Notes under the pieces: generated by a model
The model's database searches: none
Told to the model about the DNA's origin: nothing
What the model saw: only the letters and a program-made list of their open reading frames with translations
Assembly (NCBI RefSeq): GCF_003788635.1
Contig: NZ_AYKH01000034.1
Location: 1-64,000, forward strand
Direction: 5' to 3'
DNA length: 64,000 nt
Source: Salinisphaera orenii subsp. orenii MK-B5
GTDB lineage: Bacteria; Pseudomonadota; Gammaproteobacteria; Nevskiales; Salinisphaeraceae
Shown here: piece by piece, positions 1-64,000 of the stretch
Layout: every line of letters begins with the position of its first letter
Numbering within the stretch: the first letter of the stretch is position 1
Program-made: the position numbers and the translations under genes

Positions 1-547
1 GCAGGCCGCGGGCTTCGTCGTAGGACAGCCCGCTGATTCCGGACTGCGTCATCGACCGGCCCAGGGAGTGGGCCACGGCGAACGCCGAGGCGCGGCGATA
101 GAAAGCGAACCGGCGTTCGTAGACCGGCAGCACGTCGTCGACCGTCTCGGCCTCGCCCAGGCGGTCCTCGAAATCACGACGCTTGGCTGCCAGCCAGTCC
201 ATGAAGGCCGCGTCGGCGGCCACGTCCTCGGCCAGCTCCAGCGTCCATGTCATGTCGGTCTGCAGCGTGCAGACGCCGATGAAGCGTCCGCCGACGGCTT
301 CGCGCATCATGCGCGGCGGCGTGATCCCGAGCCAGAAACCTTCCGGTTTGCGATAGAGATAATAGGACTTGTCGGGCACCGGCTGGAAACGGAAATCGCT
401 CTCCAGCACGAACATCGAAGTGAACAGCTCGGTGGTGACCTGTTCGATGTGCTTGGGCGGCACCTCGGCGAGCGCGCCGCGCTGGTCGTCCAGCGTGGCG
501 AGCACCGTGGAACCGCCCTTGCCCTGGGGATTGGGATTTCGGGCCAT
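1..547 (-). CDS. DUF2452 family protein (C-terminus beyond window)
   Basis: Translating the minus strand from the ATG at 547 gives an uninterrupted frame to the window edge (182 codons seen), so the 3' end is missing. It opens with MARNPNPQGKGG and continues with LFTSMFVLESDFRFQPVPDKSYYLYRK and LQTDMTWTLE. That NPQGKG start, the FTSM/FRF block and the TWTLE block are how I recognise DUF2452, a small cytosolic family of unknown function. There is no signal peptide or membrane segment. Codon use matches neighbouring genes. The frames read on the plus strand here are shadows. Family assignment is from memory of the pattern and is moderately secure; no function can be given. Confidence 0.65.
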   Translation of the reverse strand, partial: MARNPNPQGKGGSTVLATLDDQRGALAEVPPKHIEQVTTELFTSMFVLESDFRFQPVPDKSYYLYRKPEGFWLGITPPRMMREAVGGRFIGVCTLQTDMTWTLELAEDVAADAAFMDWLAAKRRDFEDRLGEAETVDDVLPVYERRFAFYRRASAFAVAHSLGRSMTQSGISGLSYDEARGL

Positions 548-1279
548 GGCGTCTCGGGGTCCGGGTTCGGCAAGCGGTGACCGACACTGTAGGGCAGGGC
601 AGCGTCCGCGTCAGGTGCTGTGGTCGATGCGTCGCGCCCGCCGCCGTCTCGAGCGCGTGCCTCAGATGCCCGGCCGCCGTCATGGAGGCCAAGCGATGTT
701 GATCGGCCGATCGCGGCGCCCCGCTCGGGTAGCGTGCCGGGCGGCACCGCCGGTGGCCATCGATCCGCTACGCGATGCCCGTTGCGCCGGCCCCCGGCAT
801 CGGCGACGTTCGGCTGTACGAGGCCGCCCACGTGGAGGCCTCGGCGCTCTGCCGACGGGTCGTGACGAGCGCCGGTGGCCTGCGCGGTCGGGCGCCGCCG
901 CAACATCGGGCCGCCCGTATCCTCGGTGCAATACGCCCGCCGCGGTCTGTGGGCCGGCGTCTGCGCCACGTCCAGCGACGCGGGCGCCAATGATCAGCCG
1001 CGGGTGCTCAGTGATTCCGCCTCTTATCGATAATCCCGGTGGCACAGTTCGAGCGTTTGATCGCGGCGCTTGCCGCTGCTGACCGGTTTCACGTGTCGTT
1101 CTGAAGCGCCGGGGGAATGTCGTCAGGCGGTCGGGACCGCGTTCCGCGATCGCCCGGCGATCGCAGGGCCCGGACGGTCGATGCGGCGCGGCGGCGCGCG
1201 AATCGGCAGAGCCTCCGCCGGAGCGTCCGCTACGCACGCGCATGGCGACATGGCGCGCCGATCCGGCGGCCGCGACGCG
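548..1279. other. 732-base intergenic region, no gene recognised
   Basis: This very GC-rich stretch lies between the start of the DUF2452 gene and the end of the sulfurtransferase gene. Several long frames are open on both strands, but they are Arg/Pro/Gly-rich with no recognisable motif, as expected by chance at this base composition. I see no RNA gene or clear terminator. Confidence 0.5.
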
Positions 1280-2104
1280 TCATTCCGGCCCGGTGGCCAC
1301 CGGGCGCGCCGGATCGCTGCTCCAGGCGCTCCAGGAACCGGGATACAGCCGTGGCAGCGGGCGGCCGAGCACGGCGTGGGCGAGGATCAGCTGACAGGCG
1401 CTGATGCCGGAGCCGCAGTAGGCGATGACGTCGTCACCCCGTGGCAGGGCGCGTTCGAGATCGGCGCTCGGCAGAAAGGCGCCCTGCGCGTCCAGCATCG
1501 ATGCGCCCGGTACGCTGCGCGCGCCCGGAATGTGGCCGGCGGCGGCATCGAGCGGTTCCACCTCGCCGCGGAAGCGTTCGCCGGCGCGGGCGTCCAGCAG
1601 CACGGCGTCGCCCCGGGCGACGTCGTCGGCGCTCGCGATCAGGCGATCATCGAATTCCGGCTGCCAGTCGCTGGTATCGGTCAGCGGGGCGCCGATCTCG
1701 ACCGGGTAGCCGCCGGCCTGCCAGGCCGACCAGCCGCCGTCCAGCACGTGCGCGGCCGGGTGACCGGCCCATTTCAGCATCCACCAGGCCCGGGCGGCCG
1801 CGATCTGGCCGCCCGTGTCGTCGTAGACCACGACCGTTCGGTCGGGCGTGATGCCCCAGTCCCGCAGGCGTGCGGCGAAGTCGGCCTCGGCGGGTAGCGG
1901 ATGACGGCCGCCGGCGGCCGACGGCGGTGCGGACAGGTCCCGGTCCATGTCGGCATGCCGGGCCCCGGGTATGTGGCCCTCGGCCCACAGGGCGTGGCCG
2001 GCGTCCGCATCGGTGAGCCGGGCACGGGCATCGAGCACCACGAGCGGTCGCTGTTCGGCCATCCAGTCGGCGAGCCGGGCGGCGCTGACGAGTGCAGATG
2101 ACAT
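1280..2104 (-). CDS. sseA: 3-mercaptopyruvate/thiosulfate sulfurtransferase (two rhodanese domains)
   Basis: 274 aa with tandem rhodanese domains. The inactive N-terminal domain (about 5-135) carries GHIPGARHADMDRDLS and VVVYDDTGGQIAAARAWWMLKWAGH. The catalytic C-terminal domain (about 150-270) ends in the active-site loop YCGSGISACQ with Cys230. CGSG(I/V)(S/T)A is the SseA/mercaptopyruvate type rather than the CRKGVTA loop of thiosulfate sulfurtransferases, so transfer of sulfane sulfur from 3-mercaptopyruvate is the better guess. The start at 2104 is chosen because GGAGG lies just upstream; a longer frame to 2425 runs into the divergent DUF6918 gene. Probably cytosolic and monocistronic. 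Confidence 0.88.
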   Translation of the reverse strand: MSSALVSAARLADWMAEQRPLVVLDARARLTDADAGHALWAEGHIPGARHADMDRDLSAPPSAAGGRHPLPAEADFAARLRDWGITPDRTVVVYDDTGGQIAAARAWWMLKWAGHPAAHVLDGGWSAWQAGGYPVEIGAPLTDTSDWQPEFDDRLIASADDVARGDAVLLDARAGERFRGEVEPLDAAAGHIPGARSVPGASMLDAQGAFLPSADLERALPRGDDVIAYCGSGISACQLILAHAVLGRPLPRLYPGSWSAWSSDPARPVATGPE

Positions 2105-2225
2105 GAGCGACCTCCGGAGCGTGTTCTGAAATCGGCGGGAATCGGCAGGCCACCCGTCCGTGGCGGTGATTGACCGGGCCGGGCGCCTCTGGAACCATCC
2201 GCGATCATCCATCCAGAACGCGGTC

Positions 2226-2696
2226 ATGCGCAATACCTCTTCCGAATCCGCCGACGCCTTGGCCGACGGGCCGCTCGCAGCCCAGCTGCTCTCGCCGGAG
2301 ACCTTCCCCCGCTTCGTGGACGACTGCATCGCACTCATCGGCGACGAGATCCGCAAGAAGGGCATGACCCTGCGCACCGCCTTCAAGGTGACGCAGAAAG
2401 TCAAGCCGGACATCACAGAGCGCACGGTGCGCGAACTCTCGCCCGATTTCGTGCACGCGCTCGAGCCCTGCTACGCCAAGTATCGCGCCGAAGGCGGCGA
2501 GGACCTGCGTGCGCATCTCATCGCGCACGAGGACGAGGTTGCGGATGCCATGCTGATCGCGGCCGATCGCCGCGCGGAGCGCATCCACAACCGCACCATC
2601 CACTCGGCCTACGGCCGCGTACGCGGACGCGCCCGGCGCGAGATCTCCGAGGCGATGCCGCAGATCGCGAGCGTGATCGCCCGCCACGCCGAATAG
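2226..2696 (+). CDS. DUF6918 family protein
   Basis: 156 aa from the ATG at 2226. The core LIGDEIRKKGMTLRTAFKVTQKVKPDITERTVRELSPDFVHALEP, followed by HEDEVADAMLIAADRRAERIHNRTIHSAYGRVRGRARREI, matches the layout I know from DUF6918: a KxVKP turn, F(V)xALEPxxA, then EVADALLxxxDxRAER and a basic tail. It is all-helical, soluble and without a signal peptide. Its divergent neighbour is the sulfurtransferase gene. The upstream frame could extend to 2160 but that part is not conserved-looking. Function unknown. Confidence 0.65.
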   Translation: MRNTSSESADALADGPLAAQLLSPETFPRFVDDCIALIGDEIRKKGMTLRTAFKVTQKVKPDITERTVRELSPDFVHALEPCYAKYRAEGGEDLRAHLIAHEDEVADAMLIAADRRAERIHNRTIHSAYGRVRGRARREISEAMPQIASVIARHAE

Positions 2697-3434
2697 GCCT
2701 TTTAGAAGGGCGCGGCCCAGGTCGCGTCACCGAAAGCGAAGCCGGCCCCTCGGCATCCGTGCCGCGCCAGCCGCGCCGTCGTTGCGTTCCGGCGGCGGCT
2801 CCGGCGCGTCCCGCGCGGATTCCGTGCCACCGTGCGGCGTCTGCGCTGACGGCAGCGCGGTATTCTCTACGCGTCCGACGGCGGCGCTCGTCGTTGGCCG
2901 ACGGGCGTGTGCCGGCGCCGGGCGGTGGTTGATTGGAGGCCGTGCCCGCTCCTGCGGCAACGATTCGTTCGGCGGGACGCCGACGCGACGGGCATCGGCT
3001 CCCGCGCAGTCGATCGGCCGCGCCGGACCGCACCGGCTGCTCGGGCCGGTCGAGGCGAGCGCCGTGTTCGATCTGGCTTGGACGGGCGGCGGGACACTGT
3101 GGGCGGCGCCGACACGCGGCAAGGTCGCCGTCATCGCGAGCATCGACAGCGCCGCCGTGGCCGGCCTGTCGCGATGATCGACCGCGGCCTCGCACGGTGC
3201 CGATGACCCGGTAGCGAGCACGCCGCCATCGCTCCGGCCGTGCGGTGTCGCGCCGGCGTGCCGGTCTCGGGTTTCGTCGCGTATGGACAGGCGCGCCCGG
3301 ACGGCGACGGTGCCTACGCCGTCTCGATGGGAGGGCTGCGGGCGCGGCGGAGATGCAGCCGCCGGTCGGCCGCCGTATGGTGCGCGGCTGGACGGACGAC
3401 GGCCCGTGCGGCCACAAGAACGAGCGGGAGGCGC
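2697..3434. other. 738-base intergenic region upstream of azlC
   Basis: No frame here has a believable protein; the open frames are low-complexity GC-rich shadows. The region should contain the azlCD promoter, but I cannot point to a convincing -35/-10 pair. Confidence 0.45.
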
Positions 3435-4154
3435 ATGGCGGACAATCAGGGCTCATCCCTCGGTCGGGATTTCGCCGCCGGCGCGCAGGCGGTCCTCCCG
3501 CTGCTGCTGAGCGTGCTGCCGTTCGCGCTGATCACGGGCGTCGTGGCGGTCCAGCTGGGCTTCTCGGCGGGCGTGGCGAGCGCGTTCTCCCTGGTGGTGT
3601 TCGCCGGTGCGTCGCAGATCGTGGCCATGCAGCTCATCCACGACGGGGCGCCGCTGGCGATCATTCTGCTGACCGTGGCCTTCATCAATCTGCGTTTCAC
3701 CATGTACAGCGCCTCGATCGCGCCGTATTTTCGCGGCGCTTCGGCCGGCTGGAAGGCGCTGGCTGGCTATCTGCTCACCGATCAGGCCTATGTGCTCGGG
3801 CTCTACGGCTTTGCCGAACGCGACGGCATCGGCCGACGGCTGGCGTTCTATCTCGGCGTGGCGCTGCCGCTGTGGTTCGGCTGGCAGGTGGCGACCGTGC
3901 TCGGGGCCACGCTCGGCGCGCGGCTGCCGGCGGCCTGGGGGCTGGATTTCGCCATCCCGCTGACGTTCATGGCGCTGGTGATGCCGGCCCTGCGGGACGC
4001 GCCGAGCTGGGCGGCGGCCGCAACCGGCGGGGCCGTGGCGGTGGCGGCGCACGACCTGCCGTGGAATCTGGGCCTGATCGCCGGCGCGCTGGCCGGCATC
4101 GCTGCCGGCATGGCCGGCGCTCGGATTCGCGGCGACGAGCCGGAAGCGCCGTGA
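3435..4154 (+). CDS. azlC: AzlC family branched-chain amino acid permease, large subunit
   Basis: 239 aa, highly hydrophobic, with about seven membrane segments. The diagnostic AzlC segment GASQIVAMQLIHDGAPLAIILLTVAFINLRFTMYSASIAPYF is at about 60-105 and LTDQAYVLG follows. AzlCD (YgaZH) complexes export branched-chain amino acids or related solutes across the inner membrane. The start is the ATG at 3435 with GGGAGG a few bases upstream; the longer open frame lacks membrane character. The gene overlaps azlD by four bases (GTGA), so the two are translationally coupled. Confidence 0.9.
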   Translation: MADNQGSSLGRDFAAGAQAVLPLLLSVLPFALITGVVAVQLGFSAGVASAFSLVVFAGASQIVAMQLIHDGAPLAIILLTVAFINLRFTMYSASIAPYFRGASAGWKALAGYLLTDQAYVLGLYGFAERDGIGRRLAFYLGVALPLWFGWQVATVLGATLGARLPAAWGLDFAIPLTFMALVMPALRDAPSWAAAATGGAVAVAAHDLPWNLGLIAGALAGIAAGMAGARIRGDEPEAP

Positions 4155-4480
4155 GCCCGCTGATGACCGGCATCACGATCGCCGCGGCGGGCGTGTTGAC
4201 GTTCCTGCTGCGGTGGTCGTTCATCGGCGCCAGCGACCGTCTCGCGCTGCCGGCGGCGGTGCGCCGGGCCCTGCGCTTCGTGCCGGCGGCGGTGCTGTCG
4301 GCGCTGATCTGGCCGGCGGTGCTCGTCAGCGACGGGTCGCTGCACTTGGCCCCGGACAATCTGCGCCTGATCGCGGCGGTCGTGGCCGCCGTCGTGGCCT
4401 GGCGCACCCGAAACGTGCTCTACACCATCGTCGCCGGCATGGGCACGCTCTGGGCGCTGACGGCCGGGTTCGGCCTCTGA
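4151..4480 (+). CDS. azlD: AzlD family small permease subunit
   Basis: 109 aa starting at GTG 4151, inside the azlC stop. There are four predicted membrane helices: GITIAAAGVLTFLLRW, FVPAAVLSALIWPAVLV, LRLIAAVVAAVVAW and VLYTIVAGMGTLWAL. The LRxxFxxxxxxxxLPxxVRRALRFVPAAVL block is typical of AzlD/YgaH. An ATG four codons further in (4163) is a possible alternative start. It works only together with AzlC. Confidence 0.88.
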   Translation: MSPLMTGITIAAAGVLTFLLRWSFIGASDRLALPAAVRRALRFVPAAVLSALIWPAVLVSDGSLHLAPDNLRLIAAVVAAVVAWRTRNVLYTIVAGMGTLWALTAGFGL

Positions 4481-4625
4481 CGCTCGCGCGGGGTTCAGGC
4501 GTGAGGGGAGGGCGGCGCCGGGCGTTCGTGATGCGCCGGTGGGCCCGGCTGGCTGTCGGATGGCCGGCCGCGCTCCCGGTGGACGGGATGCCGGGGCGTC
4601 GCGACAAGCGCTATCCGAGTTGACA

Positions 4626-4647
4626 GCGCCCGCCGGCCGGCGGGCGC
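4626..4647. repeat. Perfect 22-base GC palindrome between convergent azlD and encapsulin genes
   Basis: An 11-base arm is followed immediately by its exact complement, all G/C. It lies in the 180-base space between the ends of azlD (plus) and the encapsulin gene (minus). There is no T-run on either side, so it is at best a factor-assisted terminator or mRNA-end stabilising hairpin. Confidence 0.5.
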
Positions 4648-4660
4648 CGTTGGGGGCAGG

Positions 4661-5476
4661 TCAGCCGCTGTCGGCGTGTCGCAGCGGCACCGCGGCCTCC
4701 GGGCCGAATACCAGCGAGGTGAAGCTCTCCTGAATGTAGAGCGAGACGCTGGATTCGGAATGGCTGCTGTAGCCGATGGAGAAGTCCTGGCCGACGTGCA
4801 GCACGAAGTCGCCACCGCGCATGCTCATCACCACCGCGCCGTCCACCGCCGGCGCCCAGACGATCGGCCCCTTGAGGATGCGCCGTACGTGTTCCATCAC
4901 CGGATAGCCCTGCTGGGTGGTGCGGGTGAGCTCGGTGTAGCAGCGCGGGCCGAGCGCGATCGCGTAGGTGCCGTCGACGCCGGCGCTGCGCAGGGCGTCG
5001 GTCGCCTCGGCGACCAGACCCGGATACTGGCCGTAGTCGTCGTCGGCGATGGTCAGCGGGCGATGCTCGGCGGTCTCCATCACGCCGGTGATACCCGCGG
5101 CCGCGTAGCCGTTGAACAGGGCGCCGTCCTCCATGAGGGCGGCGCGGCGCGCGGCCTCGGTGACCGCGTCGAGGTCGATGTCCGGCGCGCCGCGGGCGGC
5201 CGCCTCGAGCTCGTCGCGATCCATCTCGAAGGGAATGCGGGCCTCGATCAGGGGCTGGACCTGGCGCTGGCGGATGCGTGCGGCCGGCTCGGGCGCGGCG
5301 TCGAGCGCCCGGACCCGGCCCAGATTCACCGCGGCGCGGTCCCAGCCGTGCGGGCCCTCGAAGTCGAACAGCTTGCGCCCGGCCAGCATGCGCTTGAGCG
5401 TCTGCCGGGCCTCGTCCTCGATCTCGGCCCAGGCGGCGGGGGTGATCGGTGCCAGTTCACGATGCAGATGGTTCAT
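4661..5476 (-). CDS. Family 1 encapsulin shell protein (linocin-M18/HK97-like)
   Basis: 271 aa. The N-terminus MNHLHRELAPITPAAWAEIEDEARQTLKRMLAGRKLFDFEGPHGW is the classic encapsulin N-arm, with the WxxIDEEA-like and DFxGPxGW blocks. RQVQPLIEARIPFEMDRDEL and the C-terminal VGQDFSIGYSSHSESSVSLYIQESFTSLVF complete the HK97-fold pattern (E-loop, P- and A-domains). Sixty or more copies normally self-assemble into a cytosolic protein cage. One base separates this start from the stop of the upstream cargo gene, so they form a two-gene operon. Confidence 0.95.
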   Translation of the reverse strand: MNHLHRELAPITPAAWAEIEDEARQTLKRMLAGRKLFDFEGPHGWDRAAVNLGRVRALDAAPEPAARIRQRQVQPLIEARIPFEMDRDELEAAARGAPDIDLDAVTEAARRAALMEDGALFNGYAAAGITGVMETAEHRPLTIADDDYGQYPGLVAEATDALRSAGVDGTYAIALGPRCYTELTRTTQQGYPVMEHVRRILKGPIVWAPAVDGAVVMSMRGGDFVLHVGQDFSIGYSSHSESSVSLYIQESFTSLVFGPEAAVPLRHADSG

Positions 5477-5477
5477 T

Positions 5478-5855
5478 TCAGTCCTCCCGCAGGCTGCCGA
5501 CGCCGAGCGAGCCGTCGGCCGCGGCCGTGTCTTCGGCGGCGGTCTCGTCCACGGCGTCTTCCTCGGCGGCCAGAATGTCGCCCTGGGTGAACAGATAGGT
5601 GCGCATCTGGGCGTCCAGCGCCGGGTCGCGCCGCCGCAGCCATTCCAGCGTCATCATCGCGTGCTCTTTCTCCTCGTCGCGGTTGTGGCTTAGCAGCGCC
5701 TTGAGTTCGGCGTCGTCGGCGGCGTCGATGCGCTGGCTGTACCAGTCGACGGCCTCCAGCTCTTCCATGAGCGAGACGATGCCCCGATGGGCTTCCAGGG
5801 TCTGCGCGGACAACAGCTCGACGGGCTCGTGAAACGAATCACTCGATTCGGCCAT
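5478..5855 (-). CDS. Encapsulated ferritin-like ferroxidase (EncFtn) with cargo-loading peptide
   Basis: 125 aa from the ATG at 5855 (GGAG six bases upstream). One helical-hairpin ferritin half-domain spans about 20-95. Glu32, Glu62 and His65 fall exactly where Rhodospirillum rubrum EncFtn has its ferroxidase ligands, and the WY pair is at 38-39. After an acidic linker the protein ends in GSLGVGSLRED, a textbook encapsulin targeting peptide. It should oxidise Fe(II) inside the shell made by the gene directly downstream. Activity needs annular oligomers in which two subunits form the di-iron site. The pairing makes this an iron-storage or iron-detoxification compartment. Confidence 0.95.
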   Translation of the reverse strand: MAESSDSFHEPVELLSAQTLEAHRGIVSLMEELEAVDWYSQRIDAADDAELKALLSHNRDEEKEHAMMTLEWLRRRDPALDAQMRTYLFTQGDILAAEEDAVDETAAEDTAAADGSLGVGSLRED

Positions 5856-6015
5856 GGGAATCTCCACAGGATTGTCGTGTCCATCATCGGGCCGTTGCAC
5901 CGGTCCGCGTCAAGTCGGCGGCTGCGGCCGATGGCGGCGCGCAATCTTCGCCGTCGTGCGTGCCGGGCGTCCGGACCGTTGCCTGGCGCGCCGGTCGCGG
6001 CTGTCGTCGCGTCGA

Positions 6016-6357
6016 TCAACGCGTGCCGGCGTCCCGGGTCTCCGCATCGAGCGCGGCCCACCACGGCGCATAGCGGCTGTTGGCCGGATGCCGGCGGCTT
6101 TCGTCGGGCGCGCCGTCGCACCACCACACCGGGCCGCGTTCACCCAGCGCGACCTTGGCGGTCTGGACGCGTTCGCGCGCCGCCCGCCTCTCGCCGTCGT
6201 CGGCGGCATCGCGGACCGCGCGTCGTGCGGCCATGAGGTCGCGCACCCGGGTGTCACGCTCGGTGTCGGTCAGGGACGGGTCGCTGCGGCGCCACAGGCG
6301 GCTGCGGGCGACGAAGTAGCGCCCGTCCGGCGTGATCGGATAGTTCGTGTCCGTCAT
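6016..6357 (-). CDS. Small conserved protein of unknown function
   Basis: 113 aa. It starts MTDTNYPITPDGRYFVARSRLWRRSDPSLT, contains RVRDLMAARRAVRDA and ends around GERGPVWWCDGAPDESRRHPANSRYAPWWAAL. I recognise this architecture (DGRYFV..RLWR, LMxARRAV, GERGPVWWxDGxPD) from small proteobacterial proteins, sometimes misnamed biopolymer transporter. It is soluble, with an amphipathic central helix and no signal peptide. It is monocistronic on the minus strand. No function is proposed. Confidence 0.7.
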   Translation of the reverse strand: MTDTNYPITPDGRYFVARSRLWRRSDPSLTDTERDTRVRDLMAARRAVRDAADDGERRAARERVQTAKVALGERGPVWWCDGAPDESRRHPANSRYAPWWAALDAETRDAGTR

Positions 6358-6776
6358 GGGTGTCGGAGCCTAGTGGATCGTGCGCCTCCGTGCGCGAACG
6401 GTCTTGCGGTCCGTCGGGCGGTGCGGGTTTGTGCTCCCGGCCCGCTCGACCTGCGCCGATCGCTCTTGTCGGCGCCCGACGTTATCGATCATGCCGTATC
6501 CGGCCGGTGCGACACGACATCGATCGTCGATCCGTGGACACGCCGACAACGATCGAGCTGCACCGCGCGCCCGAGTGTTCGGCCGCACGGCCGTTGCAGG
6601 GCCATGCGAGCAGGCACTTTATATTCATGGCGTGAATGTCCGATATCAAATCCATTTACTGTTCGTATTCGTCGGCGCGCCCTAGAATGCGACCCCGATA
6701 CCGGCGGGCGCGGCGGGCGGATTATCGCCCGAGCTAGCCGCCTGTGGTGTTCACTCAACCCGAGGGAAAAAACGAC
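6358..6776. other. 419-base intergenic region with the aceA promoter
   Basis: Divergent upstream region of the small conserved gene and of aceA. A TAGAAT hexamer at 6683-6688, about 90 bases before the aceA start, could be a -10 element, but no good -35 hexamer stands 16-18 bases upstream. AT content rises at 6615-6670, unlike the flanks. No gene is seen. Confidence 0.4.
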
Positions 6777-8375
6777 ATGTCTCAGTACTCGAACGACGTT
6801 GATGCCGTGGCAGCGCTGCGCGACGCGAACGGCAGCGCCTGGGCTGCCATCAATCCGGAACACGCCGCGCGCATGCGCGCCCAGAACCGTTTCCACACGG
6901 GCCTGGATATCGCCAAGTACACGGCCAAGATCATGCGTGAGGACATGGCCGACTACGATCGGGACTCTTCGCAGTACACCCAGTCGCTGGGCTGCTGGCA
7001 CGGCTTCATCGGTCAGCAGAAGGCGATCTCGGTCAAGAAGCACTTCGGCTCGCTGAAGAAGAGCTATCTGTACCTGTCCGGCTGGATGGTCGCCGCGCTG
7101 CGCTCCGAGTTCGGCCCGCTGCCCGACCAGTCCATGCACGAGAAGACCACCGTGCCGTCGCTGATCGAGGAGCTCTACACCTTCCTCAAGCAGGCCGACG
7201 CCTGGGAGCTGAACCACTACTTCCGTGACCTCGAAGAGGCCAAGGAAGCCGGTGACGAAGTCGCCGCGAAGAAGGCGCAGGAGAAGATCGACAACTTCGA
7301 GACCCACGTCATCCCGATCATCGCCGACATCGATGCCGGTTTCGGCAACGAAGAGGCCACCTATCTGCTGGCCAAGAAGATGATCGAGGCCGGCGCCTGC
7401 GCGATCCAGATCGAAAACCAGGTGTCCGACGTCAAGCAGTGCGGCCATCAGGACGGCAAGGTCACCGTGCCGCATGCGTCGTTCCTGGCCAAAATCAACG
7501 CCGTGCGCTATGCGTTCCTGGAGCTGGGTGTGGACGACGGCATCATCGTCGCCCGCACCGACAGCCTGGGCGCGGGCCTGACCCAGCAGATCGCCGTGTC
7601 CAACGAGCCGGGCGATCTGGGCGATCAGTACAACAGCTACCTCGACGGCGAAGAGATCACGGATCCCTCCGAGATCAATGCCTCCGATGTCGTGATCAAG
7701 CAGAACGGCAAGCTCGTGCGCCTGCAGCGTCTGGCCTCGGGCCTGTTCGAGTTCAAGAAGGGCACCGGCGAGGATCGCGTGGTGCTGGACTGCATCACCA
7801 GCCTCAAGAACGGCGCCGATCTGCTGTGGATCGAGACCTCGACCCCGAACGTGGCGCACATCGCCAGCATGGTCGATCGCATCCGCGAGGAAGTGCCGGA
7901 CGCGAAGCTGGTCTACAACAACAGCCCGTCGTTCAACTGGACGCTGAACTTCCGTCAGCAGGTCTTCGATGCCTGGAAGGACGAGGGCAAGGACGTGTCC
8001 GCCTACGACCGCGCCCAGCTGATGAGCCCGGAATACGACGATACCGAGCTCGCCCGGGTGGCCGACGAGTGGACGCGGGACTTCCAGAAGGAAGGCGCGG
8101 CCAAGGCCGGTATCTTCCATCACCTGATCACGCTGCCGACCTACCACACCGCGGCCCTGTCGACCGACCAGCTCTCCAAGGGCTACTTCGGCGAACTCGG
8201 CATGCTGGCCTATGTGGAAGGCGTGCAGCGCAAGGAAATCCGCGAAGGTATCGCCACCGTCAAGCACCAGGACATGGCCGGTTCCAACATCGGCGATGAC
8301 CACAAGGAGTTCTTCTCGCGCGAGAACGCGCTGAAGGCCGGTGGCAAGAGCAACACTATGAACCAGTTCGGCTGA
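6777..8375 (+). CDS. aceA: Isocitrate lyase, long (about 530 aa) form
   Basis: 532 aa; cleaves isocitrate to glyoxylate and succinate, first step of the glyoxylate shunt, in the cytosol. The active-site loop QIENQVSDVKQCGHQDGKV carries the catalytic cysteine in the (K)KCGH-type signature, here QCGHQDGK as in the long Pseudomonas/Acinetobacter enzymes. ADIDAGFGNEEATYLLAKKMIEAGA, VARTDSLGAGL and YNNSPSFNW are further substrate and Mg sites. The start at 6777 has GAGGG about 12 bases upstream; the in-frame codon at 6744 has none. A strong bidirectional terminator follows. The gene implies growth on acetate, fatty acids or other C2 sources. Confidence 0.97.
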   Translation: MSQYSNDVDAVAALRDANGSAWAAINPEHAARMRAQNRFHTGLDIAKYTAKIMREDMADYDRDSSQYTQSLGCWHGFIGQQKAISVKKHFGSLKKSYLYLSGWMVAALRSEFGPLPDQSMHEKTTVPSLIEELYTFLKQADAWELNHYFRDLEEAKEAGDEVAAKKAQEKIDNFETHVIPIIADIDAGFGNEEATYLLAKKMIEAGACAIQIENQVSDVKQCGHQDGKVTVPHASFLAKINAVRYAFLELGVDDGIIVARTDSLGAGLTQQIAVSNEPGDLGDQYNSYLDGEEITDPSEINASDVVIKQNGKLVRLQRLASGLFEFKKGTGEDRVVLDCITSLKNGADLLWIETSTPNVAHIASMVDRIREEVPDAKLVYNNSPSFNWTLNFRQQVFDAWKDEGKDVSAYDRAQLMSPEYDDTELARVADEWTRDFQKEGAAKAGIFHHLITLPTYHTAALSTDQLSKGYFGELGMLAYVEGVQRKEIREGIATVKHQDMAGSNIGDDHKEFFSRENALKAGGKSNTMNQFG

Positions 8376-8418
8376 ACGCCGGGGTCATGGTGGCGGCGGG
8401 CGTCCGTCCGTCGCGCAT

Positions 8419-8452
8419 AAAAAAGCGGGACCCTTGGGTCCCGCTTTTTTTT
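8419..8452. terminator. Bidirectional rho-independent terminator after aceA
   Basis: A six-A run plus GCGGGACCC (8419-8433), a TT loop, and GGGTCCCGC plus eight T's (8436-8452) give a 15-base perfect stem flanked by A- and T-runs. It can stop aceA on the plus strand and the membrane-protein gene on the minus strand. Confidence 0.95.
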
Positions 8453-8512
8453 GTGTCTGAAACGGGCCCGCCGTCCCGCCCCGGCCGGATGGGGCGACGA
8501 CGGGATTCTGCC

Positions 8513-9043
8513 TCAGGCGGGCTGGCCGCCGGCGTGGCCGCTCGCGGATGCGTCATGGGCGGTCGGCGCTTTGCGCTGGCGGCGAAGCGCCTGGAAGGTC
8601 ACGGCCCCGACGGCGATGCCGAGCACCGCGCCGATCGCGCCGGCGGCGGTCAGCGCGAACAGCGAGATCACCAGCCCCGCCCCGGCGACGACGACCCAAG
8701 TCCAGCCGCTCGTGCCGGCCCGGGCACGCGGATAGTAGCGCTGCAGCGCGGCCGCGCTCAGGCCGGTGATGAAGGCGAGCCCGAACGCGCCCGCGCCGCC
8801 CAGCGGATCGCTGGCCGCCCAGCGCATGGTCACGATGACCGCAAACGCCAGCAGGCAGTAGCCGAGACAGACCAGAAAGAAGTCCAGCTCCCGCCGGAAG
8901 GGCGTCGAGCGGGCGTCGGGGTCTGCTTCGATGCGGCGCAGTCCGTCGACCAGCAGCTCGCGCTCGCGCGGTGTGAAGGCGCTGCCGGCCGTGGCCTCGG
9001 TCAGCTTGGTCTGAAGTGCACTCAGTTCCGGATCGCTTGGCAT
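8513..9043 (-). CDS. Predicted inner-membrane protein, unknown function
   Basis: 176 aa. A charged soluble N-terminus (about 1-50, with FTPRERELLVDGLRRIEADPDARSTPFRRELDFF) precedes four predicted helices: LVCLGYCLLAFAVIVTMRW, GAGAFGLAFITGLSAAAL, WTWVVVAGAGLVISLFALTAAG and GAVLGIAVGAVTFQAL. I do not recognise the family. It ends 60 bases from the shared terminator, and starts 130 bases from the next gene on the same strand, so it is probably its own unit. Confidence 0.6.
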   Translation of the reverse strand: MPSDPELSALQTKLTEATAGSAFTPRERELLVDGLRRIEADPDARSTPFRRELDFFLVCLGYCLLAFAVIVTMRWAASDPLGGAGAFGLAFITGLSAAALQRYYPRARAGTSGWTWVVVAGAGLVISLFALTAAGAIGAVLGIAVGAVTFQALRRQRKAPTAHDASASGHAGGQPA

Positions 9044-9170
9044 GCAATGTCCCCTTGGTTGAGATCGGTTCCTCGTCGGTCGCCGCCTACTCTCGCACGA
9101 TCGGCCGCGCGGGTGGAGTCGACCTCCGTGGCATGCGCGTTCGCGCTCACGCGGGCCCGTTCGCCGCGCC

Positions 9171-9563
9171 TTAATCCCGGAACAGATCGGGCTGGCGTGG
9201 TGCGGTCGCCGCTTCGGGCTGATTGCGCAGCCAGCGCGCGATCACCGCGAGCACATAGGCCTGTTCCCCCGCGGACAGCGCGCGCTCGGCGGGAATGCGA
9301 TGCCAGCGCGCCAGGCATGTCCGGCAGCAGGTGCCGGTGGCGTGCTGGGCCACGAAGATCGGGTGGTTGCGCCACGGGGTCTGGCGGCCGTCGTTGGCCG
9401 GCCGGGCCGGGGCCAGGCGATCGGCGACGAACTCGGCGCCGTGCGCGAGCACCGCATCCAGACCGCGCTGGGCCAGATAGTCGGCCTCGCGCCGGCCGAG
9501 CGCGAAGCGGCGGCGGAAACGGGATTGGGCCAGCCCGGCGAACAGATCGTCCAGATCGCGCAT
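9171..9563 (-). CDS. DUF4186 family protein
   Basis: 130 aa from the ATG at 9563. The second half, TPWRNHPIFVAQHATGTCCRTCLARWHRIPAERALSAGEQAYVLAVIARWL, is the DUF4186 signature (NHPIFVAQHATATCCRxCLxKWHxIP). The CCxxC plus His residues look like a metal site. The N-terminal FRRRFALGRREADYL part is also family-typical. Function unknown. The gene is divergent from chaC with 67 bases between the starts. The longer open frame to 9782 would overlap chaC and is rejected. Confidence 0.82.
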   Translation of the reverse strand: MRDLDDLFAGLAQSRFRRRFALGRREADYLAQRGLDAVLAHGAEFVADRLAPARPANDGRQTPWRNHPIFVAQHATGTCCRTCLARWHRIPAERALSAGEQAYVLAVIARWLRNQPEAATAPRQPDLFRD

Positions 9564-9630
9564 GCCGGCAGGATAACCGCTCGGGCGGCGTGGCTCGACG
9601 TCCGCGGCCAGGCGCGTAATACTGAGGACC

Positions 9631-10359
9631 ATGACCGATTCGAACGCGGCCCCGGGCGGGCTGCCCAGCGGCATCACCCGCGAGGTGCTCGAACGCGACG
9701 GCCTGCGCGAGACGCTGCGCCGCCGCCATCCCGATCTGCCCATGATCTCGAACGCCGGCATGCGTGCCTCGATCCGCGACACGCTCGCCGCCCGGCCGCC
9801 GCTGGCGGGCGCGGCCGACGGCGTCTGGCTGTTCGGCTACGGCTCGCTGTTGTGGAATCCCTGCGTCGCGGTTGCCGAATGGCGGGACGCGCGTCTCTAC
9901 GGCTATCACCGCGATTTCCGCATCCGCCTGACCCACGGCCGCGGCTGCCCCGATGCGCCCGGTCTGATGCTGGGGCTGGTCCGCGGCGGCTCTTGTCCCG
10001 GCATGGCGCTGCGCGTGGCCGTCGACGATCTCGACCACGAACTGCTCATGATCTGGCGCCGGGAAATGCTCACCGGCGTCTATACCCCGCGCTGGGTCCG
10101 GCTGCGCACCGACGCCGGACCGGTCGCCGCGATCGCGTTCGTGGTCAACCGCGCGCACGAGAACTACTGCGGCCGCCTCGACGAGACCGAGGTCGTGCAA
10201 CTGCTGGCCACGGGCCACGGCGAAATCGGTTCGGCCGCCGACTATCTGGACAGCACGGTCGCGCGGCTCGATGCGCAGGGCATTCACGACCGCCGGCTGC
10301 GGCATCTGCGGGCCCGCGTGGCCGCGCAGCGCGCCCGCATGGCCGCCTCCAGCGGCTAG
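9631..10359 (+). CDS. chaC: ChaC-type gamma-glutamylcyclotransferase
   Basis: 242 aa. The substrate loop WLFGYGSLLWNP (about 67-78) contains the YGSL motif of gamma-glutamylcyclotransferases. RDFRIRLTHGRGCPDAPGLMLGL and WRREMLTGVYTPRW are ChaC landmarks. The family degrades glutathione to 5-oxoproline and Cys-Gly in the cytosol, specifically acting on glutathione. A glutathione economy also fits the Gfa gene near the end of the window. The start is the first ATG of the frame, preceded by a purine-rich stretch. Confidence 0.9.
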   Translation: MTDSNAAPGGLPSGITREVLERDGLRETLRRRHPDLPMISNAGMRASIRDTLAARPPLAGAADGVWLFGYGSLLWNPCVAVAEWRDARLYGYHRDFRIRLTHGRGCPDAPGLMLGLVRGGSCPGMALRVAVDDLDHELLMIWRREMLTGVYTPRWVRLRTDAGPVAAIAFVVNRAHENYCGRLDETEVVQLLATGHGEIGSAADYLDSTVARLDAQGIHDRRLRHLRARVAAQRARMAASSG

Positions 10360-10744
10360 CGGCTTCGGCGCGGCACCGCCCGCAGGGCCGTGGCAGTCGA
10401 CGGGGGCCGCGTGCGGCCGACGTGGCCCGGTTTGCCGACCAGCCCGGCGGACGCCGACGCGCGGACGTGGCGACGCCTGCAACGCGGTAGGGCCTCGGCG
10501 ACGGCGCCGACGCTCGACCGTGCCGGCGCCGCGAGCGCGCGGCCACGCCCGTCTTGTCCAACCGAGCCCTTGCGAAGAACGTATCCGCGGCGCCGGGCGC
10601 CAAGGTTTTCGCGCCGTGGCCGTCCGCGGTATCGGCGGCGCGTTCCCCGAGTCAGCACCGTCGGCGCGGCTGGTCCAGCCCGAGCGCGCTCTATGCATGC
10701 GGTGAACGGCCGGCCGGGGCGATGATTCGCGGCGCGGGTTCCTG
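10360..10744. other. 385-base region between convergent genes
   Basis: Separates the end of chaC (plus) from the end of the diguanylate cyclase gene (minus). I see no credible gene and no hairpin with a T-run. Confidence 0.45.
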
Positions 10745-11962
10745 TCAGGCGGGCGCATGCCGGGTCCGGCCCGGCGCATTCGCATCGGCATCGTCGAACG
10801 GCGGCCAGACGCGGTTGCGGCCCGCGTCCTTGGCCGCGTACAGCGCCGAATCGGCGCCGTCGATGAGCTGGTCGACCCGGAAACGCGCCAGCGACCCGGC
10901 CATGGCGCCGATGCTTACCGTGACCACGTCGTGGTCATGGCGTTCGGCGTGGCGGATGCCGAAGCCCTCGACCGCGCGCCGGATGCGTTCGCTGATGCGC
11001 ACCGCGTCGGCCAGGCCGGCACCGTGCAGCAGCACCAGAAACTCTTCGCCGCCGATGCGCACGGCCAGGTCGCTGTCGTTGCGCAGCCGGGCATAGAGCG
11101 CGCCGGCGATGCGCTGCAGGCAGGCATCGCCCTCGGGATGCCCGTGGTGGTCGTTGAAGGCCTTGAAGTGGTCGACGTCGATCATGAGCGCGGCCACCGA
11201 CAGATCGCTGCCGTGCAGGCCCGTCTGCAGCGATTCGATCCGCCGTTCCAGCGCGTAGCGGTTGGCCAGGCCGGTCAGCGGATCGTGACGCGCGGCCAGC
11301 TCGGCCTCCTCGCGCTTGAGCCGGTCCTGCAGGCGGCGCAGAAAGGCATAGCGGGTGTCCCATTCCATGCGATAGCTGGCCGCGATTCCCAGATAGGCCA
11401 CACAGGGCATGATCGTCAGGCCCACGAGCTGGGTGGCCACGGTGTTGGCGTGGGGCAGCAGGACCGCCAGATAGGCCGCGACGATGAGGGCGGTCGTGGC
11501 GGCGGCGAATCGGAAGTCCAGCCGCTGGTTGACGCAGGCATAGATCAGCACCGGCAGCACCAGAAACTGGTACTGGTCCGCGGAGGGGCCGCTGTTGAGC
11601 GCGTAGACGAAGAGAATCTGCGCCACCATGGCCAGCGGTATCGTCGCCGTGAGGGACTCGCGCAGGATCAGCCCCGGCTCCCGCCGCACGAGCCAGCCGG
11701 CCAGCAGGATCGCCGGCGTGACCACCAGCAGATGCGCGACCAGTGCGATCAGGAAGGTCTGCGGCAGCAGCAGAAAATCCACGATCAGAAACAGGTTGTA
11801 GATCAGCAGGGTGGGCCCGATCGTGGCGAGCGTCACGCGCGCCTGATGGCGCCGGCGGTAGGTCTCGAAGGCGCGCTCCACCGCCGGCGGAAAGCGCAGG
11901 CCCGGGCCGCGGTTGTCGATGCAGCGCCGGACTTCGGCGCGGGTGATGGTCGGTTCGCTCAT
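10745..11962 (-). CDS. Membrane-bound GGDEF diguanylate cyclase
   Basis: 405 aa. Six predicted membrane helices lie between about 40 and 210, then a short coiled-coil (FLRRLQDRLKREEAELAARHDPLTGLANR), then a GGDEF domain at about 230-395. The active-site motif is IGGEEF, which is catalytically competent, and DVDHFKAFNDHHGHPEGD is the metal/substrate part. I see no RxxD inhibitory site in the expected place five residues before GGEEF (the sequence there is RNDSDLAVR), so product inhibition may be weak. It makes c-di-GMP from two GTP. The sensory input of the membrane part is unknown. Confidence 0.92.
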   Translation of the reverse strand: MSEPTITRAEVRRCIDNRGPGLRFPPAVERAFETYRRRHQARVTLATIGPTLLIYNLFLIVDFLLLPQTFLIALVAHLLVVTPAILLAGWLVRREPGLILRESLTATIPLAMVAQILFVYALNSGPSADQYQFLVLPVLIYACVNQRLDFRFAAATTALIVAAYLAVLLPHANTVATQLVGLTIMPCVAYLGIAASYRMEWDTRYAFLRRLQDRLKREEAELAARHDPLTGLANRYALERRIESLQTGLHGSDLSVAALMIDVDHFKAFNDHHGHPEGDACLQRIAGALYARLRNDSDLAVRIGGEEFLVLLHGAGLADAVRISERIRRAVEGFGIRHAERHDHDVVTVSIGAMAGSLARFRVDQLIDGADSALYAAKDAGRNRVWPPFDDADANAPGRTRHAPA

Positions 11963-12046
11963 GCGCAGGACCGAGGCTCTGGAATCATGGTTACCGCGGT
12001 TGTTCTAGCACGTCGTCGGCGGCGCTTGAATACGCCATTCCGACGA

Positions 12047-12463
12047 TCACTCCGGGTCGACGCGTCCGCGCAGTGTCTTCTTGCGGCCGCGTCGTGTCTT
12101 GTTGTCCACGCGTTTTCGGCGGGCCGCGCGACTGGCGCGCGTGGGGCGTCGTTTCTTGCGTTCGCGCGTGGCCGCGCGGATCAGCGCCTGCAGTCGCGTG
12201 AGGGCGTCGGCGCGGTTGGCCTCCTGCGTGCGGTGACGCTGGGCCTTGATCACGATCACCCCGTCCGCCGAGATCCGCTGGTCGGCCAGCGCCAGCAGGC
12301 GTTCCTTGTAGACGTCGGGCAGCGACGAGGCCCGGATGTCGAAGCGCAGATGAATCGCCGTGGCGACCTTGTTGACGTTCTGACCGCCGGCGCCGCGGGC
12401 GCGAATCGCCCGCAGCTCGATCTCTTGCATGGATAGGCCGACGCGGCCGGAGATCGCGAGCAT
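12047..12463 (-). CDS. arfB: Alternative ribosome-rescue factor B (peptidyl-tRNA hydrolase ArfB/YaeJ)
   Basis: 138 aa, close to the 140 aa of E. coli ArfB. The catalytic GGQ is at 26-28 in RGAGGQNVNKVATAIHLRF. The C-terminal tail is very basic (TRERKKRRPTRASRAARRKRVDNKTRRGRKK), as needed to sit in the empty mRNA channel of stalled ribosomes. It hydrolyses peptidyl-tRNA on non-stop complexes. The start at 12463 gives the family length; the frame extends to 12496 without conservation. Confidence 0.95.
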   Translation of the reverse strand: MLAISGRVGLSMQEIELRAIRARGAGGQNVNKVATAIHLRFDIRASSLPDVYKERLLALADQRISADGVIVIKAQRHRTQEANRADALTRLQALIRAATRERKKRRPTRASRAARRKRVDNKTRRGRKKTLRGRVDPE

Positions 12464-12521
12464 GGTCACCGTCCGGGCCGCCGTGGGGCCGGCCATTGGA
12501 GCCGCTGGTACCGGGGCGCGG

Positions 12522-13283
12522 TCACGACTTGAGCCGGTAGCCGGTCCGGAAGATCCAGGCGACCAGCGCCATGCAGGCGGCCAGAAACACCGTGATCATC
12601 ACCAGACTGAGGCCCACGCTGACGTCGGCCACGCCGTAGAAGCTCCAGCGAAAGCCGGAGACCAGATACACCACCGGGTTGAACAAGGTGATCTTCTGCC
12701 ACAGGGGCGGGAGCATGTCGATCGCGTAGAAGGTGCCGCCGAGGAAGGTCAGCGGTGTGACGATCAGCAGCGGGACGAGCTGGAGTTTCTCGAAATTGTC
12801 GGCCCAGATGCCGATGATGAAGCCGAACAGGCTGAAGGTGACCGAGGTCAGCACCAGGAACAGCAGCATCATGAACGGATGCGCGATCTCCAGATCCACG
12901 AACAGCGACGCCGTGGCCAGGATGATCAGCCCGAGCATGGCCGACTTGGTCGCCGCCGCACCGACATAGCTGATCACGATCTCCACGTAGGAGATGGGGG
13001 CGGAGAGCAGCTCGTAGATGGTGCCGATGAACTTCGGGAAATAGATCGCGAACGAGGCGTTGGAAATGCCCTGGGTCATCAGCGTCAGCATGATCAGCCC
13101 GGGCACGATGAAGGCGCCGTAGCTCACGCCGCCGACCTCGTCGATGCGCGAACCGATCGCCGAGCCGAAGACCACGAAGTACAGGGACGTCGAGATCACC
13201 GGCGAGACCACGCTCTGGAAGAGGGTGCGCCAGGTGCGTGCCATCTCGGTCTTGTAGATCGTGGCGATGGCGTGGAAATTCAT
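12522..13283 (-). CDS. ABC-2 type export permease (YadH-like)
   Basis: 253 aa with six membrane segments. The ABC-2 signatures are [31 protein letters not shown] near the N-terminus and [31 protein letters not shown]-like text in the middle ([19 protein letters not shown]). [17 protein letters not shown] is the late conserved loop. It starts at ATG 13283 overlapping the stop of the ATPase gene (ATGA), so both are one operon. The closest scheme I know is E. coli YadGH, with unknown substrate. A long frame continuing upstream through the ATPase gene is a shadow. Confidence 0.9.
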
Positions 13284-14215
13284 GCGCGGCCTCCCGTGTT
13301 GACCAGATCCACGAAGATCTCCTCCAGCGAACTCTTCTGGGTGTCGACGTCGCGCAGGCCCACCCCGGCGGCGTCGAGATCGCGGAACAGCGCGGATATG
13401 CCGGCCGCGCGGTCGCGGCTGTTGTAGGTGTGGACCAGCGCCCAGCCGTCCTCGCTCACGGTCAGATCGTGATCGGCGAGCGCCGCCGGCAGGCGTTCGA
13501 GCGGCCGGTCCAGCTGCAGGGTCAGACGCTTCTCGCCGAGCCGACGCATCAGTTCGTGGGTTTCTTCGACCACGATCAGCTCGCCGGCGTTGATCACGCC
13601 GATGCGGTCGGCCATCTGCTCGGCCTCCTCGAGATAGTGGGTGGTCAGAATGATGGTGACCCCGGACTCGCGCAGCGCGCGCACGACCTGCCACATGCTG
13701 CGACGCAGTTCGACGTCCACGCCCGCCGTGGGTTCGTCGAGAAACAGGATGCTCGGCTCGTGGGCCAGCGCCTTGGCGATCATCACGCGCCGCTTCATGC
13801 CGCCCGACAGCGTCATGAGCATGGCGTCGCGCTTGTCCCAGAGCGACAGCTCGCGCAGGACCCGATCGACGCGTTCGGGATCCTTCGGCTTGCCGAACAG
13901 CCCGCGGCTGAAGGCGACGGTGGCGCGGACCTTCTCGAACTGGTCCGTGGTCAGTTCCTGCGGCACCAGCCCGATCTTTTCGCGCGCCGCGCGATAGTCG
14001 CTGATGATGTCGTGGCCGTCGGCGGTCGCACGGCCGCCGCTCGGGTTGACCAGACCGCAGAGAATGCTGATCAGCGTCGTCTTGCCGGCGCCGTTCGGGC
14101 CGAGCAGGGCGAATATCTCGCCGCGCGGAATCTCCAGGTCGATGCCCTTGAGCGCGGTGAAGCCGGAGGGGAAGGTCTTGGTCAGACCGTGAATCGAGAT
14201 GATCGGTGACGACAC
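13280..14215 (-). CDS. ABC transporter ATP-binding protein (YadG-like)
   Basis: 311 aa from GTG 14215. Walker A is GPNGAGKTT (about 39-47), the signature is [15 protein letters not shown], Walker B is [12 protein letters not shown], and the H-loop is [13 protein letters not shown]-terminal domain of about 80 residues follows, typical of ABC-2 exporters. It energises the permease encoded immediately downstream. The GTG start is inferred because residues before [15 protein letters not shown] are Arg/Pro-rich and unconserved. Confidence 0.9.
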
Positions 14216-14518
14216 GGACGGTCCTCGGGTCGAGCGGACGGACGGCGGCCCGCGTAGGGTACGCCAGCGCGGCTGCGGCGCAACGCCCGCCCGCATGCGG
14301 CGGCGGTCGAACGCGCCCTCCGCCGTCCCGGGCCACGGCGCGGGACGGAACGGACGCGCACGGATGTGCCGCAACGGGCCGCGGCCGCTCGCCGCGGCGG
14401 GCCCGGCCGGTGCGGTTCAGCGGCCGCGGGAGCCGCGACGGCGGCCGACGGCGCGGCATTGGTGTGCCGGCGCCTCGGCGTTGGCCGGCCGTCCTCCGCG
14501 CCCCGGCGCTGCCTACCC
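14216..14518. other. 303-base intergenic region
   Basis: Lies between the ABC ATPase start and the alpha/beta hydrolase stop, both minus strand. Extremely GC-rich, with no gene or terminator that I can support. Confidence 0.4.
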
Positions 14519-15349
14519 TCAGGCGATGAAGTCGATCAGCGCGCGGTTGAATTCATCGGCGTGGGTCGCGTTGATCGCGTGCGGCCCGCCCTGGATCACC
14601 GAGACCGAGCTGTCGCCGATCATGTCCGCCGCGCGTTTGCCGCTGACCTCGAAGGGCACGATGGCGTCGGCATCGCCGTGCAGGATCAGCACGGGGACGT
14701 CGATGCGCTCGAGATCGCCGCGGAAGTCGGTGCGGCCAAAGGCGGCGATGCAGTCGAGCGTGCCCTTGGGCGAGGCGAAGGAGGCGATCTGGCGGTGGTA
14801 CTGCCGGTTGGCCTCGCTGACCAGCAGGCCCTGCTCGCTGCTGAAGAACTGGGTCGTGAAGTCCTCGAGAAAGGCGATGCGGTCGCCGCGCACGCCGTCC
14901 TCGAACTGGGCGATGGTGGCATCGTCCAGGCCGCCGTCCGGATTGTCGTCGCTCTTGTAGAGATACGGCGGCACCGCCGCGGCCAGCACCGCGCGGGCGA
15001 TGCGCTCGGAGCCGTAGCGGCCGAGATAGCGCGCGACCTCGCCGCCGCCCATGGAAAAGCCCACCAGCGTCGCCTCGCGCAGGTCGAGGTGGGTCAGCAG
15101 GGCCTGCAGATCGGCGGCGAAGGTGTCGTAATCGTAGCCGCTCCAGGGCTGCGACGAGCGCCCGAAGCCGCGCCGGTCGTAGGTGATCACGCGATGCCCG
15201 GCCTCGATCAGGGCCCCCACCTGGGGCTCCCAGCTGCGGCCGCTCATCGGCCAGCCGTGGATCAGGACCACCGGTCGGCCGCTGCCGTGATCCTCGTAGT
15301 AGAGCTCGACCGGGGCCTCGTTCTCCGTCGCAACCTGTAGAAACGCCAT
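14519..15349 (-). CDS. Alpha/beta hydrolase, non-haem chloroperoxidase/esterase type
   Basis: 276 aa. The fold markers are [17 protein letters not shown] (oxyanion loop), [12 protein letters not shown], and the nucleophile elbow GFSMGGGE with Ser at about 98. The acid is in [13 protein letters not shown] and the His in [31 protein letters not shown] and the [14 protein letters not shown] segment are typical of cofactor-free chloroperoxidases, which act as esterases/perhydrolases in vivo. Cytosolic, with no signal peptide. The start at 15349 begins the conserved [10 protein letters not shown]. Divergent from the radical SAM gene. Confidence 0.9.
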
Positions 15350-15487
15350 GACGTTTGTCTCGCTTTTCGTGTCGGAACTGCAGTCTCGCCCGAGTGCGCC
15401 GGCAGGGCAATGCGGCGGCGGTGCAACCCCGCCACCGGCCGGCTGCGTACTGGACCGATACGCTTCGTGACTGTATAAAAATACACA

Positions 15488-16765
15488 ATGGAAACCGTAC
15501 GCAAACTCGCCATCCTGGCCGATGCGGCCAAGTACGATGCGTCCTGTGCGTCCAGCGGCAGCGCGCGCCGCGATTCGGTCGGCGGACGCGGTGTCGGCTC
15601 GGCCGGCGGCTCGGGCATATGCCATGCCTATGCGCCGGACGGGCGCTGCATCTCGCTGCTCAAGATCCTGCTCACCAATTTCTGCATCTACGAGTGCAGC
15701 TACTGCATCAACCGCAATTCCTCGAACGTGCCCCGGGCGCGATTCACGACTGAGGAAGTCGTCGACCTGACCCTGGCGTTTTACAAGCGCAACTACATCG
15801 AGGGGCTGTTTCTGTCCTCCGGCGTCATCCGCACGCCCGACTACACCATGGATCAGCTTGTCCGGGTCGCGCGCAGCCTGCGCGAGGATCACGATTTCCG
15901 CGGCTATATCCATCTCAAGACCATTCCCGATGCCGACGGCGAACTGCTGGCCGCCGCCGGCCGCTACGCCGATCGCCTGTCGATCAACGTCGAGCTGCCG
16001 ACCCAGGACGGGCTCGACCGGCTCGCGCCGGAAAAGGACCACCGCACCATCAAGCTGTCGATGGCGCGCATCCGTGCCCGAAGCGAGGCGCACGCCGAGG
16101 ACCGGCGCGCCGCCCGACGCGTGACCAGTGCGCGGCCAAAGGCGGCCGGCCCGGGCCGGTTCGCCCCGGCCGGCCAGTCCACCCAGATGATCGTCGGCGC
16201 CGAACCCTCGACCGACGCGGACATCCTGTCGACCACGGCGGATCTGTACGCTGCCTATCGGCTCAAGCGGGTCTATTTCTCCGCCTTCTCGCCCATTCCC
16301 GACAGCTCGGCGGCGTTGCCCGCGCGGCGCACCTCGCTGATGCGCGAGCATCGCCTGTATCAGTCCGACTGGCTGCTGCGCTTCTACGGCTACGGCGCCG
16401 ACGAGATCACGGCCGGCGGCGACGACCGCGTCACGCCCGGCATGCTGGATCTGGACGTCGACCCCAAGCTCGGCTGGGCGCTGCGCAACCGCGGTTTCTT
16501 TCCCGTGGACCTGAACCGCGACTCGCGTCCCCGGCTGCTGCGCGTGCCGGGGCTGGGCGTGAAATCGGTGAATCGGCTGCTGTCGATCCGGCGCTGGCAG
16601 CGGATCCGGCTCGAGGACCTGGTCGCGCTGAAGGCCGGCATCGCCCGCGCCATGCCGTTCATCGTCTGCGCCAATCACCGGCCCGCGGTCGCGGATGCGC
16701 CCGGCGCCGCGCTGCGCGCCCGGTTTGCGCCGCCCGCCGCCGCCCAGCAGACTTTCGACTTCTGA
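15488..16765 (+). CDS. Putative DNA modification/repair radical SAM protein (TIGR03916 type)
   Basis: 425 aa. The radical SAM cluster is CIYECSYC (CX3CX2C) inside LLKILLTNFCIYECSYCINRNSSNVPRARFTTEEVV. The C-terminus has a helix-hairpin-helix DNA-binding unit (LLRVPGLGVKSVNRLLSIRRWQRIRLEDL). An N-terminal METVRKLAILADAAKYDASCASSGS block is family-specific. Relatives are usually next to a DUF4130/UdgX gene and are proposed to act together in DNA repair. Here the partner is at 18365-19843, separated by two unrelated genes. Chemistry is not established. Confidence 0.88.
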   Translation: METVRKLAILADAAKYDASCASSGSARRDSVGGRGVGSAGGSGICHAYAPDGRCISLLKILLTNFCIYECSYCINRNSSNVPRARFTTEEVVDLTLAFYKRNYIEGLFLSSGVIRTPDYTMDQLVRVARSLREDHDFRGYIHLKTIPDADGELLAAAGRYADRLSINVELPTQDGLDRLAPEKDHRTIKLSMARIRARSEAHAEDRRAARRVTSARPKAAGPGRFAPAGQSTQMIVGAEPSTDADILSTTADLYAAYRLKRVYFSAFSPIPDSSAALPARRTSLMREHRLYQSDWLLRFYGYGADEITAGGDDRVTPGMLDLDVDPKLGWALRNRGFFPVDLNRDSRPRLLRVPGLGVKSVNRLLSIRRWQRIRLEDLVALKAGIARAMPFIVCANHRPAVADAPGAALRARFAPPAAAQQTFDF

Positions 16766-16795
16766 TGGTCCGGCTGGCGACGAGCGGGGGTGGCG

Positions 16796-17467
16796 ATGAC
16801 AGCGAACACGACGCCGGTATGCGTGCTGACCGGCGACATCGTGCGTTCCGGCGCGCTCTCGGCCGAGACGCTCGATGGCGTGATGGCGGGGATCGAGGCG
16901 TTCTCGGGCGTCGTCGCCGCCTGGCCGGGGGCGCCGGACGTGCGCGAGGAGCGTTTTCGCGGCGACGGCTGGCAGCTGTATCTCGGCGCGCCGCGCTGGA
17001 CGCTGCGCGCGGCCCTCGGCCTGCGGGCGGCGATCCGGTCGCGGCACCCCTCGGTGGAGACACGTCTGGCCGCGGCGTTCGGCCCGGCTCGCCTCGGCGC
17101 GCGGCTGGCCGCCTCCTCGGGCGCGGCCTTCGAGGCGTCGGGGCGGGCGCTCGAGGGGCTCGGCACGCGTCGGCTGTGGCGCTTCGGCGGCGGGCTCGGG
17201 TCCGTCGCCCTGGACGATCTGGCGGACGGCCTGTTCGCGGTCTGCGATCGCTGCTCGCAGGGCTGGACCGGACGCCAGGCCGAGGTGTTCGGCCGGCTCG
17301 CGGTGCCCGATGCACCGGCGATGATCGACGTGGCCGCGGCGCTGGAGGTCGCGCCGCAGACGGTGCACGCGCATTTCGAGCGGGCCGACGGCCACGCGTT
17401 GCTCGATGCCGTGGCCCGCTTCGAGGCCGCAGTGGATTCAGTCGTTCCGGGCCCATCAGTCGAATAA
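16796..17467 (+). CDS. SatD family protein
   Basis: 223 aa from ATG 16796 (GGGGG five bases upstream; a GTG two codons earlier lacks spacing). The N-terminus VCVLTGDIVRSGALSAETLDGV, the FRGDGWQLYL segment and SGAAFEASGRALEGL are the SatD pattern. The last 60 residues (GWTGRQAEVFGRLAVPDAPAMIDVAAALEVAPQTVHAHFERADGHALLDAVARFE) look like a helix-turn-helix. I infer DNA binding, perhaps to the palindromes right after its stop codon. SatD is commonly followed by a DUF3307 gene, as here. Biochemical role unknown. Confidence 0.8.
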   Translation: MTANTTPVCVLTGDIVRSGALSAETLDGVMAGIEAFSGVVAAWPGAPDVREERFRGDGWQLYLGAPRWTLRAALGLRAAIRSRHPSVETRLAAAFGPARLGARLAASSGAAFEASGRALEGLGTRRLWRFGGGLGSVALDDLADGLFAVCDRCSQGWTGRQAEVFGRLAVPDAPAMIDVAAALEVAPQTVHAHFERADGHALLDAVARFEAAVDSVVPGPSVE

Positions 17468-17468
17468 A

Positions 17469-17502
17469 GCTGATTTCTAAAAATCAGCCGAATAAGGCTG
17501 AT
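17469..17502. promoter_or_regulatory. Interlocking GCTGAT/ATCAGC palindromes upstream of the DUF3307 gene
   Basis: Directly after the SatD stop, GCTGAT (17469), ATCAGC (17483) and GCTGAT (17497) are spaced 14 bases start to start in alternating orientation, so two palindromes share the middle arm. The AT-rich stretch (to TATAACAT at 17502-17509) stands out sharply from the GC-rich surroundings. This looks like an operator over the promoter of the next gene; SatD is the obvious candidate regulator (inference). Confidence 0.65.
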
Positions 17503-17567
17503 ATAACATCGCTCGGACGTCGCGCCACCGGTGCCCGGTGGGGCCACGGATACAGGAGGCGACCGTC

Positions 17568-18362
17568 ATGCTCGCGACATTGACGATGCTGGCGTTCGCG
17601 CACGTGCTGGCCGATTTCGTGCTCCAGAGCCGCGCGATGGTCGCGCGCAAGCATCGGCGCGCCGTTCTGCTCCGGCATACGGCGATCGTGGGCGCGACCG
17701 CGTTCGTCGCGCTCGCGGCCTGGACGCCGGCTGCGCTGATCGCGGTCGCTGTCGCCACCCTCGCGCATGCGGGCATCGATGCCGCCAAACTGGCGCTGGC
17801 GCGGCGCGCCCGGCATCCCTTCGCGGCACTGCGGCTGTTCGGTGCCGATCAGTGCGCCCATCTGTTGTCGATCGGCATCGTGGCCGCGCTCCTGCCGCAG
17901 GCCTACGCCGAGGGGCTGTGGCCGGCGGTGCTCGGCTCGACTGCGGCCCAGGGGCTGGCGGCCGCGGCCGCGCTCGTCACCGGCGTCACCGCCGCGACGC
18001 GGGTGGGCGATCTGATGCTCGCCCAGCTGCTGGCCGGGATCCGGCACTCGCGTTCGGCCGGATCGCCAGGGTCCGCGGCCGGCCGGGCCGAGGATGCCGG
18101 TGGCGCCGACGAGCTGCGCGCCGGGGCCTGGATCGGCTGGCTGGAACGCGGTCTCGTCTTTCTGTTCGTGCTGCTCGGCGAGTTCAACGCTATCGGCTTC
18201 GTGATCGCCGCCAAATCGATCCTGCGCTTCGAATACGCGCGCGACCCGGCCAAGAGCGAGCTGGTCATCATCGGTACGCTCGCGAGTTTCGGCTGGGCGG
18301 TGCTCACGGCGCTGGCGACCGCGGCCGCTCTCGACGGTCTGTGGCCCGCAGGCGCGGGGTGA
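17568..18362 (+). CDS. DUF3307 family membrane protein
   Basis: 264 aa from ATG 17568, preceded by a perfect AGGAGG. The start MLATLTMLAFAHVLADFVLQSRAMVARKHRRAVLLRHTAIV is the DUF3307 hallmark (HxLADFxLQ). There are six to seven membrane helices and a hydrophilic Ala/Gly insert at about 160-185. The end RGLVFLFVLLGEFNAIGFVIAAKSILRFEYARDPAKSELVIIGTLASFGWAV is likewise family-typical. It forms a pair with the upstream SatD gene, with the palindromic site between them. Function unknown. Confidence 0.85.
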   Translation: MLATLTMLAFAHVLADFVLQSRAMVARKHRRAVLLRHTAIVGATAFVALAAWTPAALIAVAVATLAHAGIDAAKLALARRARHPFAALRLFGADQCAHLLSIGIVAALLPQAYAEGLWPAVLGSTAAQGLAAAAALVTGVTAATRVGDLMLAQLLAGIRHSRSAGSPGSAAGRAEDAGGADELRAGAWIGWLERGLVFLFVLLGEFNAIGFVIAAKSILRFEYARDPAKSELVIIGTLASFGWAVLTALATAAALDGLWPAGAG

Positions 18363-18364
18363 CC

Positions 18365-19843
18365 ATGCACCAGCCGTCCCTGTTCGGACAGGCGGAGGCC
18401 GGCGCCGAGCGCACCGTGGTGCGGTTCGCGCCCGATTTCGAGGCCTGGCGGCATGCCGCGTGTGTCCAGTGGCGCGCCGGCCGCGCGCCGGACGCGCTCT
18501 GGTGGCAGGCCGATCCTGCGGCGCGCGGCGACGAGCCGGCCCGGGTCGTCGGGCCACGCGTGCCGAAGGCCTTCGGAGCGCTGGCGCGCGCGGTGGCCTG
18601 CCACCGCAGCGTCGATCGCTGGGCGCTGCTCTACCGGCTGCTCTGGCGTGTCTCCCACGGCGAACGACATCTGTTGGCGCTGGCCGGCGACGCCGACGTG
18701 GCGCGGGCCAACCGCTATGCGAAAGCCGTCCGGCGCGATGCCCACAAGATGAAGGCATTCGTGCGCTTCCGCGCGGTTCCGGACCCGGAGGCGATCGACG
18801 GCGAGCCGCGCTACGTGGCCTGGTTCGAACCCGAGCACGAGATCATCGCTCACGTCGCCGATTTCTTCGTACGGCGTTTCGCCAACATGCGCTGGTCGAT
18901 CCTCACGCCGGATCGCTGTCTGCACTACGAGGGCCGGGGCCGGCCGTGGTTCTCGGCGGGCACCCACGCGGCCGCTGCCCCGGCCGGCGACGCGCTGGAG
19001 GACGCCTGGCGCGTCTACTACCGCAGCATCTTCAATCCCGCGCGCCTGAAGCGGCGGGCGATGCAGTCGGAAATGCCGGCGAAGTACTGGAAGAACATGC
19101 CGGAAGCCGAGCTGATTCCGTCGCTGATCGCCGGTGCCGATGCTCGCGTCGCGGCGATGGAGGCGCAGTGTGGCGGCTCGGAGCGGCTGCGCTGCGGCCC
19201 GCGTCCCGAGCGCCCGGCGGCCCGGGAGGCGGCCGCGGTCGCACGCACGCCGGAGGCCTCGCTGGAACGGCTGCAGCTGCAGGCCGCGGCCTGTCGCGGC
19301 TGTCCCCTGTGGCGGCCGGCGACCCGCACGGTGTTCGGCGAGGGCCCCGCGGATGCCCGCATCGCGGTCGTCGGCGAGCAGCCGGGCGACGCCGAGGATC
19401 TGGCCGGGCGTCCGTTCGTCGGCCCGGCCGGCCGTCTGCTCGACCGCGCGCTGGCCGAGGCCGGCCTGGATCGCGCCGCGCTCTATCTGACCAATGCCGT
19501 CAAGCACTTCAAGTTCACACCCCGGGGCAAGGCGCGTATCCACGCCAAGCCGGCCTACCGCGAAGTCGCCGCCTGCAGGCCGTGGTTGGACGCCGAACTG
19601 GAACTGCTGCGGCCGGCGCTCGTGGTCTGCCTCGGCGCGACCGCGGCGCGGACCCTGCTCGGGCGGCCGGTCACGGTGGCCCGCCAGCGCGGCCGGATCG
19701 TCGAGGTCGGCGAGCGCGCCTGTCTGGTCACCTTCCATCCCGCACACGTGCTCCGCAGCGGCGCGGACGGCGACTACCGCGACTTCGTCGCCGATCTGGC
19801 CCGCGCGGCACGGCGCGCGCATGAGGGCGTGCGGCCGGTCTGA
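18365..19843 (+). CDS. DUF4130-UdgX fusion: uracil-DNA binding/repair protein
   Basis: 492 aa. The N-terminal half (about 10-270) is the DUF4130/TIGR03915 domain (HRSVDRWALLYRLLWRVSHGERHLL, KMKAFVRFRAV, DFFVRRFANMRWSILTPDRC). The C-terminal half (about 295-490) is a family-4-like uracil-DNA glycosylase fold: GEQPGDAEDLAGRPFVGPAGRLLD, LTNAVKHFKFTPRGK and HPAHVLRS. Residues 389-393 are KARIH where UdgX proteins have KRRIH; the His that forms a covalent link with uracil-DNA (His393) is kept, the second-position Arg is Ala. A cysteine-rich CRGCPLW stretch may hold the Fe-S cluster. It starts two bases after the DUF3307 stop. Confidence 0.9.
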   Translation: MHQPSLFGQAEAGAERTVVRFAPDFEAWRHAACVQWRAGRAPDALWWQADPAARGDEPARVVGPRVPKAFGALARAVACHRSVDRWALLYRLLWRVSHGERHLLALAGDADVARANRYAKAVRRDAHKMKAFVRFRAVPDPEAIDGEPRYVAWFEPEHEIIAHVADFFVRRFANMRWSILTPDRCLHYEGRGRPWFSAGTHAAAAPAGDALEDAWRVYYRSIFNPARLKRRAMQSEMPAKYWKNMPEAELIPSLIAGADARVAAMEAQCGGSERLRCGPRPERPAAREAAAVARTPEASLERLQLQAAACRGCPLWRPATRTVFGEGPADARIAVVGEQPGDAEDLAGRPFVGPAGRLLDRALAEAGLDRAALYLTNAVKHFKFTPRGKARIHAKPAYREVAACRPWLDAELELLRPALVVCLGATAARTLLGRPVTVARQRGRIVEVGERACLVTFHPAHVLRSGADGDYRDFVADLARAARRAHEGVRPV

Positions 19844-20070
19844 CGAGATCGTAGCGGGCGCCCGGTGGGCGGCGCGTGGCGCATGAGATCGCGAACCGGC
19901 CCGCGGGCCGGCGGCCGACCGCCAGTCGTCGATCGTCGATGCCCGGACGCGTTCAAGACCGCCGCGGCCATGATCGCCCGCTTGTCCGACACACCGGGGT
20001 CGGCGTGGCCCGAATGCGCGGGTAGACTGTGTCGCGACAGTCCGCGGCAACGATGCGAGAGGCGACAGGC

Positions 20071-20625
20071 ATGGGCAAATCGCTGCAGGATCAACTGCTG
20101 GCCAAGGGCGTGGCGCGGCCCAAGCAGGCCAAGAAGGCGCGGCGTGAGAAGGCCGCCCGGGACAAGGCCGCGCGGCAGCAGGGCGCAGCGGCCGATGCGC
20201 CGGACACCGCCCGCGAGATCGCGGCCGCGGAGGCGGCCAAACGCGAACGCGACCGGGCGCTCAACGCCGAACAGAAGCGCCGCCGCGAGGCCCGCGAGCG
20301 GGACGCATCGGTCGCCCAGCTGATCGAGGGCCACGCAGTGGCCGCCCAGGGCGACGCCGACGACGCGGTGCAGTACAACTACCACATCGGCGACGCGATA
20401 CGGCGCATCGCCGTGAGCGACCGCCAGCGCCGCGACCTCGCCGCGGGCCGGCTCGGCATCGTCCGCCACGGCGGCCGTGCCGTGCTCGTGCCCCGCGAGG
20501 CCGCCGAGCGCATCGCCGCGCTCATGCCCGAGGTGGTCTGGCGCGCCCGGCCGGAGGACGATCCGGCGCCTGATCCGGACGACCCCTATGCCGACTATCC
20601 GGTGCCCGATGACCTGATGTGGTGA
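20071..20625 (+). CDS. DUF2058 family protein (YaiL-like)
   Basis: 184 aa from ATG 20071. The N-terminal MGKSLQDQLLAKGVARPKQAKKARREKAARDKAARQQG is a highly charged Lys/Ala/Arg helix, probably a coiled coil. The C-terminal half contains VQYNYHIGDAIRRIAVSDRQRRDLAAGRLGIVRHGGRAVLVPREAAERIA. This is the DUF2058 (YaiL, nucleoprotein/polynucleotide-associated) layout. Probably a nucleic-acid or ribosome-associated protein, but the role is unknown. A terminator follows at 20637. Confidence 0.9.
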   Translation: MGKSLQDQLLAKGVARPKQAKKARREKAARDKAARQQGAAADAPDTAREIAAAEAAKRERDRALNAEQKRRREARERDASVAQLIEGHAVAAQGDADDAVQYNYHIGDAIRRIAVSDRQRRDLAAGRLGIVRHGGRAVLVPREAAERIAALMPEVVWRARPEDDPAPDPDDPYADYPVPDDLMW

Positions 20626-20636
20626 GGCCGTGCCCG

Positions 20637-20662
20637 CCGTTGCACCGACAGTGCACGGTTTT
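20637..20662 (+). terminator. Intrinsic terminator after the DUF2058 gene
   Basis: CCG, a bulged T, TGCAC, a CGACA loop, GTGCA, CGG and TTTT, starting 11 bases after the stop codon. It separates this gene from the amine dehydrogenase operon. Confidence 0.7.
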
Positions 20663-20902
20663 GCCGCTCGCTGCATCATGAACAGGCATGCCCGCCGGCT
20701 CGTGACGCCCGCGCCTGTGTCGGCCGGGACCGACGGGTCGGGCGTGCGGCAGGTGTGGGCACACGAGGTCGGATGTCCGGCCTTGACGCGTTTGGCCCGC
20801 CGCGGCGCGGTGTAGCCCCGCCGCTGTGCCCGCGGCCCGGCGCGTGACACCGGGGCTTTTCGAGCCGGCCTGGACCTGTCTGTCGGGACACGAAGCCCGG
20901 AG

Positions 20903-20918
20903 TGGTCCGGCTCTTGCA
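20903..20918 (+). promoter_or_regulatory. Candidate sigma-54 promoter of the amine dehydrogenase operon
   Basis: TGGTCCGGCTCTTGCA matches the -24/-12 consensus TGGCACG-N4-TTGCW at 10 of 12 fixed positions, with the invariant GG and GC exactly ten bases apart. Transcription would begin near 20929, between this site and the ATG at 20957. That excludes the in-frame ATG at 20918 as start. The 270 bases upstream to the DUF2058 terminator hold no gene and leave room for an activator. Confidence 0.55.
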
Positions 20919-20956
20919 TGCAACGGATGCAAATTCGCCGAAGCGTCCGCTCTCCC

Positions 20957-22123
20957 ATGAAATCGACCGCCCCCGTTCACCGAGCCGCTCTTGCTGCGTT
21001 GCTGCTCGGTTTCACCGGCGCCGCGGCACTGGCCGCCGACAAGGCCGATAGCTTTGAGCCCGAGCAGGTGACCATGGAGTCGGCCATCGACCCGGGCGCG
21101 AACGTGCTGGTCAATCAGGCGAGCTGGGACGGGGCCAGCCGTATCCATGTGTTCAACCAGGACGATCTGAAGTACCAGGGCGTGCTGTCGATGGGGCTGA
21201 CGTCGCAGTTCGAGATCAGTCCGGACGGCAGTCGTGTCTACACGCTGTCCGACTACATGGAGCGCTACACCTATGGGCCGGTTCACAGTGTGGTGCAGAT
21301 CTTCGATCTGGAAACGCTCACGCCCGTCGCCGAGATCGAGGTGCCGAACAAGGCGGTGAAGGCGATCGGCATGAACCAGCTGATCGAAGTCAGCGCCGAC
21401 GGCAAGCGGCTCTACGTGCAGAACGCCACGCCCGGCACCTCGGTCACGGTGGTGGACCTCGACAGCCGCGAAGTGGTCTCGGAAGTGCCCACACCGGGCT
21501 GCTACGGCATCGTCCCGGCAGCGTCGGGCCATCGCTTCACGACGCTCTGCGGCGGCGGCACGCTCCAGACCTTCGATGTCAGCGGCGAGGAGTACGCGCA
21601 CACCACGTCGGACAAGATCTTCGACGTCGACGAGGACGCGCTCTACGTCGACGCGGTGCGCACGAAGTCGGACAAGCTCGTGTTCACCTCCTTCAACGGC
21701 AATCTCTACATCGTCGATGACAGCGGCGACACTCCGGTGCTGGAGCGGAAACTGAAGGTCGCCGAAGGCCTGGACGGCGACTGGGCGCCGGGCGGTTATG
21801 GGGTGACGACCTACAACGCGGCGACCGACACGGTCTTCATGATCATGCACGACGAAGCCTACGAGGGCAGTCACAAGGACGGCTCGGACGAGATATGGGC
21901 GTACAGCCTCGCCGATGAGGCAATCGTCTCGCGCTCGGCCGCGCCGGACCTGATCGCGATCTCCGTGACCCAGGGCGAGACGCCCGTGATCTACGGCTCC
22001 AACGAGATGGAGGAGACCGTGGATGTCTACCGGGCCGAGGGTGACGGGTTCGATTTCGAGAAGACCGCCTCGGACGACCACGTCGGGTGGACGACCTCGC
22101 TGTCCGTGGTGGCATCGCCGTGA
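20957..22123 (+). CDS. aauB: Quinohaemoprotein-type (TTQ) amine dehydrogenase heavy chain, aromatic amine dehydrogenase-like
   Basis: 388 aa including a Sec signal peptide (MKSTAPVHRAALAALLLGFTGAAALA). The mature chain is a WD-like seven-bladed beta-propeller with repeated motifs such as FEISPDGSRVYTLSDY and IEVSADGKRLYVQNATPGTSVTVVDLDSREVV. The WAPGGYGVTTYNAATDTVFMIMHDEAYEGSHKDGSDEIWAYSL block matches the heavy chain of aromatic amine dehydrogenase ([41 protein letters not shown]) better than that of methylamine dehydrogenase. It scaffolds the TTQ light chain in the periplasm for oxidative deamination of primary amines to aldehyde and ammonia. The start at 20957 is favoured by the signal peptide and the promoter position. 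Confidence 0.88.
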   Translation: MKSTAPVHRAALAALLLGFTGAAALAADKADSFEPEQVTMESAIDPGANVLVNQASWDGASRIHVFNQDDLKYQGVLSMGLTSQFEISPDGSRVYTLSDYMERYTYGPVHSVVQIFDLETLTPVAEIEVPNKAVKAIGMNQLIEVSADGKRLYVQNATPGTSVTVVDLDSREVVSEVPTPGCYGIVPAASGHRFTTLCGGGTLQTFDVSGEEYAHTTSDKIFDVDEDALYVDAVRTKSDKLVFTSFNGNLYIVDDSGDTPVLERKLKVAEGLDGDWAPGGYGVTTYNAATDTVFMIMHDEAYEGSHKDGSDEIWAYSLADEAIVSRSAAPDLIAISVTQGETPVIYGSNEMEETVDVYRAEGDGFDFEKTASDDHVGWTTSLSVVASP

Positions 22124-22650
22124 TCGCCCTGGCCAGCGCCGCCGCGAGCGTGTTCGTCCTGCTGGTCATGCTGCGTGCGGTCACGCACAAGGTGCTTGAT
22201 TTCAACGAGCTGCAGGGGTTCGTGGCGGACTATCGCGTGGTGCCGGAGTCGCGCGCGGCGACGGCCAGCGCCGGCGTGGTCGCCGCCGAGTTCGCCATCG
22301 TCGCGGCCATCGCCCTGCCGGCGACCCGGCCCATTGGCCTGCTGGCCGCCACCGCGTTGCTGTCCGGCTATGCCGGCCTGATCGCGCTCAATCTGGCGCG
22401 TGGTCACAGACGCATCGAATGTGGCTGCGGCGGGGCGCCCCAGGTGCTCGGCGCAGCGCTGATCGTGCGCAATGCCGTGCTGGTGCTGCTGGCGCTGTTC
22501 GCCGCGGCCACCCCGGCGCGGCTCGAGAGTACGGCCGAAACCGTGGTCGTGACCTCCAGCGGGCTGTGTCTGCTCGCACTCTATGTGCTGTTCGAGCAGC
22601 TCAACGCCAACCGTCAGTACCTGAAGACCTCAGAGGCTCGATCATCATGA
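22120..22650 (+). CDS. aauE: MauE/AauE membrane protein for light-chain maturation
   Basis: 176 aa from GTG 22120, which overlaps the aauB stop (GTGA); an earlier in-frame GTG at 22087 is possible. Four to five membrane helices form a DoxX/MauE fold. HKVLDFNELQGFVADYRVVPE and LNLARGHRRIECGCGGAPQVLGAALIVRN are MauE markers, the CGCGG pair being typical. With MauD it is required for disulfide formation, transport and stability of the cysteine-rich light chain. Adjacent genes of both subunits make this role firm by context. Confidence 0.88.
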   Translation: MIALASAAASVFVLLVMLRAVTHKVLDFNELQGFVADYRVVPESRAATASAGVVAAEFAIVAAIALPATRPIGLLAATALLSGYAGLIALNLARGHRRIECGCGGAPQVLGAALIVRNAVLVLLALFAAATPARLESTAETVVVTSSGLCLLALYVLFEQLNANRQYLKTSEARSS

Positions 22651-23240
22651 CCGCCATCTATTTCGCGCTCGCCGTGCTCGCCCTCGCCGTGGTGGTTTTG
22701 TGTCTCGGCTTCGTCGTGCTCGCGCGCCAGATCGGGGTGCTCTACGAGCGCATCGCGCCGATGGGCGCGCTGATGAACGAGTCGGGGCCCAAGGTGGGCG
22801 AGGCCTCGCCGCAGCTCACGCTGGACAGCCTGAACGGTGGCCGGCTCACGATCGGGGCAGAACGCGAGTCGGCCACGCTGCTGTTTTTCCTGTCGCCCAC
22901 CTGTCCGATCTGCAAGAAGCTGATTCCGGTCCTGCGTTCGGTGCGCGCGAGCGAAGGCGATTGGCTGGACGTGGTATTGGCCAGTGACGGTGAGGAGGGT
23001 CGTCAGCGCCGTTTCATCGACCACGTCGGTCTGACGGATTTCGACTATGTCCTCTCGACCGAGCTGGGGCTGGCCTATCGCGTTTCGCGGCTGCCTTACG
23101 CGGTGCTCGTGGACGCCCACGGCACGGTGCGCGCCAAGGGGCTCGTGAACACGCGCGAGCAGATCGAGAGCCTGTTCAACGCCCACGATCTGAACGTGGC
23201 CTCCATTCAGCGCTATCTCGGCGAAGAAGCGCATTCCTAA
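22647..23240 (+). CDS. aauD: MauD/AauD thioredoxin-like disulfide protein
   Basis: 197 aa, ATG overlapping the aauE stop (ATGA). One N-terminal membrane anchor (YFALAVLALAVVVLCLGFVVLA) precedes a periplasmic thioredoxin-like domain with the active site LSPTCPICKKL (CPIC). The RLPYAVLVDAHGTVRAKGLVNTREQIESLF end is typical of MauD. It handles the six disulfides of the light chain; mauD mutants of the A. faecalis aau cluster cannot use phenylethylamine or tyramine. Confidence 0.92.
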   Translation: MTAIYFALAVLALAVVVLCLGFVVLARQIGVLYERIAPMGALMNESGPKVGEASPQLTLDSLNGGRLTIGAERESATLLFFLSPTCPICKKLIPVLRSVRASEGDWLDVVLASDGEEGRQRRFIDHVGLTDFDYVLSTELGLAYRVSRLPYAVLVDAHGTVRAKGLVNTREQIESLFNAHDLNVASIQRYLGEEAHS

Positions 23241-23261
23241 TCGACCGCCCAGGAACCCGAC

Positions 23262-23810
23262 ATGAAGCGATTTCTCGACGCCCTGTTCGCAGGCACCGAC
23301 GCCCGCGCTGAGGCACTGGTCCGCCGAACCGCCCAGCGTTACAGCCGCCGCAGCTTCATCGGCAAGGCCGGCCTGTTCATGGCCGGCACCGCGCTGCTGC
23401 CAGTGCTGCCCTTCGATCAGGGCGGGCGCGCCCATGCCGCGGAGGACGAAGACAGCGGCGATCCGAACGACGAGATGTCCTGCGATTACTGGCGCTACTG
23501 CGCGATCGACGGCAATCTCTGCAACGACTGCGGCGGCACCATCACCACCTGTCCGCCGGGGGCGGAGCCGTCCAAGGTCTCCTGGGTCGGCACCTGCCGC
23601 AACCCGAACGACGGCAAGGACTATATGGTCTCCTACGCCGACTGCTGCGGGCGGGCGATGTGCACCGGCAAATATTGTGTGAACAGCGAGCGCGAGCGGC
23701 CCGGTTATCAGATGGGGCTGCACAACGACATCAACTGGTGCATGGCCAACAAGTCGATGGGCTACCACTGCACGGTGGCCGTGCTCGTCGGCATGAACGA
23801 GGCGGGTTGA
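23262..23810 (+). CDS. aauA: TTQ amine dehydrogenase light chain, aromatic amine dehydrogenase-like
   Basis: 182 aa. The long N-terminus has a twin-arginine motif (SRRSFIGKAGLFMAGTALLPVLP), so it is exported folded or partly folded by Tat. The mature part is Cys-rich (DYWRYCAIDGNLCNDCGGTITTCPPG). Trp108 (SWVGTC) and Trp159 (NDINWCMAN) are the two tryptophans that form tryptophan tryptophylquinone, and Asp127 (YADCCG) is the catalytic base; each is one residue off the A. faecalis numbering (109, 160, 128). RERPGY, NWCMAN and VLVG favour the aromatic amine enzyme over methylamine dehydrogenase. Substrate specificity is inferred. Confidence 0.93.
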   Translation: MKRFLDALFAGTDARAEALVRRTAQRYSRRSFIGKAGLFMAGTALLPVLPFDQGGRAHAAEDEDSGDPNDEMSCDYWRYCAIDGNLCNDCGGTITTCPPGAEPSKVSWVGTCRNPNDGKDYMVSYADCCGRAMCTGKYCVNSERERPGYQMGLHNDINWCMANKSMGYHCTVAVLVGMNEAG

Positions 23811-23857
23811 GACCGCGCCGCGATCCGAAGCCGTGCCCGCGTCGCGTTCGACGCGCG

Positions 23858-24307
23858 GTGGTTCGCGATCGCCTGATTTCCGCGATACTCGGCCTCGGGC
23901 TGGCACTGGCCGCTACGACCGCCCAGGCCGGCGCCGAGGGCGATTATGTTCTGCGCTGCAGCGGCTGTCACCGGATGGGCGGAGCCGGCAGCGCCCGCGG
24001 CGGTGTCCCGGACCTGCGGGGCTCGGTCAGCTCCTTCGCCCAGAGCGAAGCCGGCCGTCGCTATCTGATGCACGTGCCCGGGGTGACCACCTCGGGCCTG
24101 GACGATGCGGATATCGCCGCGGTGATGAACTACGTCATGGATCGCTGGGGCGCCGAGTCGCACAGCGACGATGTTGCCGCGTTCACCGCTGCCGAGGTCG
24201 CGGCGCTGCGCGCCGAGCCGGTGGACAACGTGGTGCGTTTCCGACGCACCGTGGTCAAGGACCTGCGCGCTCGCGATCTGCCCGTGGCGGCCTACCCCTG
24301 GCCCTGA
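23858..24307 (+). CDS. Periplasmic monohaem cytochrome c of the amine dehydrogenase operon
   Basis: About 149 aa with a signal peptide (LISAILGLGLALAATTAQA) and one haem motif CSGCH near the mature N-terminus. MNYVMDRWG-type text supplies the distal Met. The aau cluster of A. faecalis has a small monohaem cytochrome c gene (orf-2) in the same place directly after aauA, so it likely takes electrons from the TTQ enzyme. Start is uncertain: GTG 23858 is chosen, while TTG 23807 would overlap the aauA stop and give coupling. No azurin or amicyanin gene and no mauG is present nearby. Confidence 0.78.
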   Translation: MVRDRLISAILGLGLALAATTAQAGAEGDYVLRCSGCHRMGGAGSARGGVPDLRGSVSSFAQSEAGRRYLMHVPGVTTSGLDDADIAAVMNYVMDRWGAESHSDDVAAFTAAEVAALRAEPVDNVVRFRRTVVKDLRARDLPVAAYPWP

Positions 24308-24380
24308 CGCCTGACGCCTGGCGCCGTGCCGGGCTGATCGCCCGTTTGCGGGCCCGCGCCGGGCGCGCCACCATGCGGCG

Positions 24381-25310
24381 ATGAACCGCTGGCGTGCTGC
24401 GGACATCCCCGAGCAGACCGGGCGCGTCGCCCTCGTGACCGGCGCGGCCGACGGCATCGGTCGCGAGACCGCGGCGGCCCTGGCCGGTGCCGGCGCGACT
24501 GTGGTGCTCGCCTGCCGCGACCCGGCCCGAGGCCGGGCCGCGGCAGCGGCGATCCGCCGGCGTCATGCCGCCGGGGCGCTGCGAATCGAGGCGGTCGACC
24601 TCGCCGATCTCGCCTCGGTGCGGCGTTTCGCCGGGCGCTTCGCGCGGGCCCATGGCCGGCTCGATCTGCTGATCAACAACGCCGGCGTGATGGCGCTGCC
24701 CGAGCGGCGCACGGCCGATGGTTTCGAGTATCAGATTGGCGTCAATCATCTCGGCCATTTCGCGCTGACCGGCCTGCTGCTCGATCGCCTGTCCGCCGCC
24801 GACGCGGCGCGTGTTGTCACGGTCGCAAGCCTCAAGCACCGCTTCGGCGTGGTTGATCCGGCGGATCTGGACATGGTGCGGCGCGGCTATGATCCGCGGG
24901 CGGCCTACGCCCAGTCCAAGCTCGCCAATCTGCTGTTCGCCTTCGAGCTCCAGCGCCGGCTCGCAGCCGTGGGACGGCCGGTGGCGAGTGTTGCCGCACA
25001 TCCCGGCTATGCGGCCACGGACCTGCAGCTGGCCGGCCCGCGCGAGCGCAGCGCCCGCTGGCACATCCGCGCGGCACGGCTGGCCAACGCCCTGTTCGGC
25101 CAGTCCGCTGCCCGAGGCGCGCTGCCGAGCCTGTACGCCGCCACGGCCGCGTCGGTGCGCGGCGGCGACTACATCGGCCCCGACGGCCCGCGCGAGCTGT
25201 GGGGGCATCCGGTGCGGGTACGCCCGCGCCGGAATGCGGGCTGTGTCGATGTCGCCCGTGCGCTCTGGGCGGTGTCGCTGGCGCGCACGGGCGTGCATTA
25301 TCCGGTGTGA
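24381..25310 (+). CDS. Short-chain dehydrogenase/reductase (retinol dehydrogenase/WWOX-like)
   Basis: 309 aa. NAD(P) binding motif TGAADGIGRETAAAL at about 21-35, NNAGVMALP, then the catalytic YAQSK (Tyr-x3-Lys) near 175. The GFEYQIGVNHLGHFALTGLLLDRL block and the HPGYAATDLQ end place it with the retinol dehydrogenase/WWOX-like branch of classical SDRs. CRDPARGRAAAAAI after beta-2 suggests NADP preference. It lies 73 bases after the cytochrome c gene, so co-transcription with the amine operon is possible but unproven. Substrate unknown. Confidence 0.88.
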   Translation: MNRWRAADIPEQTGRVALVTGAADGIGRETAAALAGAGATVVLACRDPARGRAAAAAIRRRHAAGALRIEAVDLADLASVRRFAGRFARAHGRLDLLINNAGVMALPERRTADGFEYQIGVNHLGHFALTGLLLDRLSAADAARVVTVASLKHRFGVVDPADLDMVRRGYDPRAAYAQSKLANLLFAFELQRRLAAVGRPVASVAAHPGYAATDLQLAGPRERSARWHIRAARLANALFGQSAARGALPSLYAATAASVRGGDYIGPDGPRELWGHPVRVRPRRNAGCVDVARALWAVSLARTGVHYPV

Positions 25311-25334
25311 ACGTGGGACAACGGAGGCTCGAAC

Positions 25335-25988
25335 ATGAGCGCCACGGACGGGCCCGAACGCGGGCGGCTGAGTCAGGTCACCCATTTCACCGCGAACCTG
25401 TCGCGCAACGCCGTCAGCGCCCTGGCCCGGCGCGTTGGCGGAATGACGCTGGAGATCGGCCGAACGCTCATCCTCGACCGGGCTCAGCGTCGCGTGCTCT
25501 CCGAGGAACAACAGGCCTGGATGAGCCGCGCCGGTGAGGCGGTCCGCGACGCGCGCCGTACGGCCGGCCTGTCGCGCGACGATCTGGCCCGCGCGCTGGA
25601 TCTCGAGGACAAGAGCCTGCTCCAGGCCGTGGAGCAGGGCTCGGCCACGGTCTCCTTCGAGCTGATTCTGCGGCTGACGTCGCTGCTGGCCCGCAACGAT
25701 CCGGTTCCGTTCCTGATCCAGCTCGTGCGCGGCTTCAATCCGCGGCTCTGGGCGCTGGCCGAGGACTGGGGCGTGGGACGGCTGCCGACCATGGTCGAGC
25801 GCGACCGCCAGTGGATGAACATCTACCGCGGCAACGAGGCGGCCCGGCAGCTGCCCGACGCCGCGTTCGACGAGGTCATGGCGTTCTGCGAGAGCGCGTT
25901 GACCATGGCGGTGGCGTTCCGCCAGGACCGCCCCGCGCCGTCGTCGTCTTCGGGCGAGGCCGCGGATCGATCCGGCCCGACGTCTTAG
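25335..25988 (+). CDS. XRE-family helix-turn-helix regulator
   Basis: 217 aa, with GGAGG upstream of ATG 25335 and only 24 bases after the SDR stop. The HTH is at about 70-125 (AGEAVRDARRTAGLSRDDLARALDLEDKSLLQAVEQGSATVSFELILRLTSLL). A hydrophobic stretch DPVPFLIQLVRGFNPRLWALAEDWGVGRLPTMVERDRQWMNIYR and a C-terminal helical domain follow; these may bind a ligand or a membrane. I recognise the HTH class but not a specific family. Its target is unknown. Confidence 0.8.
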   Translation: MSATDGPERGRLSQVTHFTANLSRNAVSALARRVGGMTLEIGRTLILDRAQRRVLSEEQQAWMSRAGEAVRDARRTAGLSRDDLARALDLEDKSLLQAVEQGSATVSFELILRLTSLLARNDPVPFLIQLVRGFNPRLWALAEDWGVGRLPTMVERDRQWMNIYRGNEAARQLPDAAFDEVMAFCESALTMAVAFRQDRPAPSSSSGEAADRSGPTS

Positions 25989-26010
25989 GCCTGTTGAGGT
26001 GTCGTACGTG

Positions 26011-26090
26011 CGCCGTGTTGGAGACCGCAACGTGCCCGGCAAGGCGCGAGCCGCCGGCTCCGGGCGTGCCACGACCCAGGCTTGCAAACC
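26011..26090 (+). repeat. Copy 1 of a diverged ~80-base direct repeat
   Basis: Starts CGCCGTGTTGGAGAC and includes GCGAGCCGCCGG, GCCACGA and CTTGCAA. These blocks recur in the same order and spacing, with about one mismatch per four to five bases and a small indel, at 26285-26366. It lies in the 694-base space between the XRE gene and the FrnE-like gene, which has no open frame that looks like a protein. Confidence 0.6.
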
Positions 26091-26158
26091 GCCGGGCGCC
26101 CTTAGTCGATCTTTCATGGGCCGGACCTTCGGGTGAAAGCGCCCACGAAATAAACGAG

Positions 26159-26219
26159 ATGCGGCAATCCAGCGTTGCAGCACGCTGGCGCAGAGTGGCT
26201 ACGCCTCGTCTTGCCGCAT
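26159..26219. repeat. 61-base element bounded by ATGCGGCAA/TTGCCGCAT with an inner hairpin
   Basis: Perfect 9-base inverted ends enclose CCAGCGT-TGCAGC-ACGCTGG and a weaker GGCG/CGCC stem. Together they could fold as a three-way junction. It sits between the two diverged repeats. The 3' flank continues as GCATAACAGCGC, a 12-mer also found in the 63.6 kb palindrome. Nature unknown; could be a structured RNA or a mobile-element remnant. Confidence 0.45.
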
Positions 26220-26284
26220 AACAGCGCTCGGCGCGGACACCGACGAAACCTCAACGGGCCGTATCGGGCGGTCAACGCTTCGAA

Positions 26285-26366
26285 CGCCGCGTTGGAGACG
26301 ACAGATCGTGCCCGATAAGGTGCGAGCCGCCGGTCGTGGCACGCCACGATCCGCACTTGCAACACC
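26285..26366 (+). repeat. Copy 2 of the diverged ~80-base direct repeat
   Basis: Starts CGCCGCGTTGGAGAC and matches copy 1 (26011-26090). This copy folds better: GTGCG/CGCAC encloses CGTGGC-AC-GCCACG. The pairing of both copies around the hairpin element at 26159-26219 suggests one unit. The rest of the block, 26367-26682, holds nothing I recognise. Confidence 0.6.
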
Positions 26367-26682
26367 TCAGGGGCGGGTGGATTGCTCGTGGTCTGCTCAA
26401 CGCTTCCGGCAGGCGCTGTCTAGCGGCAGGCCGAGGCGTCGTGCGCGCCGTGGCGTTGCTCGGTGCTGGCGTGACGGAACCCCGCATGGCCGCAGGACGA
26501 CGCTTGCAACGGCTTGCGTGGAAGCCGGGAGGTCGCGGCTTGTTCGCCGGGGGTGGCTGTCGCATCGCTCGCGCCGTCGTCGATGGCCGGCCGTGAACCG
26601 CGAGGGCGGTCTCGACGCCTCGGCACTTGAATCCGGCGGTCCGGGAAGCAACCGTCAAGACATCACTCCTACAGGACGCTGC

Positions 26683-27342
26683 ATGCAAACCGTCAAGATC
26701 GATCTCGTCTCGGATGTCGTCTGCCCCTGGTGTCCGATCGGCGAGGCGCGCCTGCGGCAGGCGATGACGCAGCTCGCCGACGAGCTGCGCTTCGAGGTGG
26801 AATGGCATCCGTTCCTGCTCAACCCGGACGTGCCGCCCGAGGGCCGGCCGATACTGGCGCACCTGAGCGAGAAATACGGCCGCAGCGAGAGCGAGATGCA
26901 GGCTTCGCAGGCCGAGATCGTCGCCGCGGCGCGCGAGCTCGGGCTCGACTTCGAGCAGGCGCTGGCGCGTCGTTCCTGGAACACCTTCGACACCCACCGT
27001 GTGCTCGCCCACGCCAAGGACCACGGCTGCGACGCGGCCATGAACCGGGCCCTGTTCGCAGCCTATTTCGGCCGGGCTGAGAATCCGACCGATCCGGCGG
27101 TGCTGGCCCCGATCGCCGAGTCGCTGGGTCTGGACGGCGCCGAGGTGCGTGCGATCCTCGCCTCTGATCGCTACAGCGAACGGGTCCGAGCCGAGATCGA
27201 GCACTGGCGCGCGCTCGGCGTCTCCTCGGTGCCGTCGTTCATCGTCGACGGCCGCTATCTGCTCGCGGGGGCGCAGCCGCCGGCGGCGCTGGCCGATGCG
27301 CTGCGCCGGATCGCGACCGAGGAAGACGCCGAGCGCGTCTGA
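26683..27342 (+). CDS. DsbA-family (FrnE-like) thiol oxidoreductase
   Basis: 219 aa without a signal peptide, so cytosolic. MQTVKIDLVSDVVCPWCPIGEARL holds the CPWC redox site in the FrnE/2-hydroxychromene isomerase-like subfamily. WHPFLLNPDVPPEGRPI, FDTHRVLAHAKDHG and the cis-Pro loop GVSSVPSFIVDGRYLLAGAQPPAAL are subfamily landmarks. Related cytosolic proteins are implicated in oxidative stress. The start at 26683 is the first residue of the conserved domain; the frame upstream is the repeat-bearing non-coding region. Confidence 0.92.
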   Translation: MQTVKIDLVSDVVCPWCPIGEARLRQAMTQLADELRFEVEWHPFLLNPDVPPEGRPILAHLSEKYGRSESEMQASQAEIVAAARELGLDFEQALARRSWNTFDTHRVLAHAKDHGCDAAMNRALFAAYFGRAENPTDPAVLAPIAESLGLDGAEVRAILASDRYSERVRAEIEHWRALGVSSVPSFIVDGRYLLAGAQPPAALADALRRIATEEDAERV

Positions 27343-27344
27343 GC

Positions 27345-28448
27345 TCAGTCCGGCGGGCGGTCGCCGACCTCGGCCGCGGGCGTCGCGGCAGTCGGCACCG
27401 GCGCCTCGCTCAGGCGCGCGCGTACGTTCGGCAGATAGTCCGGATACTCGCGCTGGACGAAGTCCAGCAGGGCCTCGCGCATGCGACAGCGCAGATGCCA
27501 GAGTTCCACCGAGTCGCCCGCGCTCATCAGAAAACGGATCTGCATGGCATGCTCGCCGGCCTCGACCACCTGGGTGGTGCCGATGGTGCGGTCCCAGGCG
27601 GCGTCGGCTTCGAGCATGCGCTCGAACGCCGCGCGCAGCGGCGCCACCGGCATGCGGTAGTCCAGCCACATGAACACCGGCCCCATGAGGCTGGTCGGTC
27701 GGCGGGTCCAGTTCTCGAACGGGTTCTCGATGAACCACTGCAGCGGCACGACGAGCCGGCGCAGATCCCAGGTGCGTAGCACCACGTAAGTGGTGGTGAC
27801 TTCCTCCACCCAGCACCATTCGTCCTTGAACTTGAGTACGTCCTCGATCCGAAAGGGCTGCGACAGCGCGATCTGCAGGCCGGCGAGCAGGTTGGTCAGG
27901 ACCGGGCGGGCCGCGAAACCGAGAATGATGCCGCCGATGCCGGCCGAGGCCAGCAGGCTGGTGCCGAGCTGACGGATGGATGGGAACGTCATCAGCGCCG
28001 CCGAGATGCCGATGATCGCGATCAGCACGGTCAGCCCGCGGGTGAGAAACCGCGCCTGCGTCTCGAGCTTGCGTGCGGCGTGGTGGCGGCCGTCGATCGC
28101 CGGATTCAGGCGCACGATGACGTCGCCGATCGCGGCGGTCGCCTTCAGCGCGGCCCAGGTCAGCGCCAGAATCAGCGCGAGGCTGTTCATGTGGCGCGTG
28201 GCCGCGATCCACGGCACGCCGTCGTCGGCGGCGTGCCATACCGCCTGCAGGGTGAGCAGAAAGATGACCACGCCGCCGGCGGTGTCGCACTGCTCCAGGA
28301 AATCGCGGGCGATCGCGCGCCGCTGGATCAGGCGATAGCCGAGCTTGATCAGCAGCGCATAGCCGGCGGTCGCGGCGAGAGCCGCGATCAGCGCGGTGGC
28401 GGTGGTCATCACCCAGGCGGAAACGGCCGGGTCAATGCCCTCGAACAT
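27345..28448 (-). CDS. MscS-family mechanosensitive ion channel
   Basis: 367 aa with five or so membrane helices in the first 190 residues. The pore helix TM3 with its glycine/alanine pattern is LGTSLLASAGIGGIILGFAARPVLTNLLAGLQIALSQPFRIEDVL at about 160-205. The beta domain follows (WCWVEEVTTTYVVLRTWDLRRLVVPLQWFIENPFENW), then a cytosolic alpha/beta domain. It is longer than E. coli MscS (286 aa) owing to extra N-terminal helices. A relief valve against hypo-osmotic shock. It ends two bases from the convergent FrnE-like gene. Confidence 0.92.
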   Translation of the reverse strand: MFEGIDPAVSAWVMTTATALIAALAATAGYALLIKLGYRLIQRRAIARDFLEQCDTAGGVVIFLLTLQAVWHAADDGVPWIAATRHMNSLALILALTWAALKATAAIGDVIVRLNPAIDGRHHAARKLETQARFLTRGLTVLIAIIGISAALMTFPSIRQLGTSLLASAGIGGIILGFAARPVLTNLLAGLQIALSQPFRIEDVLKFKDEWCWVEEVTTTYVVLRTWDLRRLVVPLQWFIENPFENWTRRPTSLMGPVFMWLDYRMPVAPLRAAFERMLEADAAWDRTIGTTQVVEAGEHAMQIRFLMSAGDSVELWHLRCRMREALLDFVQREYPDYLPNVRARLSEAPVPTAATPAAEVGDRPPD

Positions 28449-28877
28449 ATGGGCCCTCGGTTGGCGGCCGGGGCGACGATCGGCCCGGTCTCGACGATGG
28501 CAAGCAGTTTTCCTGCCATCGTCGTCGGCGGCAACCGGTGCATCGCGCGTGAGGCAGGGGATCTCTCAGCGTGCGGCGCCGGCGTGGCGGGGTATTGTCA
28601 GGCGGACGCGGCGGCATGGTGCTGCTTCGCGCGGTGCCGCCGAATCCACCGACGCCTATCGGGCGGACGGCGTTGGCGCGGAGGCCGGCCGCGCACTCCG
28701 TGCCAAGGAAATGCCCCGCGACCGATACGCGGCGAGGCGATTCGGGCGTCGAGCCTGACAAAGATCGTGGCGTGTCCACCGGGCCCGGCGGATTCGACCG
28801 GTTGCGCCGCCTTGCACGCGGCATCGGCGGCGACGCGCGCTCGGGGCCGGGGCGATCGGCAAGCGCGACGAGCGATC
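28449..28877. other. 429-base intergenic region
   Basis: Between the MscS start and the LpxO stop, both minus strand. Only GC-rich shadow frames; I see no element I can name. Confidence 0.4.
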
Positions 28878-29858
28878 TCAGGTGACCATGGCCCCGAGCG
28901 AGTACAGGCCGAAGCAGGCGCCGACCAGCAGGCCGGAGGCGAGCAGGACGAGCGTGCCGTTCACCGCGTACTTGATGGTGGTGTAGCGGCCCGGGTTGGT
29001 TTCCTTGAGTTCGCGCGTGTTCGACAGCATCGGCGCGAGCCGCGCGAAGACGCTGTTGGCCAGGCCGCGTTCGTCCTCTTCGGTATTGGGCACGACGGTC
29101 GCGCGCATCAGGCGCTTGTAGAAGAAGTTCACGACCGGGCCGACGACGCGGGTGGGGCGCTCGACGTCGCACATGAGGATCACGCGGTCCTCCTCGGCGT
29201 CGTTGTGCGCGTAGTGCAGATAGGTCTCGTCGAACAGCAGCGCCTTGCCGTCGCGCCAGGAGTAGTCGGTGCCGTCGATGTTGATGTAGCAGGCGTTGGC
29301 GTTCGGCGTGGCCAGGCCGAGGTGATAGCGCAGCGAACAGGCCGCGGGGTCGGCGTGGCGGGTGAGCTTGGAGCCGACCGGCAGCACCGAGAACATGGCC
29401 CCGTTGACGCAGGAGACCTGCTCGAGCAGGCGCGTCGTCTCCGGGCACATGCGCTTGGCCGAATTGTGGGTGGTGCCATACCAGCGCAGGTAGAACTTGC
29501 TCCAGCCGTACTTGTAGAAGGTGCGAAAGCCGATGTCGTAGTAGCCGCCGGAACCGGCCTGCTTGGTCTGCTCGAAGACATCGTTGCGGTGCAGGGCGAG
29601 CGCCTCCTCGCGGATGGTGCGCCAGTTGCGCTGGATGACGTCGAGCTCCGGAAACCGGTCGAGGTCCATGATCGGCTGACGCGCCCGCTCCTGCGTGAAC
29701 AGATACAGCAGGCAGTTGAGCGGGCTGAAGATCGGCCAGCCCTTGCGCAGATACTGTTTGAAGCTGTCGTAGCGAACGCGGCCGCGAAACCGGTAGACAT
29801 AGAGGATCGACGCGGCGATGAACGTGAACACCAGCGCGAGGGGTAGCAGTAGTTCCAC
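28878..29858 (-). CDS. lpxO: LpxO-type aspartyl/asparaginyl beta-hydroxylase (lipid A hydroxylase)
   Basis: 326 aa. An N-terminal membrane anchor (LLLPLALVFTFIAASILYVY) and a C-terminal helix (GTLVLLASGLLVGACFGLYSLGAM) bracket a 2-oxoglutarate/Fe(II) domain. The Fe ligands are in LTRHADPAACSLRYHLGL (HxD) and LHYAHND; FDETYLHYAHNDAEEDRVILMCDVERP is strongly LpxO-like, as is WYGTTHNSAKRMCPETTRLLEQV. It should 2-hydroxylate an acyl chain of lipid A at the inner membrane. Family assignment is secure; substrate follows from the family. Confidence 0.92.
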   Translation of the reverse strand: MELLLPLALVFTFIAASILYVYRFRGRVRYDSFKQYLRKGWPIFSPLNCLLYLFTQERARQPIMDLDRFPELDVIQRNWRTIREEALALHRNDVFEQTKQAGSGGYYDIGFRTFYKYGWSKFYLRWYGTTHNSAKRMCPETTRLLEQVSCVNGAMFSVLPVGSKLTRHADPAACSLRYHLGLATPNANACYINIDGTDYSWRDGKALLFDETYLHYAHNDAEEDRVILMCDVERPTRVVGPVVNFFYKRLMRATVVPNTEEDERGLANSVFARLAPMLSNTRELKETNPGRYTTIKYAVNGTLVLLASGLLVGACFGLYSLGAMVT

Positions 29859-30312
29859 TTCGGCTCCTTGAGCGCGGTCTGCGCAGCAGACGGGCGGCGC
29901 CGACGAAGCGGCGCACGGTTTTACACACGCGCCAGCCTGCCGGTATCCGTATTAACACGGCGTCAAGACTGCAAGGTGCAGCATTCGGTCGCATTCCGGA
30001 TGAGTCCGCTACCGATGCGCGGAACGCCACACGCCGGCGGCCCTTCCGGATCCGGCCTGGCTCGGCACGATGCGAGGTGTCCCGGCAGCGCGGCCGTGCC
30101 TCGCCGGGCGCCTGGAAAGGGCGCGCCGTCGGGGTCGTGCCTGTCGGGATTCGATCGGGGCGAGCGGCTGCGCTATCGTCTTTCGGCCGCGTTCAGTCGC
30201 GCGCAATGGGATGCAGGCCATCGTCGCCATCGTGGCCGGCGTCGATGGATTCGGGCCGGGCGCCGTTCGCCGTGAACGGTGTTCCGAAGCAAGGGCAGGG
30301 GATAACGATCAC
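29859..30312. other. 454-base divergent intergenic region
   Basis: Between the starts of lpxO (minus) and the phosphodiesterase lipoprotein gene (plus), so it must hold both promoters. A locally AT-richer patch at 29940-29960 (TATTAACACGG) is the likeliest promoter area for lpxO. I cannot mark hexamers with confidence and see no gene. Confidence 0.4.
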
Positions 30313-32028
30313 ATGGATGACAGCAGGTTCGCGGGCAGGATACGCGCCGCGGTGTTCGCGTTTCTGGCACTGAGTCTGCCGCTGGGGCTCGGCGGCTGCG
30401 TCTGGCAGGCGGCCCAGTTCTGGGTCGCGGGCGATCAGGTCGAGCTGCGCGAGACTGACCCCGCCGCGCGACCGGCGCCGCGAGACCGGCCGCAGCTGCT
30501 GGTGCTCGCCATCGACGGCATCGACCGGGCGCTGCTGTATCGCATGCTGCGCGCCGGCGAGCTGCCGGAAACCGCCCGCCTGCTCGGCGGCGACGGCGCG
30601 GGCTTTCCGCATGCCGCCTTCGACGACAGCCTGCTGGCCACGCTGCCGACGTCGACGGCGGTGTCGTGGGCGACCATGATGACCGGTGTGGACCCGGCGG
30701 TGCACGGCGTCGCCGGCAACGAATACTTCGTGCGCGAGACCGGTGAATTCGCCGCGCCCGTGCCGGTGACGATCTCGAATGCCACCCAGGTCTTCCAGAT
30801 CTACACCGAGGGCTACGCCAACGATCTGCTGGAAGCGCCGACGGTCTACCAACGTCTGCGCGAGAGTGATCCCGGCGTGCGCGTCTGGGTCGGCATGCAT
30901 CAGTTCTACGCCGGTGCCGATCGCCTGATTCTGACCGACCGGACGGCGATGCTCGATGCCTTCCACTCGCTGTTCCAGACCCATGTGCTGGACTGGTTCA
31001 CCGAGGACGACTCCCTGTCGCTGTTCCGTGAGCTGGACGAGGAGGTCATCGAGAACATGGACGATCTGCTGGAAAGCGAGGCCGCCGCCGACGTCATCAC
31101 CATCTACCTGCCCGGGCTCGATCACTACGCCCACATCACCGACGCGCCGCCGGACGAGAGCCGTGCGACCTACCTCAGGCAGGGTATCGAGCCGATGATG
31201 GCCGAGCTGCGCGAGACGCTCGAGGAGACCGGTGCGCTCGACGACCGCTATGTCCTGCTGATGTCCGATCACGGCCACACCGGGGTGGTCCACGACGACG
31301 CCCATTCGCTGGGCATCGACGGCGCCGGCGAGCCGCGTCAGGTGCTCGAGGCCGGCGGTTTCACCGTGCGGCCGTTCGATCTCGAAGTGGCGGACGACGT
31401 CTTCTTCGACGCGGTGCTCGCCTACCAGGGGGCGATGGCCTACGTCTATGTGGCCGACCGCAGCACCTGTGCGGCCCACACCAGCCCCTGCGACTGGCGC
31501 CGGCCCGCGCGGCGATCGGATATCGACGGTGCTGCCGAGCTCTATCACCGCAACAATCTGCAGGGCCTGCTCGTGCCCGAGATGCAGGACACGCTGGATC
31601 TGATCCTCGTGCGCCGACACCGGGACGGCGGCGACGTGTTCGAAGTCTATCGCGGCGACGGCCGCAGCCAGTCGGTGGCCGACTATCTGGCCGCGACCCC
31701 GCGGCCGGCCTACCCGCAGCTGGCGGCCCGCCTGCGCGAGCTCACCGAGGGCCCGCACGGCGATCGCGCCGGCGACGTGATCCTGATCGCGCACAACGGC
31801 GATCGCGAACGCGCCGATGAGCGCTACTACTTCGCGCCGCTCTATCATTCGTGGCACGGCAGTCCGTCCCACCGCGACTCCGATATCCCGTTGATTCTGG
31901 CCCATCGGCAGAAGGACAGCGCGGAGCTCGAAGCGCTGATCGACTCGGTGCTGGCCGGCCGCCACCCGCAGCGCCGTGTCGCCGATCTGATCCTGCGGCT
32001 GCGTCTGGGCGCGTCGGCCATGGACTGA
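30313..32028 (+). CDS. Alkaline phosphatase-superfamily lipoprotein (type I phosphodiesterase/nucleotide pyrophosphatase)
   Basis: 571 aa. An N-terminal lipoprotein signal peptide (AAVFAFLALSLPLGLGGC) gives Cys at about 29. The catalytic domain begins with LLVLAIDGIDRALL (metal Asp) and has TSTAVSWATMMTGVDPAVHG, the nucleophile region, then YLPGLDHYAHITD, LLMSDHGHTGV and YHSWHGSPSHRDSDIPLIL with the remaining Asp/His zinc ligands. This is the autotaxin/NPP-like arrangement. It likely hydrolyses phosphodiesters or phosphomonoesters at the envelope. Natural substrate unknown. Monocistronic. Confidence 0.9.
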   Translation: MDDSRFAGRIRAAVFAFLALSLPLGLGGCVWQAAQFWVAGDQVELRETDPAARPAPRDRPQLLVLAIDGIDRALLYRMLRAGELPETARLLGGDGAGFPHAAFDDSLLATLPTSTAVSWATMMTGVDPAVHGVAGNEYFVRETGEFAAPVPVTISNATQVFQIYTEGYANDLLEAPTVYQRLRESDPGVRVWVGMHQFYAGADRLILTDRTAMLDAFHSLFQTHVLDWFTEDDSLSLFRELDEEVIENMDDLLESEAAADVITIYLPGLDHYAHITDAPPDESRATYLRQGIEPMMAELRETLEETGALDDRYVLLMSDHGHTGVVHDDAHSLGIDGAGEPRQVLEAGGFTVRPFDLEVADDVFFDAVLAYQGAMAYVYVADRSTCAAHTSPCDWRRPARRSDIDGAAELYHRNNLQGLLVPEMQDTLDLILVRRHRDGGDVFEVYRGDGRSQSVADYLAATPRPAYPQLAARLRELTEGPHGDRAGDVILIAHNGDRERADERYYFAPLYHSWHGSPSHRDSDIPLILAHRQKDSAELEALIDSVLAGRHPQRRVADLILRLRLGASAMD

Positions 32029-32104
32029 GTCGCGGCCCGCGGCTTGCCCCGACCGGCGCCGGCGGGCCACATTGGCGCCTGTGATCCCGCCCGGGCCGTC
32101 GTCG

Positions 32105-33592
32105 ATGAGCGCAGACCGCGAGACCGACCCCCGTATCGCCATCATCGGGACCGGCTTCGGCGGCCTGTGCATGGCCATCCGGCTCAAGCAGGCCGGTATC
32201 GACACCTTCACCCTGTTCGAGAAGCACGATCGCATCGGCGGCACCTGGCGCGACAACACCTATCCCGGTGCGGCCTGCGACGTGGAGTCGCATCTGTATT
32301 CGTTCTCCTTTGCGCCCAAGCCGGACTGGTCGCGCAAGTTCGGCGATCAGGCCGAGATCCTGGCTTATCTCCAGGCGTGCGTGGCGCACTACGGTCTGGC
32401 GCCGCACATCCGCTTCGGTGTGGAGATCGCGGCGGCCGACTACGACGAGGCCGGCGGGCGCTGGCGGCTCACCACCACCGACGGCGATCGCCACGACGCG
32501 AACGTGCTGGTCACCGCCTGCGGCCAGCTCAACCGGCCGGCGCGGCCCGAGATCCCCGGGCAGGCGGACTTCGCCGGGCCGGCGTTTCACTCCGCGCGCT
32601 GGCGCCACGGCGTGGACATGGCCGGCCGCCGTGTGGCCGTGATCGGGACCGGCGCCAGCGCGATCCAGTTCGTGCCGCGGCTGGCCGAGTCGGCGGCGCG
32701 CCTGTCGGTGTTCCAGCGCTCCGGCGCCTGGGTCATTCCCAAGCCGGACCGGGCCTTCAGCCGGCGTGAGCAGCGCCGGTTCGCCCGCTGGCCGTGGCTC
32801 GCCCGGTGCCACCGCGGCTTGGTCTACTGGAAGAACGAAGCCCGGGCGCTCGCCTTCACGCGCTGGCATCGGATCCTGCAGGTCTTCGCCTGGGCGGCCC
32901 GCCGGCAGGCGCGTCGTCAGATGCGCGACGACGACAAGCGCCGCCGGCTCGTGCCGGACTACGCCATCGGCTGCAAGCGCATCCTGATGGCCAACGACTG
33001 GTACCCCGCGATCGACCGCGATCACGTCGACTTGGTCACCGCGCTGATCGCGCGGATCGAGGCCGATGCCGTGGTCACCGACGACGGCCGCCGTCATCCG
33101 GCCGACGTGCTGATCTACGCCACCGGCTTCCACGCCACGGACTTTCTGGCGCCGATGCGCATCACCGGGGCCGGTGGCCGCGAGCTGGCCGCCGCCTGGG
33201 GCGAGGGGGCGAGCGCCTACAAGGGCATCTCTGTGTCCGGTTTTCCCAACATGTTCCTGCTCTACGGCCCCAACACCAATCTCGCCCACAACTCCATCGT
33301 CTACATGCTGGAGGCCCAGGTGGACTATGTGATGCAGTGCGTGCAGGCCCTGCGCGACCCCGGCCTGCGCAGCATGGACGTGCGCCCGGAACGCGAGGCC
33401 GACTACACCCGGCGCATCCGCTCACGGCTCGAGGATACGGTCTGGGCCGGCGACTGCGGCTCCTGGTATCGCACCGCGGCCGGTCATCAGACGAACAACT
33501 GGCCCGGCTTCACCTTCACCTTCCGGCGGATGACCGCGCGGCTGGACCCGGACGACTACCGGTTCGAACCCGCCTCCGTAGCCGGCCAATGA
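32105..33592 (+). CDS. Flavin-containing monooxygenase (Baeyer-Villiger type)
   Basis: 495 aa. FAD site IAIIGTGFGGLCMAIRLKQAG at the N-terminus, NADPH site VAVIGTGASAIQFVP near 178, and between them the BVMO fingerprint-like FAGPAFHSARWRHGVDMAGRR (FxGxxxHxxxW). HDRIGGTWRDNTYPGAACDVESHLYSFSFAPKPDWSRKF is also BVMO-typical. It inserts oxygen into a ketone or oxidises an S/N atom; the substrate is not predictable. The start ATG 32105 precedes the first conserved strand. It overlaps the next gene by four bases. Confidence 0.9.
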   Translation: MSADRETDPRIAIIGTGFGGLCMAIRLKQAGIDTFTLFEKHDRIGGTWRDNTYPGAACDVESHLYSFSFAPKPDWSRKFGDQAEILAYLQACVAHYGLAPHIRFGVEIAAADYDEAGGRWRLTTTDGDRHDANVLVTACGQLNRPARPEIPGQADFAGPAFHSARWRHGVDMAGRRVAVIGTGASAIQFVPRLAESAARLSVFQRSGAWVIPKPDRAFSRREQRRFARWPWLARCHRGLVYWKNEARALAFTRWHRILQVFAWAARRQARRQMRDDDKRRRLVPDYAIGCKRILMANDWYPAIDRDHVDLVTALIARIEADAVVTDDGRRHPADVLIYATGFHATDFLAPMRITGAGGRELAAAWGEGASAYKGISVSGFPNMFLLYGPNTNLAHNSIVYMLEAQVDYVMQCVQALRDPGLRSMDVRPEREADYTRRIRSRLEDTVWAGDCGSWYRTAAGHQTNNWPGFTFTFRRMTARLDPDDYRFEPASVAGQ

Positions 33593-33855
33593 GTGACGGA
33601 CCGGACGCCGAAACCATCGTCGCCGCAATGCGCGCACTGCTGGATGCACGGGAAGCCGGACGCACCGTCTGTCCCTCCGAGGTCGCCCGACGGCTGGCGG
33701 GCGGCAATGACGGCGATTGGCGCGCGCTGATGCCCGCGGTGCGGCGCGTGGCCGCCGAGCGTGCCCGGGCCGGCGAGCTGGTGGTCACCCAGCGGGGCCG
33801 GGCGGTGGACGCCCTCCGCGCCCGCGGCCCGATCCGCATCGGCTACGCCGACTGA
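33589..33855 (+). CDS. DUF3253 family small protein
   Basis: 88 aa. The frame TVCPSEVARRLAGGNDGDWRALMPAVRRVAAERARAGELVVTQRGRAVDALRARGPIRIGYAD is the DUF3253 pattern (CPSEVAR, W..LMP.VR, ITQ.G, GPIR). It resembles a winged helix-turn-helix, so nucleic-acid binding is plausible. ATGA overlap with the monooxygenase stop makes them one transcription unit. Confidence 0.88.
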   Translation: MSDGPDAETIVAAMRALLDAREAGRTVCPSEVARRLAGGNDGDWRALMPAVRRVAAERARAGELVVTQRGRAVDALRARGPIRIGYAD

Positions 33856-34394
33856 CCGGACGCGCCGGGCGCGGATCGCGGCCTGATACACGTCGCCGCG
33901 CGACGTGCCGGCCGTCGCGCCCCTGATCCGCCACGGCCGGCGTCGGTAGCGGCCGCCCGCGACGCCCGCCTCGATGCGGTCCCGACATCCCGCGATGCAG
34001 GCGGATCTCCCGCCGTCTTGCGGTGGCAGACGCGTGGCGCTGTGTTTGCAGCGTTGTCGACGCCCGCGTCGTCGTCTGCCCTGCATCGTCGTTTGCCCTG
34101 GCGCCACGGCCACATTCGCCGGGCCTCGCGGCGCCGCGGCGATGCCCGTGCGTTCGCCGCAGCGGGGTGATCCGGCCGCGCATCGCCCATGCGTTCGCGA
34201 CCGCGACGCACCGACGGCGGCTCGGGTCAGGTCAAGGCCATAGGGGTCTCGGCGGCGGCGGCGCGAGCGTCAGTAGCTTCTGGTGCAGCTGAACCAATCT
34301 GGTGCAGCGTCAGGGTGCGCAGGATGTCCGCCACGGGGCCCGGATGGCCGGCAAGTCGTTGACGCGGCGACGGCTTCGCGCGTCGCTCCGCGGC
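33856..34394. other. 539-base intergenic region before the nitrogen island
   Basis: No convincing gene; the open frames on both strands are Arg-rich shadows. It ends at the sigma-54-like element at 34395, so upstream activator sites may lie here, but I see no obvious dyad. Confidence 0.4.
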
Positions 34395-34410
34395 TGGCAC
34401 GGATTCTGCG
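34395..34410 (+). promoter_or_regulatory. Candidate sigma-54 promoter upstream of the ANTAR regulator gene
   Basis: TGGCACGGATTCTGCG has a perfect -24 half (TGGCACG), the right spacer, and CTGC with the invariant GC at -12. A start near 34421 would put the hairpin and terminator at 34435-34542 at the front of the transcript. Confidence 0.55.
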
Positions 34411-34434
34411 AGATTCGCCATGCCGCCGCGCTGG

Positions 34435-34450
34435 GGATCAATGGCGATCC
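34435..34450 (+). promoter_or_regulatory. Leader hairpin with AAUGGC hexaloop (ANTAR-target-like)
   Basis: GGATC-AATGGC-GATCC: a perfect five-base stem closing a six-base loop with A at loop position 1 and G at position 4. ANTAR-domain antiterminators recognise hexaloops with A1 and G4. It is followed 46 bases later by an intrinsic terminator and then by an ANTAR gene. A second hexaloop hairpin, usual in this motif, is not obvious. Confidence 0.5.
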
Positions 34451-34495
34451 GCGACTGCCAGCCGGTCGGCCGACAATCGAGAGGACACCAACAAC

Positions 34496-34542
34496 GGCGT
34501 GCATCGATCTGCCCGGAGCGGATCGATGGGCGCCTTTTTTTT
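34496..34542 (+). terminator. Intrinsic terminator in the leader of the ANTAR regulator gene
   Basis: Fourteen paired positions (one G-G mismatch, one G-T) between 34496-34509 and 34521-34534, an 11-base loop, then eight T's. It lies 125 bases before the ANTAR start and 640 bases after the nearest upstream gene, so it is a leader attenuator rather than a gene end. Confidence 0.85.
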
Positions 34543-34668
34543 GGAAGCCGAACCATGCACAGACCAGCCACGGGATGCCCGGATTCGATTGGCGCGGCGA
34601 TCGCGAGGCCCCCGGTCCGCGCGCTGTCGCGGCTCGTGGCCGCGCCCGCGGGATTCGCGTGCTAGGCG

Positions 34669-35280
34669 TTGTCTGAGTCGGCATGCCATTCATCGAAGGC
34701 GTCGGCGGCCGGGCTGCGGGTGGTTCTGGTCGATCTCGAACCCTGGTCCGTGGACCGGCTCGACGTGGCCCTTGCGGAGGCCGGCTTTCAGGTGCTGGCC
34801 TGCGTTTCCGAGCCGTCGGCGCTGTTCGATCGCGTGATCGAACTGGAGCCCGATGTCGTGATCGCCAGCTCCAATTCGGCCCGGCGCGACACGCTGGAAT
34901 CGCTCATGCACATCGGCGAGCGCTACCCCAAGCCGATGCTCATGCTCTCCGATGCGATCGACCCGGATACCGTCGGCGACGCCGCGGCGGCCGGCATCAG
35001 CACGTATGCGGTGCAGGGCGTGTCCGCGGACATGCTGCGGTCGCTGATCGAGGTGACGGTCGGGCATTTCCGCGCCCGCGAACAGCTGCAGGCCGAGCTG
35101 GACAGCACCCGCCGGCAGATGTCGGAGCGCGAGGTCATCACCCGCGCCAAATGCCTCCTCATGGAGCGCTACGGCATGACCGAGGCCAACGCCTACACGA
35201 CGCTGCGCAACATGGCGATGGCCCGGCGCCGCCGGTTGATCGCGGTGGCGCGCTGGGTGCTCGAGCGGGGGACGGTCTGA
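34669..35280 (+). CDS. ANTAR-domain RNA-binding regulator (NasT-like)
   Basis: 203 aa. A pseudo-receiver domain (LRVVLVDLEPWSVDRLDVALAEAGFQVLACVSE ... PKPMLMLSDAIDPDTVGDAAAAGISTYAV) is followed by a helix and a C-terminal ANTAR domain (REVITRAKCLLMERYGMTEANAYTTLRNMAMARRRRLIAVARWVL). NasT-type proteins bind hexaloop RNA hairpins and prevent leader termination of nitrate/nitrite assimilation genes when released by NasS. Start is uncertain: TTG 34669 is used; no ATG lies in frame before the domain. The receiver Asp is in place but the family is usually not phosphorylated. Likely acts on the leaders at 34435-34542 and 35581-35658. Confidence 0.88.
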   Translation: MSESACHSSKASAAGLRVVLVDLEPWSVDRLDVALAEAGFQVLACVSEPSALFDRVIELEPDVVIASSNSARRDTLESLMHIGERYPKPMLMLSDAIDPDTVGDAAAAGISTYAVQGVSADMLRSLIEVTVGHFRAREQLQAELDSTRRQMSEREVITRAKCLLMERYGMTEANAYTTLRNMAMARRRRLIAVARWVLERGTV

Positions 35281-35514
35281 TGCCGCGCCGCGTGCCGGTG
35301 GGGGCAGGCGAGCCGGTATCCGGGCCGCCGGCGATACCGATCATCGTCAATGCCGTAGCGACCGACGGCCGGCGTCTGGCGCCGGTCACCGATCCGGCAC
35401 TGCGCGGTAACCGGTTCGTGCCCCTGCGCAATGCGCACACGGCAAGCGTCGACCCGGCCGCCCGGCGGCGGCAGCTGACCGACGGCCGGTCTCGCACCGT
35501 CGTTCCGCGACCGC
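35281..35514. other. Non-coding stretch between the ANTAR gene and the next promoter
   Basis: Part of a 400-base space with no gene. Repeated CCGG-containing short dyads are present but none is striking. The signals proper are at 35515-35658. Confidence 0.35.
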
Positions 35515-35530
35515 CGGCACGGTCGTTGCA
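35515..35530 (+). promoter_or_regulatory. Candidate sigma-54 promoter of the NrtA-like/cynS operon
   Basis: CGGCACGGTCGTTGCA matches TGGCACG-N4-TTGCW at all fixed positions but the first T. The start would be near 35541, placing the leader signals 40-115 bases into the transcript. Confidence 0.6.
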
Positions 35531-35580
35531 ACCGCAGTCATGGATTCAACGCCCGCGCGTCGCCCGGCAGTTCGCTGCCC

Positions 35581-35592
35581 TCCAATGGCGGA
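35581..35592 (+). promoter_or_regulatory. TCC-AATGGC-GGA loop in the second leader
   Basis: The same AATGGC hexamer as in the 34435 hairpin, again flanked by complementary bases, though only three pairs (TCC/GGA) close it. A GGCAG-TTCG-CTGCC hairpin stands immediately before at 35566-35579. The terminator at 35623 follows. Weak stem, so the call rests on the repeated architecture. Confidence 0.4.
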
Positions 35593-35622
35593 ATGCGTCG
35601 CGCAGGCACGGACTGCAGCCAG

Positions 35623-35658
35623 GGGCGTACGGCCGGTCGACGGCGGTACGCCCTTTTT
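35623..35658 (+). terminator. Intrinsic terminator 23 bases before the NrtA-like gene
   Basis: GGGCGTAC (35623-35630) pairs with GTACGCCC (35646-35653), enclosing an inner GCCG/CGGC stem, followed by five T's. Being directly in front of the start at 35681, it can only be an attenuator, to be overridden by an antiterminator such as the ANTAR protein. Confidence 0.88.
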
Positions 35659-35680
35659 CGTGCACGGGAGATGGAATTTG

Positions 35681-37096
35681 ATGGCCGATGACGATCGCAA
35701 CCCGCAGCGCCCGAATCGCCACGTGCCGCTGGGCGATCCGTTCGATGTCGAGGTGCTTCTGCATCAGCCGCATGCGCACGATCACGCCGCCACGGACGCC
35801 GGTATCGCCGGTCCGGCCGCGGTCGATCGCGAGCGCCTGGTCGATCGGCTGGTGGAGAGCACGGTCGTGCGTGCGGTGTTCGGCCATCGCGACGGCGCGC
35901 GCCGGCGTTTCCTGAAGGCCATGGGCGGCGGCACCGCGGCCGCCGCGCTGTCGAGCGTGTTTCCGCTCAAGGCAGCCAAGGCGGCCGTGCATCAGGAGCT
36001 GGACGATCTCGGCGGCCTCGAGAAGCGCCAGCTCAAGGTTGGCTTCGTGCCGATCACCTGCGCCACGCCGATCATCATGGCCGACCCGCTCGGCTTCTAC
36101 CGCAAGCAGGGTCTCGACGTGGAGGTCGTCAAGACGCCGGGGTGGGCGGTGGCCCGGGACAAGGCGGTGAGCCTCGAGCACGACGCCGCCCACATGCTCA
36201 CGCCCATGCCGCTGGCGATCGACATGGGCGCGGGCTCGGCGCCCATGCCCTTCTACATGCCGGCGGTCGAGAACATCAACGGCCAGGCGATCACGCTGCA
36301 CCGGGATCATCGGGAGCGGCGCGATCCGCGCCAGTGGCGGGGCTTCCGGTTCGCCGTGCCCTTCGACTATTCCATGCACAATTTCCTGCTGCGCTACTAC
36401 GTCGCCGAGCACGGGCTGGACCCGGACCGCGACATCGAGATCCGGGTGCTGCCGCCGCAGGACATGGTGGCCAACCTGCGCCGCGGCAATGTCGACGGCT
36501 ATCTCGCCCCGGACCCGTTCAACCAGCGCGCGGTCCACGAGGGCGTGGGCTTCATCCATCTGCTCACCAAGGAGATCTGGGACGGTCATCCGTGCTGCGC
36601 GTTCGCGGCAAGCCGGCACATGGCCGAATCCATGCCCAACACCTTCGGCGCCCTGTTCAAGGCGATCGTCGATGCGACGCACTATTCCTCCGATTTCGGC
36701 CACCGCCGCGAGATCGCCGAGGCGATCGCCCCGGCGCGCTATCTGGACCAGCCGGTCAGCGTGGTCGAGCAGGTGCTCACCGGCCACTTCGAGGACGGTC
36801 TGGGCGGCGTCCACAACGTTCCGGATCGGATCGACTTCGATCCGTTTCCCTGGCACGCGATGGCGGTCTGGATCCTCACCCAGATGAAGCGCTGGGGCTA
36901 TGTCCGCGGCGATGTCGACTATCAGGGCATCGCCGAGCGTGTCTGTCTGGCCACCGACTGTGGGCGGGTCATGCGCGATCTGGGTTACGCCCCGCCGGTC
37001 GAGACCCGCCGCCACTACACGATCATGAACAAGCGTTTCGACTCGACAGCGCCCGAGGCTTACGTCGATAGCTTCGCCATTCGCCGGACGCCGTGA
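35681..37096 (+). CDS. NrtA/CmpA-family substrate-binding protein with Tat signal
   Basis: 471 aa. A 70-residue leader ends in a twin-arginine-like signal (ARRRFLKAMGGGTAAAALSSVFPLKAAKA). The binding domain starts LKVGFVPITCATPIIMADPLGFYRKQGLDVEVVKTPGW, the NrtA/CmpA hallmark, and contains LPPQDMVANLRRGNVDGYLAPDPFNQRAV. The family binds nitrate, nitrite, bicarbonate or cyanate for ABC uptake. No permease or ATPase gene is next to it; cyanase follows. It may bind cyanate for a distant transporter, or sense it in a NasS-like way, though NasS proteins are cytosolic and this one appears exported. Start is fixed by the terminator just upstream. Confidence 0.88.
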   Translation: MADDDRNPQRPNRHVPLGDPFDVEVLLHQPHAHDHAATDAGIAGPAAVDRERLVDRLVESTVVRAVFGHRDGARRRFLKAMGGGTAAAALSSVFPLKAAKAAVHQELDDLGGLEKRQLKVGFVPITCATPIIMADPLGFYRKQGLDVEVVKTPGWAVARDKAVSLEHDAAHMLTPMPLAIDMGAGSAPMPFYMPAVENINGQAITLHRDHRERRDPRQWRGFRFAVPFDYSMHNFLLRYYVAEHGLDPDRDIEIRVLPPQDMVANLRRGNVDGYLAPDPFNQRAVHEGVGFIHLLTKEIWDGHPCCAFAASRHMAESMPNTFGALFKAIVDATHYSSDFGHRREIAEAIAPARYLDQPVSVVEQVLTGHFEDGLGGVHNVPDRIDFDPFPWHAMAVWILTQMKRWGYVRGDVDYQGIAERVCLATDCGRVMRDLGYAPPVETRRHYTIMNKRFDSTAPEAYVDSFAIRRTP

Positions 37097-37226
37097 CCAT
37101 GCGGCCCGGCACCGGCCGCGGGAACACCGCGGTGCCATTCGAACGAGACCGCACCGCGGTCCCGTCGCCGCGCGACCAAGGCGCGGCGTTACCGCCACTC
37201 ATATGACCCATCGCAGGGAGGACGTC

Positions 37227-37673
37227 ATGGAAAAACAGGCAATGACACGCGCGATTCTCGACGCCAAGAAGGCCAGGGGGATGCGCTGGACCGAGATCGC
37301 CGATCAGATCGGCATGTCGCCGGTGTGGACCGCCTCGCTGGCCCTCGGCGAGTCGTCGGCGCCGGAGGACATCGCCCAGAAGCTGTGTGCGGTGCTGGAT
37401 CTGGGCGACGACGTGGCCGACGCGCTTCAGGTCTGCCCGCTCAAGGGCCAGTGGATGGACAAGACCGTGCCCACCGACCCGATGATCTATCGCTTCTACG
37501 AAATCATGGCGGTCTACGGCCCGGCCGTGAAGGCATGTGTCCACGAGGAATTCGGCGACGGAATCATGTCGGCGATCGATTTCAAGATGGATGTGGAGCG
37601 CGAGCCCGACCCGAAGGGGGACCGCGTCAAGATCGTGATGAGCGGCAAGTTCCTGCCCTACGTGCGCTGGTAG
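37227..37673 (+). CDS. cynS: Cyanate hydratase (cyanase)
   Basis: 148 aa from ATG 37227 with GGGAGG nine bases upstream. An N-terminal helical domain (MTRAILDAKKARGMRWTEIADQIGMSPVWTASLALGE) leads into the catalytic domain. Arg89, Glu92 and Ser115 (YRFYEIMAVYG ... DGIMSAIDF) correspond to Arg96, Glu99 and Ser122 of E. coli. The enzyme converts cyanate and bicarbonate to two CO2 and ammonia as a decamer in the cytosol. It lies 130 bases after the NrtA-like gene on the same strand. Confidence 0.97.
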   Translation: MEKQAMTRAILDAKKARGMRWTEIADQIGMSPVWTASLALGESSAPEDIAQKLCAVLDLGDDVADALQVCPLKGQWMDKTVPTDPMIYRFYEIMAVYGPAVKACVHEEFGDGIMSAIDFKMDVEREPDPKGDRVKIVMSGKFLPYVRW

Positions 37674-37681
37674 CGCGGGAT

Positions 37682-37714
37682 CGCGGTGGCGGCTGTGTCA
37701 CGGCCGCCACCGCG
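37682..37714 (+). repeat. Strong intercistronic hairpin between cynS and the FNT channel gene
   Basis: A 12-base perfect stem (37682-37693 with 37703-37714) and a 9-base loop begin nine bases after the cynS stop. No T-run follows, so it probably protects the upstream mRNA or lowers read-through rather than terminating fully. Confidence 0.6.
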
Positions 37715-37765
37715 CCAGCCGACGCTTTTCGAATGCTTTCGATTCAATAAACCGGGGATTACTCG

Positions 37766-38578
37766 ATGTCCTATCTGCAACCTGCCGAATTCGTCAAGAA
37801 AATGGTGGATTCCGGCGAATCCAAGATCTATATGGGTCGTCGCGACACCATCATCCGGGGCTACATGGCAGGGGCCATCCTGGCGCTGGCGGTGGTGTTC
37901 GCGGTGACCATCACGGTCAACACCGGCAATGCGCTGCTCGGCGCGGCCCTGTTTCCGGTCGGCTTCTGCATGCTCTATCTGATGAGCTTCGATCTGCTCA
38001 CGGGCGTGTTCATGCTCACGCCGCTGGCCTGGCTGGACGGCCGGCCGGGCGTGACCATTCCACGCATCCTCGAGAACTGGGGGCTGGTGTTCATCGGCAA
38101 TCTGCTGGGCGCGCTCACCGTGGCCTTCATCATGGCGGTCAATTTCACCTACGGCTTCTCCAGTCCGATCAACGAGGTCGGCCAGGCCATCGCCCATATC
38201 GGCGAGGGGCGCACGATCGGCTATCGCGACCACGGCTTCGGCGGCTGGATGACGCTGTTCATCCGCGGCTGCCTGTGCAACTGGATGGTCTCCATGGGCG
38301 TGGTCGGCGCGATGGTCTCGACCTCGGCCACCGGCAAGATCGCCGCGATGTGGATGCCGATCATGGTGTTCTTCTATCTCGGCTTCGAGCATTCGGTGGT
38401 CAACATGTTCCTGTTCCCGCTGGGCATTATTCTGGGCGGCGGCTTCACGGTCTGGGACTATCTGCTCTGGAACGAGATCCCGACCGTGCTCGGCAACATC
38501 GTCGGCGGTATCTCGCTGACCGGTCTCACGCTGTACACGACCCACGTACGCACTCAGGCAAAGCGCGAGTTCGGGTGA
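37766..38578 (+). CDS. Formate/nitrite transporter (FNT) family channel
   Basis: 270 aa with six membrane helices. SLLTGVFMLTPL-type text appears as FDLLTGVFMLTPLAWLDGRPG, then NWGLVFIGNLLGALTVAF and FIRGCLCNWMVSMGVVGAMVS, and FEHSVVNMFLFPLGIILGG; these are the FNT slits and central His (FEHSVVNM). FNT channels pass small monovalent anions (formate, nitrite, hydrosulfide). Beside cynS, cyanate or nitrite is the natural guess, but specificity cannot be read off the sequence. Confidence 0.92.
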   Translation: MSYLQPAEFVKKMVDSGESKIYMGRRDTIIRGYMAGAILALAVVFAVTITVNTGNALLGAALFPVGFCMLYLMSFDLLTGVFMLTPLAWLDGRPGVTIPRILENWGLVFIGNLLGALTVAFIMAVNFTYGFSSPINEVGQAIAHIGEGRTIGYRDHGFGGWMTLFIRGCLCNWMVSMGVVGAMVSTSATGKIAAMWMPIMVFFYLGFEHSVVNMFLFPLGIILGGGFTVWDYLLWNEIPTVLGNIVGGISLTGLTLYTTHVRTQAKREFG

Positions 38579-38693
38579 TCGCGTTCGTCGCCGACCTTGC
38601 GGCGCGGCCGCGCGCGGCGACGATCCGCATGAGCCTACGGGGCCGGCGCCCGTCGCCGCGCCCCGTTTTCGCGTGACCGACCGGGACACCGTC

Positions 38694-40439
38694 ATGTCCG
38701 AACAGCTGCGCATAGCGGCCGGCCAGTACTCCAGCGCCGGTCGCAAGGCGATGAACCAGGATTTTCACGGCCTCTGCACGCCGGAGGGGCCGGCGCTGGC
38801 CTCCAAGGGGATCGCCATCGCCCTCGCCGACGGCATCGGCAGCAGCGAGGTCAGCCACGTCGCCAGCGAAACCGCGGTCGCCGGCTTTCTCGACGACTAT
38901 TACTGCACGTCCGAGGCCTGGTCGGTCCGCCGCTCGGCCGAGCGCGTGATCACCGCGACCAACGCCTGGCTGCACGCCCAGACACGCCAGAGCCCGTATC
39001 GTGAGGATGCCGACCGCGGCTATGTCTGCACCTTCAGCGCGCTCGTGTTGAAGGCCGCGACCGCCCATGTGTTCCACGTCGGCGATGCGCGTATCTATCG
39101 ATTGCGCGACGGGCGTCTGGAGCAGCTCACCGAGGACCACCGGGTGGCCATCGGCGGCGGTCAGAGCTATCTCGCCCGGGCGCTGGGTGTGGGCGAGCGC
39201 ATCGACATCGATTATCGCGGGCACTCTATCGCGACCGGCGATGTCTTCGTGCTGCTCACCGACGGCGTCCACGAGCATGTCGACGACGCGCGCATCGCCG
39301 AGATCGTGGCGGCGCACGGCGAGGATCCCGACGCCGCCGCGAAGCAGCTTGCGGCCCGGGCATTCGAGGCCGGCAGCGAGGACAACCTGATCGCGCAGGT
39401 CGTGCGCGTCGAGGCGGTGCCGCACAGCGATCCCGAGGATATCGCCGAGCGGCTGACCCGGCTGCCCCATCCCCCGGAGCTCGAGGCGCGCGACAGCTTC
39501 GAGGGCTACGAGATCGTGCGCCAGCTCCATGTCTCGTCACGCAGCCGCATTCATCTCGCCCGTGAGATGGAGACCGACCGCCCGGTCGCCCTCAAGACCC
39601 CGGGCAGTGATCTGCGTGACGATCCGGTCCTGCTCGAGCGGTTTCTGCTGGAGGAATGGATCGCGCGGCGTCTCGACAGTCCCCATGTGCTCAAGCCGGC
39701 CGGCCGCCGCCACCGGCAGGCGCACGTCTACGTCGCCATGGAATACATCGAAGGCACGACGCTGACCCAGTGGATGATCGACCATCCGCGTCCGGAGATG
39801 GCGGCCGTGCGGGAACTCGTCACCCAGATCGGCAAGGGCGTGCTGGCCTTTCACCGCCAGGAGATGATTCATCAGGACCTGCGCCCGGATAACATCCTCA
39901 TCGATGCCACCGGCACGGTGAAGATCATCGACTTCGGCGCGGTCGAGGTCGCGGGCATCAGCGAGAGCGCCGGGCGGCTGGGGGCCGACGAGATCCTGGG
40001 CACCGAGCAGTACGCCGCACCCGAGTACTTTCTGGGCGAGCGCGGCACGGTGCGCTCGGATCTCTTCTCGCTCGCGGCGATCACCTACCAGATGCTCACG
40101 GGCCGGCTGCCCTACGGCACGCGGGTTCCCCGCGCTCGCAGTGCGGCCGCGCAGCATCGCCTGAAATACAGCAGCGCGATCGCCTACAACGCCGATGTGC
40201 CGCTCTGGGTGGACGGCGCGCTGAAGAAGGCGCTGCATCCGAACCCGGACCGGCGCTACGCCGAAGTCGCCGAGTTCGTCTACGATCTGCACCACCCGCG
40301 CAAGGCCTTCATGGCCGATCACGCCCTGCCGCTGATCGAGCGCGACCCGAACCGCTTCTGGAAAGGGCTGTCCGCCGTGCTCGGCCTGACGGTGATCGGG
40401 CTGTTCGCCTATATCGTGCGAATCGGTGGGGGCGTCTGA
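38694..40439 (+). CDS. Bifunctional PP2C phosphatase-Ser/Thr protein kinase
   Basis: 581 aa. PP2C-like domain at about 5-245 (ALADGIGSSEVSHVASETAV, FHVGDARIYRLRDGRLEQLTEDH, VFVLLTDGVHEHVD). Kinase domain at about 265-535: VALKTPGSD (Lys), IHQDLRPDNILID (HQD in place of HRD), IIDFGAVEVAG (DFG) and LGTEQYAAPEYF (activation segment). One C-terminal membrane helix (LSAVLGLTVIGLFAYIVRIG) puts the enzyme at the inner membrane, facing inward. Such fusions recur beside nitrate/nitrite transporters; here it closes the cyn/FNT group. Targets unknown. Confidence 0.92.
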   Translation: MSEQLRIAAGQYSSAGRKAMNQDFHGLCTPEGPALASKGIAIALADGIGSSEVSHVASETAVAGFLDDYYCTSEAWSVRRSAERVITATNAWLHAQTRQSPYREDADRGYVCTFSALVLKAATAHVFHVGDARIYRLRDGRLEQLTEDHRVAIGGGQSYLARALGVGERIDIDYRGHSIATGDVFVLLTDGVHEHVDDARIAEIVAAHGEDPDAAAKQLAARAFEAGSEDNLIAQVVRVEAVPHSDPEDIAERLTRLPHPPELEARDSFEGYEIVRQLHVSSRSRIHLAREMETDRPVALKTPGSDLRDDPVLLERFLLEEWIARRLDSPHVLKPAGRRHRQAHVYVAMEYIEGTTLTQWMIDHPRPEMAAVRELVTQIGKGVLAFHRQEMIHQDLRPDNILIDATGTVKIIDFGAVEVAGISESAGRLGADEILGTEQYAAPEYFLGERGTVRSDLFSLAAITYQMLTGRLPYGTRVPRARSAAAQHRLKYSSAIAYNADVPLWVDGALKKALHPNPDRRYAEVAEFVYDLHHPRKAFMADHALPLIERDPNRFWKGLSAVLGLTVIGLFAYIVRIGGGV

Positions 40440-40463
40440 GCGAAGACGCTCTCGTCACGGATG

Positions 40464-41885
40464 TCAGAAATCCACGAACGGCTCCCCGGTGCCGCCGGCG
40501 GCCATCGCCGGCAGATGTTCGATGGCGTCGTGGATGATCTCCAGGTGCCGGTGGCAGTCCTCGCGGCTGGCCGCGCCGCCGAGACAGATACGCACGGCCT
40601 CGGGCGCCGGCGCCCGCATCGCGAACGCATCCGAGACCACCGCCGCGATACCGTGGCCCTGCAGGCGCGTGGCCAGCTCGATGCGGTTCCACGGCGCGGG
40701 CACCGGCAGCCACAGGTGAAAGGCCTCGGGCTGGCTGTGGTAGGCGATGCCGTCGAGCACGCGCGCGGCCAGGCGCTGGCGCGCGATCGACTCGGCGCGA
40801 ATCGCGCGGGTGGCCGCGCGTAGCGTACCGTCCTCGATCCAGCGGGTGGCGAGCTGGATCATCGCCGGGTTGGCCATCACCGAGAGCGTGGCCAGCGTCG
40901 ACGACAGCCGTGCCGTGTAGCGCACGTTGGGGGTGACCAGATAACCGATACGCAGCCCCGCGCCCAGCACCTTCGACAGCCCGGCCACATAGAAGGTCAG
41001 CTGCGGCGCGAGGGTAGCGATCGGCGCCAGGCGCTGCCGCGGCAGGCAGCCGTAGGGGTCGTCCTCGATGATGGGTACGCCGTAGCGCAGGGCGATATCG
41101 GCGATCGCCGCCCGGCGCTCGGCCGGCAGCGTGGCCGTGGTCGGGTTGTTGAAGGTCGGGTTCACGTACAGCGCTTTCGGCGGATGCGCCGCGCACAGGG
41201 CCGCGAAGGCGTCCGGGTCCAGGCCGTCGCGATCGGCGGGCAGGCCGACCGGGCGGATGCCCAGATGGGCGGCGATGCCCTTGATACCGGGGTAGGTCAC
41301 CGCCTCGCAGGCCAGCGTATCGCCGGCGCGCAGCAGGGCAGCCATCAGCCCCAGCAGGGCCGCGTGGGCGCCCGGACACACGAGGATATTGGCAGGATCG
41401 GCGCCCGGCAGGCGGCGGGCCATCCACGCCGCGCCGGCCTCGCGGTCGGCGCGCGAGCCGCCGAATTCCTGATAGCGCAGCAGATCGTAGAGATCGCCCT
41501 GCTGGCCGAGCCGGGCGAACCCTTCGCGCAGACGGGCGACGAGCGCCGGATCGCGCGGCTCGGGCGGCATGTTCATGCTCATGTCGATCGGCCCGACCGC
41601 GCTCGCCCGATGGACGGGGTCGGAGCGCACCTCGCCGCGTACATAGCTGCCGCTGCCGGGCCGGCCGTCGATCAGCCCGCGCTCGGCGGCTTCGGCATAG
41701 CTGCGCGCAGCGGTGCTGAAGTTGATGCCCAGCGCTGTGGCCAGCGCCCGCAGCGGCGGCAGCTTTTGCTGGGCCCGTAGCCGCCCGGCCTGGATATCGT
41801 CAGCGATCGCATCGGCGATCGCATGGTAGGTCGGCCGGTCGCTGTCGGCGAGTGCGGCCGCCCAGCGGCTCAGGTCGTTGCCCAT
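40464..41885 (-). CDS. MocR-family regulator (GntR HTH plus aminotransferase-like domain)
   Basis: 473 aa. A GntR winged helix at about 10-80 ([64 protein letters not shown]) is followed by a fold-type I aminotransferase domain. The PLP lysine is in [18 protein letters not shown], with [13 protein letters not shown] and EDDPYGCL as cofactor/substrate loops. MocR proteins sense PLP or amino compounds. It is divergent from the Nit1C cluster across 273 bases that contain palindromes and repeats, so it is the likely local regulator. Start at 41885 begins the HTH domain. Confidence 0.92.
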
Positions 41886-42010
41886 GGATGCCCTCGAATC
41901 GTGCGATCGCGCGCCGTGTCCCCGTTTCGGTGCGCGTGGTGCAGGCCGATCGAGACGCGGGCGGCGGCCCGACGCTCGATCGGCAAAGCCCGCATGGTAG
42001 ACGCTAGCAC

Positions 42011-42071
42011 ACTTTTCGCCGACTTTTCGCCGAATGATCGGCAAATGATCGCACCATTAAAGCGATCATTT
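42011..42071. promoter_or_regulatory. Operator-like direct and inverted repeats in the MocR-Nit1C divergent region
   Basis: CTTTTCGCCGA is repeated in tandem (42012-42022, 42023-42033), then ATGATCG recurs at 42034 and 42045. AAATGATCGC (42043-42052) and GCGATCATTT (42062-42071) form a perfect 10-base inverted repeat with a nine-base spacer. The right arm abuts the -24 box of the sigma-54 promoter. Direct repeats plus a dyad are what MocR proteins usually bind; which protein binds here is inference. Confidence 0.7.
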
Positions 42072-42086
42072 GGCACGGGCGTTGCA
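42071..42086 (+). promoter_or_regulatory. Perfect sigma-54 promoter of the Nit1C cluster
   Basis: TGGCACGGGCGTTGCA fits TGGCACG-N4-TTGCW at every position. The start would be near 42098, about 60 bases before the first gene. It implies RpoN-dependent, activator-driven expression under nitrogen limitation. No sigma-54 activator gene is in the window. Confidence 0.85.
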
Positions 42087-42158
42087 ACACCCTGGCGCAG
42101 TCGGTGCGCATGTCGCCGCCGGCGGCCAGCCGTTCAAGCCACGCACGGGAGAGATGCG

Positions 42159-42641
42159 ATGCCAGAAGTGACCACGCCGAAAACGCAGAAGGGCGATTAT
42201 TTCGTCGACTACGAGGACAAGGTCTTCGAGGACGTCCAGGCCGAACCGGGCGAGAAGGCGCTCGTGACCTTCCATACGGTGGCCTTCGAGGGGTCGATCG
42301 GGCTGGTGAACATGCTTCAGGCCAAGCGTCTGCTGCGCAAGGGCTTCGAGACCAGCATCCTGCTCTATGGCCCGGGCGTGACGCTGGGCGTGCAGCGCGG
42401 CTTTCCGACCATTGGTGACGAAGCCTTTCCCGGCCACCAGAACTACGAGAACCAGCTCAAGGCGTTCATGGACGAGGGCGGCAAGGTCTACGCCTGCCGC
42501 TTCGCCCTGCAGGCGCTCTACGGCCACGGCGAGCCGGCGCTGGTCGAGGGTATCCAGCCGATCAGCCCGCTGGACGTGCTCGATATCCAGCTCATCGCGC
42601 GGCGCGACAACGCCTATGTCGTCTCCACCTGGACCATGTAG
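42159..42641 (+). CDS. MSMEG_0572/Sll0783 family nitrogen-dependent response protein (first Nit1C gene)
   Basis: 160 aa, GGGAGAG before ATG 42159. [78 protein letters not shown] is the family signature; the fold resembles DsrE-like proteins. The Synechocystis homologue Sll0783 is strongly induced by nitrogen starvation. It is the first gene of the seven-gene cluster, and a hairpin after it may allow higher expression than the rest. Molecular activity unknown. Confidence 0.92.
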
Positions 42642-42658
42642 ACCCGTGCGTCGCCACG

Positions 42659-42686
42659 CCCCGGCCCCGACGATCGCGGGCCGGGG
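42659..42686 (+). repeat. Intercistronic hairpin after the first Nit1C gene
   Basis: CCCCGGCCC (42659-42667) and GGGCCGGGG (42678-42686) form a nine-base stem with a ten-base loop, 18 bases after the stop. No T-run. It may stabilise the first cistron or reduce transcription into the nitrilase gene. Confidence 0.55.
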
Positions 42687-42725
42687 CCGCGCGCATCTCG
42701 ACGCGCCACCGATGAGCCTCTTGCC

Positions 42726-43781
42726 ATGACATTGCCTACCCACAACCGCCTGCGGGTGGCGGCGGTACAGCTGCAGCCCGTCCTCGACGACGCCCACGGC
42801 ACCGTCGAGCGCGTGCTTGCAGAGATCGCGGCCGCCGCGGCCGACGGCGCGCGGCTGGTGGTTTTTCCCGAGACCGCGGTGCCGTACTACCCGTACTGGT
42901 CGTTCGTGCTGCCGCCCATGACCATGGGCGACAGGCACCGCGCGCTCTACGAGCACGCGCCCGCGGTGCCGGGCCCGGTCACCGAGGCGGTGGCGGCAGC
43001 GGCGCGCGAGCACGCGATCGTGGTGGTGCTGGGCGTGAACGAGCGCGACCACGGCACGCTCTACAACTGCCAGCTCGTGTTCGATGCCGACGGCACCATC
43101 ACGCTCAAGCGCCGCAAGATCACGCCGACCTATCACGAGCGCATGGTCTGGGGGCAGGGCGACGGCGCCGGCCTGCACGCGGTGGATACCGCGGCCGGGC
43201 GGATCGGTGCGCTGGCCTGCTGGGAGCACTACAACCCGCTGGCCCGCTACGCGCTTATGGCCGATCACGAACAGATCCACTGCAGCCAGTTTCCCGGCTC
43301 GCTGGTGGGCCCGATCTTCGCCGAGCAGCAGGAGGTCACCCTGCGTCACCACGCGCTGGAATCCGGCTGCTTCGTGGTCAACGCCACGTCCTGGCTGGAC
43401 GCCGACCAGATCGGGAGCGTCACCCCCGACGAGGCACTGCAGAAAGGCCTGCGCGGCGGCTGCTACACGGCGATCATCGCGCCCGACGGCTCGCACGTCG
43501 TCGAGCCGCTGCGCGATGGGCCGGGCCGGCTGGTCGCCGAAATCGACCTGTCGCTGATCACCAAGCGCAAGCGAATGATGGATTCGGTCGGCCACTACGC
43601 CCGCCCGGAACTGTTGTCGTTGCACATCGACCGGCGCGCGCATCACGCCGCGCACGGCGTGCCGCAAGACGAGGCGCGCACCCCGTACCCATCCGCTCTC
43701 GAATCCGAGGAAGTCGACCATGGCGAACCCGAGCCGCAAGCTCCGCACCGAAATGCAGTCGCTGGGTCTGCGCCTGGCTGA
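42726..43781 (+). CDS. Nit1-type nitrilase of the Nit1C cluster
   Basis: 351 aa. Catalytic triad Glu49 ([14 protein letters not shown]), Lys131 ([20 protein letters not shown]) and Cys165 ([17 protein letters not shown]), the nitrilase-branch pattern. Nit1C has been genetically linked to use of cyanide as sole nitrogen source, so the substrate may be cyanide or a nitrile/cyanohydrin formed from it. The 3' end overlaps the next gene by 62 bases. The last 30 residues are unconserved-looking, so part of the tail may simply be read-through into the overlap. Confidence 0.93.
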
Positions 43782-44808
43782 CCCGTCCCAGGGCGCGCCG
43801 AGCCGGCGCGGCGGCGCGGGGCCTTCCGACCACAAGGCCGTGACCATCGACGGCGCGACCGTGATGGTGCCGGTGCATACCGGCCACTCGAAGCGCTCGC
43901 CCTTCGAGACCGACGGCGAGGGCCGCCTCACCCGCAACGGTGAGCCGGTCACCACGATCCAGTTCGCCCCGCAGCCGCGCTTCTATGCGCGCAGTACCGC
44001 CGACGGCGTCCCCTACTGGCAGATCGCCCAGCTGCACAGCACCGACGTGCTCGCCACCACGGTGTTCCAGACCTGCGTGCGCTACGGCCGGCGTGCGACC
44101 TCCTGTCAGTTCTGCGCCATCGGCCAGTCGCTGGCCGATGGCCGCACCATCAACCGCAAGACGCCGGCACAGCTGGCCGAAGTGGCCCGGGCCGCGGTCG
44201 AACTGGACGGCGTCAAGCACATGGTGATGACCACCGGCACGCCGAACTTCACCGATCGCGGCGCGGCGATCCTGTGCGAATCCGCGTTTGCCGTGCGCAG
44301 CGCGGTGGATCTGCCGATTCAGGCCCAGTGCGAGCCGCCGGACGACCCGGTCTGGTTTGCGCGCCTGAAGGCGGCGGGCGTGGATTCGCTCGGCATGCAT
44401 CTGGAAGCGGTCACGCCCGAGGTGCGGGCGCGCATCATGCCCGGCAAGGCCGAAGTCACGCCCGATGCCTATCTCGAGGCCTTCGAACAGGCCGTGGCCG
44501 TGTTCGGGCGCGGTCAGGTGTCGACGTACATCCTGGCCGGGTTGGGCGATACGCGCGCGGCCATCCTCGCGATGAGCGAGGAGCTGATCGCGCGCGGGGT
44601 CTATCCGTTCGTGGTGCCGTTCGTGCCGATCACCGGCACGCCGCTGGAAAACCACGAAGCGCCGAGCGCGGCGTTCATGGAATCGCTGCTGGCGCCGATC
44701 GGGCGCATGCTCGTCGACGCCGGCATGAAGTCGTCGGACATCAAGGCCGGCTGCGGGCGCTGCGGTGCCTGTTCGTCGTTGTCGGCCTACGAAAGCGCGA
44801 GCGCGTGA
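43720..44808 (+). CDS. MSMEG_0568 family radical SAM protein (Nit1C)
   Basis: 362 aa. Three cysteines C119, C129 and C132 ([18 protein letters not shown]) form a widened CX9CX2C radical SAM cluster, related to lipoyl synthase/BioB-like folds. A second cysteine group near the C-terminus ([15 protein letters not shown]) may carry another Fe-S cluster. [16 protein letters not shown] and [42 protein letters not shown] are family blocks. Reaction unknown; always with the nitrilase. It overlaps both neighbours, showing tight coupling. Confidence 0.92.
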
Positions 44809-45362
44809 TGCTGCTAGACGGCGACGACTACAAGATCGTGCCTTTCGTGCCGGGCGGTTACAGCATCAAGCGCGCCGACCGCGCCTGGGAGGTGCGCGCC
44901 GCGCACGCGCTGCGCCGCCAGGTGTTCTGCGCCGAGCAGGGTCTGTTCGCGCACGACGACCGCGACGGCCACGATGCCGGCGCGTTGCCGATCGTCGCGC
45001 TTTCCTGGAACGCCGGCATGGCCGAACGCGTGGTCGGTACCGTGCGTATCCATGCCCACGAGAACGGCCTGTGGCGCGGTTCGCGTCTGGCGGTCGCGCG
45101 CGGCTACCGGCGCACTGCCGGCCTCGGCCGCGAGCTGATCCGCGTAGCGGTGGGCAGCGCTCATGCGCGCGGTGCGACGCGTTTTCTGGCGACGGTCCAG
45201 CAGGCCAATATCAGTTTCTTCGAGAGCCTGCACTGGCGGCTGCTGGATATGGCCACGGTCTGCGGCGCGCCCCACGGGCTGATGGAGGCCGACCTCGCCC
45301 ATTATCCGCCCTGCGCGGATCACGAATGCGCCGTGGTCGCGCCGCGGCGGCGCGCGGCATGA
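44808..45362 (+). CDS. MSMEG_0567-type GNAT N-acetyltransferase (Nit1C)
   Basis: 184 aa, TGATG junction with the radical SAM gene. VRAAHALRRQVFCAEQGLFAHDDRDGHDAGALPIVAL is the GNAT beta1-alpha1 entry, RVVGTVRIHAHENGLWRGSRLAVARGYRRTAGLGRELIRVAV contains the acetyl-CoA loop, and ATVQQANISFFESLHWRLLD is motif B. In some organisms this and the next protein are fused (MSMEG_0567). Acceptor unknown. Confidence 0.92.
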   Translation: MLLDGDDYKIVPFVPGGYSIKRADRAWEVRAAHALRRQVFCAEQGLFAHDDRDGHDAGALPIVALSWNAGMAERVVGTVRIHAHENGLWRGSRLAVARGYRRTAGLGRELIRVAVGSAHARGATRFLATVQQANISFFESLHWRLLDMATVCGAPHGLMEADLAHYPPCADHECAVVAPRRRAA

Positions 45363-46396
45363 GTGCCGCGACGCAACGGCTGGATATCGTCGCCGCACGG
45401 GCCCGCGCGGCCGGCGGCATCGCGGGCAAGACCGATATCGCCGCGGTCATGAATACGCTGCTGCCCGACCATGCGCAGGACGCCGCCCCCATCCGCATCG
45501 GCGACGACTGTGCCGCCATCCCTCAGCACGGCCCCGACGGCGACGGCTATCTGCTGTTCGCGATCGAGGGCTTCGTCAACGCCTTCGTGCAGCGCATGCC
45601 CTGGTTCGCCGGCTACTGTGGCGTCATGGTCAATATCAGCGATATCGCGGCCATGGGTGGGCGCCCGACCGCCGTGGTCGATGCGGTCTGGAGCCGCGAC
45701 ACCGAGCGCGCGCGCCCGATCGTCGAAGGTCTGGCGGCGGCCGCCCGTGCCTACGACGTGCCCGTGGTAGGCGGCCACAGCAATGCCCACAGCGGCCACG
45801 AACAGCTATCGGTGGCCATCGTCGGCCGTGCCAAGCGGCTGCTGACCAGTTTCGACGCCCGCCCGGGCGACGTGCTGGTCGCTGCCATCGATCTGCGTGG
45901 GCGCTACCGCGAACCGTTCTCGCACTGGGACGCCAGCAGCGCGACGCCCGGCGCGCGCCTGCGCGGCGATCTGGAGCTGCTGCCGGCCCTGGCCGAAGCC
46001 GGGCTGTGCCACGCCGCCAAGGACATCAGCATGGCCGGCGTCGTCGGCACCGCGATGATGCTCGCCGAGTGCTCGCGCGTCGGCGCGGTGATCGATATCG
46101 ACGCCGTGCCGTGCCCGCCGGCGATCGCGCCCGAGCGGTGGCTGTGCGACACCTTTCCCAGCTTCGGCTTCGTGCTCGCGGTGGCGCCGGCCCATGTCGA
46201 TGCCGTGGTCGCTCGTTTTCAGGCGCGCGACATCGGCTGCGCGGCGATCGGCCACTGCGACGCCAGCCAGCGCCTGTACCTGCGCGAAGGCGCGGCCGAG
46301 CGCGAACTCTGGAATTTCGAAACCCATCCCTTCATGGCCTGCACGCCCAGCCGGGCGGGCGTGGCCACCGATGCCGGAACCTGTTGCCATGCCTGA
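45359..46396 (+). CDS. Sll0787-family AIR synthase-like (PurM/SelD superfamily) protein (Nit1C)
   Basis: 345 aa, ATGA overlap with the GNAT gene. PIRIGDDCAAIP gives the ATP-binding Asp pair, MVNISDIAAMGGRPTAVVDAVW and VVGGHSNAHSGHEQLSVAIVGRA are AIR-synthase landmarks, and LCHAAKDISMAGVVGTAMMLAECSRVGAVIDID is the C-domain. It should use ATP to activate a small amide or formamide-like oxygen, as PurM relatives do. That chemistry fits processing of a formamide/formyl-type product, but this is inference. Confidence 0.92.
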   Translation: MSAATQRLDIVAARARAAGGIAGKTDIAAVMNTLLPDHAQDAAPIRIGDDCAAIPQHGPDGDGYLLFAIEGFVNAFVQRMPWFAGYCGVMVNISDIAAMGGRPTAVVDAVWSRDTERARPIVEGLAAAARAYDVPVVGGHSNAHSGHEQLSVAIVGRAKRLLTSFDARPGDVLVAAIDLRGRYREPFSHWDASSATPGARLRGDLELLPALAEAGLCHAAKDISMAGVVGTAMMLAECSRVGAVIDIDAVPCPPAIAPERWLCDTFPSFGFVLAVAPAHVDAVVARFQARDIGCAAIGHCDASQRLYLREGAAERELWNFETHPFMACTPSRAGVATDAGTCCHA

Positions 46397-46676
46397 AACC
46401 TGGTTCAACGTCCGCTGGCCGGACGACAGTCGCAGCCGCTGCTATTCGCCCTCGAGCACAACCACCGAGTTCTTCGAGGCCGGCGCGGCCTATCCGGTGC
46501 CCGAATTCATGCGCCGCAGCCGCGACGCGCTCACCCACGCCGGCGAGCGCGTGCGCGCAAAGTATGGCTATGCCTGCAGCGCCTCGGCCGAACAACTCAT
46601 CGCCATCGAACGCCGAGCGATGGCGTTCTCCGGCGATGCCGCCGCGCGCGTGCTCGTCGAGGGCTTCGAACGATGA
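46389..46676 (+). CDS. MSMEG_0570 family nitrogen starvation response protein (Nit1C)
   Basis: 95 aa, eight-base overlap with the previous gene. METWFNVRWPDDSRSRCYSPSSTTTEFFEAGAAYPVPEFMRRSRDALTHAGERVRAKYGYACSASAEQLIAIE is the full family pattern (here MPETWF at the start). Small, soluble, unknown activity. Its last codons overlap the start of the flavoprotein gene (ATGA). Confidence 0.92.
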   Translation: MPETWFNVRWPDDSRSRCYSPSSTTTEFFEAGAAYPVPEFMRRSRDALTHAGERVRAKYGYACSASAEQLIAIERRAMAFSGDAAARVLVEGFER

Positions 46677-47977
46677 GCGCGCCACAACGTCGCGGTCCCG
46701 CGATCGAGCGCCACTGGCCGGTCGTCGTCATCGGCGGCGGCCAGGCCGGGTTGTCGGCCAGCTACTGGCTGCAGCGCCATGGCATCGAGCATGTCGTCAT
46801 CGAGAAGAACCGCGTCGGCCATGCCTGGCGCCACCTGCGCTGGGATACGTTCTGTCTCGTGACGCCCAACTGGCAGTGTCGGCTGCCGGGGTTCCCCTAC
46901 GACGGCGACGATCCGCACGGCTTCATGCCGCGCGACGAGATCGTGGCCTATCTGGAGCGCTATCGGGATTTCGTCGATCCGCCGCTGCGCGAGGGCGTGA
47001 CCGTGACCCGCGTGGGCCAGTGCGAGGACGAGGGCGAAGACGCCGAGCCGGGTTTCATCGTCGAAACGACCGACGGCACGGCCACCGCCGACCAGGTCGT
47101 GCTCGCCGTCAACGGCTACCACGTACCGCGCGTGCCGCGCCTCGCCGAGCGCCTGCCGGCGGCCGTGCAGCAGTGGCATTCCGTGGACTATCGCAATCCG
47201 CAATCACTGCCCGCGGGCGGCGTGCTGGTCGTCGGCACCGGCCAGTCCGGCTGCCAGATCGCGGAGGATCTGCATCTGGCCGGGCGCCGCGTGCACCTGT
47301 CCGTGGGCAGCGCGCCGCGGGCGCCGCGTGCCTACCGCGGACGCGATTCGGTGGACTGGCTCGAACGCATGGGCACCTACGACGTCACCGTCGACGAACA
47401 CCCCGAGCCGGCCGGGAAACTGCGCCACAAGGCCAACCATTACATGACCGGGCGCGACGGCGGCCGCGAGATCGACCTGCGCCGTTTTGCGCTCGAAGGA
47501 ATGCAGCTCTACGGCCGTGTCGCCACCGTCGAGGCCGACGGCACGCTCGCTTTCGAGCCCAACCTCGCCGCCAATCTCGACGCGGCGGATGCCACCTACT
47601 GCAAGATACGCGACAGTATCGATGCCTATATCGCGGCCCAGGGCATCGACGCGCCGCCCGCCGAGCCGTTCGTGCCCGTCTGGCAGCCGCCGAGCGAGCC
47701 GGCGCAGCTCGACCTCGTCGCTGCCGGTATCACCAGCGTGATCTGGGCCACCGGCTTCGCCAGCGATTTCCGCTGGGTCGAACTGCCCCTGTTCGACGGC
47801 GCCGGCGAACCCGTACACCGGCGTGGCGTAACCGGCGTCGACGGCGCCTATTTCCTCGGCCTGCCCTGGCTCAACACCTGGGGATCGGGTCGTTTCGCGG
47901 CGGTCGGCGCGGATGCCGAACATCTGGTCGAGCGAATCGCCGAACGGGCCGCCGCACCCCAGCGCGCCGTGTCTTAG
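46673..47977 (+). CDS. MSMEG_0569 family flavin-dependent oxidoreductase (last Nit1C gene)
   Basis: 434 aa. FAD site VVVIGGGQAGLSASYWLQRHG near 19-39 and NADPH site VLVVGTGQSGCQIAEDL near 183-199. WDTFCLVTPNWQCRLPGFPYDGDDPHGFMPRDEIVAYLERY is typical of this FMO-like family. IWATGFASDFRWVELPLFDGAGEPVHRRGVT is the late ATG motif. It probably oxygenates the nitrogen compound handled by the cluster. Completes the conserved seven-gene set in the usual order. Confidence 0.93.
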   Translation: MSAPQRRGPAIERHWPVVVIGGGQAGLSASYWLQRHGIEHVVIEKNRVGHAWRHLRWDTFCLVTPNWQCRLPGFPYDGDDPHGFMPRDEIVAYLERYRDFVDPPLREGVTVTRVGQCEDEGEDAEPGFIVETTDGTATADQVVLAVNGYHVPRVPRLAERLPAAVQQWHSVDYRNPQSLPAGGVLVVGTGQSGCQIAEDLHLAGRRVHLSVGSAPRAPRAYRGRDSVDWLERMGTYDVTVDEHPEPAGKLRHKANHYMTGRDGGREIDLRRFALEGMQLYGRVATVEADGTLAFEPNLAANLDAADATYCKIRDSIDAYIAAQGIDAPPAEPFVPVWQPPSEPAQLDLVAAGITSVIWATGFASDFRWVELPLFDGAGEPVHRRGVTGVDGAYFLGLPWLNTWGSGRFAAVGADAEHLVERIAERAAAPQRAVS

Positions 47978-48399
47978 CGACTAACCTTGGAAAAGTCGCC
48001 ACTCGGGCGCTCTGCGCGACCGACAGCTCGCCGGCGTCAAGACCGCGATCGAGCGGCTGGAACCATGCTCGACGGCACTCCGCCGGTGCCATGGCTGCGG
48101 CCCTACGAGCGCCTGCATATCGACGGTCTACGCTCGATGCTGTTCGTGCACACCAATGCGATTTTGCCGCCGGTCATGCGTAAGCCCAGTGCAGCGGATT
48201 CGGGCTGCCATCCCGAGAAGCTCGAGGCTTCGGTCGGCGCGAGGGGCGATGGCTGTGTAAAAAAACCGCGCTCCCTCTGAGCGGCAACGCGACGATCGGC
48301 TCGGCGGGTGCAGCTTTGTGCGAGACGACAGCCGCAGCATTCGCACGTCGGAAGGGCGTAATCGCACTCGTGTCATGGAAGCGATGCCTGCGCACCATG
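47978..48399. other. 422-base region after Nit1C, possible gene remnant
   Basis: No complete gene. The stretch 48010-48060 reads in one frame as LRDRQLAGVKTAIERLE, which looks protein-like but loses sense within 20 codons. An eight-A run at 48257-48263 stands next to GC-rich DNA. I cannot name a parent gene. Confidence 0.35.
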
Positions 48400-48615
48400 C
48401 TATTTCCATCCCATTCGCCAGACCGTCTGATCCTTGAGCTCACGCCAGGCCAGCGTGAACTCTCGGCCGGTCAACACGGCTTGCAGTACCACTGTGACGA
48501 CGTTGTCTTGCTCGTCGCGCTGCAGTCCGGTGACGATGAAGTGCTTTTCCTTATGCTCCGGCCGGACGGCGGTCCATTTGCTATGCGCCAGCTTGTTCGG
48601 GTTGATGGCATTCAT
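48400..48615 (-). CDS. TIGR02450 family Trp-rich small protein
   Basis: 71 aa: MNAINPNKLAHSKWTAVRPEHKEKHFIVTGLQRDEQDNVVTVVLQAVLTGREFTLAWRELKDQTVWRMGWK. The INPxKLxxSKWTAVxPxxxEKHFxVT opening, the WRELKD block and the final WxxGWK define the family. Soluble and basic. It starts inside the stop of the DUF3750 gene (four-base overlap), so both are translated from one mRNA. Function unknown. Confidence 0.93.
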   Translation of the reverse strand: MNAINPNKLAHSKWTAVRPEHKEKHFIVTGLQRDEQDNVVTVVLQAVLTGREFTLAWRELKDQTVWRMGWK

Positions 48616-49394
48616 GGCGTGCCTACGCTATTCAATCCACGTTGCGTCGGCCATGGCGTATCGAAGCCGAGCCGGCCGACGCCCGGCCACTTGATCGCGA
48701 GATCGGCCGGATCGATGCCCCAGACGAGACCGAACAGGTTGATTTCGATGCCTTCGTCCCAGGCGGCCAGCACGCCGAGCGCACCGTGAAGCGAGAGCTG
48801 GTAGCCGCTGGCGCTCGGTGCGGGGGCGATCAGGGTGTCGTCGAGATAGTCCTTGCCGATGGCGGTGGCGGGCAGTTCGACGTTGAGTTCGGGCACCTTG
48901 CGCACGAGCCAGGCGGTGAAGGTGTTGCTGTTCGGGCCGGGCCAGATCCGGTACTCGCTGAACGGGTATTCGGGCATGGCCTTGTTGATATGGTCGATCG
49001 CGCGTTCGGCTACGCCGCCGCGCAGATCGAGCAGCAGGCGCGGCAGCGCGCCCGCCCAGCGCCGATCCGGGGCGCCTTCCCGCGACGACAACGCGGGATG
49101 GCTCCATGCGGTCACGTGGTGCGCGGTGTAGGTGGTGGCGCCCGCCGGCTTGGTCGCGACCCAGGTGTGCACGGCGAACAGACCGCGCCAGCTGAAGGTG
49201 CGGGCGGCATAGACTTGGACCACGGCTTCGGGCGTGTGCGCGGGAGCGGGTGCCAGGCCTGCTGACGAGCGGTCGGTGTCGTACCAGGCGCCGCCCAGCG
49301 TGACGTCCTCGTCGGCCAGCATCGCGACCGGGCCGGAGAGAGCGAGCGCCGCGATCGCCAACAGGCCGAAAAACCCGCGCCGGACGGCCGTCAC
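48612..49394 (-). CDS. DUF3750 family protein
   Basis: 260 aa with an N-terminal signal peptide or anchor (GFFGLLAIAALALSGPVAMLA). VVQVYAARTFSWRGLFAVHTWVATKPAGATTYTAHHVTAW and YRIWPGPNSNTFTAWLVRKVPELNVELPATAIGKDYL are the DUF3750 blocks; the Pro-Gly-Pro-Asn-Ser-Asn-Thr-Phe segment is particularly typical. It resembles NlpC/P60-like permuted papain folds in layout (conserved His early), which is inference. Probably periplasmic. Two-gene unit with the TIGR02450 gene. Confidence 0.88.
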   Translation of the reverse strand: MTAVRRGFFGLLAIAALALSGPVAMLADEDVTLGGAWYDTDRSSAGLAPAPAHTPEAVVQVYAARTFSWRGLFAVHTWVATKPAGATTYTAHHVTAWSHPALSSREGAPDRRWAGALPRLLLDLRGGVAERAIDHINKAMPEYPFSEYRIWPGPNSNTFTAWLVRKVPELNVELPATAIGKDYLDDTLIAPAPSASGYQLSLHGALGVLAAWDEGIEINLFGLVWGIDPADLAIKWPGVGRLGFDTPWPTQRGLNSVGTP

Positions 49395-49858
49395 GGGTGC
49401 GGCGCTCGCGGGGCGGCGAACGGAACGCGGGCGGGCCGTCGGTTCTCGTTGCGCGGTCGCGGAAGCGGAGTCGGCATGGCTGCATTCTGCCGTAGAACCG
49501 CGCGCGGCGTCGGGACGGGCGGCACGATGTGGTCTCGCTGTCGTGGCCGAGGCGCGGCGCCAGACATCGCGCCTGCGCGTAGGTTCTCATGCGCCGTTGT
49601 CATCGTAGGCGAATGCCGGTTTCGCGCCGTACCCGGGCGTAGCGGTCGATCGTGCATGCCCTCAGGCTCGGCGTGGTGGCCGACCGGAAACCGTTGCCGA
49701 AACGACCGGCCTCAACGTCGGCCTTGCCGTCGCCGCGCGCGCTGCCGGCTCGAAGCACGTCGGCGAGCGCCTTATGCGCGCTCCCCGTGCGGTGTTCACG
49801 CCTTGCGCGTCGCCGCCATATCCCGAAGACTCGACCCATCCGTTTCGAAATTCCGGCA
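49395..49858. other. 464-base intergenic region
   Basis: Between the start of the DUF3750 gene (minus) and the betaine-type binding-protein gene (plus). No gene, dyad or promoter that I can support. Confidence 0.4.
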
Positions 49859-50740
49859 ATGGCCGACGCCATGAAGAGAGCCTGTGTCTGTATCGCCGCC
49901 GTGGTGTACGCGGTGGCGGGTGTGGCGTTCGGCCCGGCGTTGGCCGATGACTCGGAGCCGATCCGTATCTATGTCGACGAGTATGCCGAAGGCCAGGTGA
50001 TGAGCCACGTGGCCAAGAAGGTGATCGAGTCGGAGTACGGCATTCCGGTGGAGTTCAAGAACGTGGCGGTCGGCCCGGCGTTCCTCGGCGTCGCCAAGGA
50101 CGAGCGCTCGCTGTTTCTCGTGGCGTGGCTGCCGCGCACGCATGCGGCCTACATGGAGCGCGTCGGCGACGAGGTCGACAACCTCGGCGAGCTGTTCGAC
50201 GGCGCGCGCCTGGGCTGGGCGGTGCCGGCCTACGTGCCCGAAGACGAACTGGGCACGATCGCCGACATGGGCAAGGCCGACGTACGGGAAAGACTCGGCG
50301 GCACCATTCAGGGCATTTCGGCCGGTGCCGGCCTCATGCAGGTCTCGGAAGAGGTCATCGACGACTATGGCCTGGACGACTACCGCCTGATCACCGCCAG
50401 CAGCGCGGCGATGACGGCCGCACTCAAGCGCGCGATCGACGACGAGGAATGGATCGTCGTCACCGCTTGGAGCCCGCACTGGAAATAGGAACGCTTCGAC
50501 CTGCGCTATCTCGAGGATCCCGACGGCGTCCTCGGCGGGCGCGAGCACGTGGACGCCATCGCCAGCAAGCCGCTGGCCGAGAGCGCGCCCGAGGTGCACG
50601 CGCTGATCCGGCGAATGCACTACAGCCTCGACCAGATCAACGCGGCGCTGGTGGATGCGGAAGAGACGTCCTACGAGGCGGCGGCCCAGACCTTCATCGA
50701 CGAGCATCCGGAGGTGATCGCCGAGTGGGTGGGGCAATAG
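49859..50740 (+). pseudogene. Glycine betaine/proline-type ABC substrate-binding protein interrupted by an amber codon
   Basis: A signal peptide (MKRACVCIAAVVYAVAGVAFGPALA) leads into an OpuAC/ProX-like domain (IRIYVDEYAEGQVMSHVAKKVIESEYGIPVEFKNVAVGPAFLGVAKDERSLFLVAWLPRTHAAYM). After VTAWSPHWK a TAG stands at 50486-50488. The same frame then continues ERFDLRYLEDPDGVLGGREHV to a normal end at 50740. The family usually has an aromatic residue there (W-x-PHW-x-aromatic-x-R-F/Y-DL-x-YLED), and TAG is one base from TAT or TAC. No permease or ATPase is adjacent. It is either a fresh nonsense mutation, a sequencing error, or read through. Confidence 0.88.
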
Positions 50741-50785
50741 TCTTCGGCACCGGCACGGTGAGCCGGCCCAGCCGTAGGGATGCGC

Positions 50786-51451
50786 TCAGTGCTCGCCGGG
50801 CGCGTTGCGCTGCGACGGAGGTCGTCCGAACGGCTTGATGCGCGATTGTGGATCGACCGCGTCACGATGGCGGGCCGCGGCTCCGGCCCACCACGACGGC
50901 TGTGCGAAGGTGCGCCCCATGTAGTCGCGCCAGTTCTCGGCGTTCGCGTGGCGCTGCGGCGCGCCTTGCTCGTCCCGGACCTCAGGCGCCGCCGGAATCG
51001 GGATCATTGCTGAGACCGGCAGGCAGCCGTGTTCCGATAGAAACGTTGCATGGCCATCGCCGCGCGGGTCCCGCCCCACTGGCCGGCCGAGTAGGTGACG
51101 ATCGCGCTCGGCTTGTAGGAAACAGCGAGCTGCCGACGTGATTGAGCGGTTGGGCCAGCGCCGGACTCATGCGGTGGTTGTATCCCGCGCTCACCAACAC
51201 GTAGCTATCCGCTGCGTCGATGCGTTCGGTCAGGGACTGGAAGGAGGCGGGCACGTCACGTCGGCCGTAGGCGAAATGCGGCTTGAAGCGGGGCTGAAAT
51301 CGAAATCCAGCGGATCGATCCGTTCGATCTCGTGGCCGTCGCCGCGGGCCTCGATATGGCGGCCGCAGGCGCGGGCCACGCGCAGACCAAGGCGCGCCGG
51401 TTTCGGCAGCGTGCTGTCGCGAGCGCTGCCAAGAAAGACGAGATATTTCAT
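50786..51451 (-). pseudogene. NADPH-dependent FMN reductase, broken by three frameshifts
   Basis: Read from ATG 51451, it begins MKYLVFLGSARDSTLPKPARLGLRVARACGRHIEARG, a flavodoxin-like NADPH:FMN reductase. It then changes frame near 51305 (to FQPRFKPHFAYGRRDVPASFQSL), near 51105 (to SYKPSAIVTYSAGQWGGTRAAMAM) and near 51040 (to FLSEHGCLPVSAMIPIPAAPEVRDEQGAPQ), ending GRTFAQPSWWAGAAARHRDAV near the stop at 50786. Put together, the parts give a full-length protein of about 220 aa. Each break is a one-base indel. Neighbours are intact except for the adjacent amber-bearing gene. Confidence 0.9.
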
Positions 51452-51539
51452 GATCGTATCCGAACGGGCCCGGCGCTCGAACGGATACTGCCGGGTGTAA
51501 CTGTGACCGGTCGCGACGGTGCGATTACGTGGGTATCGT

Positions 51540-52229
51540 TCAGACGCCGGGTGATGCCCGCGACGGGTCGCGAGTGGATTGGCCTTCGCGCCACGGCCAG
51601 GTCGACAGCCGCACGTGCCAACCGGCCGGCGTGCGATACGCGAGGCTGACCTCCACGGCCGCCCGAGCGTGGAGCGATGTCTTCGACAAGGTCTCGGCGC
51701 CGGCGAGCAGTTCGTGCGCGCTATCCAGTGCGACGCGGGGCGTGATGGCCATGGCATGATCGCCGTACTGTAGCCAGCGCGGCAGCCCGGTCTCGTCGAA
51801 ATGCGCCCGCGGCGCGGCCGTATGAGCCAGGGTCACACGTTGCCACAGCTCGCGATAGAGCCCGCGGGGGTGGCATTCCTCGAGCGTGTTCTCATCGACG
51901 AAGCGCATCTCGCCGATGTCCTTGTCGAGCGTGGGCGCGAGGTCGACGAGCCGGTGCCAGGTACAGAAACGGCCTTCCACGCGGGTGAGGCCCGCGAAGG
52001 CGGTCTGGCGGGCGATCCAGGCGAGCTGATCCCGGTCGCAGTCGGCGAGCGTGGCGACGCCGGTGAAGTCGGGCCGGTCGGCGGGCACGCGCAGGTCGGC
52101 GTGCCAGTCGCCGGCCTGCAGCCAGAATACCTGTGTGTCGCGGTCGACGAAACCGGGTTCGCCCTCGGCGGGTTCGGCGTAGAGCGTGCGCCGCCACAGG
52201 CCGTGGTAGCGCGTCGGGACATGGCTCAT
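51540..52229 (-). CDS. Conserved hypothetical protein
   Basis: 229 aa from ATG 52229. It opens MSHVPTRYHGLWRRTLYAEPAEGEPGFVDRDTQVFWLQAGDWHADLRVPADRPDFTGVATLADCDRDQLAWIARQTAFAGLT and has FCTWHRLVDLAP, RELWQRV and a final AYRTPAGWHVRLSTWPWREG. Tryptophan- and aspartate-rich, predominantly beta, no signal peptide. It looks like a compact lipocalin-like or HutD/cupin-like small-molecule barrel, but I do not recognise the family. It lies 223 bases downstream of the dioxygenase gene on the same strand and might be co-transcribed with the guanidine operon. Confidence 0.65.
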   Translation of the reverse strand: MSHVPTRYHGLWRRTLYAEPAEGEPGFVDRDTQVFWLQAGDWHADLRVPADRPDFTGVATLADCDRDQLAWIARQTAFAGLTRVEGRFCTWHRLVDLAPTLDKDIGEMRFVDENTLEECHPRGLYRELWQRVTLAHTAAPRAHFDETGLPRWLQYGDHAMAITPRVALDSAHELLAGAETLSKTSLHARAAVEVSLAYRTPAGWHVRLSTWPWREGQSTRDPSRASPGV

Positions 52230-52452
52230 GTCGGCGGCCGCTCGCCGGCTGGATGTGCCGATCCGGCCGGCGGCCGCGACCCGCGGGAACGTCGCTGCGC
52301 GCCTGCCCTTCGGATCGTGGTGCGACTTGGCCGCAGGCGCCGGCTTCGCGCAGTCGGTCCAGAGCGCGCACGCCGGCAGATTCTCGTGTGCGGCAACGTC
52401 GCACGGCACAGGACAACGCAGAAAGCCGGCCGCGTATTCGTGACCCGCCGCA

Positions 52453-53505
52453 CTATCCGGCCTCGTCCTTGTGGCGCGCGTGCTGGCCCAGACTACCCGC
52501 GCCGCGCGCGCCGTCGGGTAGGGCGATCTCACCGGCGGCCAGACGTTTCTTGAGATAGTTGAAGGTCTGGATGGTCTGTGCCCACAGATGATCGCCCGCC
52601 GCGAGCGGTTCGTAGCGCGGGGTGTCGCCTTCGGCGATCAGCTCCGGCAGGGGCGCGACCTCGGTGTGATAGTCGGCGGCGAAGAACAGCGGGAAGCTGT
52701 AGCGCTCTTCGGCGACCTTGCGTACCCGATGCGAGGTGGCCACGAACGCGCCGTTGGTCCAGATCTCGAGCATGTCGCCGATGTTCACCACCAGCGCGTC
52801 GTCGCGGTAGGGCACGTCGACCCATTCGCCGGCGCCGTTCATCACTTCCAGGCCGGGCGCGGTCGGGCGCAGCAGGGTGAAGCATTCGTAGTCGGTGTGC
52901 GCACCAATGCCTTGGGCGTCGGTCGCGTTCGGGTCGAACGGATAGTGGATCAGGCGCAGCTGACTCGGCGGCTCGGTGACGTGGCCCAGCAGCGCGTCGT
53001 ATTCGAGGCCCAGGGCGTGCTCGAAACCGCGCATCAGCGCGCGCCCGACATCGAAGACATCCTGGTAATAGGCATAGACGTCGTCGGCGAAGCCGTCGAG
53101 ATCGGGCCAGACGTTGGCCCCCAGCATGGGCGTGCCGGCCACAACTTCCGGATGGTCGGCGGGTAGCTCGAAGGATAGATCGAAGGCTTCCTTGGCATCG
53201 GCCTTGGTCGGGTCAGGAGCTTCCTCGCCGGCGGGTACGTAGCCGCGGTGGTTGTCGGACTTACCGATGTAGTAGCGCATCTTGTCGTCGTAGGGCAGAT
53301 CGAAGAAGCGCTGGGTCTGTTCGAACAGCGCGTTCTGGCGCGCTTCGCTGATGCCGTGATTGACCACGTAGAAAAAGCCGACATCGCGTGCGGCGGTGGC
53401 GAGTTCCTCGGCCACGGCCCGGCGCGCGGTCTCGTCGGCCGCGAACAGCGGGCCGATATCGATGGCCGGGATAGACTGGAAATCGGTGGGCTGGCGTGAG
53501 GTCAT
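52453..53505 (-). CDS. 2-Oxoglutarate/Fe(II) dioxygenase, isopenicillin N synthase-like, last gene of the guanidine operon
   Basis: 350 aa. N-terminal DIOX_N region (IPAIDIGPLF ... DVGFFYVVNHGISEARQNALFEQTQRFFDLP) and a C-terminal jelly-roll. The iron ligands are in GIGAHTDYECFTLL (HxD) and ATSHRV (distal His); ERYSFPLFFAADY supplies the RxS 2-oxoglutarate site. It lies 64 bases after guanidine carboxylase. Relatives include the ethylene-forming enzyme and homoarginine/arginine hydroxylases, which release guanidine. So a role in freeing guanidine from a guanidino compound is a reasonable inference, not shown. Confidence 0.9.
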   Translation of the reverse strand: MTSRQPTDFQSIPAIDIGPLFAADETARRAVAEELATAARDVGFFYVVNHGISEARQNALFEQTQRFFDLPYDDKMRYYIGKSDNHRGYVPAGEEAPDPTKADAKEAFDLSFELPADHPEVVAGTPMLGANVWPDLDGFADDVYAYYQDVFDVGRALMRGFEHALGLEYDALLGHVTEPPSQLRLIHYPFDPNATDAQGIGAHTDYECFTLLRPTAPGLEVMNGAGEWVDVPYRDDALVVNIGDMLEIWTNGAFVATSHRVRKVAEERYSFPLFFAADYHTEVAPLPELIAEGDTPRYEPLAAGDHLWAQTIQTFNYLKKRLAAGEIALPDGARGAGSLGQHARHKDEAG

Positions 53506-53569
53506 GTCGGCCTCCTGAGCTTTGATGAGCGGTTGGGCTGAACGGATTCGGGCGGGATGCGGGACGTGA

Positions 53570-56500
53570 TCATTCGTCTTCGAGCACGACCACCGGCTGG
53601 CCGGCGGCCACCGCGGCGCCTTCGGCGATCGGCAGGCGAGCGACGCGCCCGGCCTGAACGGCGCGGACCTCGACTTCCATCTTCATGGACTCGACCAGGG
53701 CGACCAGCTGGCCGTCCTCGACGGCCTCGCCTTCGGCGACCTGCAGCTTCCACAGGCTGCCGGAGACCGGGCTGTCGATACCGGTCTCGCCCGCGGCCAG
53801 GGCCTCGGATTCGGCCGGCTCGGGAATATGGTCCTCGAAGGTGAACTGGCCGTCAGCCCGCCAGCGCGCCATCTCCTCCTGGAAGGCGGCCTCGCGGCGT
53901 TCGCGAAACGTCTCGATGGATTCCTGATGGGCATCGAGCCAGGCTTCGTGTTCGGCCAGCGAGAAGGTGACCGTCTCGGTTTGCAGGTCGAAGCGCCCGT
54001 GCAGGAATTCGCGCCGGATCTCGGTGAGTTCGTCGTGGCTGACTTCGTAGAAGCGCAGCTGGTCAAAGAACCGCAGCAGCCAGGGATTCTCGAAATGGCG
54101 CGTCTCGCGATAGCGGTTCCACATCTGCAGCGTGCGGCCGACGAACTGGTAGCCGCCCGGGCCTTCCATGCCGTAGACGCACAGGTAGGCGCCGCCGATG
54201 CCGACCGAGTTCTCGGCGGTCCAGGTGCGCGCGGGGTTGTACTTGGTGGTGACCAAACGCTGGCGCGGGTCGAGCGGTGTGGCTACCGGCGCGCCGAGAT
54301 AGACATCGCCCAGGCCCATGACCAGATAGCGGGCATCGAAGACGATGTCGCGGATCTGGTCTTCGTTGTCGAGCGCGTTGATACGGCGGATGAAATCCAG
54401 ATTGCTCGGACACCAGGGCGCGTCCGGGCGCACGGTGCGCTGGTAGATACGGATCGCCTCGTGGCAGGCCGGATCGTCCCAGGACAGCGGCAGGTGCACC
54501 ACGCGCGATTCGACCTCGAGCTGTTCGACGTCGCGCAGCGCCCGTTCGGCGTGTTCGAGATGTGCCAGCAGATCGGCCAGCGCGAGCGTGTTCGGGTCGT
54601 AGTGGATCTGCAGCGAGCGGATGCCGGGGGTGAGTTCGGCCATGCCGGTCAGCGGGTGCTCGCGCAGCCACAGCATCCAGGCATGGGCACGAAAACGCAG
54701 CGCGATCTCGAGCGCCATCTCGCCGAACTCGATCAGCAGGAAGTCGTCGCCCGCACGGCGGTAAACGATGCGCTCGCCGGCCTCGGCCGCCGGCACCTCG
54801 CGCAGCACCGGGTGGCTACGCTCGGCGACGAGGCTCGGCGCGCGGGTGGCGGCGAGCGTATCCAGGCGGGCCTGCCGATCGGCCTCGAGCGCACGCGCGG
54901 TGTTCAGCGATACCGGTACGAAGCGCACGCTGTCGCCGGCGGCGAGCTGGCCGAGCTTCCAGCGCTCGGCGCGCACGGTGGTCGCGGGGCAGACGAAACC
55001 GCCCAGCGACGGTCCGTCCGGGCCCAGGATGACCGGCATGTCGCCGGTGAAATCGATGGTGCCGAAGGCGTATGCGTTGTCGTGGATATTGGACGGGTGC
55101 AGCCCGGCCTCGCCGCCGTCCTCGCGGGCCCATTCGGGGCGGGGGCCGATCAGGCGCACGCCGGTGCGGTTGGAATGAAAATGCACGTCCCAGTCGTGGT
55201 CGAAGAACGTGTCGATATCGTCTTCGGTGAAGAAGTCGGGCGCGCCGTGCGGGCCGTAGAGAACGGCGATCTCCCAGTGGCGCCCGGTCTCGGTGGGCGT
55301 GCCGAACACGGGTACGACATCCGCGGGCAGGGCGCGGGGCGTGATCGCATTGCGGGCGGCCAGCGGCAGGACATCGCCGCTGCGCAGGGCGCGGCCGACG
55401 TGGCCGCCGAACTGGCCGAGCGTGAAGGTCGCACGCGAGCCGAGATAGGGCGGGCTGTCGATGCCGCCGGCGACCAGCAGGTAGCAGCGCGCGCCGCCCG
55501 TGATCTTGCCGAGCTTGAGCTTCGTCCCCGCGGGCACGTCGAGCACGCGCCAGAGCTCGACGGGCTCGTCGTCGAGCGTGGCGGCAATCGGCGCGCCGGC
55601 GAGCACGATCTGGGTGGCGCGGTTGAAGCGCAGCGTCGGCCCGGTCAGCGTTAGTTCGAGTCCGGCGGCGTCGTCGGCGTTGTCGAGCAGCCGGTTGCCG
55701 AGCCGGAACGACCAGTCGTCGAACGGCCCCGACGGCGGCACGCCCACGTCCCAGTGGCCGGTACGCCCGGGCACGTCCTGGATCGTGGTCATCGTGCCGG
55801 GGGCCAGCACTTCGATGGTCGGCGGCGCCCATTCCAGGTCGGCCAGCCAGCGGGTATGGAAATCCGCGCGTTCGAAACGGGCGTCGCGCAGCACTTGCGA
55901 CAGCCAGGTACGGTTGGTCTCGATGCCGTAGACCCGCGAGGCCTCGAGCGTGGCGGCCAGGCGCTCGACGGCCTGCGCGCGATCGTCGGCGTGGACGATG
56001 ACCTTCGCCAGCATCGGATCGAACAGCGGCGATATCTCCAGCCCGGCCTCGATCGAATGATCGATGCGCAGGCCGTCGCCGGTCGGGAACGTCACCTCGG
56101 TGAGCAGGCCGGCAGAGGGGCGGAAATCCTGGTGCGGGTCCTCGGCGTAAAGACGCGCCTGTACGGCATGGCCGCTCGGGGCGAGCTCGGCGCGCAGGGC
56201 GGACAGATCCATGGCCTCACCGGCGCCCAGGCGCAGCATCCAGTCGACGATATCCACGCCCCAGACGGCCTCGGTCACGCCGTGTTCGACCTGCAGGCGC
56301 GTGTTTACTTCCAGAAAGAAGAAGCGCTCGCGTACGGCATCAAAGATGAACTCCACCGTGCCCGCGCTGCGATAATTCACCGCTTCGCCGAGGGCGACGG
56401 CGGTTGCGTGCAGTTCGGCGCGTACGGCCTCCGGCAACGCCGGTGCCGGGCATTCCTCGATGACCTTCTGATTGCGGCGCTGGGTCGAGCAGTCGCGCTC

Positions 56501-57172
56501 GCCGAGGGCGACGACTGTGCCCGCGCCGTCGCCGAAGATCTGGACTTCTAGATGCCGGGCGGTGGCGATATAGGCCTCGACGAACACGCCGGCATCGCCG
56601 AAGTTGCGCTCGCCCAGTCCGCGTACGGAATCGAAGGCGTGCGCGAGCTCCGCCTCGGTCTCGCAGACCTGCATGCCGATCCCGCCGCCGCCCGCGGTGG
56701 ATTTGAGCATCACCGGATAGCCGATACGGGCAGCTTCGGCGGTGGCGGCATCAACGTCGTGGAGCAGCGCCGAGCCGGGTACCAGCGGCACCCCGGCGTC
56801 CTCGGCGATCGCACGCGCCTCGTGCTTGAGGCCGAAGTCCCGGATCTGGTCGGCCGTCGGCCCGAGAAACACCAGGCCGGCCTGTTCGCAGGCGGCGATG
56901 AACTGCTCGTTCTCCGATAGAAAGCCGTAGCCGGGATGGATGGCCTGGGCGCCCGATTCGCGCGCGATGGCGATCAGCTTGTCGATCGCCAGATAGGTGT
57001 CCGCCGCGCCGCCCTCGCCGAGTGAGTAGGCGGCATCGGCGGTGGTCACGAACGGCGCGTCGCGGTCGGCCTCGGCATAGACGGCGACGCTTGCGATGTC
57101 ACGGGCGCGCAGGGTGCGCTGGATACGGGTGGCGATGGCGCCGCGATTGGCGATCAGCACGGTGTCGAACAT
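53570..57172 (-). CDS. Guanidine carboxylase (biotin-dependent, urea carboxylase family)
   Basis: 1200 aa. Biotin carboxylase at 1-450 (MFDTVLIANRGAIATRIQRTLR, KSTAGGGGIGMQVC, FLEVNTRLQVEHGVTEAVWGVDIVDWMLRLGAGE). Then the AHS2/AHS1 (KipA/KipI) carboxyltransferase halves (LAPGTMTTIQDVPGRTGHWDVGVPPSGPFDDWSFRLGNRLL ...; LPLSWDDPACHEAIRIYQRTVRPDAPWCPSNLDFI). A biotinyl domain ends the protein with VESMKMEVEV, Lys1164. No fused allophanate hydrolase. A guanidine-I riboswitch heads the operon and DUF1989 partners are adjacent, so guanidine rather than urea should be the substrate, giving carboxyguanidine. The start 57172 begins the conserved strand. Confidence 0.93.
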   Translation of the reverse strand: MFDTVLIANRGAIATRIQRTLRARDIASVAVYAEADRDAPFVTTADAAYSLGEGGAADTYLAIDKLIAIARESGAQAIHPGYGFLSENEQFIAACEQAGLVFLGPTADQIRDFGLKHEARAIAEDAGVPLVPGSALLHDVDAATAEAARIGYPVMLKSTAGGGGIGMQVCETEAELAHAFDSVRGLGERNFGDAGVFVEAYIATARHLEVQIFGDGAGTVVALGERDCSTQRRNQKVIEECPAPALPEAVRAELHATAVALGEAVNYRSAGTVEFIFDAVRERFFFLEVNTRLQVEHGVTEAVWGVDIVDWMLRLGAGEAMDLSALRAELAPSGHAVQARLYAEDPHQDFRPSAGLLTEVTFPTGDGLRIDHSIEAGLEISPLFDPMLAKVIVHADDRAQAVERLAATLEASRVYGIETNRTWLSQVLRDARFERADFHTRWLADLEWAPPTIEVLAPGTMTTIQDVPGRTGHWDVGVPPSGPFDDWSFRLGNRLLDNADDAAGLELTLTGPTLRFNRATQIVLAGAPIAATLDDEPVELWRVLDVPAGTKLKLGKITGGARCYLLVAGGIDSPPYLGSRATFTLGQFGGHVGRALRSGDVLPLAARNAITPRALPADVVPVFGTPTETGRHWEIAVLYGPHGAPDFFTEDDIDTFFDHDWDVHFHSNRTGVRLIGPRPEWAREDGGEAGLHPSNIHDNAYAFGTIDFTGDMPVILGPDGPSLGGFVCPATTVRAERWKLGQLAAGDSVRFVPVSLNTARALEADRQARLDTLAATRAPSLVAERSHPVLREVPAAEAGERIVYRRAGDDFLLIEFGEMALEIALRFRAHAWMLWLREHPLTGMAELTPGIRSLQIHYDPNTLALADLLAHLEHAERALRDVEQLEVESRVVHLPLSWDDPACHEAIRIYQRTVRPDAPWCPSNLDFIRRINALDNEDQIRDIVFDARYLVMGLGDVYLGAPVATPLDPRQRLVTTKYNPARTWTAENSVGIGGAYLCVYGMEGPGGYQFVGRTLQMWNRYRETRHFENPWLLRFFDQLRFYEVSHDELTEIRREFLHGRFDLQTETVTFSLAEHEAWLDAHQESIETFRERREAAFQEEMARWRADGQFTFEDHIPEPAESEALAAGETGIDSPVSGSLWKLQVAEGEAVEDGQLVALVESMKMEVEVRAVQAGRVARLPIAEGAAVAAGQPVVVLEDE

Positions 57173-57260
57173 GGATGACGATCCAAAGGTCGATGCGGGT
57201 CGTCCCGCCGGGGTTCGCAGCGCCGCGGGGTCGTCCCCGCGCGCGGTCAATAGCGGGCGC

Positions 57261-57899
57261 TCAGTCCCAGATCAGCACTTCCAGCGGCGTCGGGTTGAAG
57301 CCGCTGCAGGGATTGTTGAGCTGCGGGCAATTGGAGATCAGCACGACCACATCCATCGCGGCCACCATCTCCACGTACTTGCCGGGCCCGGAGATGCCGT
57401 CGTCGAAGTACAGCTCGCCGTTGGCGGTGACCGGCACGTTCATGAAGAAGTTGATGTTGTGGGCGATGTCGCGCTTGGTGATGCCGTACTCGGGGTGGTT
57501 GGCGATCGCCAGCATCCAGTTGTCGCGGCAGGAATGCATATGCCGCTTCTCCAGGTCGTAGCGCACGGTGTTGGACTCGCTGGCGCAGGCGCCGCCGAGG
57601 GTGTCGTGGCGCCCGCAGGTATCGGCGCTGATCGTGAGCATCACGTTGGTCAGGTTCGAGCGCAGCTCGCTGCCGGTGGTCAGGTAGACCTTGCCCTGTT
57701 CGCGCACGGTATCCATGGCGCTGTAGCGCTCGGATGGATCGGCGGCGTTGAAGAACAGGGTATCGGCGGCCTCGTTGCCCTCGACGTCGACGATACGAAT
57801 CGTCTGGCCGGCCTTGACCGTGCCGATGTAATGGTCGCCGGCATCGATCAACTGGCGAAAGACCGCGTTTTCCTCGCGTTGCTGGCTTGCGATGGTCAT
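57261..57899 (-). CDS. DUF1989 protein UAAP2, carboxyguanidine deiminase subunit
   Basis: 212 aa. [80 protein letters not shown] is the UAAP2 core, with probable zinc ligands in [11 protein letters not shown] and the later [20 protein letters not shown]. Annotated elsewhere as urea amidolyase-associated protein, these pairs were shown to be carboxyguanidine deiminase (CgdAB), forming allophanate and ammonia. Sits between its partner and the carboxylase gene. Which of CgdA or CgdB it is, I leave open. Confidence 0.92.
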
Positions 57900-57925
57900 G
57901 AGTGCTCCTTGTCGTATCGTCGGCT

Positions 57926-58648
57926 TCAGGCCGCGCCGAGGTAGTACAGGCGGTTGTTCTCGAAGCCACGGGCGTTTTCTTCGCAGTGGTTCAGGCAGAC
58001 ATCGTCTGCGGCCACGGGGGCGGCTTCGCCGAGGGCGATATCCACACCGCGCCTGGGGTATTCGGCGGCTGGATCGAGCGGGTGCGGGCAGGTATGCAGG
58101 GCCACGAGCGTGTCCATCTCGAAGCGCAGGGTTACGCTCGCGCCGGCCTGGCAGTGGCCGGCGACATAGCTCAGGTTGCCGTCGTCGTCGGCGACCACCT
58201 TGCTGAACAGATTGAGATTGGCCGCCAGATCGCGCGCGCCCAGGCCGTACTTCGCCAGTTCGATGAGGAAGCTGTCGTGGCCGGTCTGGGTGCGGTCATT
58301 GAGCGCGGCCTGGAAGCTGACCGGCTGCCAGCCCTTGTCGATCATGTGGCGAGCGTGCAGGTTGCCGCCGACGCTGTCGTGCCAGCCGAGATCGTCTTCG
58401 ATAATCGAGGCGAATATGCGGCCCATATCGGAATACAGGCAGTTGCCACGGGTGAGCTTGAAGGTGTGCTGGCACTTGAGCGTGTCCGGCAGGTTGAGCC
58501 GCTCCAGCAGGTTTTCCGGGTTGTACATGAGCAGGCCGACGTTGGTGTCGGGCTCGTGCGCGGTAAGCCGCATGGTGGTGCCGCGGCGCAGGCGCAGCGA
58601 CCAGTGTTGGCCGCCGGGCAGATGGGTGGTGTAGGCGGGTTCGCTCAT
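57926..58648 (-). CDS. DUF1989 protein UAAP1, carboxyguanidine deiminase subunit
   Basis: 240 aa from ATG 58648, overlapping the ATPase stop (ATGA). [85 protein letters not shown] is the UAAP1 signature; [42 protein letters not shown] carries further Cys/His ligands. Partner of the 57261-57899 product in a heteromeric deiminase. Cytosolic. Confidence 0.92.
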
Positions 58649-59418
58649 GAGTGCATGTCCTCCTCGATTTGCTTGGCCTGGGAAGGCGCGTCCTCGCGGT
58701 TGCGTTCCACGTCCAGGTCGTAGGTGATGGTGGCGCCGTACGCCTCGGGGGCGTGCGGGTCGTCCCGCCACTTGTCGAACACCCAGACCCGCGTCCCCAG
58801 CGCGAAGGCTTCGTCGATGTCGTGGGTGATCATGAAGATGGTGAGCTGCTGCTCGCGCCAGAGGCGGGTGACCAGCTCATGCATGTCCTGGCGGATGCCG
58901 GGATCGAGCGCGCCGAAGGGTTCGTCGAGCAGCAGGATGCGCGGGCGCATCATCAGCGCCTGGGCGATCGCCAGGCGCTGCTGCATGCCGCCGGACAGCT
59001 CGTGCGGATACTTGTCGAGGGCGTTTTCCAGGCCCACTTCGGTCAGGCGTTCCAGCGCGGCCTCGCGGGCCTGACGCCGACGGCTGCCGAACAGCTTGCC
59101 CAACAGCTTCGAGCGCGACAGTTCCTCGGCGATGAGCGTATTGCCCAGCACCGTCAGATGCGGCAGCACCGAGTACTTCTGGAACACCACGCCGCGGTCC
59201 GGCCCGGGCTCGCCGGGGATCGGTTTGTCTTCGACAAGCAGCTGGCCGCGGGTGATCGACTCCGTGCCCAGCATCATCTTCAGGAACGTCGTCTTGCCGC
59301 AGCCGGACGCGCCGACGATGGTGACGAACTCGCCGGGCTCGACGCTGAAGTTCAGCCGTTCGAGCACGACGTCGCGCCCGTAGTGCTTCTCCAGTCCCTT
59401 TGCTTGCACGAGACTCAT
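58645..59418 (-). CDS. ABC transporter ATP-binding protein of the guanidine operon
   Basis: 257 aa. Walker A GASGCGKTT, Q-loop VFQKYSVLP, signature LSGGMQQRLAIAQAL, Walker B ILLLDEPFGALD, H-loop ITHDIDEAF. NitT/TauT (SsuB-like) class ATPase. [44 protein letters not shown] is the long C-terminus seen in urea carboxylase-associated transporters. Overlaps the permease gene by four bases. Confidence 0.93.
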   Translation of the reverse strand: MSLVQAKGLEKHYGRDVVLERLNFSVEPGEFVTIVGASGCGKTTFLKMMLGTESITRGQLLVEDKPIPGEPGPDRGVVFQKYSVLPHLTVLGNTLIAEELSRSKLLGKLFGSRRRQAREAALERLTEVGLENALDKYPHELSGGMQQRLAIAQALMMRPRILLLDEPFGALDPGIRQDMHELVTRLWREQQLTIFMITHDIDEAFALGTRVWVFDKWRDDPHAPEAYGATITYDLDVERNREDAPSQAKQIEEDMHS

Positions 59419-60242
59419 GACGCGGCCTTTTCGTCAACGTGATACCAGGGGAACGACCACCGCGAGATCCACAACAGCGCCTGATCGATGACAAAGGCGA
59501 GCAGGGTGATCCAGGCCACATAGGGCAGGATCACGTCCATCGCCAGATAGCGGCGGACCAGAAATATGCGGTAGCCGAGGCCCTCCTGGGCCGCGATCGC
59601 CTCGGCCGCGATCAGGAACAGCCAGGCGCTGCCCAGCGCCAGCCGCGTGGTCGAGATCAGGCGCGGGGTGAGCTGGGGCAGCAGCACCCGTAGCATCACC
59701 TGCCAGGAGCTGGCGCCCAGTGTCTGGGCCTTGATCCGCTGCTCGTTGGGCAGGCGCAGGGCCTCGCCGGTGAGGTCGCGAATCAGAAACGGGGTGATGC
59801 CGACGACGATCAGCACCACCTTGGCCATTTCCCCGGTCCCGAAGGCGATGAACAGGATCGGCAGGATCGCCAGCGGCGGGATCAGCGAGACCACCGTGAT
59901 CAGCGGCGAGAACGGTGCCCGGAACAGCGGCAGGCCGCCGCTTAACAACCCGAAGACGAGGGCGGCGACCGCGCTGATGCCGACGCCGATACCCAGTCGC
60001 TGCAGGCTGGCCGCGGTGTCAGCCCACAGCGGGATGGAGCCGGTCCGGACGTTGGCTTCGGTGGCCATCCCGGCGAAGGTTTCGGCCATCTGCGCCGGTA
60101 GTGGCAGCAGTCGGTCGTTCGGATTCTCGGCGTGGCGGGCGTTCGAGACGCCCAGGTAGACGAAGGCGATCAGCAGAAACGGCAGCAGCGCCAGCGCCAC
60201 CCGCGCGGCCCGGCGCGGCTTGAGATTGATCAGTCGCTTCAT
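59415..60242 (-). CDS. ABC transporter permease of the guanidine operon
   Basis: 275 aa with six membrane helices; the EAA-like loop is EALRLPNEQRIKAQTLGASSWQVMLRVLLPQLTPRLISTTRLALG. SIPLWADTAASLQRLGIGVGISAVAALVFGLLSGGLPLF begins the NitT/TauT-type permease domain. It lies 63 bases after the binding-protein gene and is coupled to the ATPase gene. Confidence 0.93.
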   Translation of the reverse strand: MKRLINLKPRRAARVALALLPFLLIAFVYLGVSNARHAENPNDRLLPLPAQMAETFAGMATEANVRTGSIPLWADTAASLQRLGIGVGISAVAALVFGLLSGGLPLFRAPFSPLITVVSLIPPLAILPILFIAFGTGEMAKVVLIVVGITPFLIRDLTGEALRLPNEQRIKAQTLGASSWQVMLRVLLPQLTPRLISTTRLALGSAWLFLIAAEAIAAQEGLGYRIFLVRRYLAMDVILPYVAWITLLAFVIDQALLWISRWSFPWYHVDEKAAS

Positions 60243-60305
60243 GACAGCGTCTCCGGCGGTCGAAATAAGAGCGCGGCGGGCGTTGGCCCGCCGCGGGGTC
60301 GACCG

Positions 60306-61367
60306 TTACCGGTTTTCGGCGACTTCTTCCGTATAGCGCGGCTCGAACCGCAGCTTGACGTTGGAGTCGCTGCCGTAGGTGCCCGCCGGCGTCTCGATGC
60401 CGATGACGTCCGGCGACGGCGCGCCCTGGCCGAGCAGGCCGTGCTTGAAGCTGAATTCGGCGACGCGCTGCATGGTCTCGAGCAGCTCGTCGTCGTTCAT
60501 CAGCTCGGCGGCCTCGGCCGGATCGGTATAGAGGTGGGTCGCGTCGAGCTGTTCGCGATAGCCCGCGACGTCGGTGCCGGCGGCTTCGGCCATGATCTCG
60601 AGCGCTTCTTCGTCGTTCTTGGCGATATGGTCCATCACCTCGTACCAGGCGCCGGCCAGCGCCCTGCCGAAGTCCGGGTTGTTCTTCAGCGTCTCGGTGT
60701 TGACCACCATCATGTCCAGGATCTCGCGCGGGATCTGCTTGGATGTGTAGACGACGTGGCTGTCGGGCATCTCGTCGATCGACATCAGCTGCGGGTTCCA
60801 GGCCGCGACGGCGTTGACGTCGTCGTTGGCGAACACGCCGACGATGTCGGCATCCGAGGTGTTGACCGTTTCGATGTCGCGCTCGGTCAGGCCGACGGAG
60901 TCCAGCGCCCGGGCGAGGAAGTAGTGGGAGACGCTGAACTGCACGAGATTGACGCGCCGGCCCTCGATATCGGTGAGATCGTCGCTGCCCTTGAGCACGA
61001 TGCCGTCGTTGCCGTCGGAATAGTCGTTGATCAGCAGTGCGGTCGAATCCACGCCCGAAGCCGCGGGGATGGTCAGCGCATCCATGTTGGTCATGGCGCA
61101 GCCGTCCATGTTGCCGGAGGTGTACTGGTTGACCGACTCGATGTAGTCGTTGATCTGGACCACCTCGATATCGATGTCGTACTTGTCGGCCCACTTGTCG
61201 ACGATGCCCGCCTTGTCGGCATAGGCCCACGGCATCCAGCCGGCGTAGATGGACCAGCACACGCGGAAGCTGTCGCGGCTGCCCTCGGCCGCGTGGACCG
61301 GGGCGAAAGCGGAAAAGACCATCGTCACGATGGCGAGGAGAGTGGCGATGCGGTAACGGGCGGGCAT
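60306..61367 (-). CDS. ABC transporter substrate-binding protein of the guanidine operon
   Basis: 353 aa with signal peptide (MPARYRIATLLAIVTMVFSAFAPVHAA) and GGAGG before ATG 61367. FRVCWSIYAGWMPWAYADKAGIVDKWADKYDIDIEVVQINDYIESVNQYTSGNMDGCAMTNMDALTIPAASGVDST is the urea carboxylase-related binding-protein pattern (NMT1/TauA-like fold). First gene of the operon, directly under riboswitch control. Guanidine or a guanidino compound is the presumed ligand (inference from the riboswitch). Confidence 0.93.
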   Translation of the reverse strand: MPARYRIATLLAIVTMVFSAFAPVHAAEGSRDSFRVCWSIYAGWMPWAYADKAGIVDKWADKYDIDIEVVQINDYIESVNQYTSGNMDGCAMTNMDALTIPAASGVDSTALLINDYSDGNDGIVLKGSDDLTDIEGRRVNLVQFSVSHYFLARALDSVGLTERDIETVNTSDADIVGVFANDDVNAVAAWNPQLMSIDEMPDSHVVYTSKQIPREILDMMVVNTETLKNNPDFGRALAGAWYEVMDHIAKNDEEALEIMAEAAGTDVAGYREQLDATHLYTDPAEAAELMNDDELLETMQRVAEFSFKHGLLGQGAPSPDVIGIETPAGTYGSDSNVKLRFEPRYTEEVAENR

Positions 61368-61390
61368 GGAAAGCCTCCGGTTTGCGGCGG

Positions 61391-61436
61391 AAAAACACGG
61401 GGGTACCGGTAGCAGCGCTGCCTGGTGACCTCCCGG
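61391..61436 (-). terminator. Expression-platform terminator of the guanidine riboswitch
   Basis: On the minus strand CGGGAGGU (61435-61428) can pair with ACCCCCG (61404-61398), with one bulged A, followed by UG and UUUUU (61391-61395 on plus as AAAAA). The 5' arm is the conserved 3' end of the aptamer, so ligand binding should prevent the terminator and switch the operon on. Confidence 0.8.
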
Positions 61437-61535
61437 GCTTTTGTCCCGCCGTGTAACCCCGCAGACCGTGTCAGCCGGCGAGGTCGACCGCTCTCGGACC
61501 AGTCGCTGCCGATCTCTCGGCAGCCGGAACCCTAG
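61427..61535 (-). ncRNA. Guanidine-I (ykkC subtype 1) riboswitch
   Basis: The minus strand shows the conserved blocks in order: CUAGGGUUCCG (from 61535), ACUGGUCCGAGAG, ACACGG (twice), and CGGGACAAAAGCCCGGGAG. These are the invariant segments of the guanidine-I aptamer. The helices between them pair (CUGCCGAGAGAUCGGCAG as one arm). It stands 60 bases before the first gene and is followed by a terminator stem, indicating an ON switch. The remaining 220 bases to the HAD gene hold the promoter and a short GCACCGC-T-GCGGTGC dyad, nothing else. Confidence 0.95.
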
Positions 61536-61758
61536 CGTTCCATTGCATATCTGATTGTGTGGCAGCTGAAGCTGCCGATACCCGATCTATGTCGTCACCC
61601 GATACAAAGCAGGATTCCTGCCAACTTGCGTCGTTACTTTTATTTCAGCGACTTAAGGGATGGCTTCACGCTCGGAGCCGGTTTCGTCGCGGTTGGCTGT
61701 TGCGCCTTGATCGCGCGTGATGCACCGCTGCGGTGCGTTCTGCTGGTGCAGGTCATGC

Positions 61759-62601
61759 TCAGCGCTCGGGCTGGTCGCGCGAGCGTGAGATCCGGAGCTC
61801 CTGGGCGAGCAGATGACGCGCCAGTTCGACCAGGTCGCCGATGCTGTCGACCACGGCGTCGGGGCGGTCCGGGTGTCGGGTGGTGCCGGGGAAGATCCGG
61901 TCGAGCCATGCCTGATCCCAGCCCGCGCCGTTGTAGAACACCGCGGTCACGCCCGCACGCTTGGCCGCGATGACGTCGGTGGTGGAGTCGCCGACGTACC
62001 AGGTGTGCTCGTCGGCGTCGCGGCCGACGTTGCGCAGCGCGCACAGCAGCAGGTCGGGATGCGGTTTGCGGTGGTCCACGTCGTTGCCGCAGGTCAGGGT
62101 GTCGAACAGATCGGCCCAGCCGGTGCCGTCGACAATGGCGAGCTCGTGGTTCATGAACTCGCGGTTGCGGTTGGAGATCACGCCCAGGACGAGGCCGAGC
62201 GAACGCAGGTGCTCGAGGTGGGCCCGGATATCGGGCTCGAGCGGGGTCACCTCGCCGACGAATTTGCGGTAGGCCTCGTCGAAGGCGCCGTGCGCGCGCT
62301 GCTTGGCGTCAGGATTGTCGCCGAACAGCACCTCGAAGATGTCCGTGCGCGAGATCCTGCGCTCGGCGACGATGCGCGGGTGCAGCGCACGGTTGTCGCG
62401 GACGTACTTGACGAGCTTCGCGTCTTCGATGGTCTTGGACTGATCGGGCGAGAGCAGTTCGTCCAGCAGGCCGAGTTCGTCCAGCCGCGGCAACACGTCG
62501 TCGACGGCGTGATACATGGCGTCGTGGGTGTCCACGAGCGTGGCGTGCCAGTCGATCAGGATGACCGCAGGCGAGGCATGCGGCAGTTGGCGAATGCTCA
62601 C
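61759..62601 (-). CDS. HAD-superfamily hydrolase with DxH nucleophile motif
   Basis: 280 aa. Motif I is ILIDWHATLVDT: the nucleophile Asp17 is present but the usual second Asp (acid/base, position +2) is His19. Motif II is GVISNRNREF, motif III HRKPHPDLLL, motif IV WYVGDSTTDVIAAKRAGVTAVFYNGAG. A helical C1 cap occupies about 25-130. The fold is phosphoglycolate phosphatase-like, but loss of the general acid makes ordinary phosphatase activity doubtful or altered. Independent unit upstream of the riboswitch. Substrate unknown. Confidence 0.85.
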   Translation of the reverse strand: MSIRQLPHASPAVILIDWHATLVDTHDAMYHAVDDVLPRLDELGLLDELLSPDQSKTIEDAKLVKYVRDNRALHPRIVAERRISRTDIFEVLFGDNPDAKQRAHGAFDEAYRKFVGEVTPLEPDIRAHLEHLRSLGLVLGVISNRNREFMNHELAIVDGTGWADLFDTLTCGNDVDHRKPHPDLLLCALRNVGRDADEHTWYVGDSTTDVIAAKRAGVTAVFYNGAGWDQAWLDRIFPGTTRHPDRPDAVVDSIGDLVELARHLLAQELRISRSRDQPER

Positions 62602-62744
62602 GATCTGGCTTCGGTTTGGATCTCGGAGCGGGCGGCGGCGTGTCGGTTCCGGGCGGCAAGTGGCCGGCGGCGATCGAGCGCCGGGCCGGCCCGCCGACGG
62701 CGATCGCCGCCGGCGGATGGCTTCGAGTCGGGTTCGCCCCTGCC

Positions 62745-63434
62745 TCAGGCCGGCAGCGCGCCGGTTTCCTTGGCCTTGTGCGTCGAGATCGCGTCCATGA
62801 GCTCGGGGGCCAGCACGTCATAGGGCTGCAGACCGAGCTCACGCAGGCGATCGCGTACCGCGCCCATGTTGTCCGGATTCTCGCCGGTCTCGATGATGGA
62901 AGAGACGAAGGCAGCGAACTTCGGCTCCGACCAGCCGGACTCCGAGGACAGCTCGGTGTGGACGAAATCCAGACCGTGGAAGGGATGATGCCGATCCTCG
63001 ATACGGCCGAACATGTGCACGCCGCATTCCTTGCAGGCGTGACGCTGGATGGCCGCGCTCGAGTCGACCACTTCGAGCTTGTCTTCGTTCTCGACTACGC
63101 TTACCGCGTCACGGGAGACGACCGCGATCAGGGCGAAGCGGGCGCCGTCCGGCTTCCAGCACTTGCTGCAGCCGCAGGCGTGATTATGGGCGGTCTGCGC
63201 TCCGACCTTGACCTTCACCGGATTGCTGCTGCAGTGGCAGCTGAGCGTGCCGCCGGCGAAGTTCTCGCTGCCGGGTTTGATGCCGTTGTCGATGGATGGA
63301 TGGATCGCCGGTTTGCCGTTCACCGTGCCGCCCGATGCCGGCCCCTTCGACGTCGAACTGTCGGCCTGTGGCGGTCGTGCGGCGGTGTCGTCGTCGCTTT
63401 TGCCGGTCAGGGCGTTGATGATCTTCCTGAGCAT
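62745..63434 (-). CDS. gfa: Gfa-type glutathione-dependent formaldehyde-activating enzyme
   Basis: 229 aa. Zinc sites [36 protein letters not shown] and [31 protein letters not shown] match the Gfa (S-(hydroxymethyl)glutathione synthase) domain. The N-terminal 55 residues are a hydrophilic, low-complexity addition. Gfa speeds condensation of formaldehyde with glutathione. Formaldehyde could come from demethylation or amine oxidation. No formaldehyde dehydrogenase gene is adjacent. Confidence 0.9.
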
Positions 63435-63479
63435 GATTGTGCCTCCTTCTCGCAGAGCGGTTTATTGATATCGGGTGTC

Positions 63480-63520
63480 ATCGAGCGTCGCGATCGACGC
63501 CTGTGTCGATCACGCTCGAT
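63480..63520. repeat. 41-base hairpin upstream of gfa
   Basis: ATCGAGCGT (63480-63488) pairs with ACGCTCGAT (63512-63520), and GATCGAC (63492-63498) with GTCGATC (63505-63511), with a CGC bulge and a six-base loop. It lies 46 bases before the gfa start and could be an operator or 5'-UTR hairpin. Confidence 0.55.
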
Positions 63521-63577
63521 GCATAACCACTCGTACTATCAGGTGCACGACCGCTTCTGTCCAATAGGGATTGTGCG

Positions 63578-63608
63578 CGCCTCGCATAACGCGCTGTTAT
63601 GCGAGGCG
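63578..63608. repeat. 31-base perfect hairpin between prc and gfa
   Basis: CGCCTCGCATAAC (63578-63590), a GCGCT loop, and GTTATGCGAGGCG (63596-63608): 13 uninterrupted pairs. It begins 38 bases after the prc stop on the minus strand and probably marks the transcript end although no T-run follows. It shares GCATAACAGCGC with the 26.2 kb element. Confidence 0.65.
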
Positions 63609-63645
63609 TCGCCGCGGTCCCGAATGCGGAGACGCGGGCCGCCGT

Positions 63646-64000
63646 TCAGGCCGCGTCCTGATCTTCCGCCTCGGCGGCGAAGTTCTCCACCATGTCGAGC
63701 AGAATCTGGGCGCTTTCGATCTGATAGGCGTCGATCTCGTCCTCGCTGCCGGCGTTCTGCGCACGCAGCTCCTGTTCCTGCGGGGACTCGCCCTCTTCGC
63801 TTTCCTCGAACGCTTCGTAGTTCTCGAAGGGGGGCTTGCCCTTGGCTTCGCGCTGGGCGTTGGCCAGTTCCAGGCTGCGCTGCTTGATGGCCTCCTGTTC
63901 GGCGCGGCGCTCGGCCAGGTTGAGCGATACTTCGGTGCGCTGACTCTGCTCGCGGGCGAGTTCGATCCGATTGACCCGATACTGGTAGTCGGCTGCATCG
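63646..64000 (-). CDS. prc: C-terminal part of a carboxy-terminal-processing (tail-specific) protease
   Basis: Only the last 118 codons are inside the window; the frame is open at the right edge. The reading DAADYQYRVNRIELAREQSQRTEVSLNLAERRAEQEAIKQRSLELANAQREAKGKPPFENYEAFEES is the DUF3340-type C-terminal region of gammaproteobacterial Prc (ADYQ-R-N-I ... SLN...R-E-E ... N-RR-A-G). The end DAYQIESAQILLDMVENFAAEAEDQDAA also fits (ILADF in others). Prc degrades ssrA-like tails and processes periplasmic proteins; the PDZ and Ser/Lys protease parts lie outside. Confidence 0.85.
   Translation of the reverse strand, partial: DAADYQYRVNRIELAREQSQRTEVSLNLAERRAEQEAIKQRSLELANAQREAKGKPPFENYEAFEESEEGESPQEQELRAQNAGSEDEIDAYQIESAQILLDMVENFAAEAEDQDAA

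Follow-up and report, generated by a model that had tools for sequence, protein, structure and literature searches.

Two leader regions in the 64,000-nucleotide stretch of Salinisphaera orenii DNA analyzed here (the window) are likely to be nitrogen-controlled attenuators that are read by a NasT-type ANTAR protein and that form a three-leader regulon with the leader of the nas operon of the same genome. One of them (leader 1) precedes the gene for an ANTAR regulator, and the other (leader 2) precedes an operon coding for an NrtA/CynA-like protein, cyanase, a formate/nitrite-transporter-family (FNT) channel, and a kinase. As a preliminary description of this DNA had noted, both combine a sigma-54 (-24/-12) element, an AATGGC hexaloop, and a strong intrinsic terminator. 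All window features given below with coordinates lie on the forward strand.

The ANTAR regulator (34669..35280, with a probable TTG start) contains a degenerate receiver, apparently devoid of the phospho-acceptor aspartate (PF00072, 20.6 bits, under the cut-off of 30.2), and an ANTAR domain (PF03861, 59.2 bits; cut-off, 27.3), a combination that makes it NasT-like. When EutV numbering is transferred onto an alignment that did not itself contain EutV, the residues of the regulator that match R142, E160, Y164, R168, M172, R175, and R177 are identical to these seven; the first three are described as the G4 contacts in the available text on these residue roles (PMC8934654). A second ANTAR gene of the genome is NasT-like, and its product is 44% identical to the local protein; a NasS-like gene is located on contig C14. 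Among 17 family genomes, the local gene is found at 99 to 100% identity in this genome and that of S. halophila only, and a genus-wide distribution is not supported, with the other family-genome matches reaching at most 44%. The best foreign match in 369 genomes of the class is 42% identical, beside the 44% of the genome's own paralogue, and a contig search confined to close relatives returned S. halophila alone. The substrate-binding protein (35681..37096) bears a twin-arginine-like motif, RRRFLK, recognized by eye, which suggests export. Directly 3' of its gene lies cynS (37203..37673; TIGR00673, 174.7 bits; cut-off, 113.3), rather than the cynB and cynD of a CynABDS operon, and we found no close CynB partner in the genome (best match, 32%, E value of 2.3e-16, contig C1). 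The operon continues with the FNT channel (37766..38578; PF01226, 217.1 bits against a cut-off of 34.6, and TIGR00790, 139.1 bits, under its cut-off of 232.3) and a PP2C phosphatase/Ser-Thr kinase fusion (38673..40439) identified by domain search.

In leader 1, a pattern search placed the sigma-54 element, TGGCACGGATTCTGC, at 34395..34409, 30 nt ahead of the AATGGC. The latter forms the loop (34440-34445) of a 5-bp hairpin, GGATC-AATGGC-GATCC (34435..34450; P1), which has A1 and G4 in the loop and a C:G closing pair, and which is carried on the basal stem of a 5' domain predicted by a minimum-free-energy fold (34422..34470). AATGGC on a stem of at least 5 bp arose in 4 of 20,000 dinucleotide shuffles of 34422-34500, and the stability of the domain as a whole does not clearly exceed that of shuffles (z of only -1.20). 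Further downstream, a P2-like hairpin, CC-AACAAC-GG (34489..34498), lies within a longer imperfect antiterminator. Its loop begins 17 nt past an ACAAT, the same spacing as in the genome's own nas leader; however, the hairpin includes an A.C mismatch and has A in place of the G4 of the loop, a position occupied by G in the corresponding S. halophila loop, AACGAC. About 38 nt separate P1 from the CC-AACAAC-GG stem, in place of a short linker, a distance that the predicted basal stem may bridge. The terminator (34496..34542) consists of a hairpin (34496-34534; -30.5 kcal/mol, z of -4.96) and a T8 run (34535-34542). The sigma-54 element is preceded, at a distance of about 90 bp, by an NtrC-like site, TGAACCAATCTGGTGCA (34290..34306), with one mismatch against the two arms of the NtrC consensus, TGCACC-N5-GGTGCA. 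This site is one of two matches of this quality in the 64 kb, and at up to three mismatches the 43 matches found are what chance would give (44.8).

Leader 2 has its sigma-54 element, CGGCACGGTCGTTGC, at 35515..35529 (pattern search) and the AATGGC 54 nt farther on, and hence neither leader has the spacing of about 40 bases previously ascribed to both. The stem lengths given earlier, 5 bp in leader 1 and 3 bp in leader 2, did hold: the P1 hairpin here is TCC-AATGGC-GGA (35581..35592, loop 35584-35589), again with A1, G4, and a C:G closing pair. It falls in a predicted 5' domain (35551..35607; minimum-free-energy fold) made up of a stem around a GGCAG-UUCG-CUGCC hairpin and P1. AATGGC on at least 3 bp was obtained in 59 of 20,000 shuffles of 35541-35620, and the domain does not clearly surpass shuffles in stability (z of only -0.32). 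The terminator (35621..35658) comprises a hairpin (35621-35655; -28.2 kcal/mol, z of -4.80) and a T run (35654-35658) that precedes the ATG (35681) of the CynA-like gene by 22 nt; a terminator just before the gene, as had been described for both leaders, is thus true of this one, whereas in leader 1 about 125 nt separate its end from the likely TTG (34669). Hairpin inspection and folding revealed no A1/G4 hexaloop overlapping the leader 2 terminator. Two other potential pairings were noted. A hairpin overlapping P1 and mutually exclusive with it, GCGG-AATGCG-TCGC (loop from 35592), also has A1 and G4; its S. halophila counterpart has the loop AAAGCG. In addition, an ACGCCC (35549) can pair with the terminator arm GGGCGT (35623), and both copies of ACGCCC have a C-to-T change in S. 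halophila (35550 and 35649); this is only suggestive of a possible alternative antiterminator. Between the two species, 9 of 165 positions differ, with P1 unchanged and the terminator pairing kept.

The pattern of a sigma-54 site, 26 to 56 nt, and AATGGC has exactly three matches in the 3.67-Mb genome, namely, leader 1, leader 2, and the leader of the NasT/NasS-type nitrate operon on contig C14, and the S. halophila genome has matches at the corresponding three leaders. The reversed control pattern yielded four matches over the 17 family genomes and none in this one. The nas leader presents in order a sigma-54 element, CGATC-AATGGC-GGTCG, and GGGC-AAGGAA-GCCC, with the 3' arm of the AAGGAA hairpin doubling as the 5' arm of the terminator; this is the known ANTAR antitermination arrangement, and here too the P1-P2 distance is long. 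Among the nas leaders of the genus (all 10 from those of its 14 genomes with a NasT-like match), the second hairpin is kept in all 10, and P1 was unrecognized in 3 (L005, L006, and L010).

An ANTAR-RNA covariance check had been suggested, and no Rfam family reaches its gathering score on either leader; the four matches over 34250-35760 at an E value of ≤5 fall far below those scores and were taken as chance, while a scan of the whole window gave two matches, both guanidine riboswitches away from the leaders. A covariance model of the second hairpin of the nas leaders returned 11 matches at an E value of ≤10, neither window leader being among them; the genome's own nas leader scored 39.6 bits as a member of the training set, and the P2-like hairpin of S. 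halophila leader 1 scored 8.8 bits (E value of 4.8). Since the model matched neither window leader, the P2 assigned in leader 1 draws only on where the hairpin lies and on the loop sequence in S. halophila. A simple terminator scanner found none in 34200-37300 (shuffle mean, 1.4), probably because each of the two terminator stems has an internal mismatch, and no sigma-70 promoters were found in the same interval.

As far as the available texts describe them, the NasS-NasT leaders of the nas and nos genes in Paracoccus and Bradyrhizobium (PMC3795266, PMC6759348) share with the present ones a NasT-like protein, a hairpin-plus-terminator leader, and nitrogen genes as targets; here, however, the leaders precede a cyanase/FNT/kinase operon and the gene for an ANTAR protein, P2 is weak or was not found, and the local NrtA-family protein has its by-eye export-type motif, whereas NasS is cytosolic. 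In the portions available on the dual-hexaloop antiterminators EutV/eut, NasR/nasF, and AmiR/amiE (PMC3369931), the A1/G4 hexaloop, C:G closing pair, and downstream terminator are alike, and the C:G preference also emerges from the published extract of the NasR SELEX (PMC7496416). Both window leaders have such a P1 with a terminator directly downstream; in neither did we find a P2 that has A1 and G4 and shares sequence with the terminator's 5' arm, and P1 sits on a predicted basal stem at a long distance from P2. Because P2 is weak in leader 1 and was not found in leader 2, neither is a canonical dual-hexaloop target, and the earlier remark that the second hairpin was unclear stands. In the accounts available, the P1-P2 linker of eut leaders is 5 to 12 nt, a 20-nt extension of it abolished antitermination, and G4 is reported to be obligatory. 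The cynFABDS operon of Pseudomonas pseudoalcaligenes (PMC6627978) has in common a CynA-like protein, cynS, and a putative sigma-54 promoter; the available part of that report has a sigma-54-type activator, CynF, as essential and makes no mention of antitermination, in contrast to the ANTAR-type leader seen here, where cynB and cynD are also not beside cynA.

Comparable leaders do occur in some other families, where they precede operons for an FNT channel, a kinase, and cyanase. In one family (f168), a dual hexaloop is present in 13 of 30 examined leaders against 0.045 expected from shuffles, with thresholds (5 bp, loops 20 to 45 nt apart) chosen after the leaders had been viewed. Genome G135 has two hexaloops and a terminator upstream of FNT-cynS-kinase. 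When folded, the ends of its P1 loop (A1 and U6) can pair, which reduces the loop to a tetraloop. Beyond the module, NasS-like genes begin after about 4 kb, and a NasT-like gene follows at about 7 kb. In G255, AATGGC on 7 bp is followed by a terminator, and FNT-kinase-cynS adjoins the gene for a protein of 468 aa that has an ANTAR-like end and that we read as NasR-like. As for the CynA-like protein, its 16 closest homologues are 54 to 71% identical, and cynS lies within 2 kb in 9 of 12 enlarged regions around them; ANTAR leaders on their cynABDS-type operons are not supported, none of 12 cynA leaders (12 of the 16 homologues, some starts estimated) showing a dual hexaloop or AAYGGC on at least 5 bp.

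Given the three-leader pattern and the layout of the nas leader, the cyanate genes are best explained as subject to NasT-like antitermination; the original proposal to this effect is partly supported, by comparison with the nas leader and other families but not by a complete two-hairpin motif. The autoregulation that it also put forward may hold, but the genome has a second ANTAR gene. We propose that, when nitrogen is limiting, sigma-54 polymerase, probably together with NtrC, would initiate at both promoter elements (34395 and 35515) and that transcripts would by default end at the terminators. An inducer, be it nitrate/nitrite or cyanate, would free a NasT-type ANTAR protein to bind the hexaloop, allowing read-through from leader 1 into the ANTAR gene and from leader 2 into the cynA-like/cynS/FNT/kinase operon, the nas leader being the third target with the common hexaloop. 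Weighing against this attenuator model are the imperfect, G4-less P2 of leader 1, the lack of a canonical P2 in leader 2 and the blank covariance search on both, the P1 domains not clearly above shuffles, a linker of about 38 nt against the 5 to 12 nt of eut, and the 3 of 10 genus nas leaders without a recognized P1 together with the potential tetraloop of G135.

Which ANTAR protein would act is a separate matter. With an appreciable probability, somewhat short of even, NasT of the nas operon (contig C14), freed by NasS on nitrate/nitrite, reads all three leaders, and the local ANTAR gene is one of the genes controlled and not the (sole) regulator; the cyanase operon would then be induced by nitrate/nitrite and not by cyanate. 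The identical hexaloop in the three leaders, the NasT-like and NasS-like genes of the genome, and the neighbors of the modules in G255 and G135 favor this, whereas the local protein retains its predicted RNA-contact residues and is 99% identical in the other genome with the cluster. It is unlikely that leader 2 is a decayed ANTAR target that has lost P2 and whose terminator is no longer efficiently relieved: the missing terminator-overlapping A1/G4 hexaloop and the blank covariance search would fit, but P1 and the terminator pairing have been kept despite the interspecies differences, and the ACGCCC/GGGCGT pairing might serve as an alternative antiterminator. Very improbable is that the terminators are constitutive or answer a non-ANTAR signal and that the AATGGC hairpins are coincidental. 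GC-rich sequence does form hairpins cheaply, as the modest z values of the P1 domains indicate, and when either leader is shuffled, about 19% of the shuffles contain some A1/G4 hexaloop on at least 3 bp; yet the pattern is unique genome-wide and the same as in the nas leader, and AATGGC on such stems appeared in only 4 and 59 of 20,000 shuffles. An extended reading, which we regard as doubtful, has a NasT-like ANTAR protein dedicated to cyanate, controlling the cyanase operon as well as its own gene by sigma-54 and antitermination combined, with a hexaloop code shared with the nitrate operon, the orphan CynA-like protein possibly being the sensor; ANTAR control of FNT-kinase-cyanase operons would then be recurrent, unreported in Gammaproteobacteria, and have at least one version (f168) without an obvious intrinsic terminator.

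Our literature search did not turn up any description of cyanase under ANTAR control, and cyanase genes as an ANTAR target are probably unreported before. If the attenuator model is true, cyanate use would join the short list of pathways under ANTAR antitermination, and the genome would offer a precise three-leader regulon in which to examine directly the hexaloop code, which of the two ANTAR paralogues is used, and whether a second hairpin is required.

Both leaders were found to carry a sigma-54 element, an AATGGC hexaloop, and a terminator (34395-34542 and 35515-35658), as the preliminary description had proposed. In leader 1, which precedes the ANTAR regulator gene (34669-35280), the element TGGCACGGATTCTGC (34395) is followed by the first hairpin, P1 (GGATC-AATGGC-GATCC; loop at 34440), and a terminator (34496-34542). 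In leader 2, the element CGGCACGGTCGTTGC (35515), P1 (TCC-AATGGC-GGA; loop at 35584), and a terminator (35621-35658) precede genes for an NrtA/CynA-like substrate-binding protein (35681-37096), cyanase (cynS; 37203-37673), a formate/nitrite-transporter-family (FNT) channel (37766-38578), and a PP2C/kinase fusion (38673-40439). The stems likewise have the lengths described, namely, a perfect 5 bp in leader 1 (GGATC/GATCC) and three pairs in leader 2 (TCC/GGA). Both terminators fold far better than shuffled sequences (z of -4.96 and -4.80 for leaders 1 and 2, respectively), the P1 domains not clearly so (-1.20 and -0.32); out of 20,000 shuffles per leader, AATGGC capped a stem of 5 bp or longer in 4 for leader 1 and one of 3 bp or longer in 59 for leader 2. 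A terminator scanner reported none over 34200-37300, probably because the stems have internal mismatches. An NtrC-like palindrome with one mismatch is present at 34290.

The entire cluster of this 3.67-Mb genome is kept in its nearest named relative, Salinisphaera halophila YIM 95161 (L107; the same locus as L048 of genome G006), with 96 to 99% protein identity over long alignments, the kinase fusion being represented there by two separate pieces (97% and 92%). A 36-codon ORF (34555-34665, plus strand) lies downstream of the leader 1 terminator and stops 3 nt before the likely TTG start of the ANTAR gene; three codons differ in S. halophila, two of them altering the residue. Leader 2 contains two copies of ACGCCC (35549-35554 and 35648-35653, the latter in the 3' arm of the terminator), each able to pair with GGGCGT (35623-35628) and each with a C-to-T change in S. 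halophila; this pairing hints at an alternative long-range antiterminator.

The same genome offers a direct parallel. A PF03861 search recovered two ANTAR genes, that in the window and one on contig C14 that is NasT-like (44% protein identity). Downstream of the latter, an NrtA-family, NasS-like protein is encoded, and then come genes whose translations read as nitrate/nitrite assimilation functions. Between the NasT and NasS genes, the nas leader displays TGGCACGGTTGCTGC, P1 (CGATC-AATGGC-GGTCG), and, 63 nt downstream from loop to loop, the second hairpin, P2 (GGGC-AAGGAA-GCCC), whose 3' arm doubles as the 5' arm of a terminator with a terminal T6 run. When GGCACGGNNNNTGC-N(26-56)-AATGGC was searched across 17 family genomes, this genome yielded exactly three matches, the nas leader and both window leaders; G006 yielded the same three, G013 a single unrelated one, and the other 14 none. 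The reversed control pattern matched four times over the 17 genomes, never in this genome or G006.

The preliminary description had found the canonical second hairpin unclear, and so it proved. All 10 aligned nas leaders, which represent every genus genome with a NasT-like match (10 of 14), share ACAAY and the hairpin GGRC-A..G..-GYCC. Covariation here is slight because three of the four pairs never vary; one changes on both sides, a score reached by 35 of 500 shuffles. P1 was recognized, partly by eye, in seven of the 10 (with a seven-base loop in L008 and, in L007, a hexaloop with its end bases paired in the fold) and not in L005, L006, and L010. In leader 1, ACAAT is followed, 17 nt from its start, by a weak AACAAC loop (34491-34496; AACGAC in S. 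halophila) on CC/GG with an A.C mismatch; inspection of leader 2 revealed no nas-type second hairpin. In the covariance check, neither window leader was among the 11 matches to the nas-hairpin model at E values up to 10; S. halophila leader 1 scored 8.8 bits (E of 4.8). The window leaders are thus incomplete by the strict two-hairpin definition. In predicted folds of several nas leaders and both window leaders, P1 sits on a basal stem that could shorten the distance to P2, the z-scores lending this no energy support.

FNT, kinase, and cynS genes cluster in several families. In family f168, the FNT gene occurs in 54 of 151 genomes (55 matches). Among the 30 listed f168 loci, 13 leaders have a dual hexaloop (two hexaloops with A and G at loop positions 1 and 4, at least 5 bp, 20 to 45 nt apart, thresholds chosen after the leaders were seen) versus 0.045 expected from shuffles, and 11 have an AATGGC or AACGGC loop versus 0.04 expected. 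Both cynS and kinase matches fall inside the 1.5-kb flank at 11 of the 13 dual loci, and the kinase only at L153 and L156. Five further f168 loci (L162, L163, L164, L166, and L167) have a single AAAGGC hexaloop ahead of a T run, and L177 is similar in sequence, below the stem threshold. By eye, most of the 13 dual leaders lack a clear T-run terminator after P2, so that the expression platform may differ. In about 10 of the 13 (by eye; L153 and L156 left out, L157 fitting imperfectly), the AACGG/AATGG of the P2 loop region is matched downstream by CCGTTG, CTGTTG, CCATTG, or CTATTG, as if that segment were an alternative partner of the loop.

Fourteen other FNT leaders contain one dual hexaloop (G135) and one AATGGC/AACGGC loop (G255), and 12 cynA leaders neither type. 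The G135 leader has a sigma-54-like element, TTAGTTATC-AATGGT-GATAGCTGA, and, after a 7-nt linker, CAAGC-AAAGAC-GCTTG overlapping a terminator; both loops have the A1/G4 bases, the first closing to a tetraloop in the predicted fold. Of its relatives, G422 retains only the second hairpin and terminator, and neither was seen in G424. The G255 leader (GCACGGT-AATGGC-GCCGTGC plus terminator) belongs to an FNT module adjoined by the gene of a 468-aa protein that has an ANTAR-like terminal part and no NCBIfam match and that we read as NasR-like. In four relatives (L146, L147, L148, and L150), a sigma-54-like element occurs without an attenuator, as it does in some of the remaining FNT leaders; the others have neither by the patterns used. 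In a congener (L108), the 12-kb stretch contains CynS-FNT-kinase genes and neither an ANTAR nor a CynA gene; a hairpin, CGCGC-AAGGGC-GCGCG, lies between a sigma-54-like site and cynS, and no terminator was found.

We propose that sigma-54, likely with NtrC, would open both promoters when nitrogen is limiting, and that binding of an ANTAR protein to the hexaloop would be required for the transcript to pass the terminator. Such a scheme is described for nas, nos, and eut leaders in the available text of PMC3795266, PMC6759348, and PMC3369931. According to excerpts of the EutV structure report (PMC8934654), which also supply the RNA-contact roles, a single hexaloop is the minimal binding motif, yet both are needed for antitermination. 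With EutV numbering transferred by hand onto an ANTAR alignment that did not include EutV itself, the window protein keeps the G4-contact residues R142, E160, and Y164 and the RNA contacts R168, M172, R175, and R177, and differs at N173 (A), K143 (E), and K147 (R). By eye, the acceptor aspartate is missing from its receiver domain and likewise from the C14 NasT-like protein. Control of these leaders by cyanate through the window ANTAR protein and by nitrate/nitrite through NasT are equally plausible. The available text of PMC6627978 states that cynABDS of P. pseudoalcaligenes requires the activator CynF and that nitrate/nitrite transporters may carry cyanate, which fits the FNT channel in this operon. 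The earlier proposal of NasT-type antitermination of cyanate genes is right in kind, given a nas leader with the same hexaloop in this genome, and unproven in detail. The CynA-like protein has 16 homologues (54 to 71% identity) in 369 class genomes; in 12 enlarged regions, cynS lies within 2 kb in nine, about 9 kb away in one, and is absent from the stretch in two. The window's CynA-like protein looks like an orphan, as the best CynB match in the genome is only 32% and cynS is directly downstream. An RRRFLK motif, read by eye, points to export of this protein and so speaks against its having a NasS-like role.

Other nitrogen-related elements occur in the window. A guanidine-I riboswitch (61428-61546, minus strand; 89.8 bits) is preceded, at a distance of about 60 nt, by a sigma-54-like element, TTGGCAGGAATCCTGCT (minus strand; region 61608-61750), and by an NtrC-like palindrome (61721-61737; one mismatch); it stands before urea-transport and urea-carboxylase-type genes and probably lies on a sigma-54 transcript. 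The ORF called as urea carboxylase (53570-57250) overlaps at its 5' end with a guanidine-II riboswitch (57195-57242, minus strand; 41.1 bits). At 42071-47977 (plus strand), MSMEG_0572, Nit6803 nitrilase, MSMEG_0568, and MSMEG_0569 family genes, which we take to be a Nit1C-like cluster, follow a sigma-54 element, TGGCACGGGCGTTGC, at 42071.

A search of titles and abstract openings, with the supplementary tables of predicted ANTAR targets in Ramesh 2012 outside its scope, found no report of ANTAR control of cyanase; the available text of a sigma-54 survey (PMC12316311) places cyanate lyase and ANTAR genes both among predicted sigma-54 targets. The window resembles an island for nitrogen scavenging, and its two leaders, judged by their sequence features, apparently join the ANTAR-regulated nitrogen leaders with a probably unreported target, cyanase.
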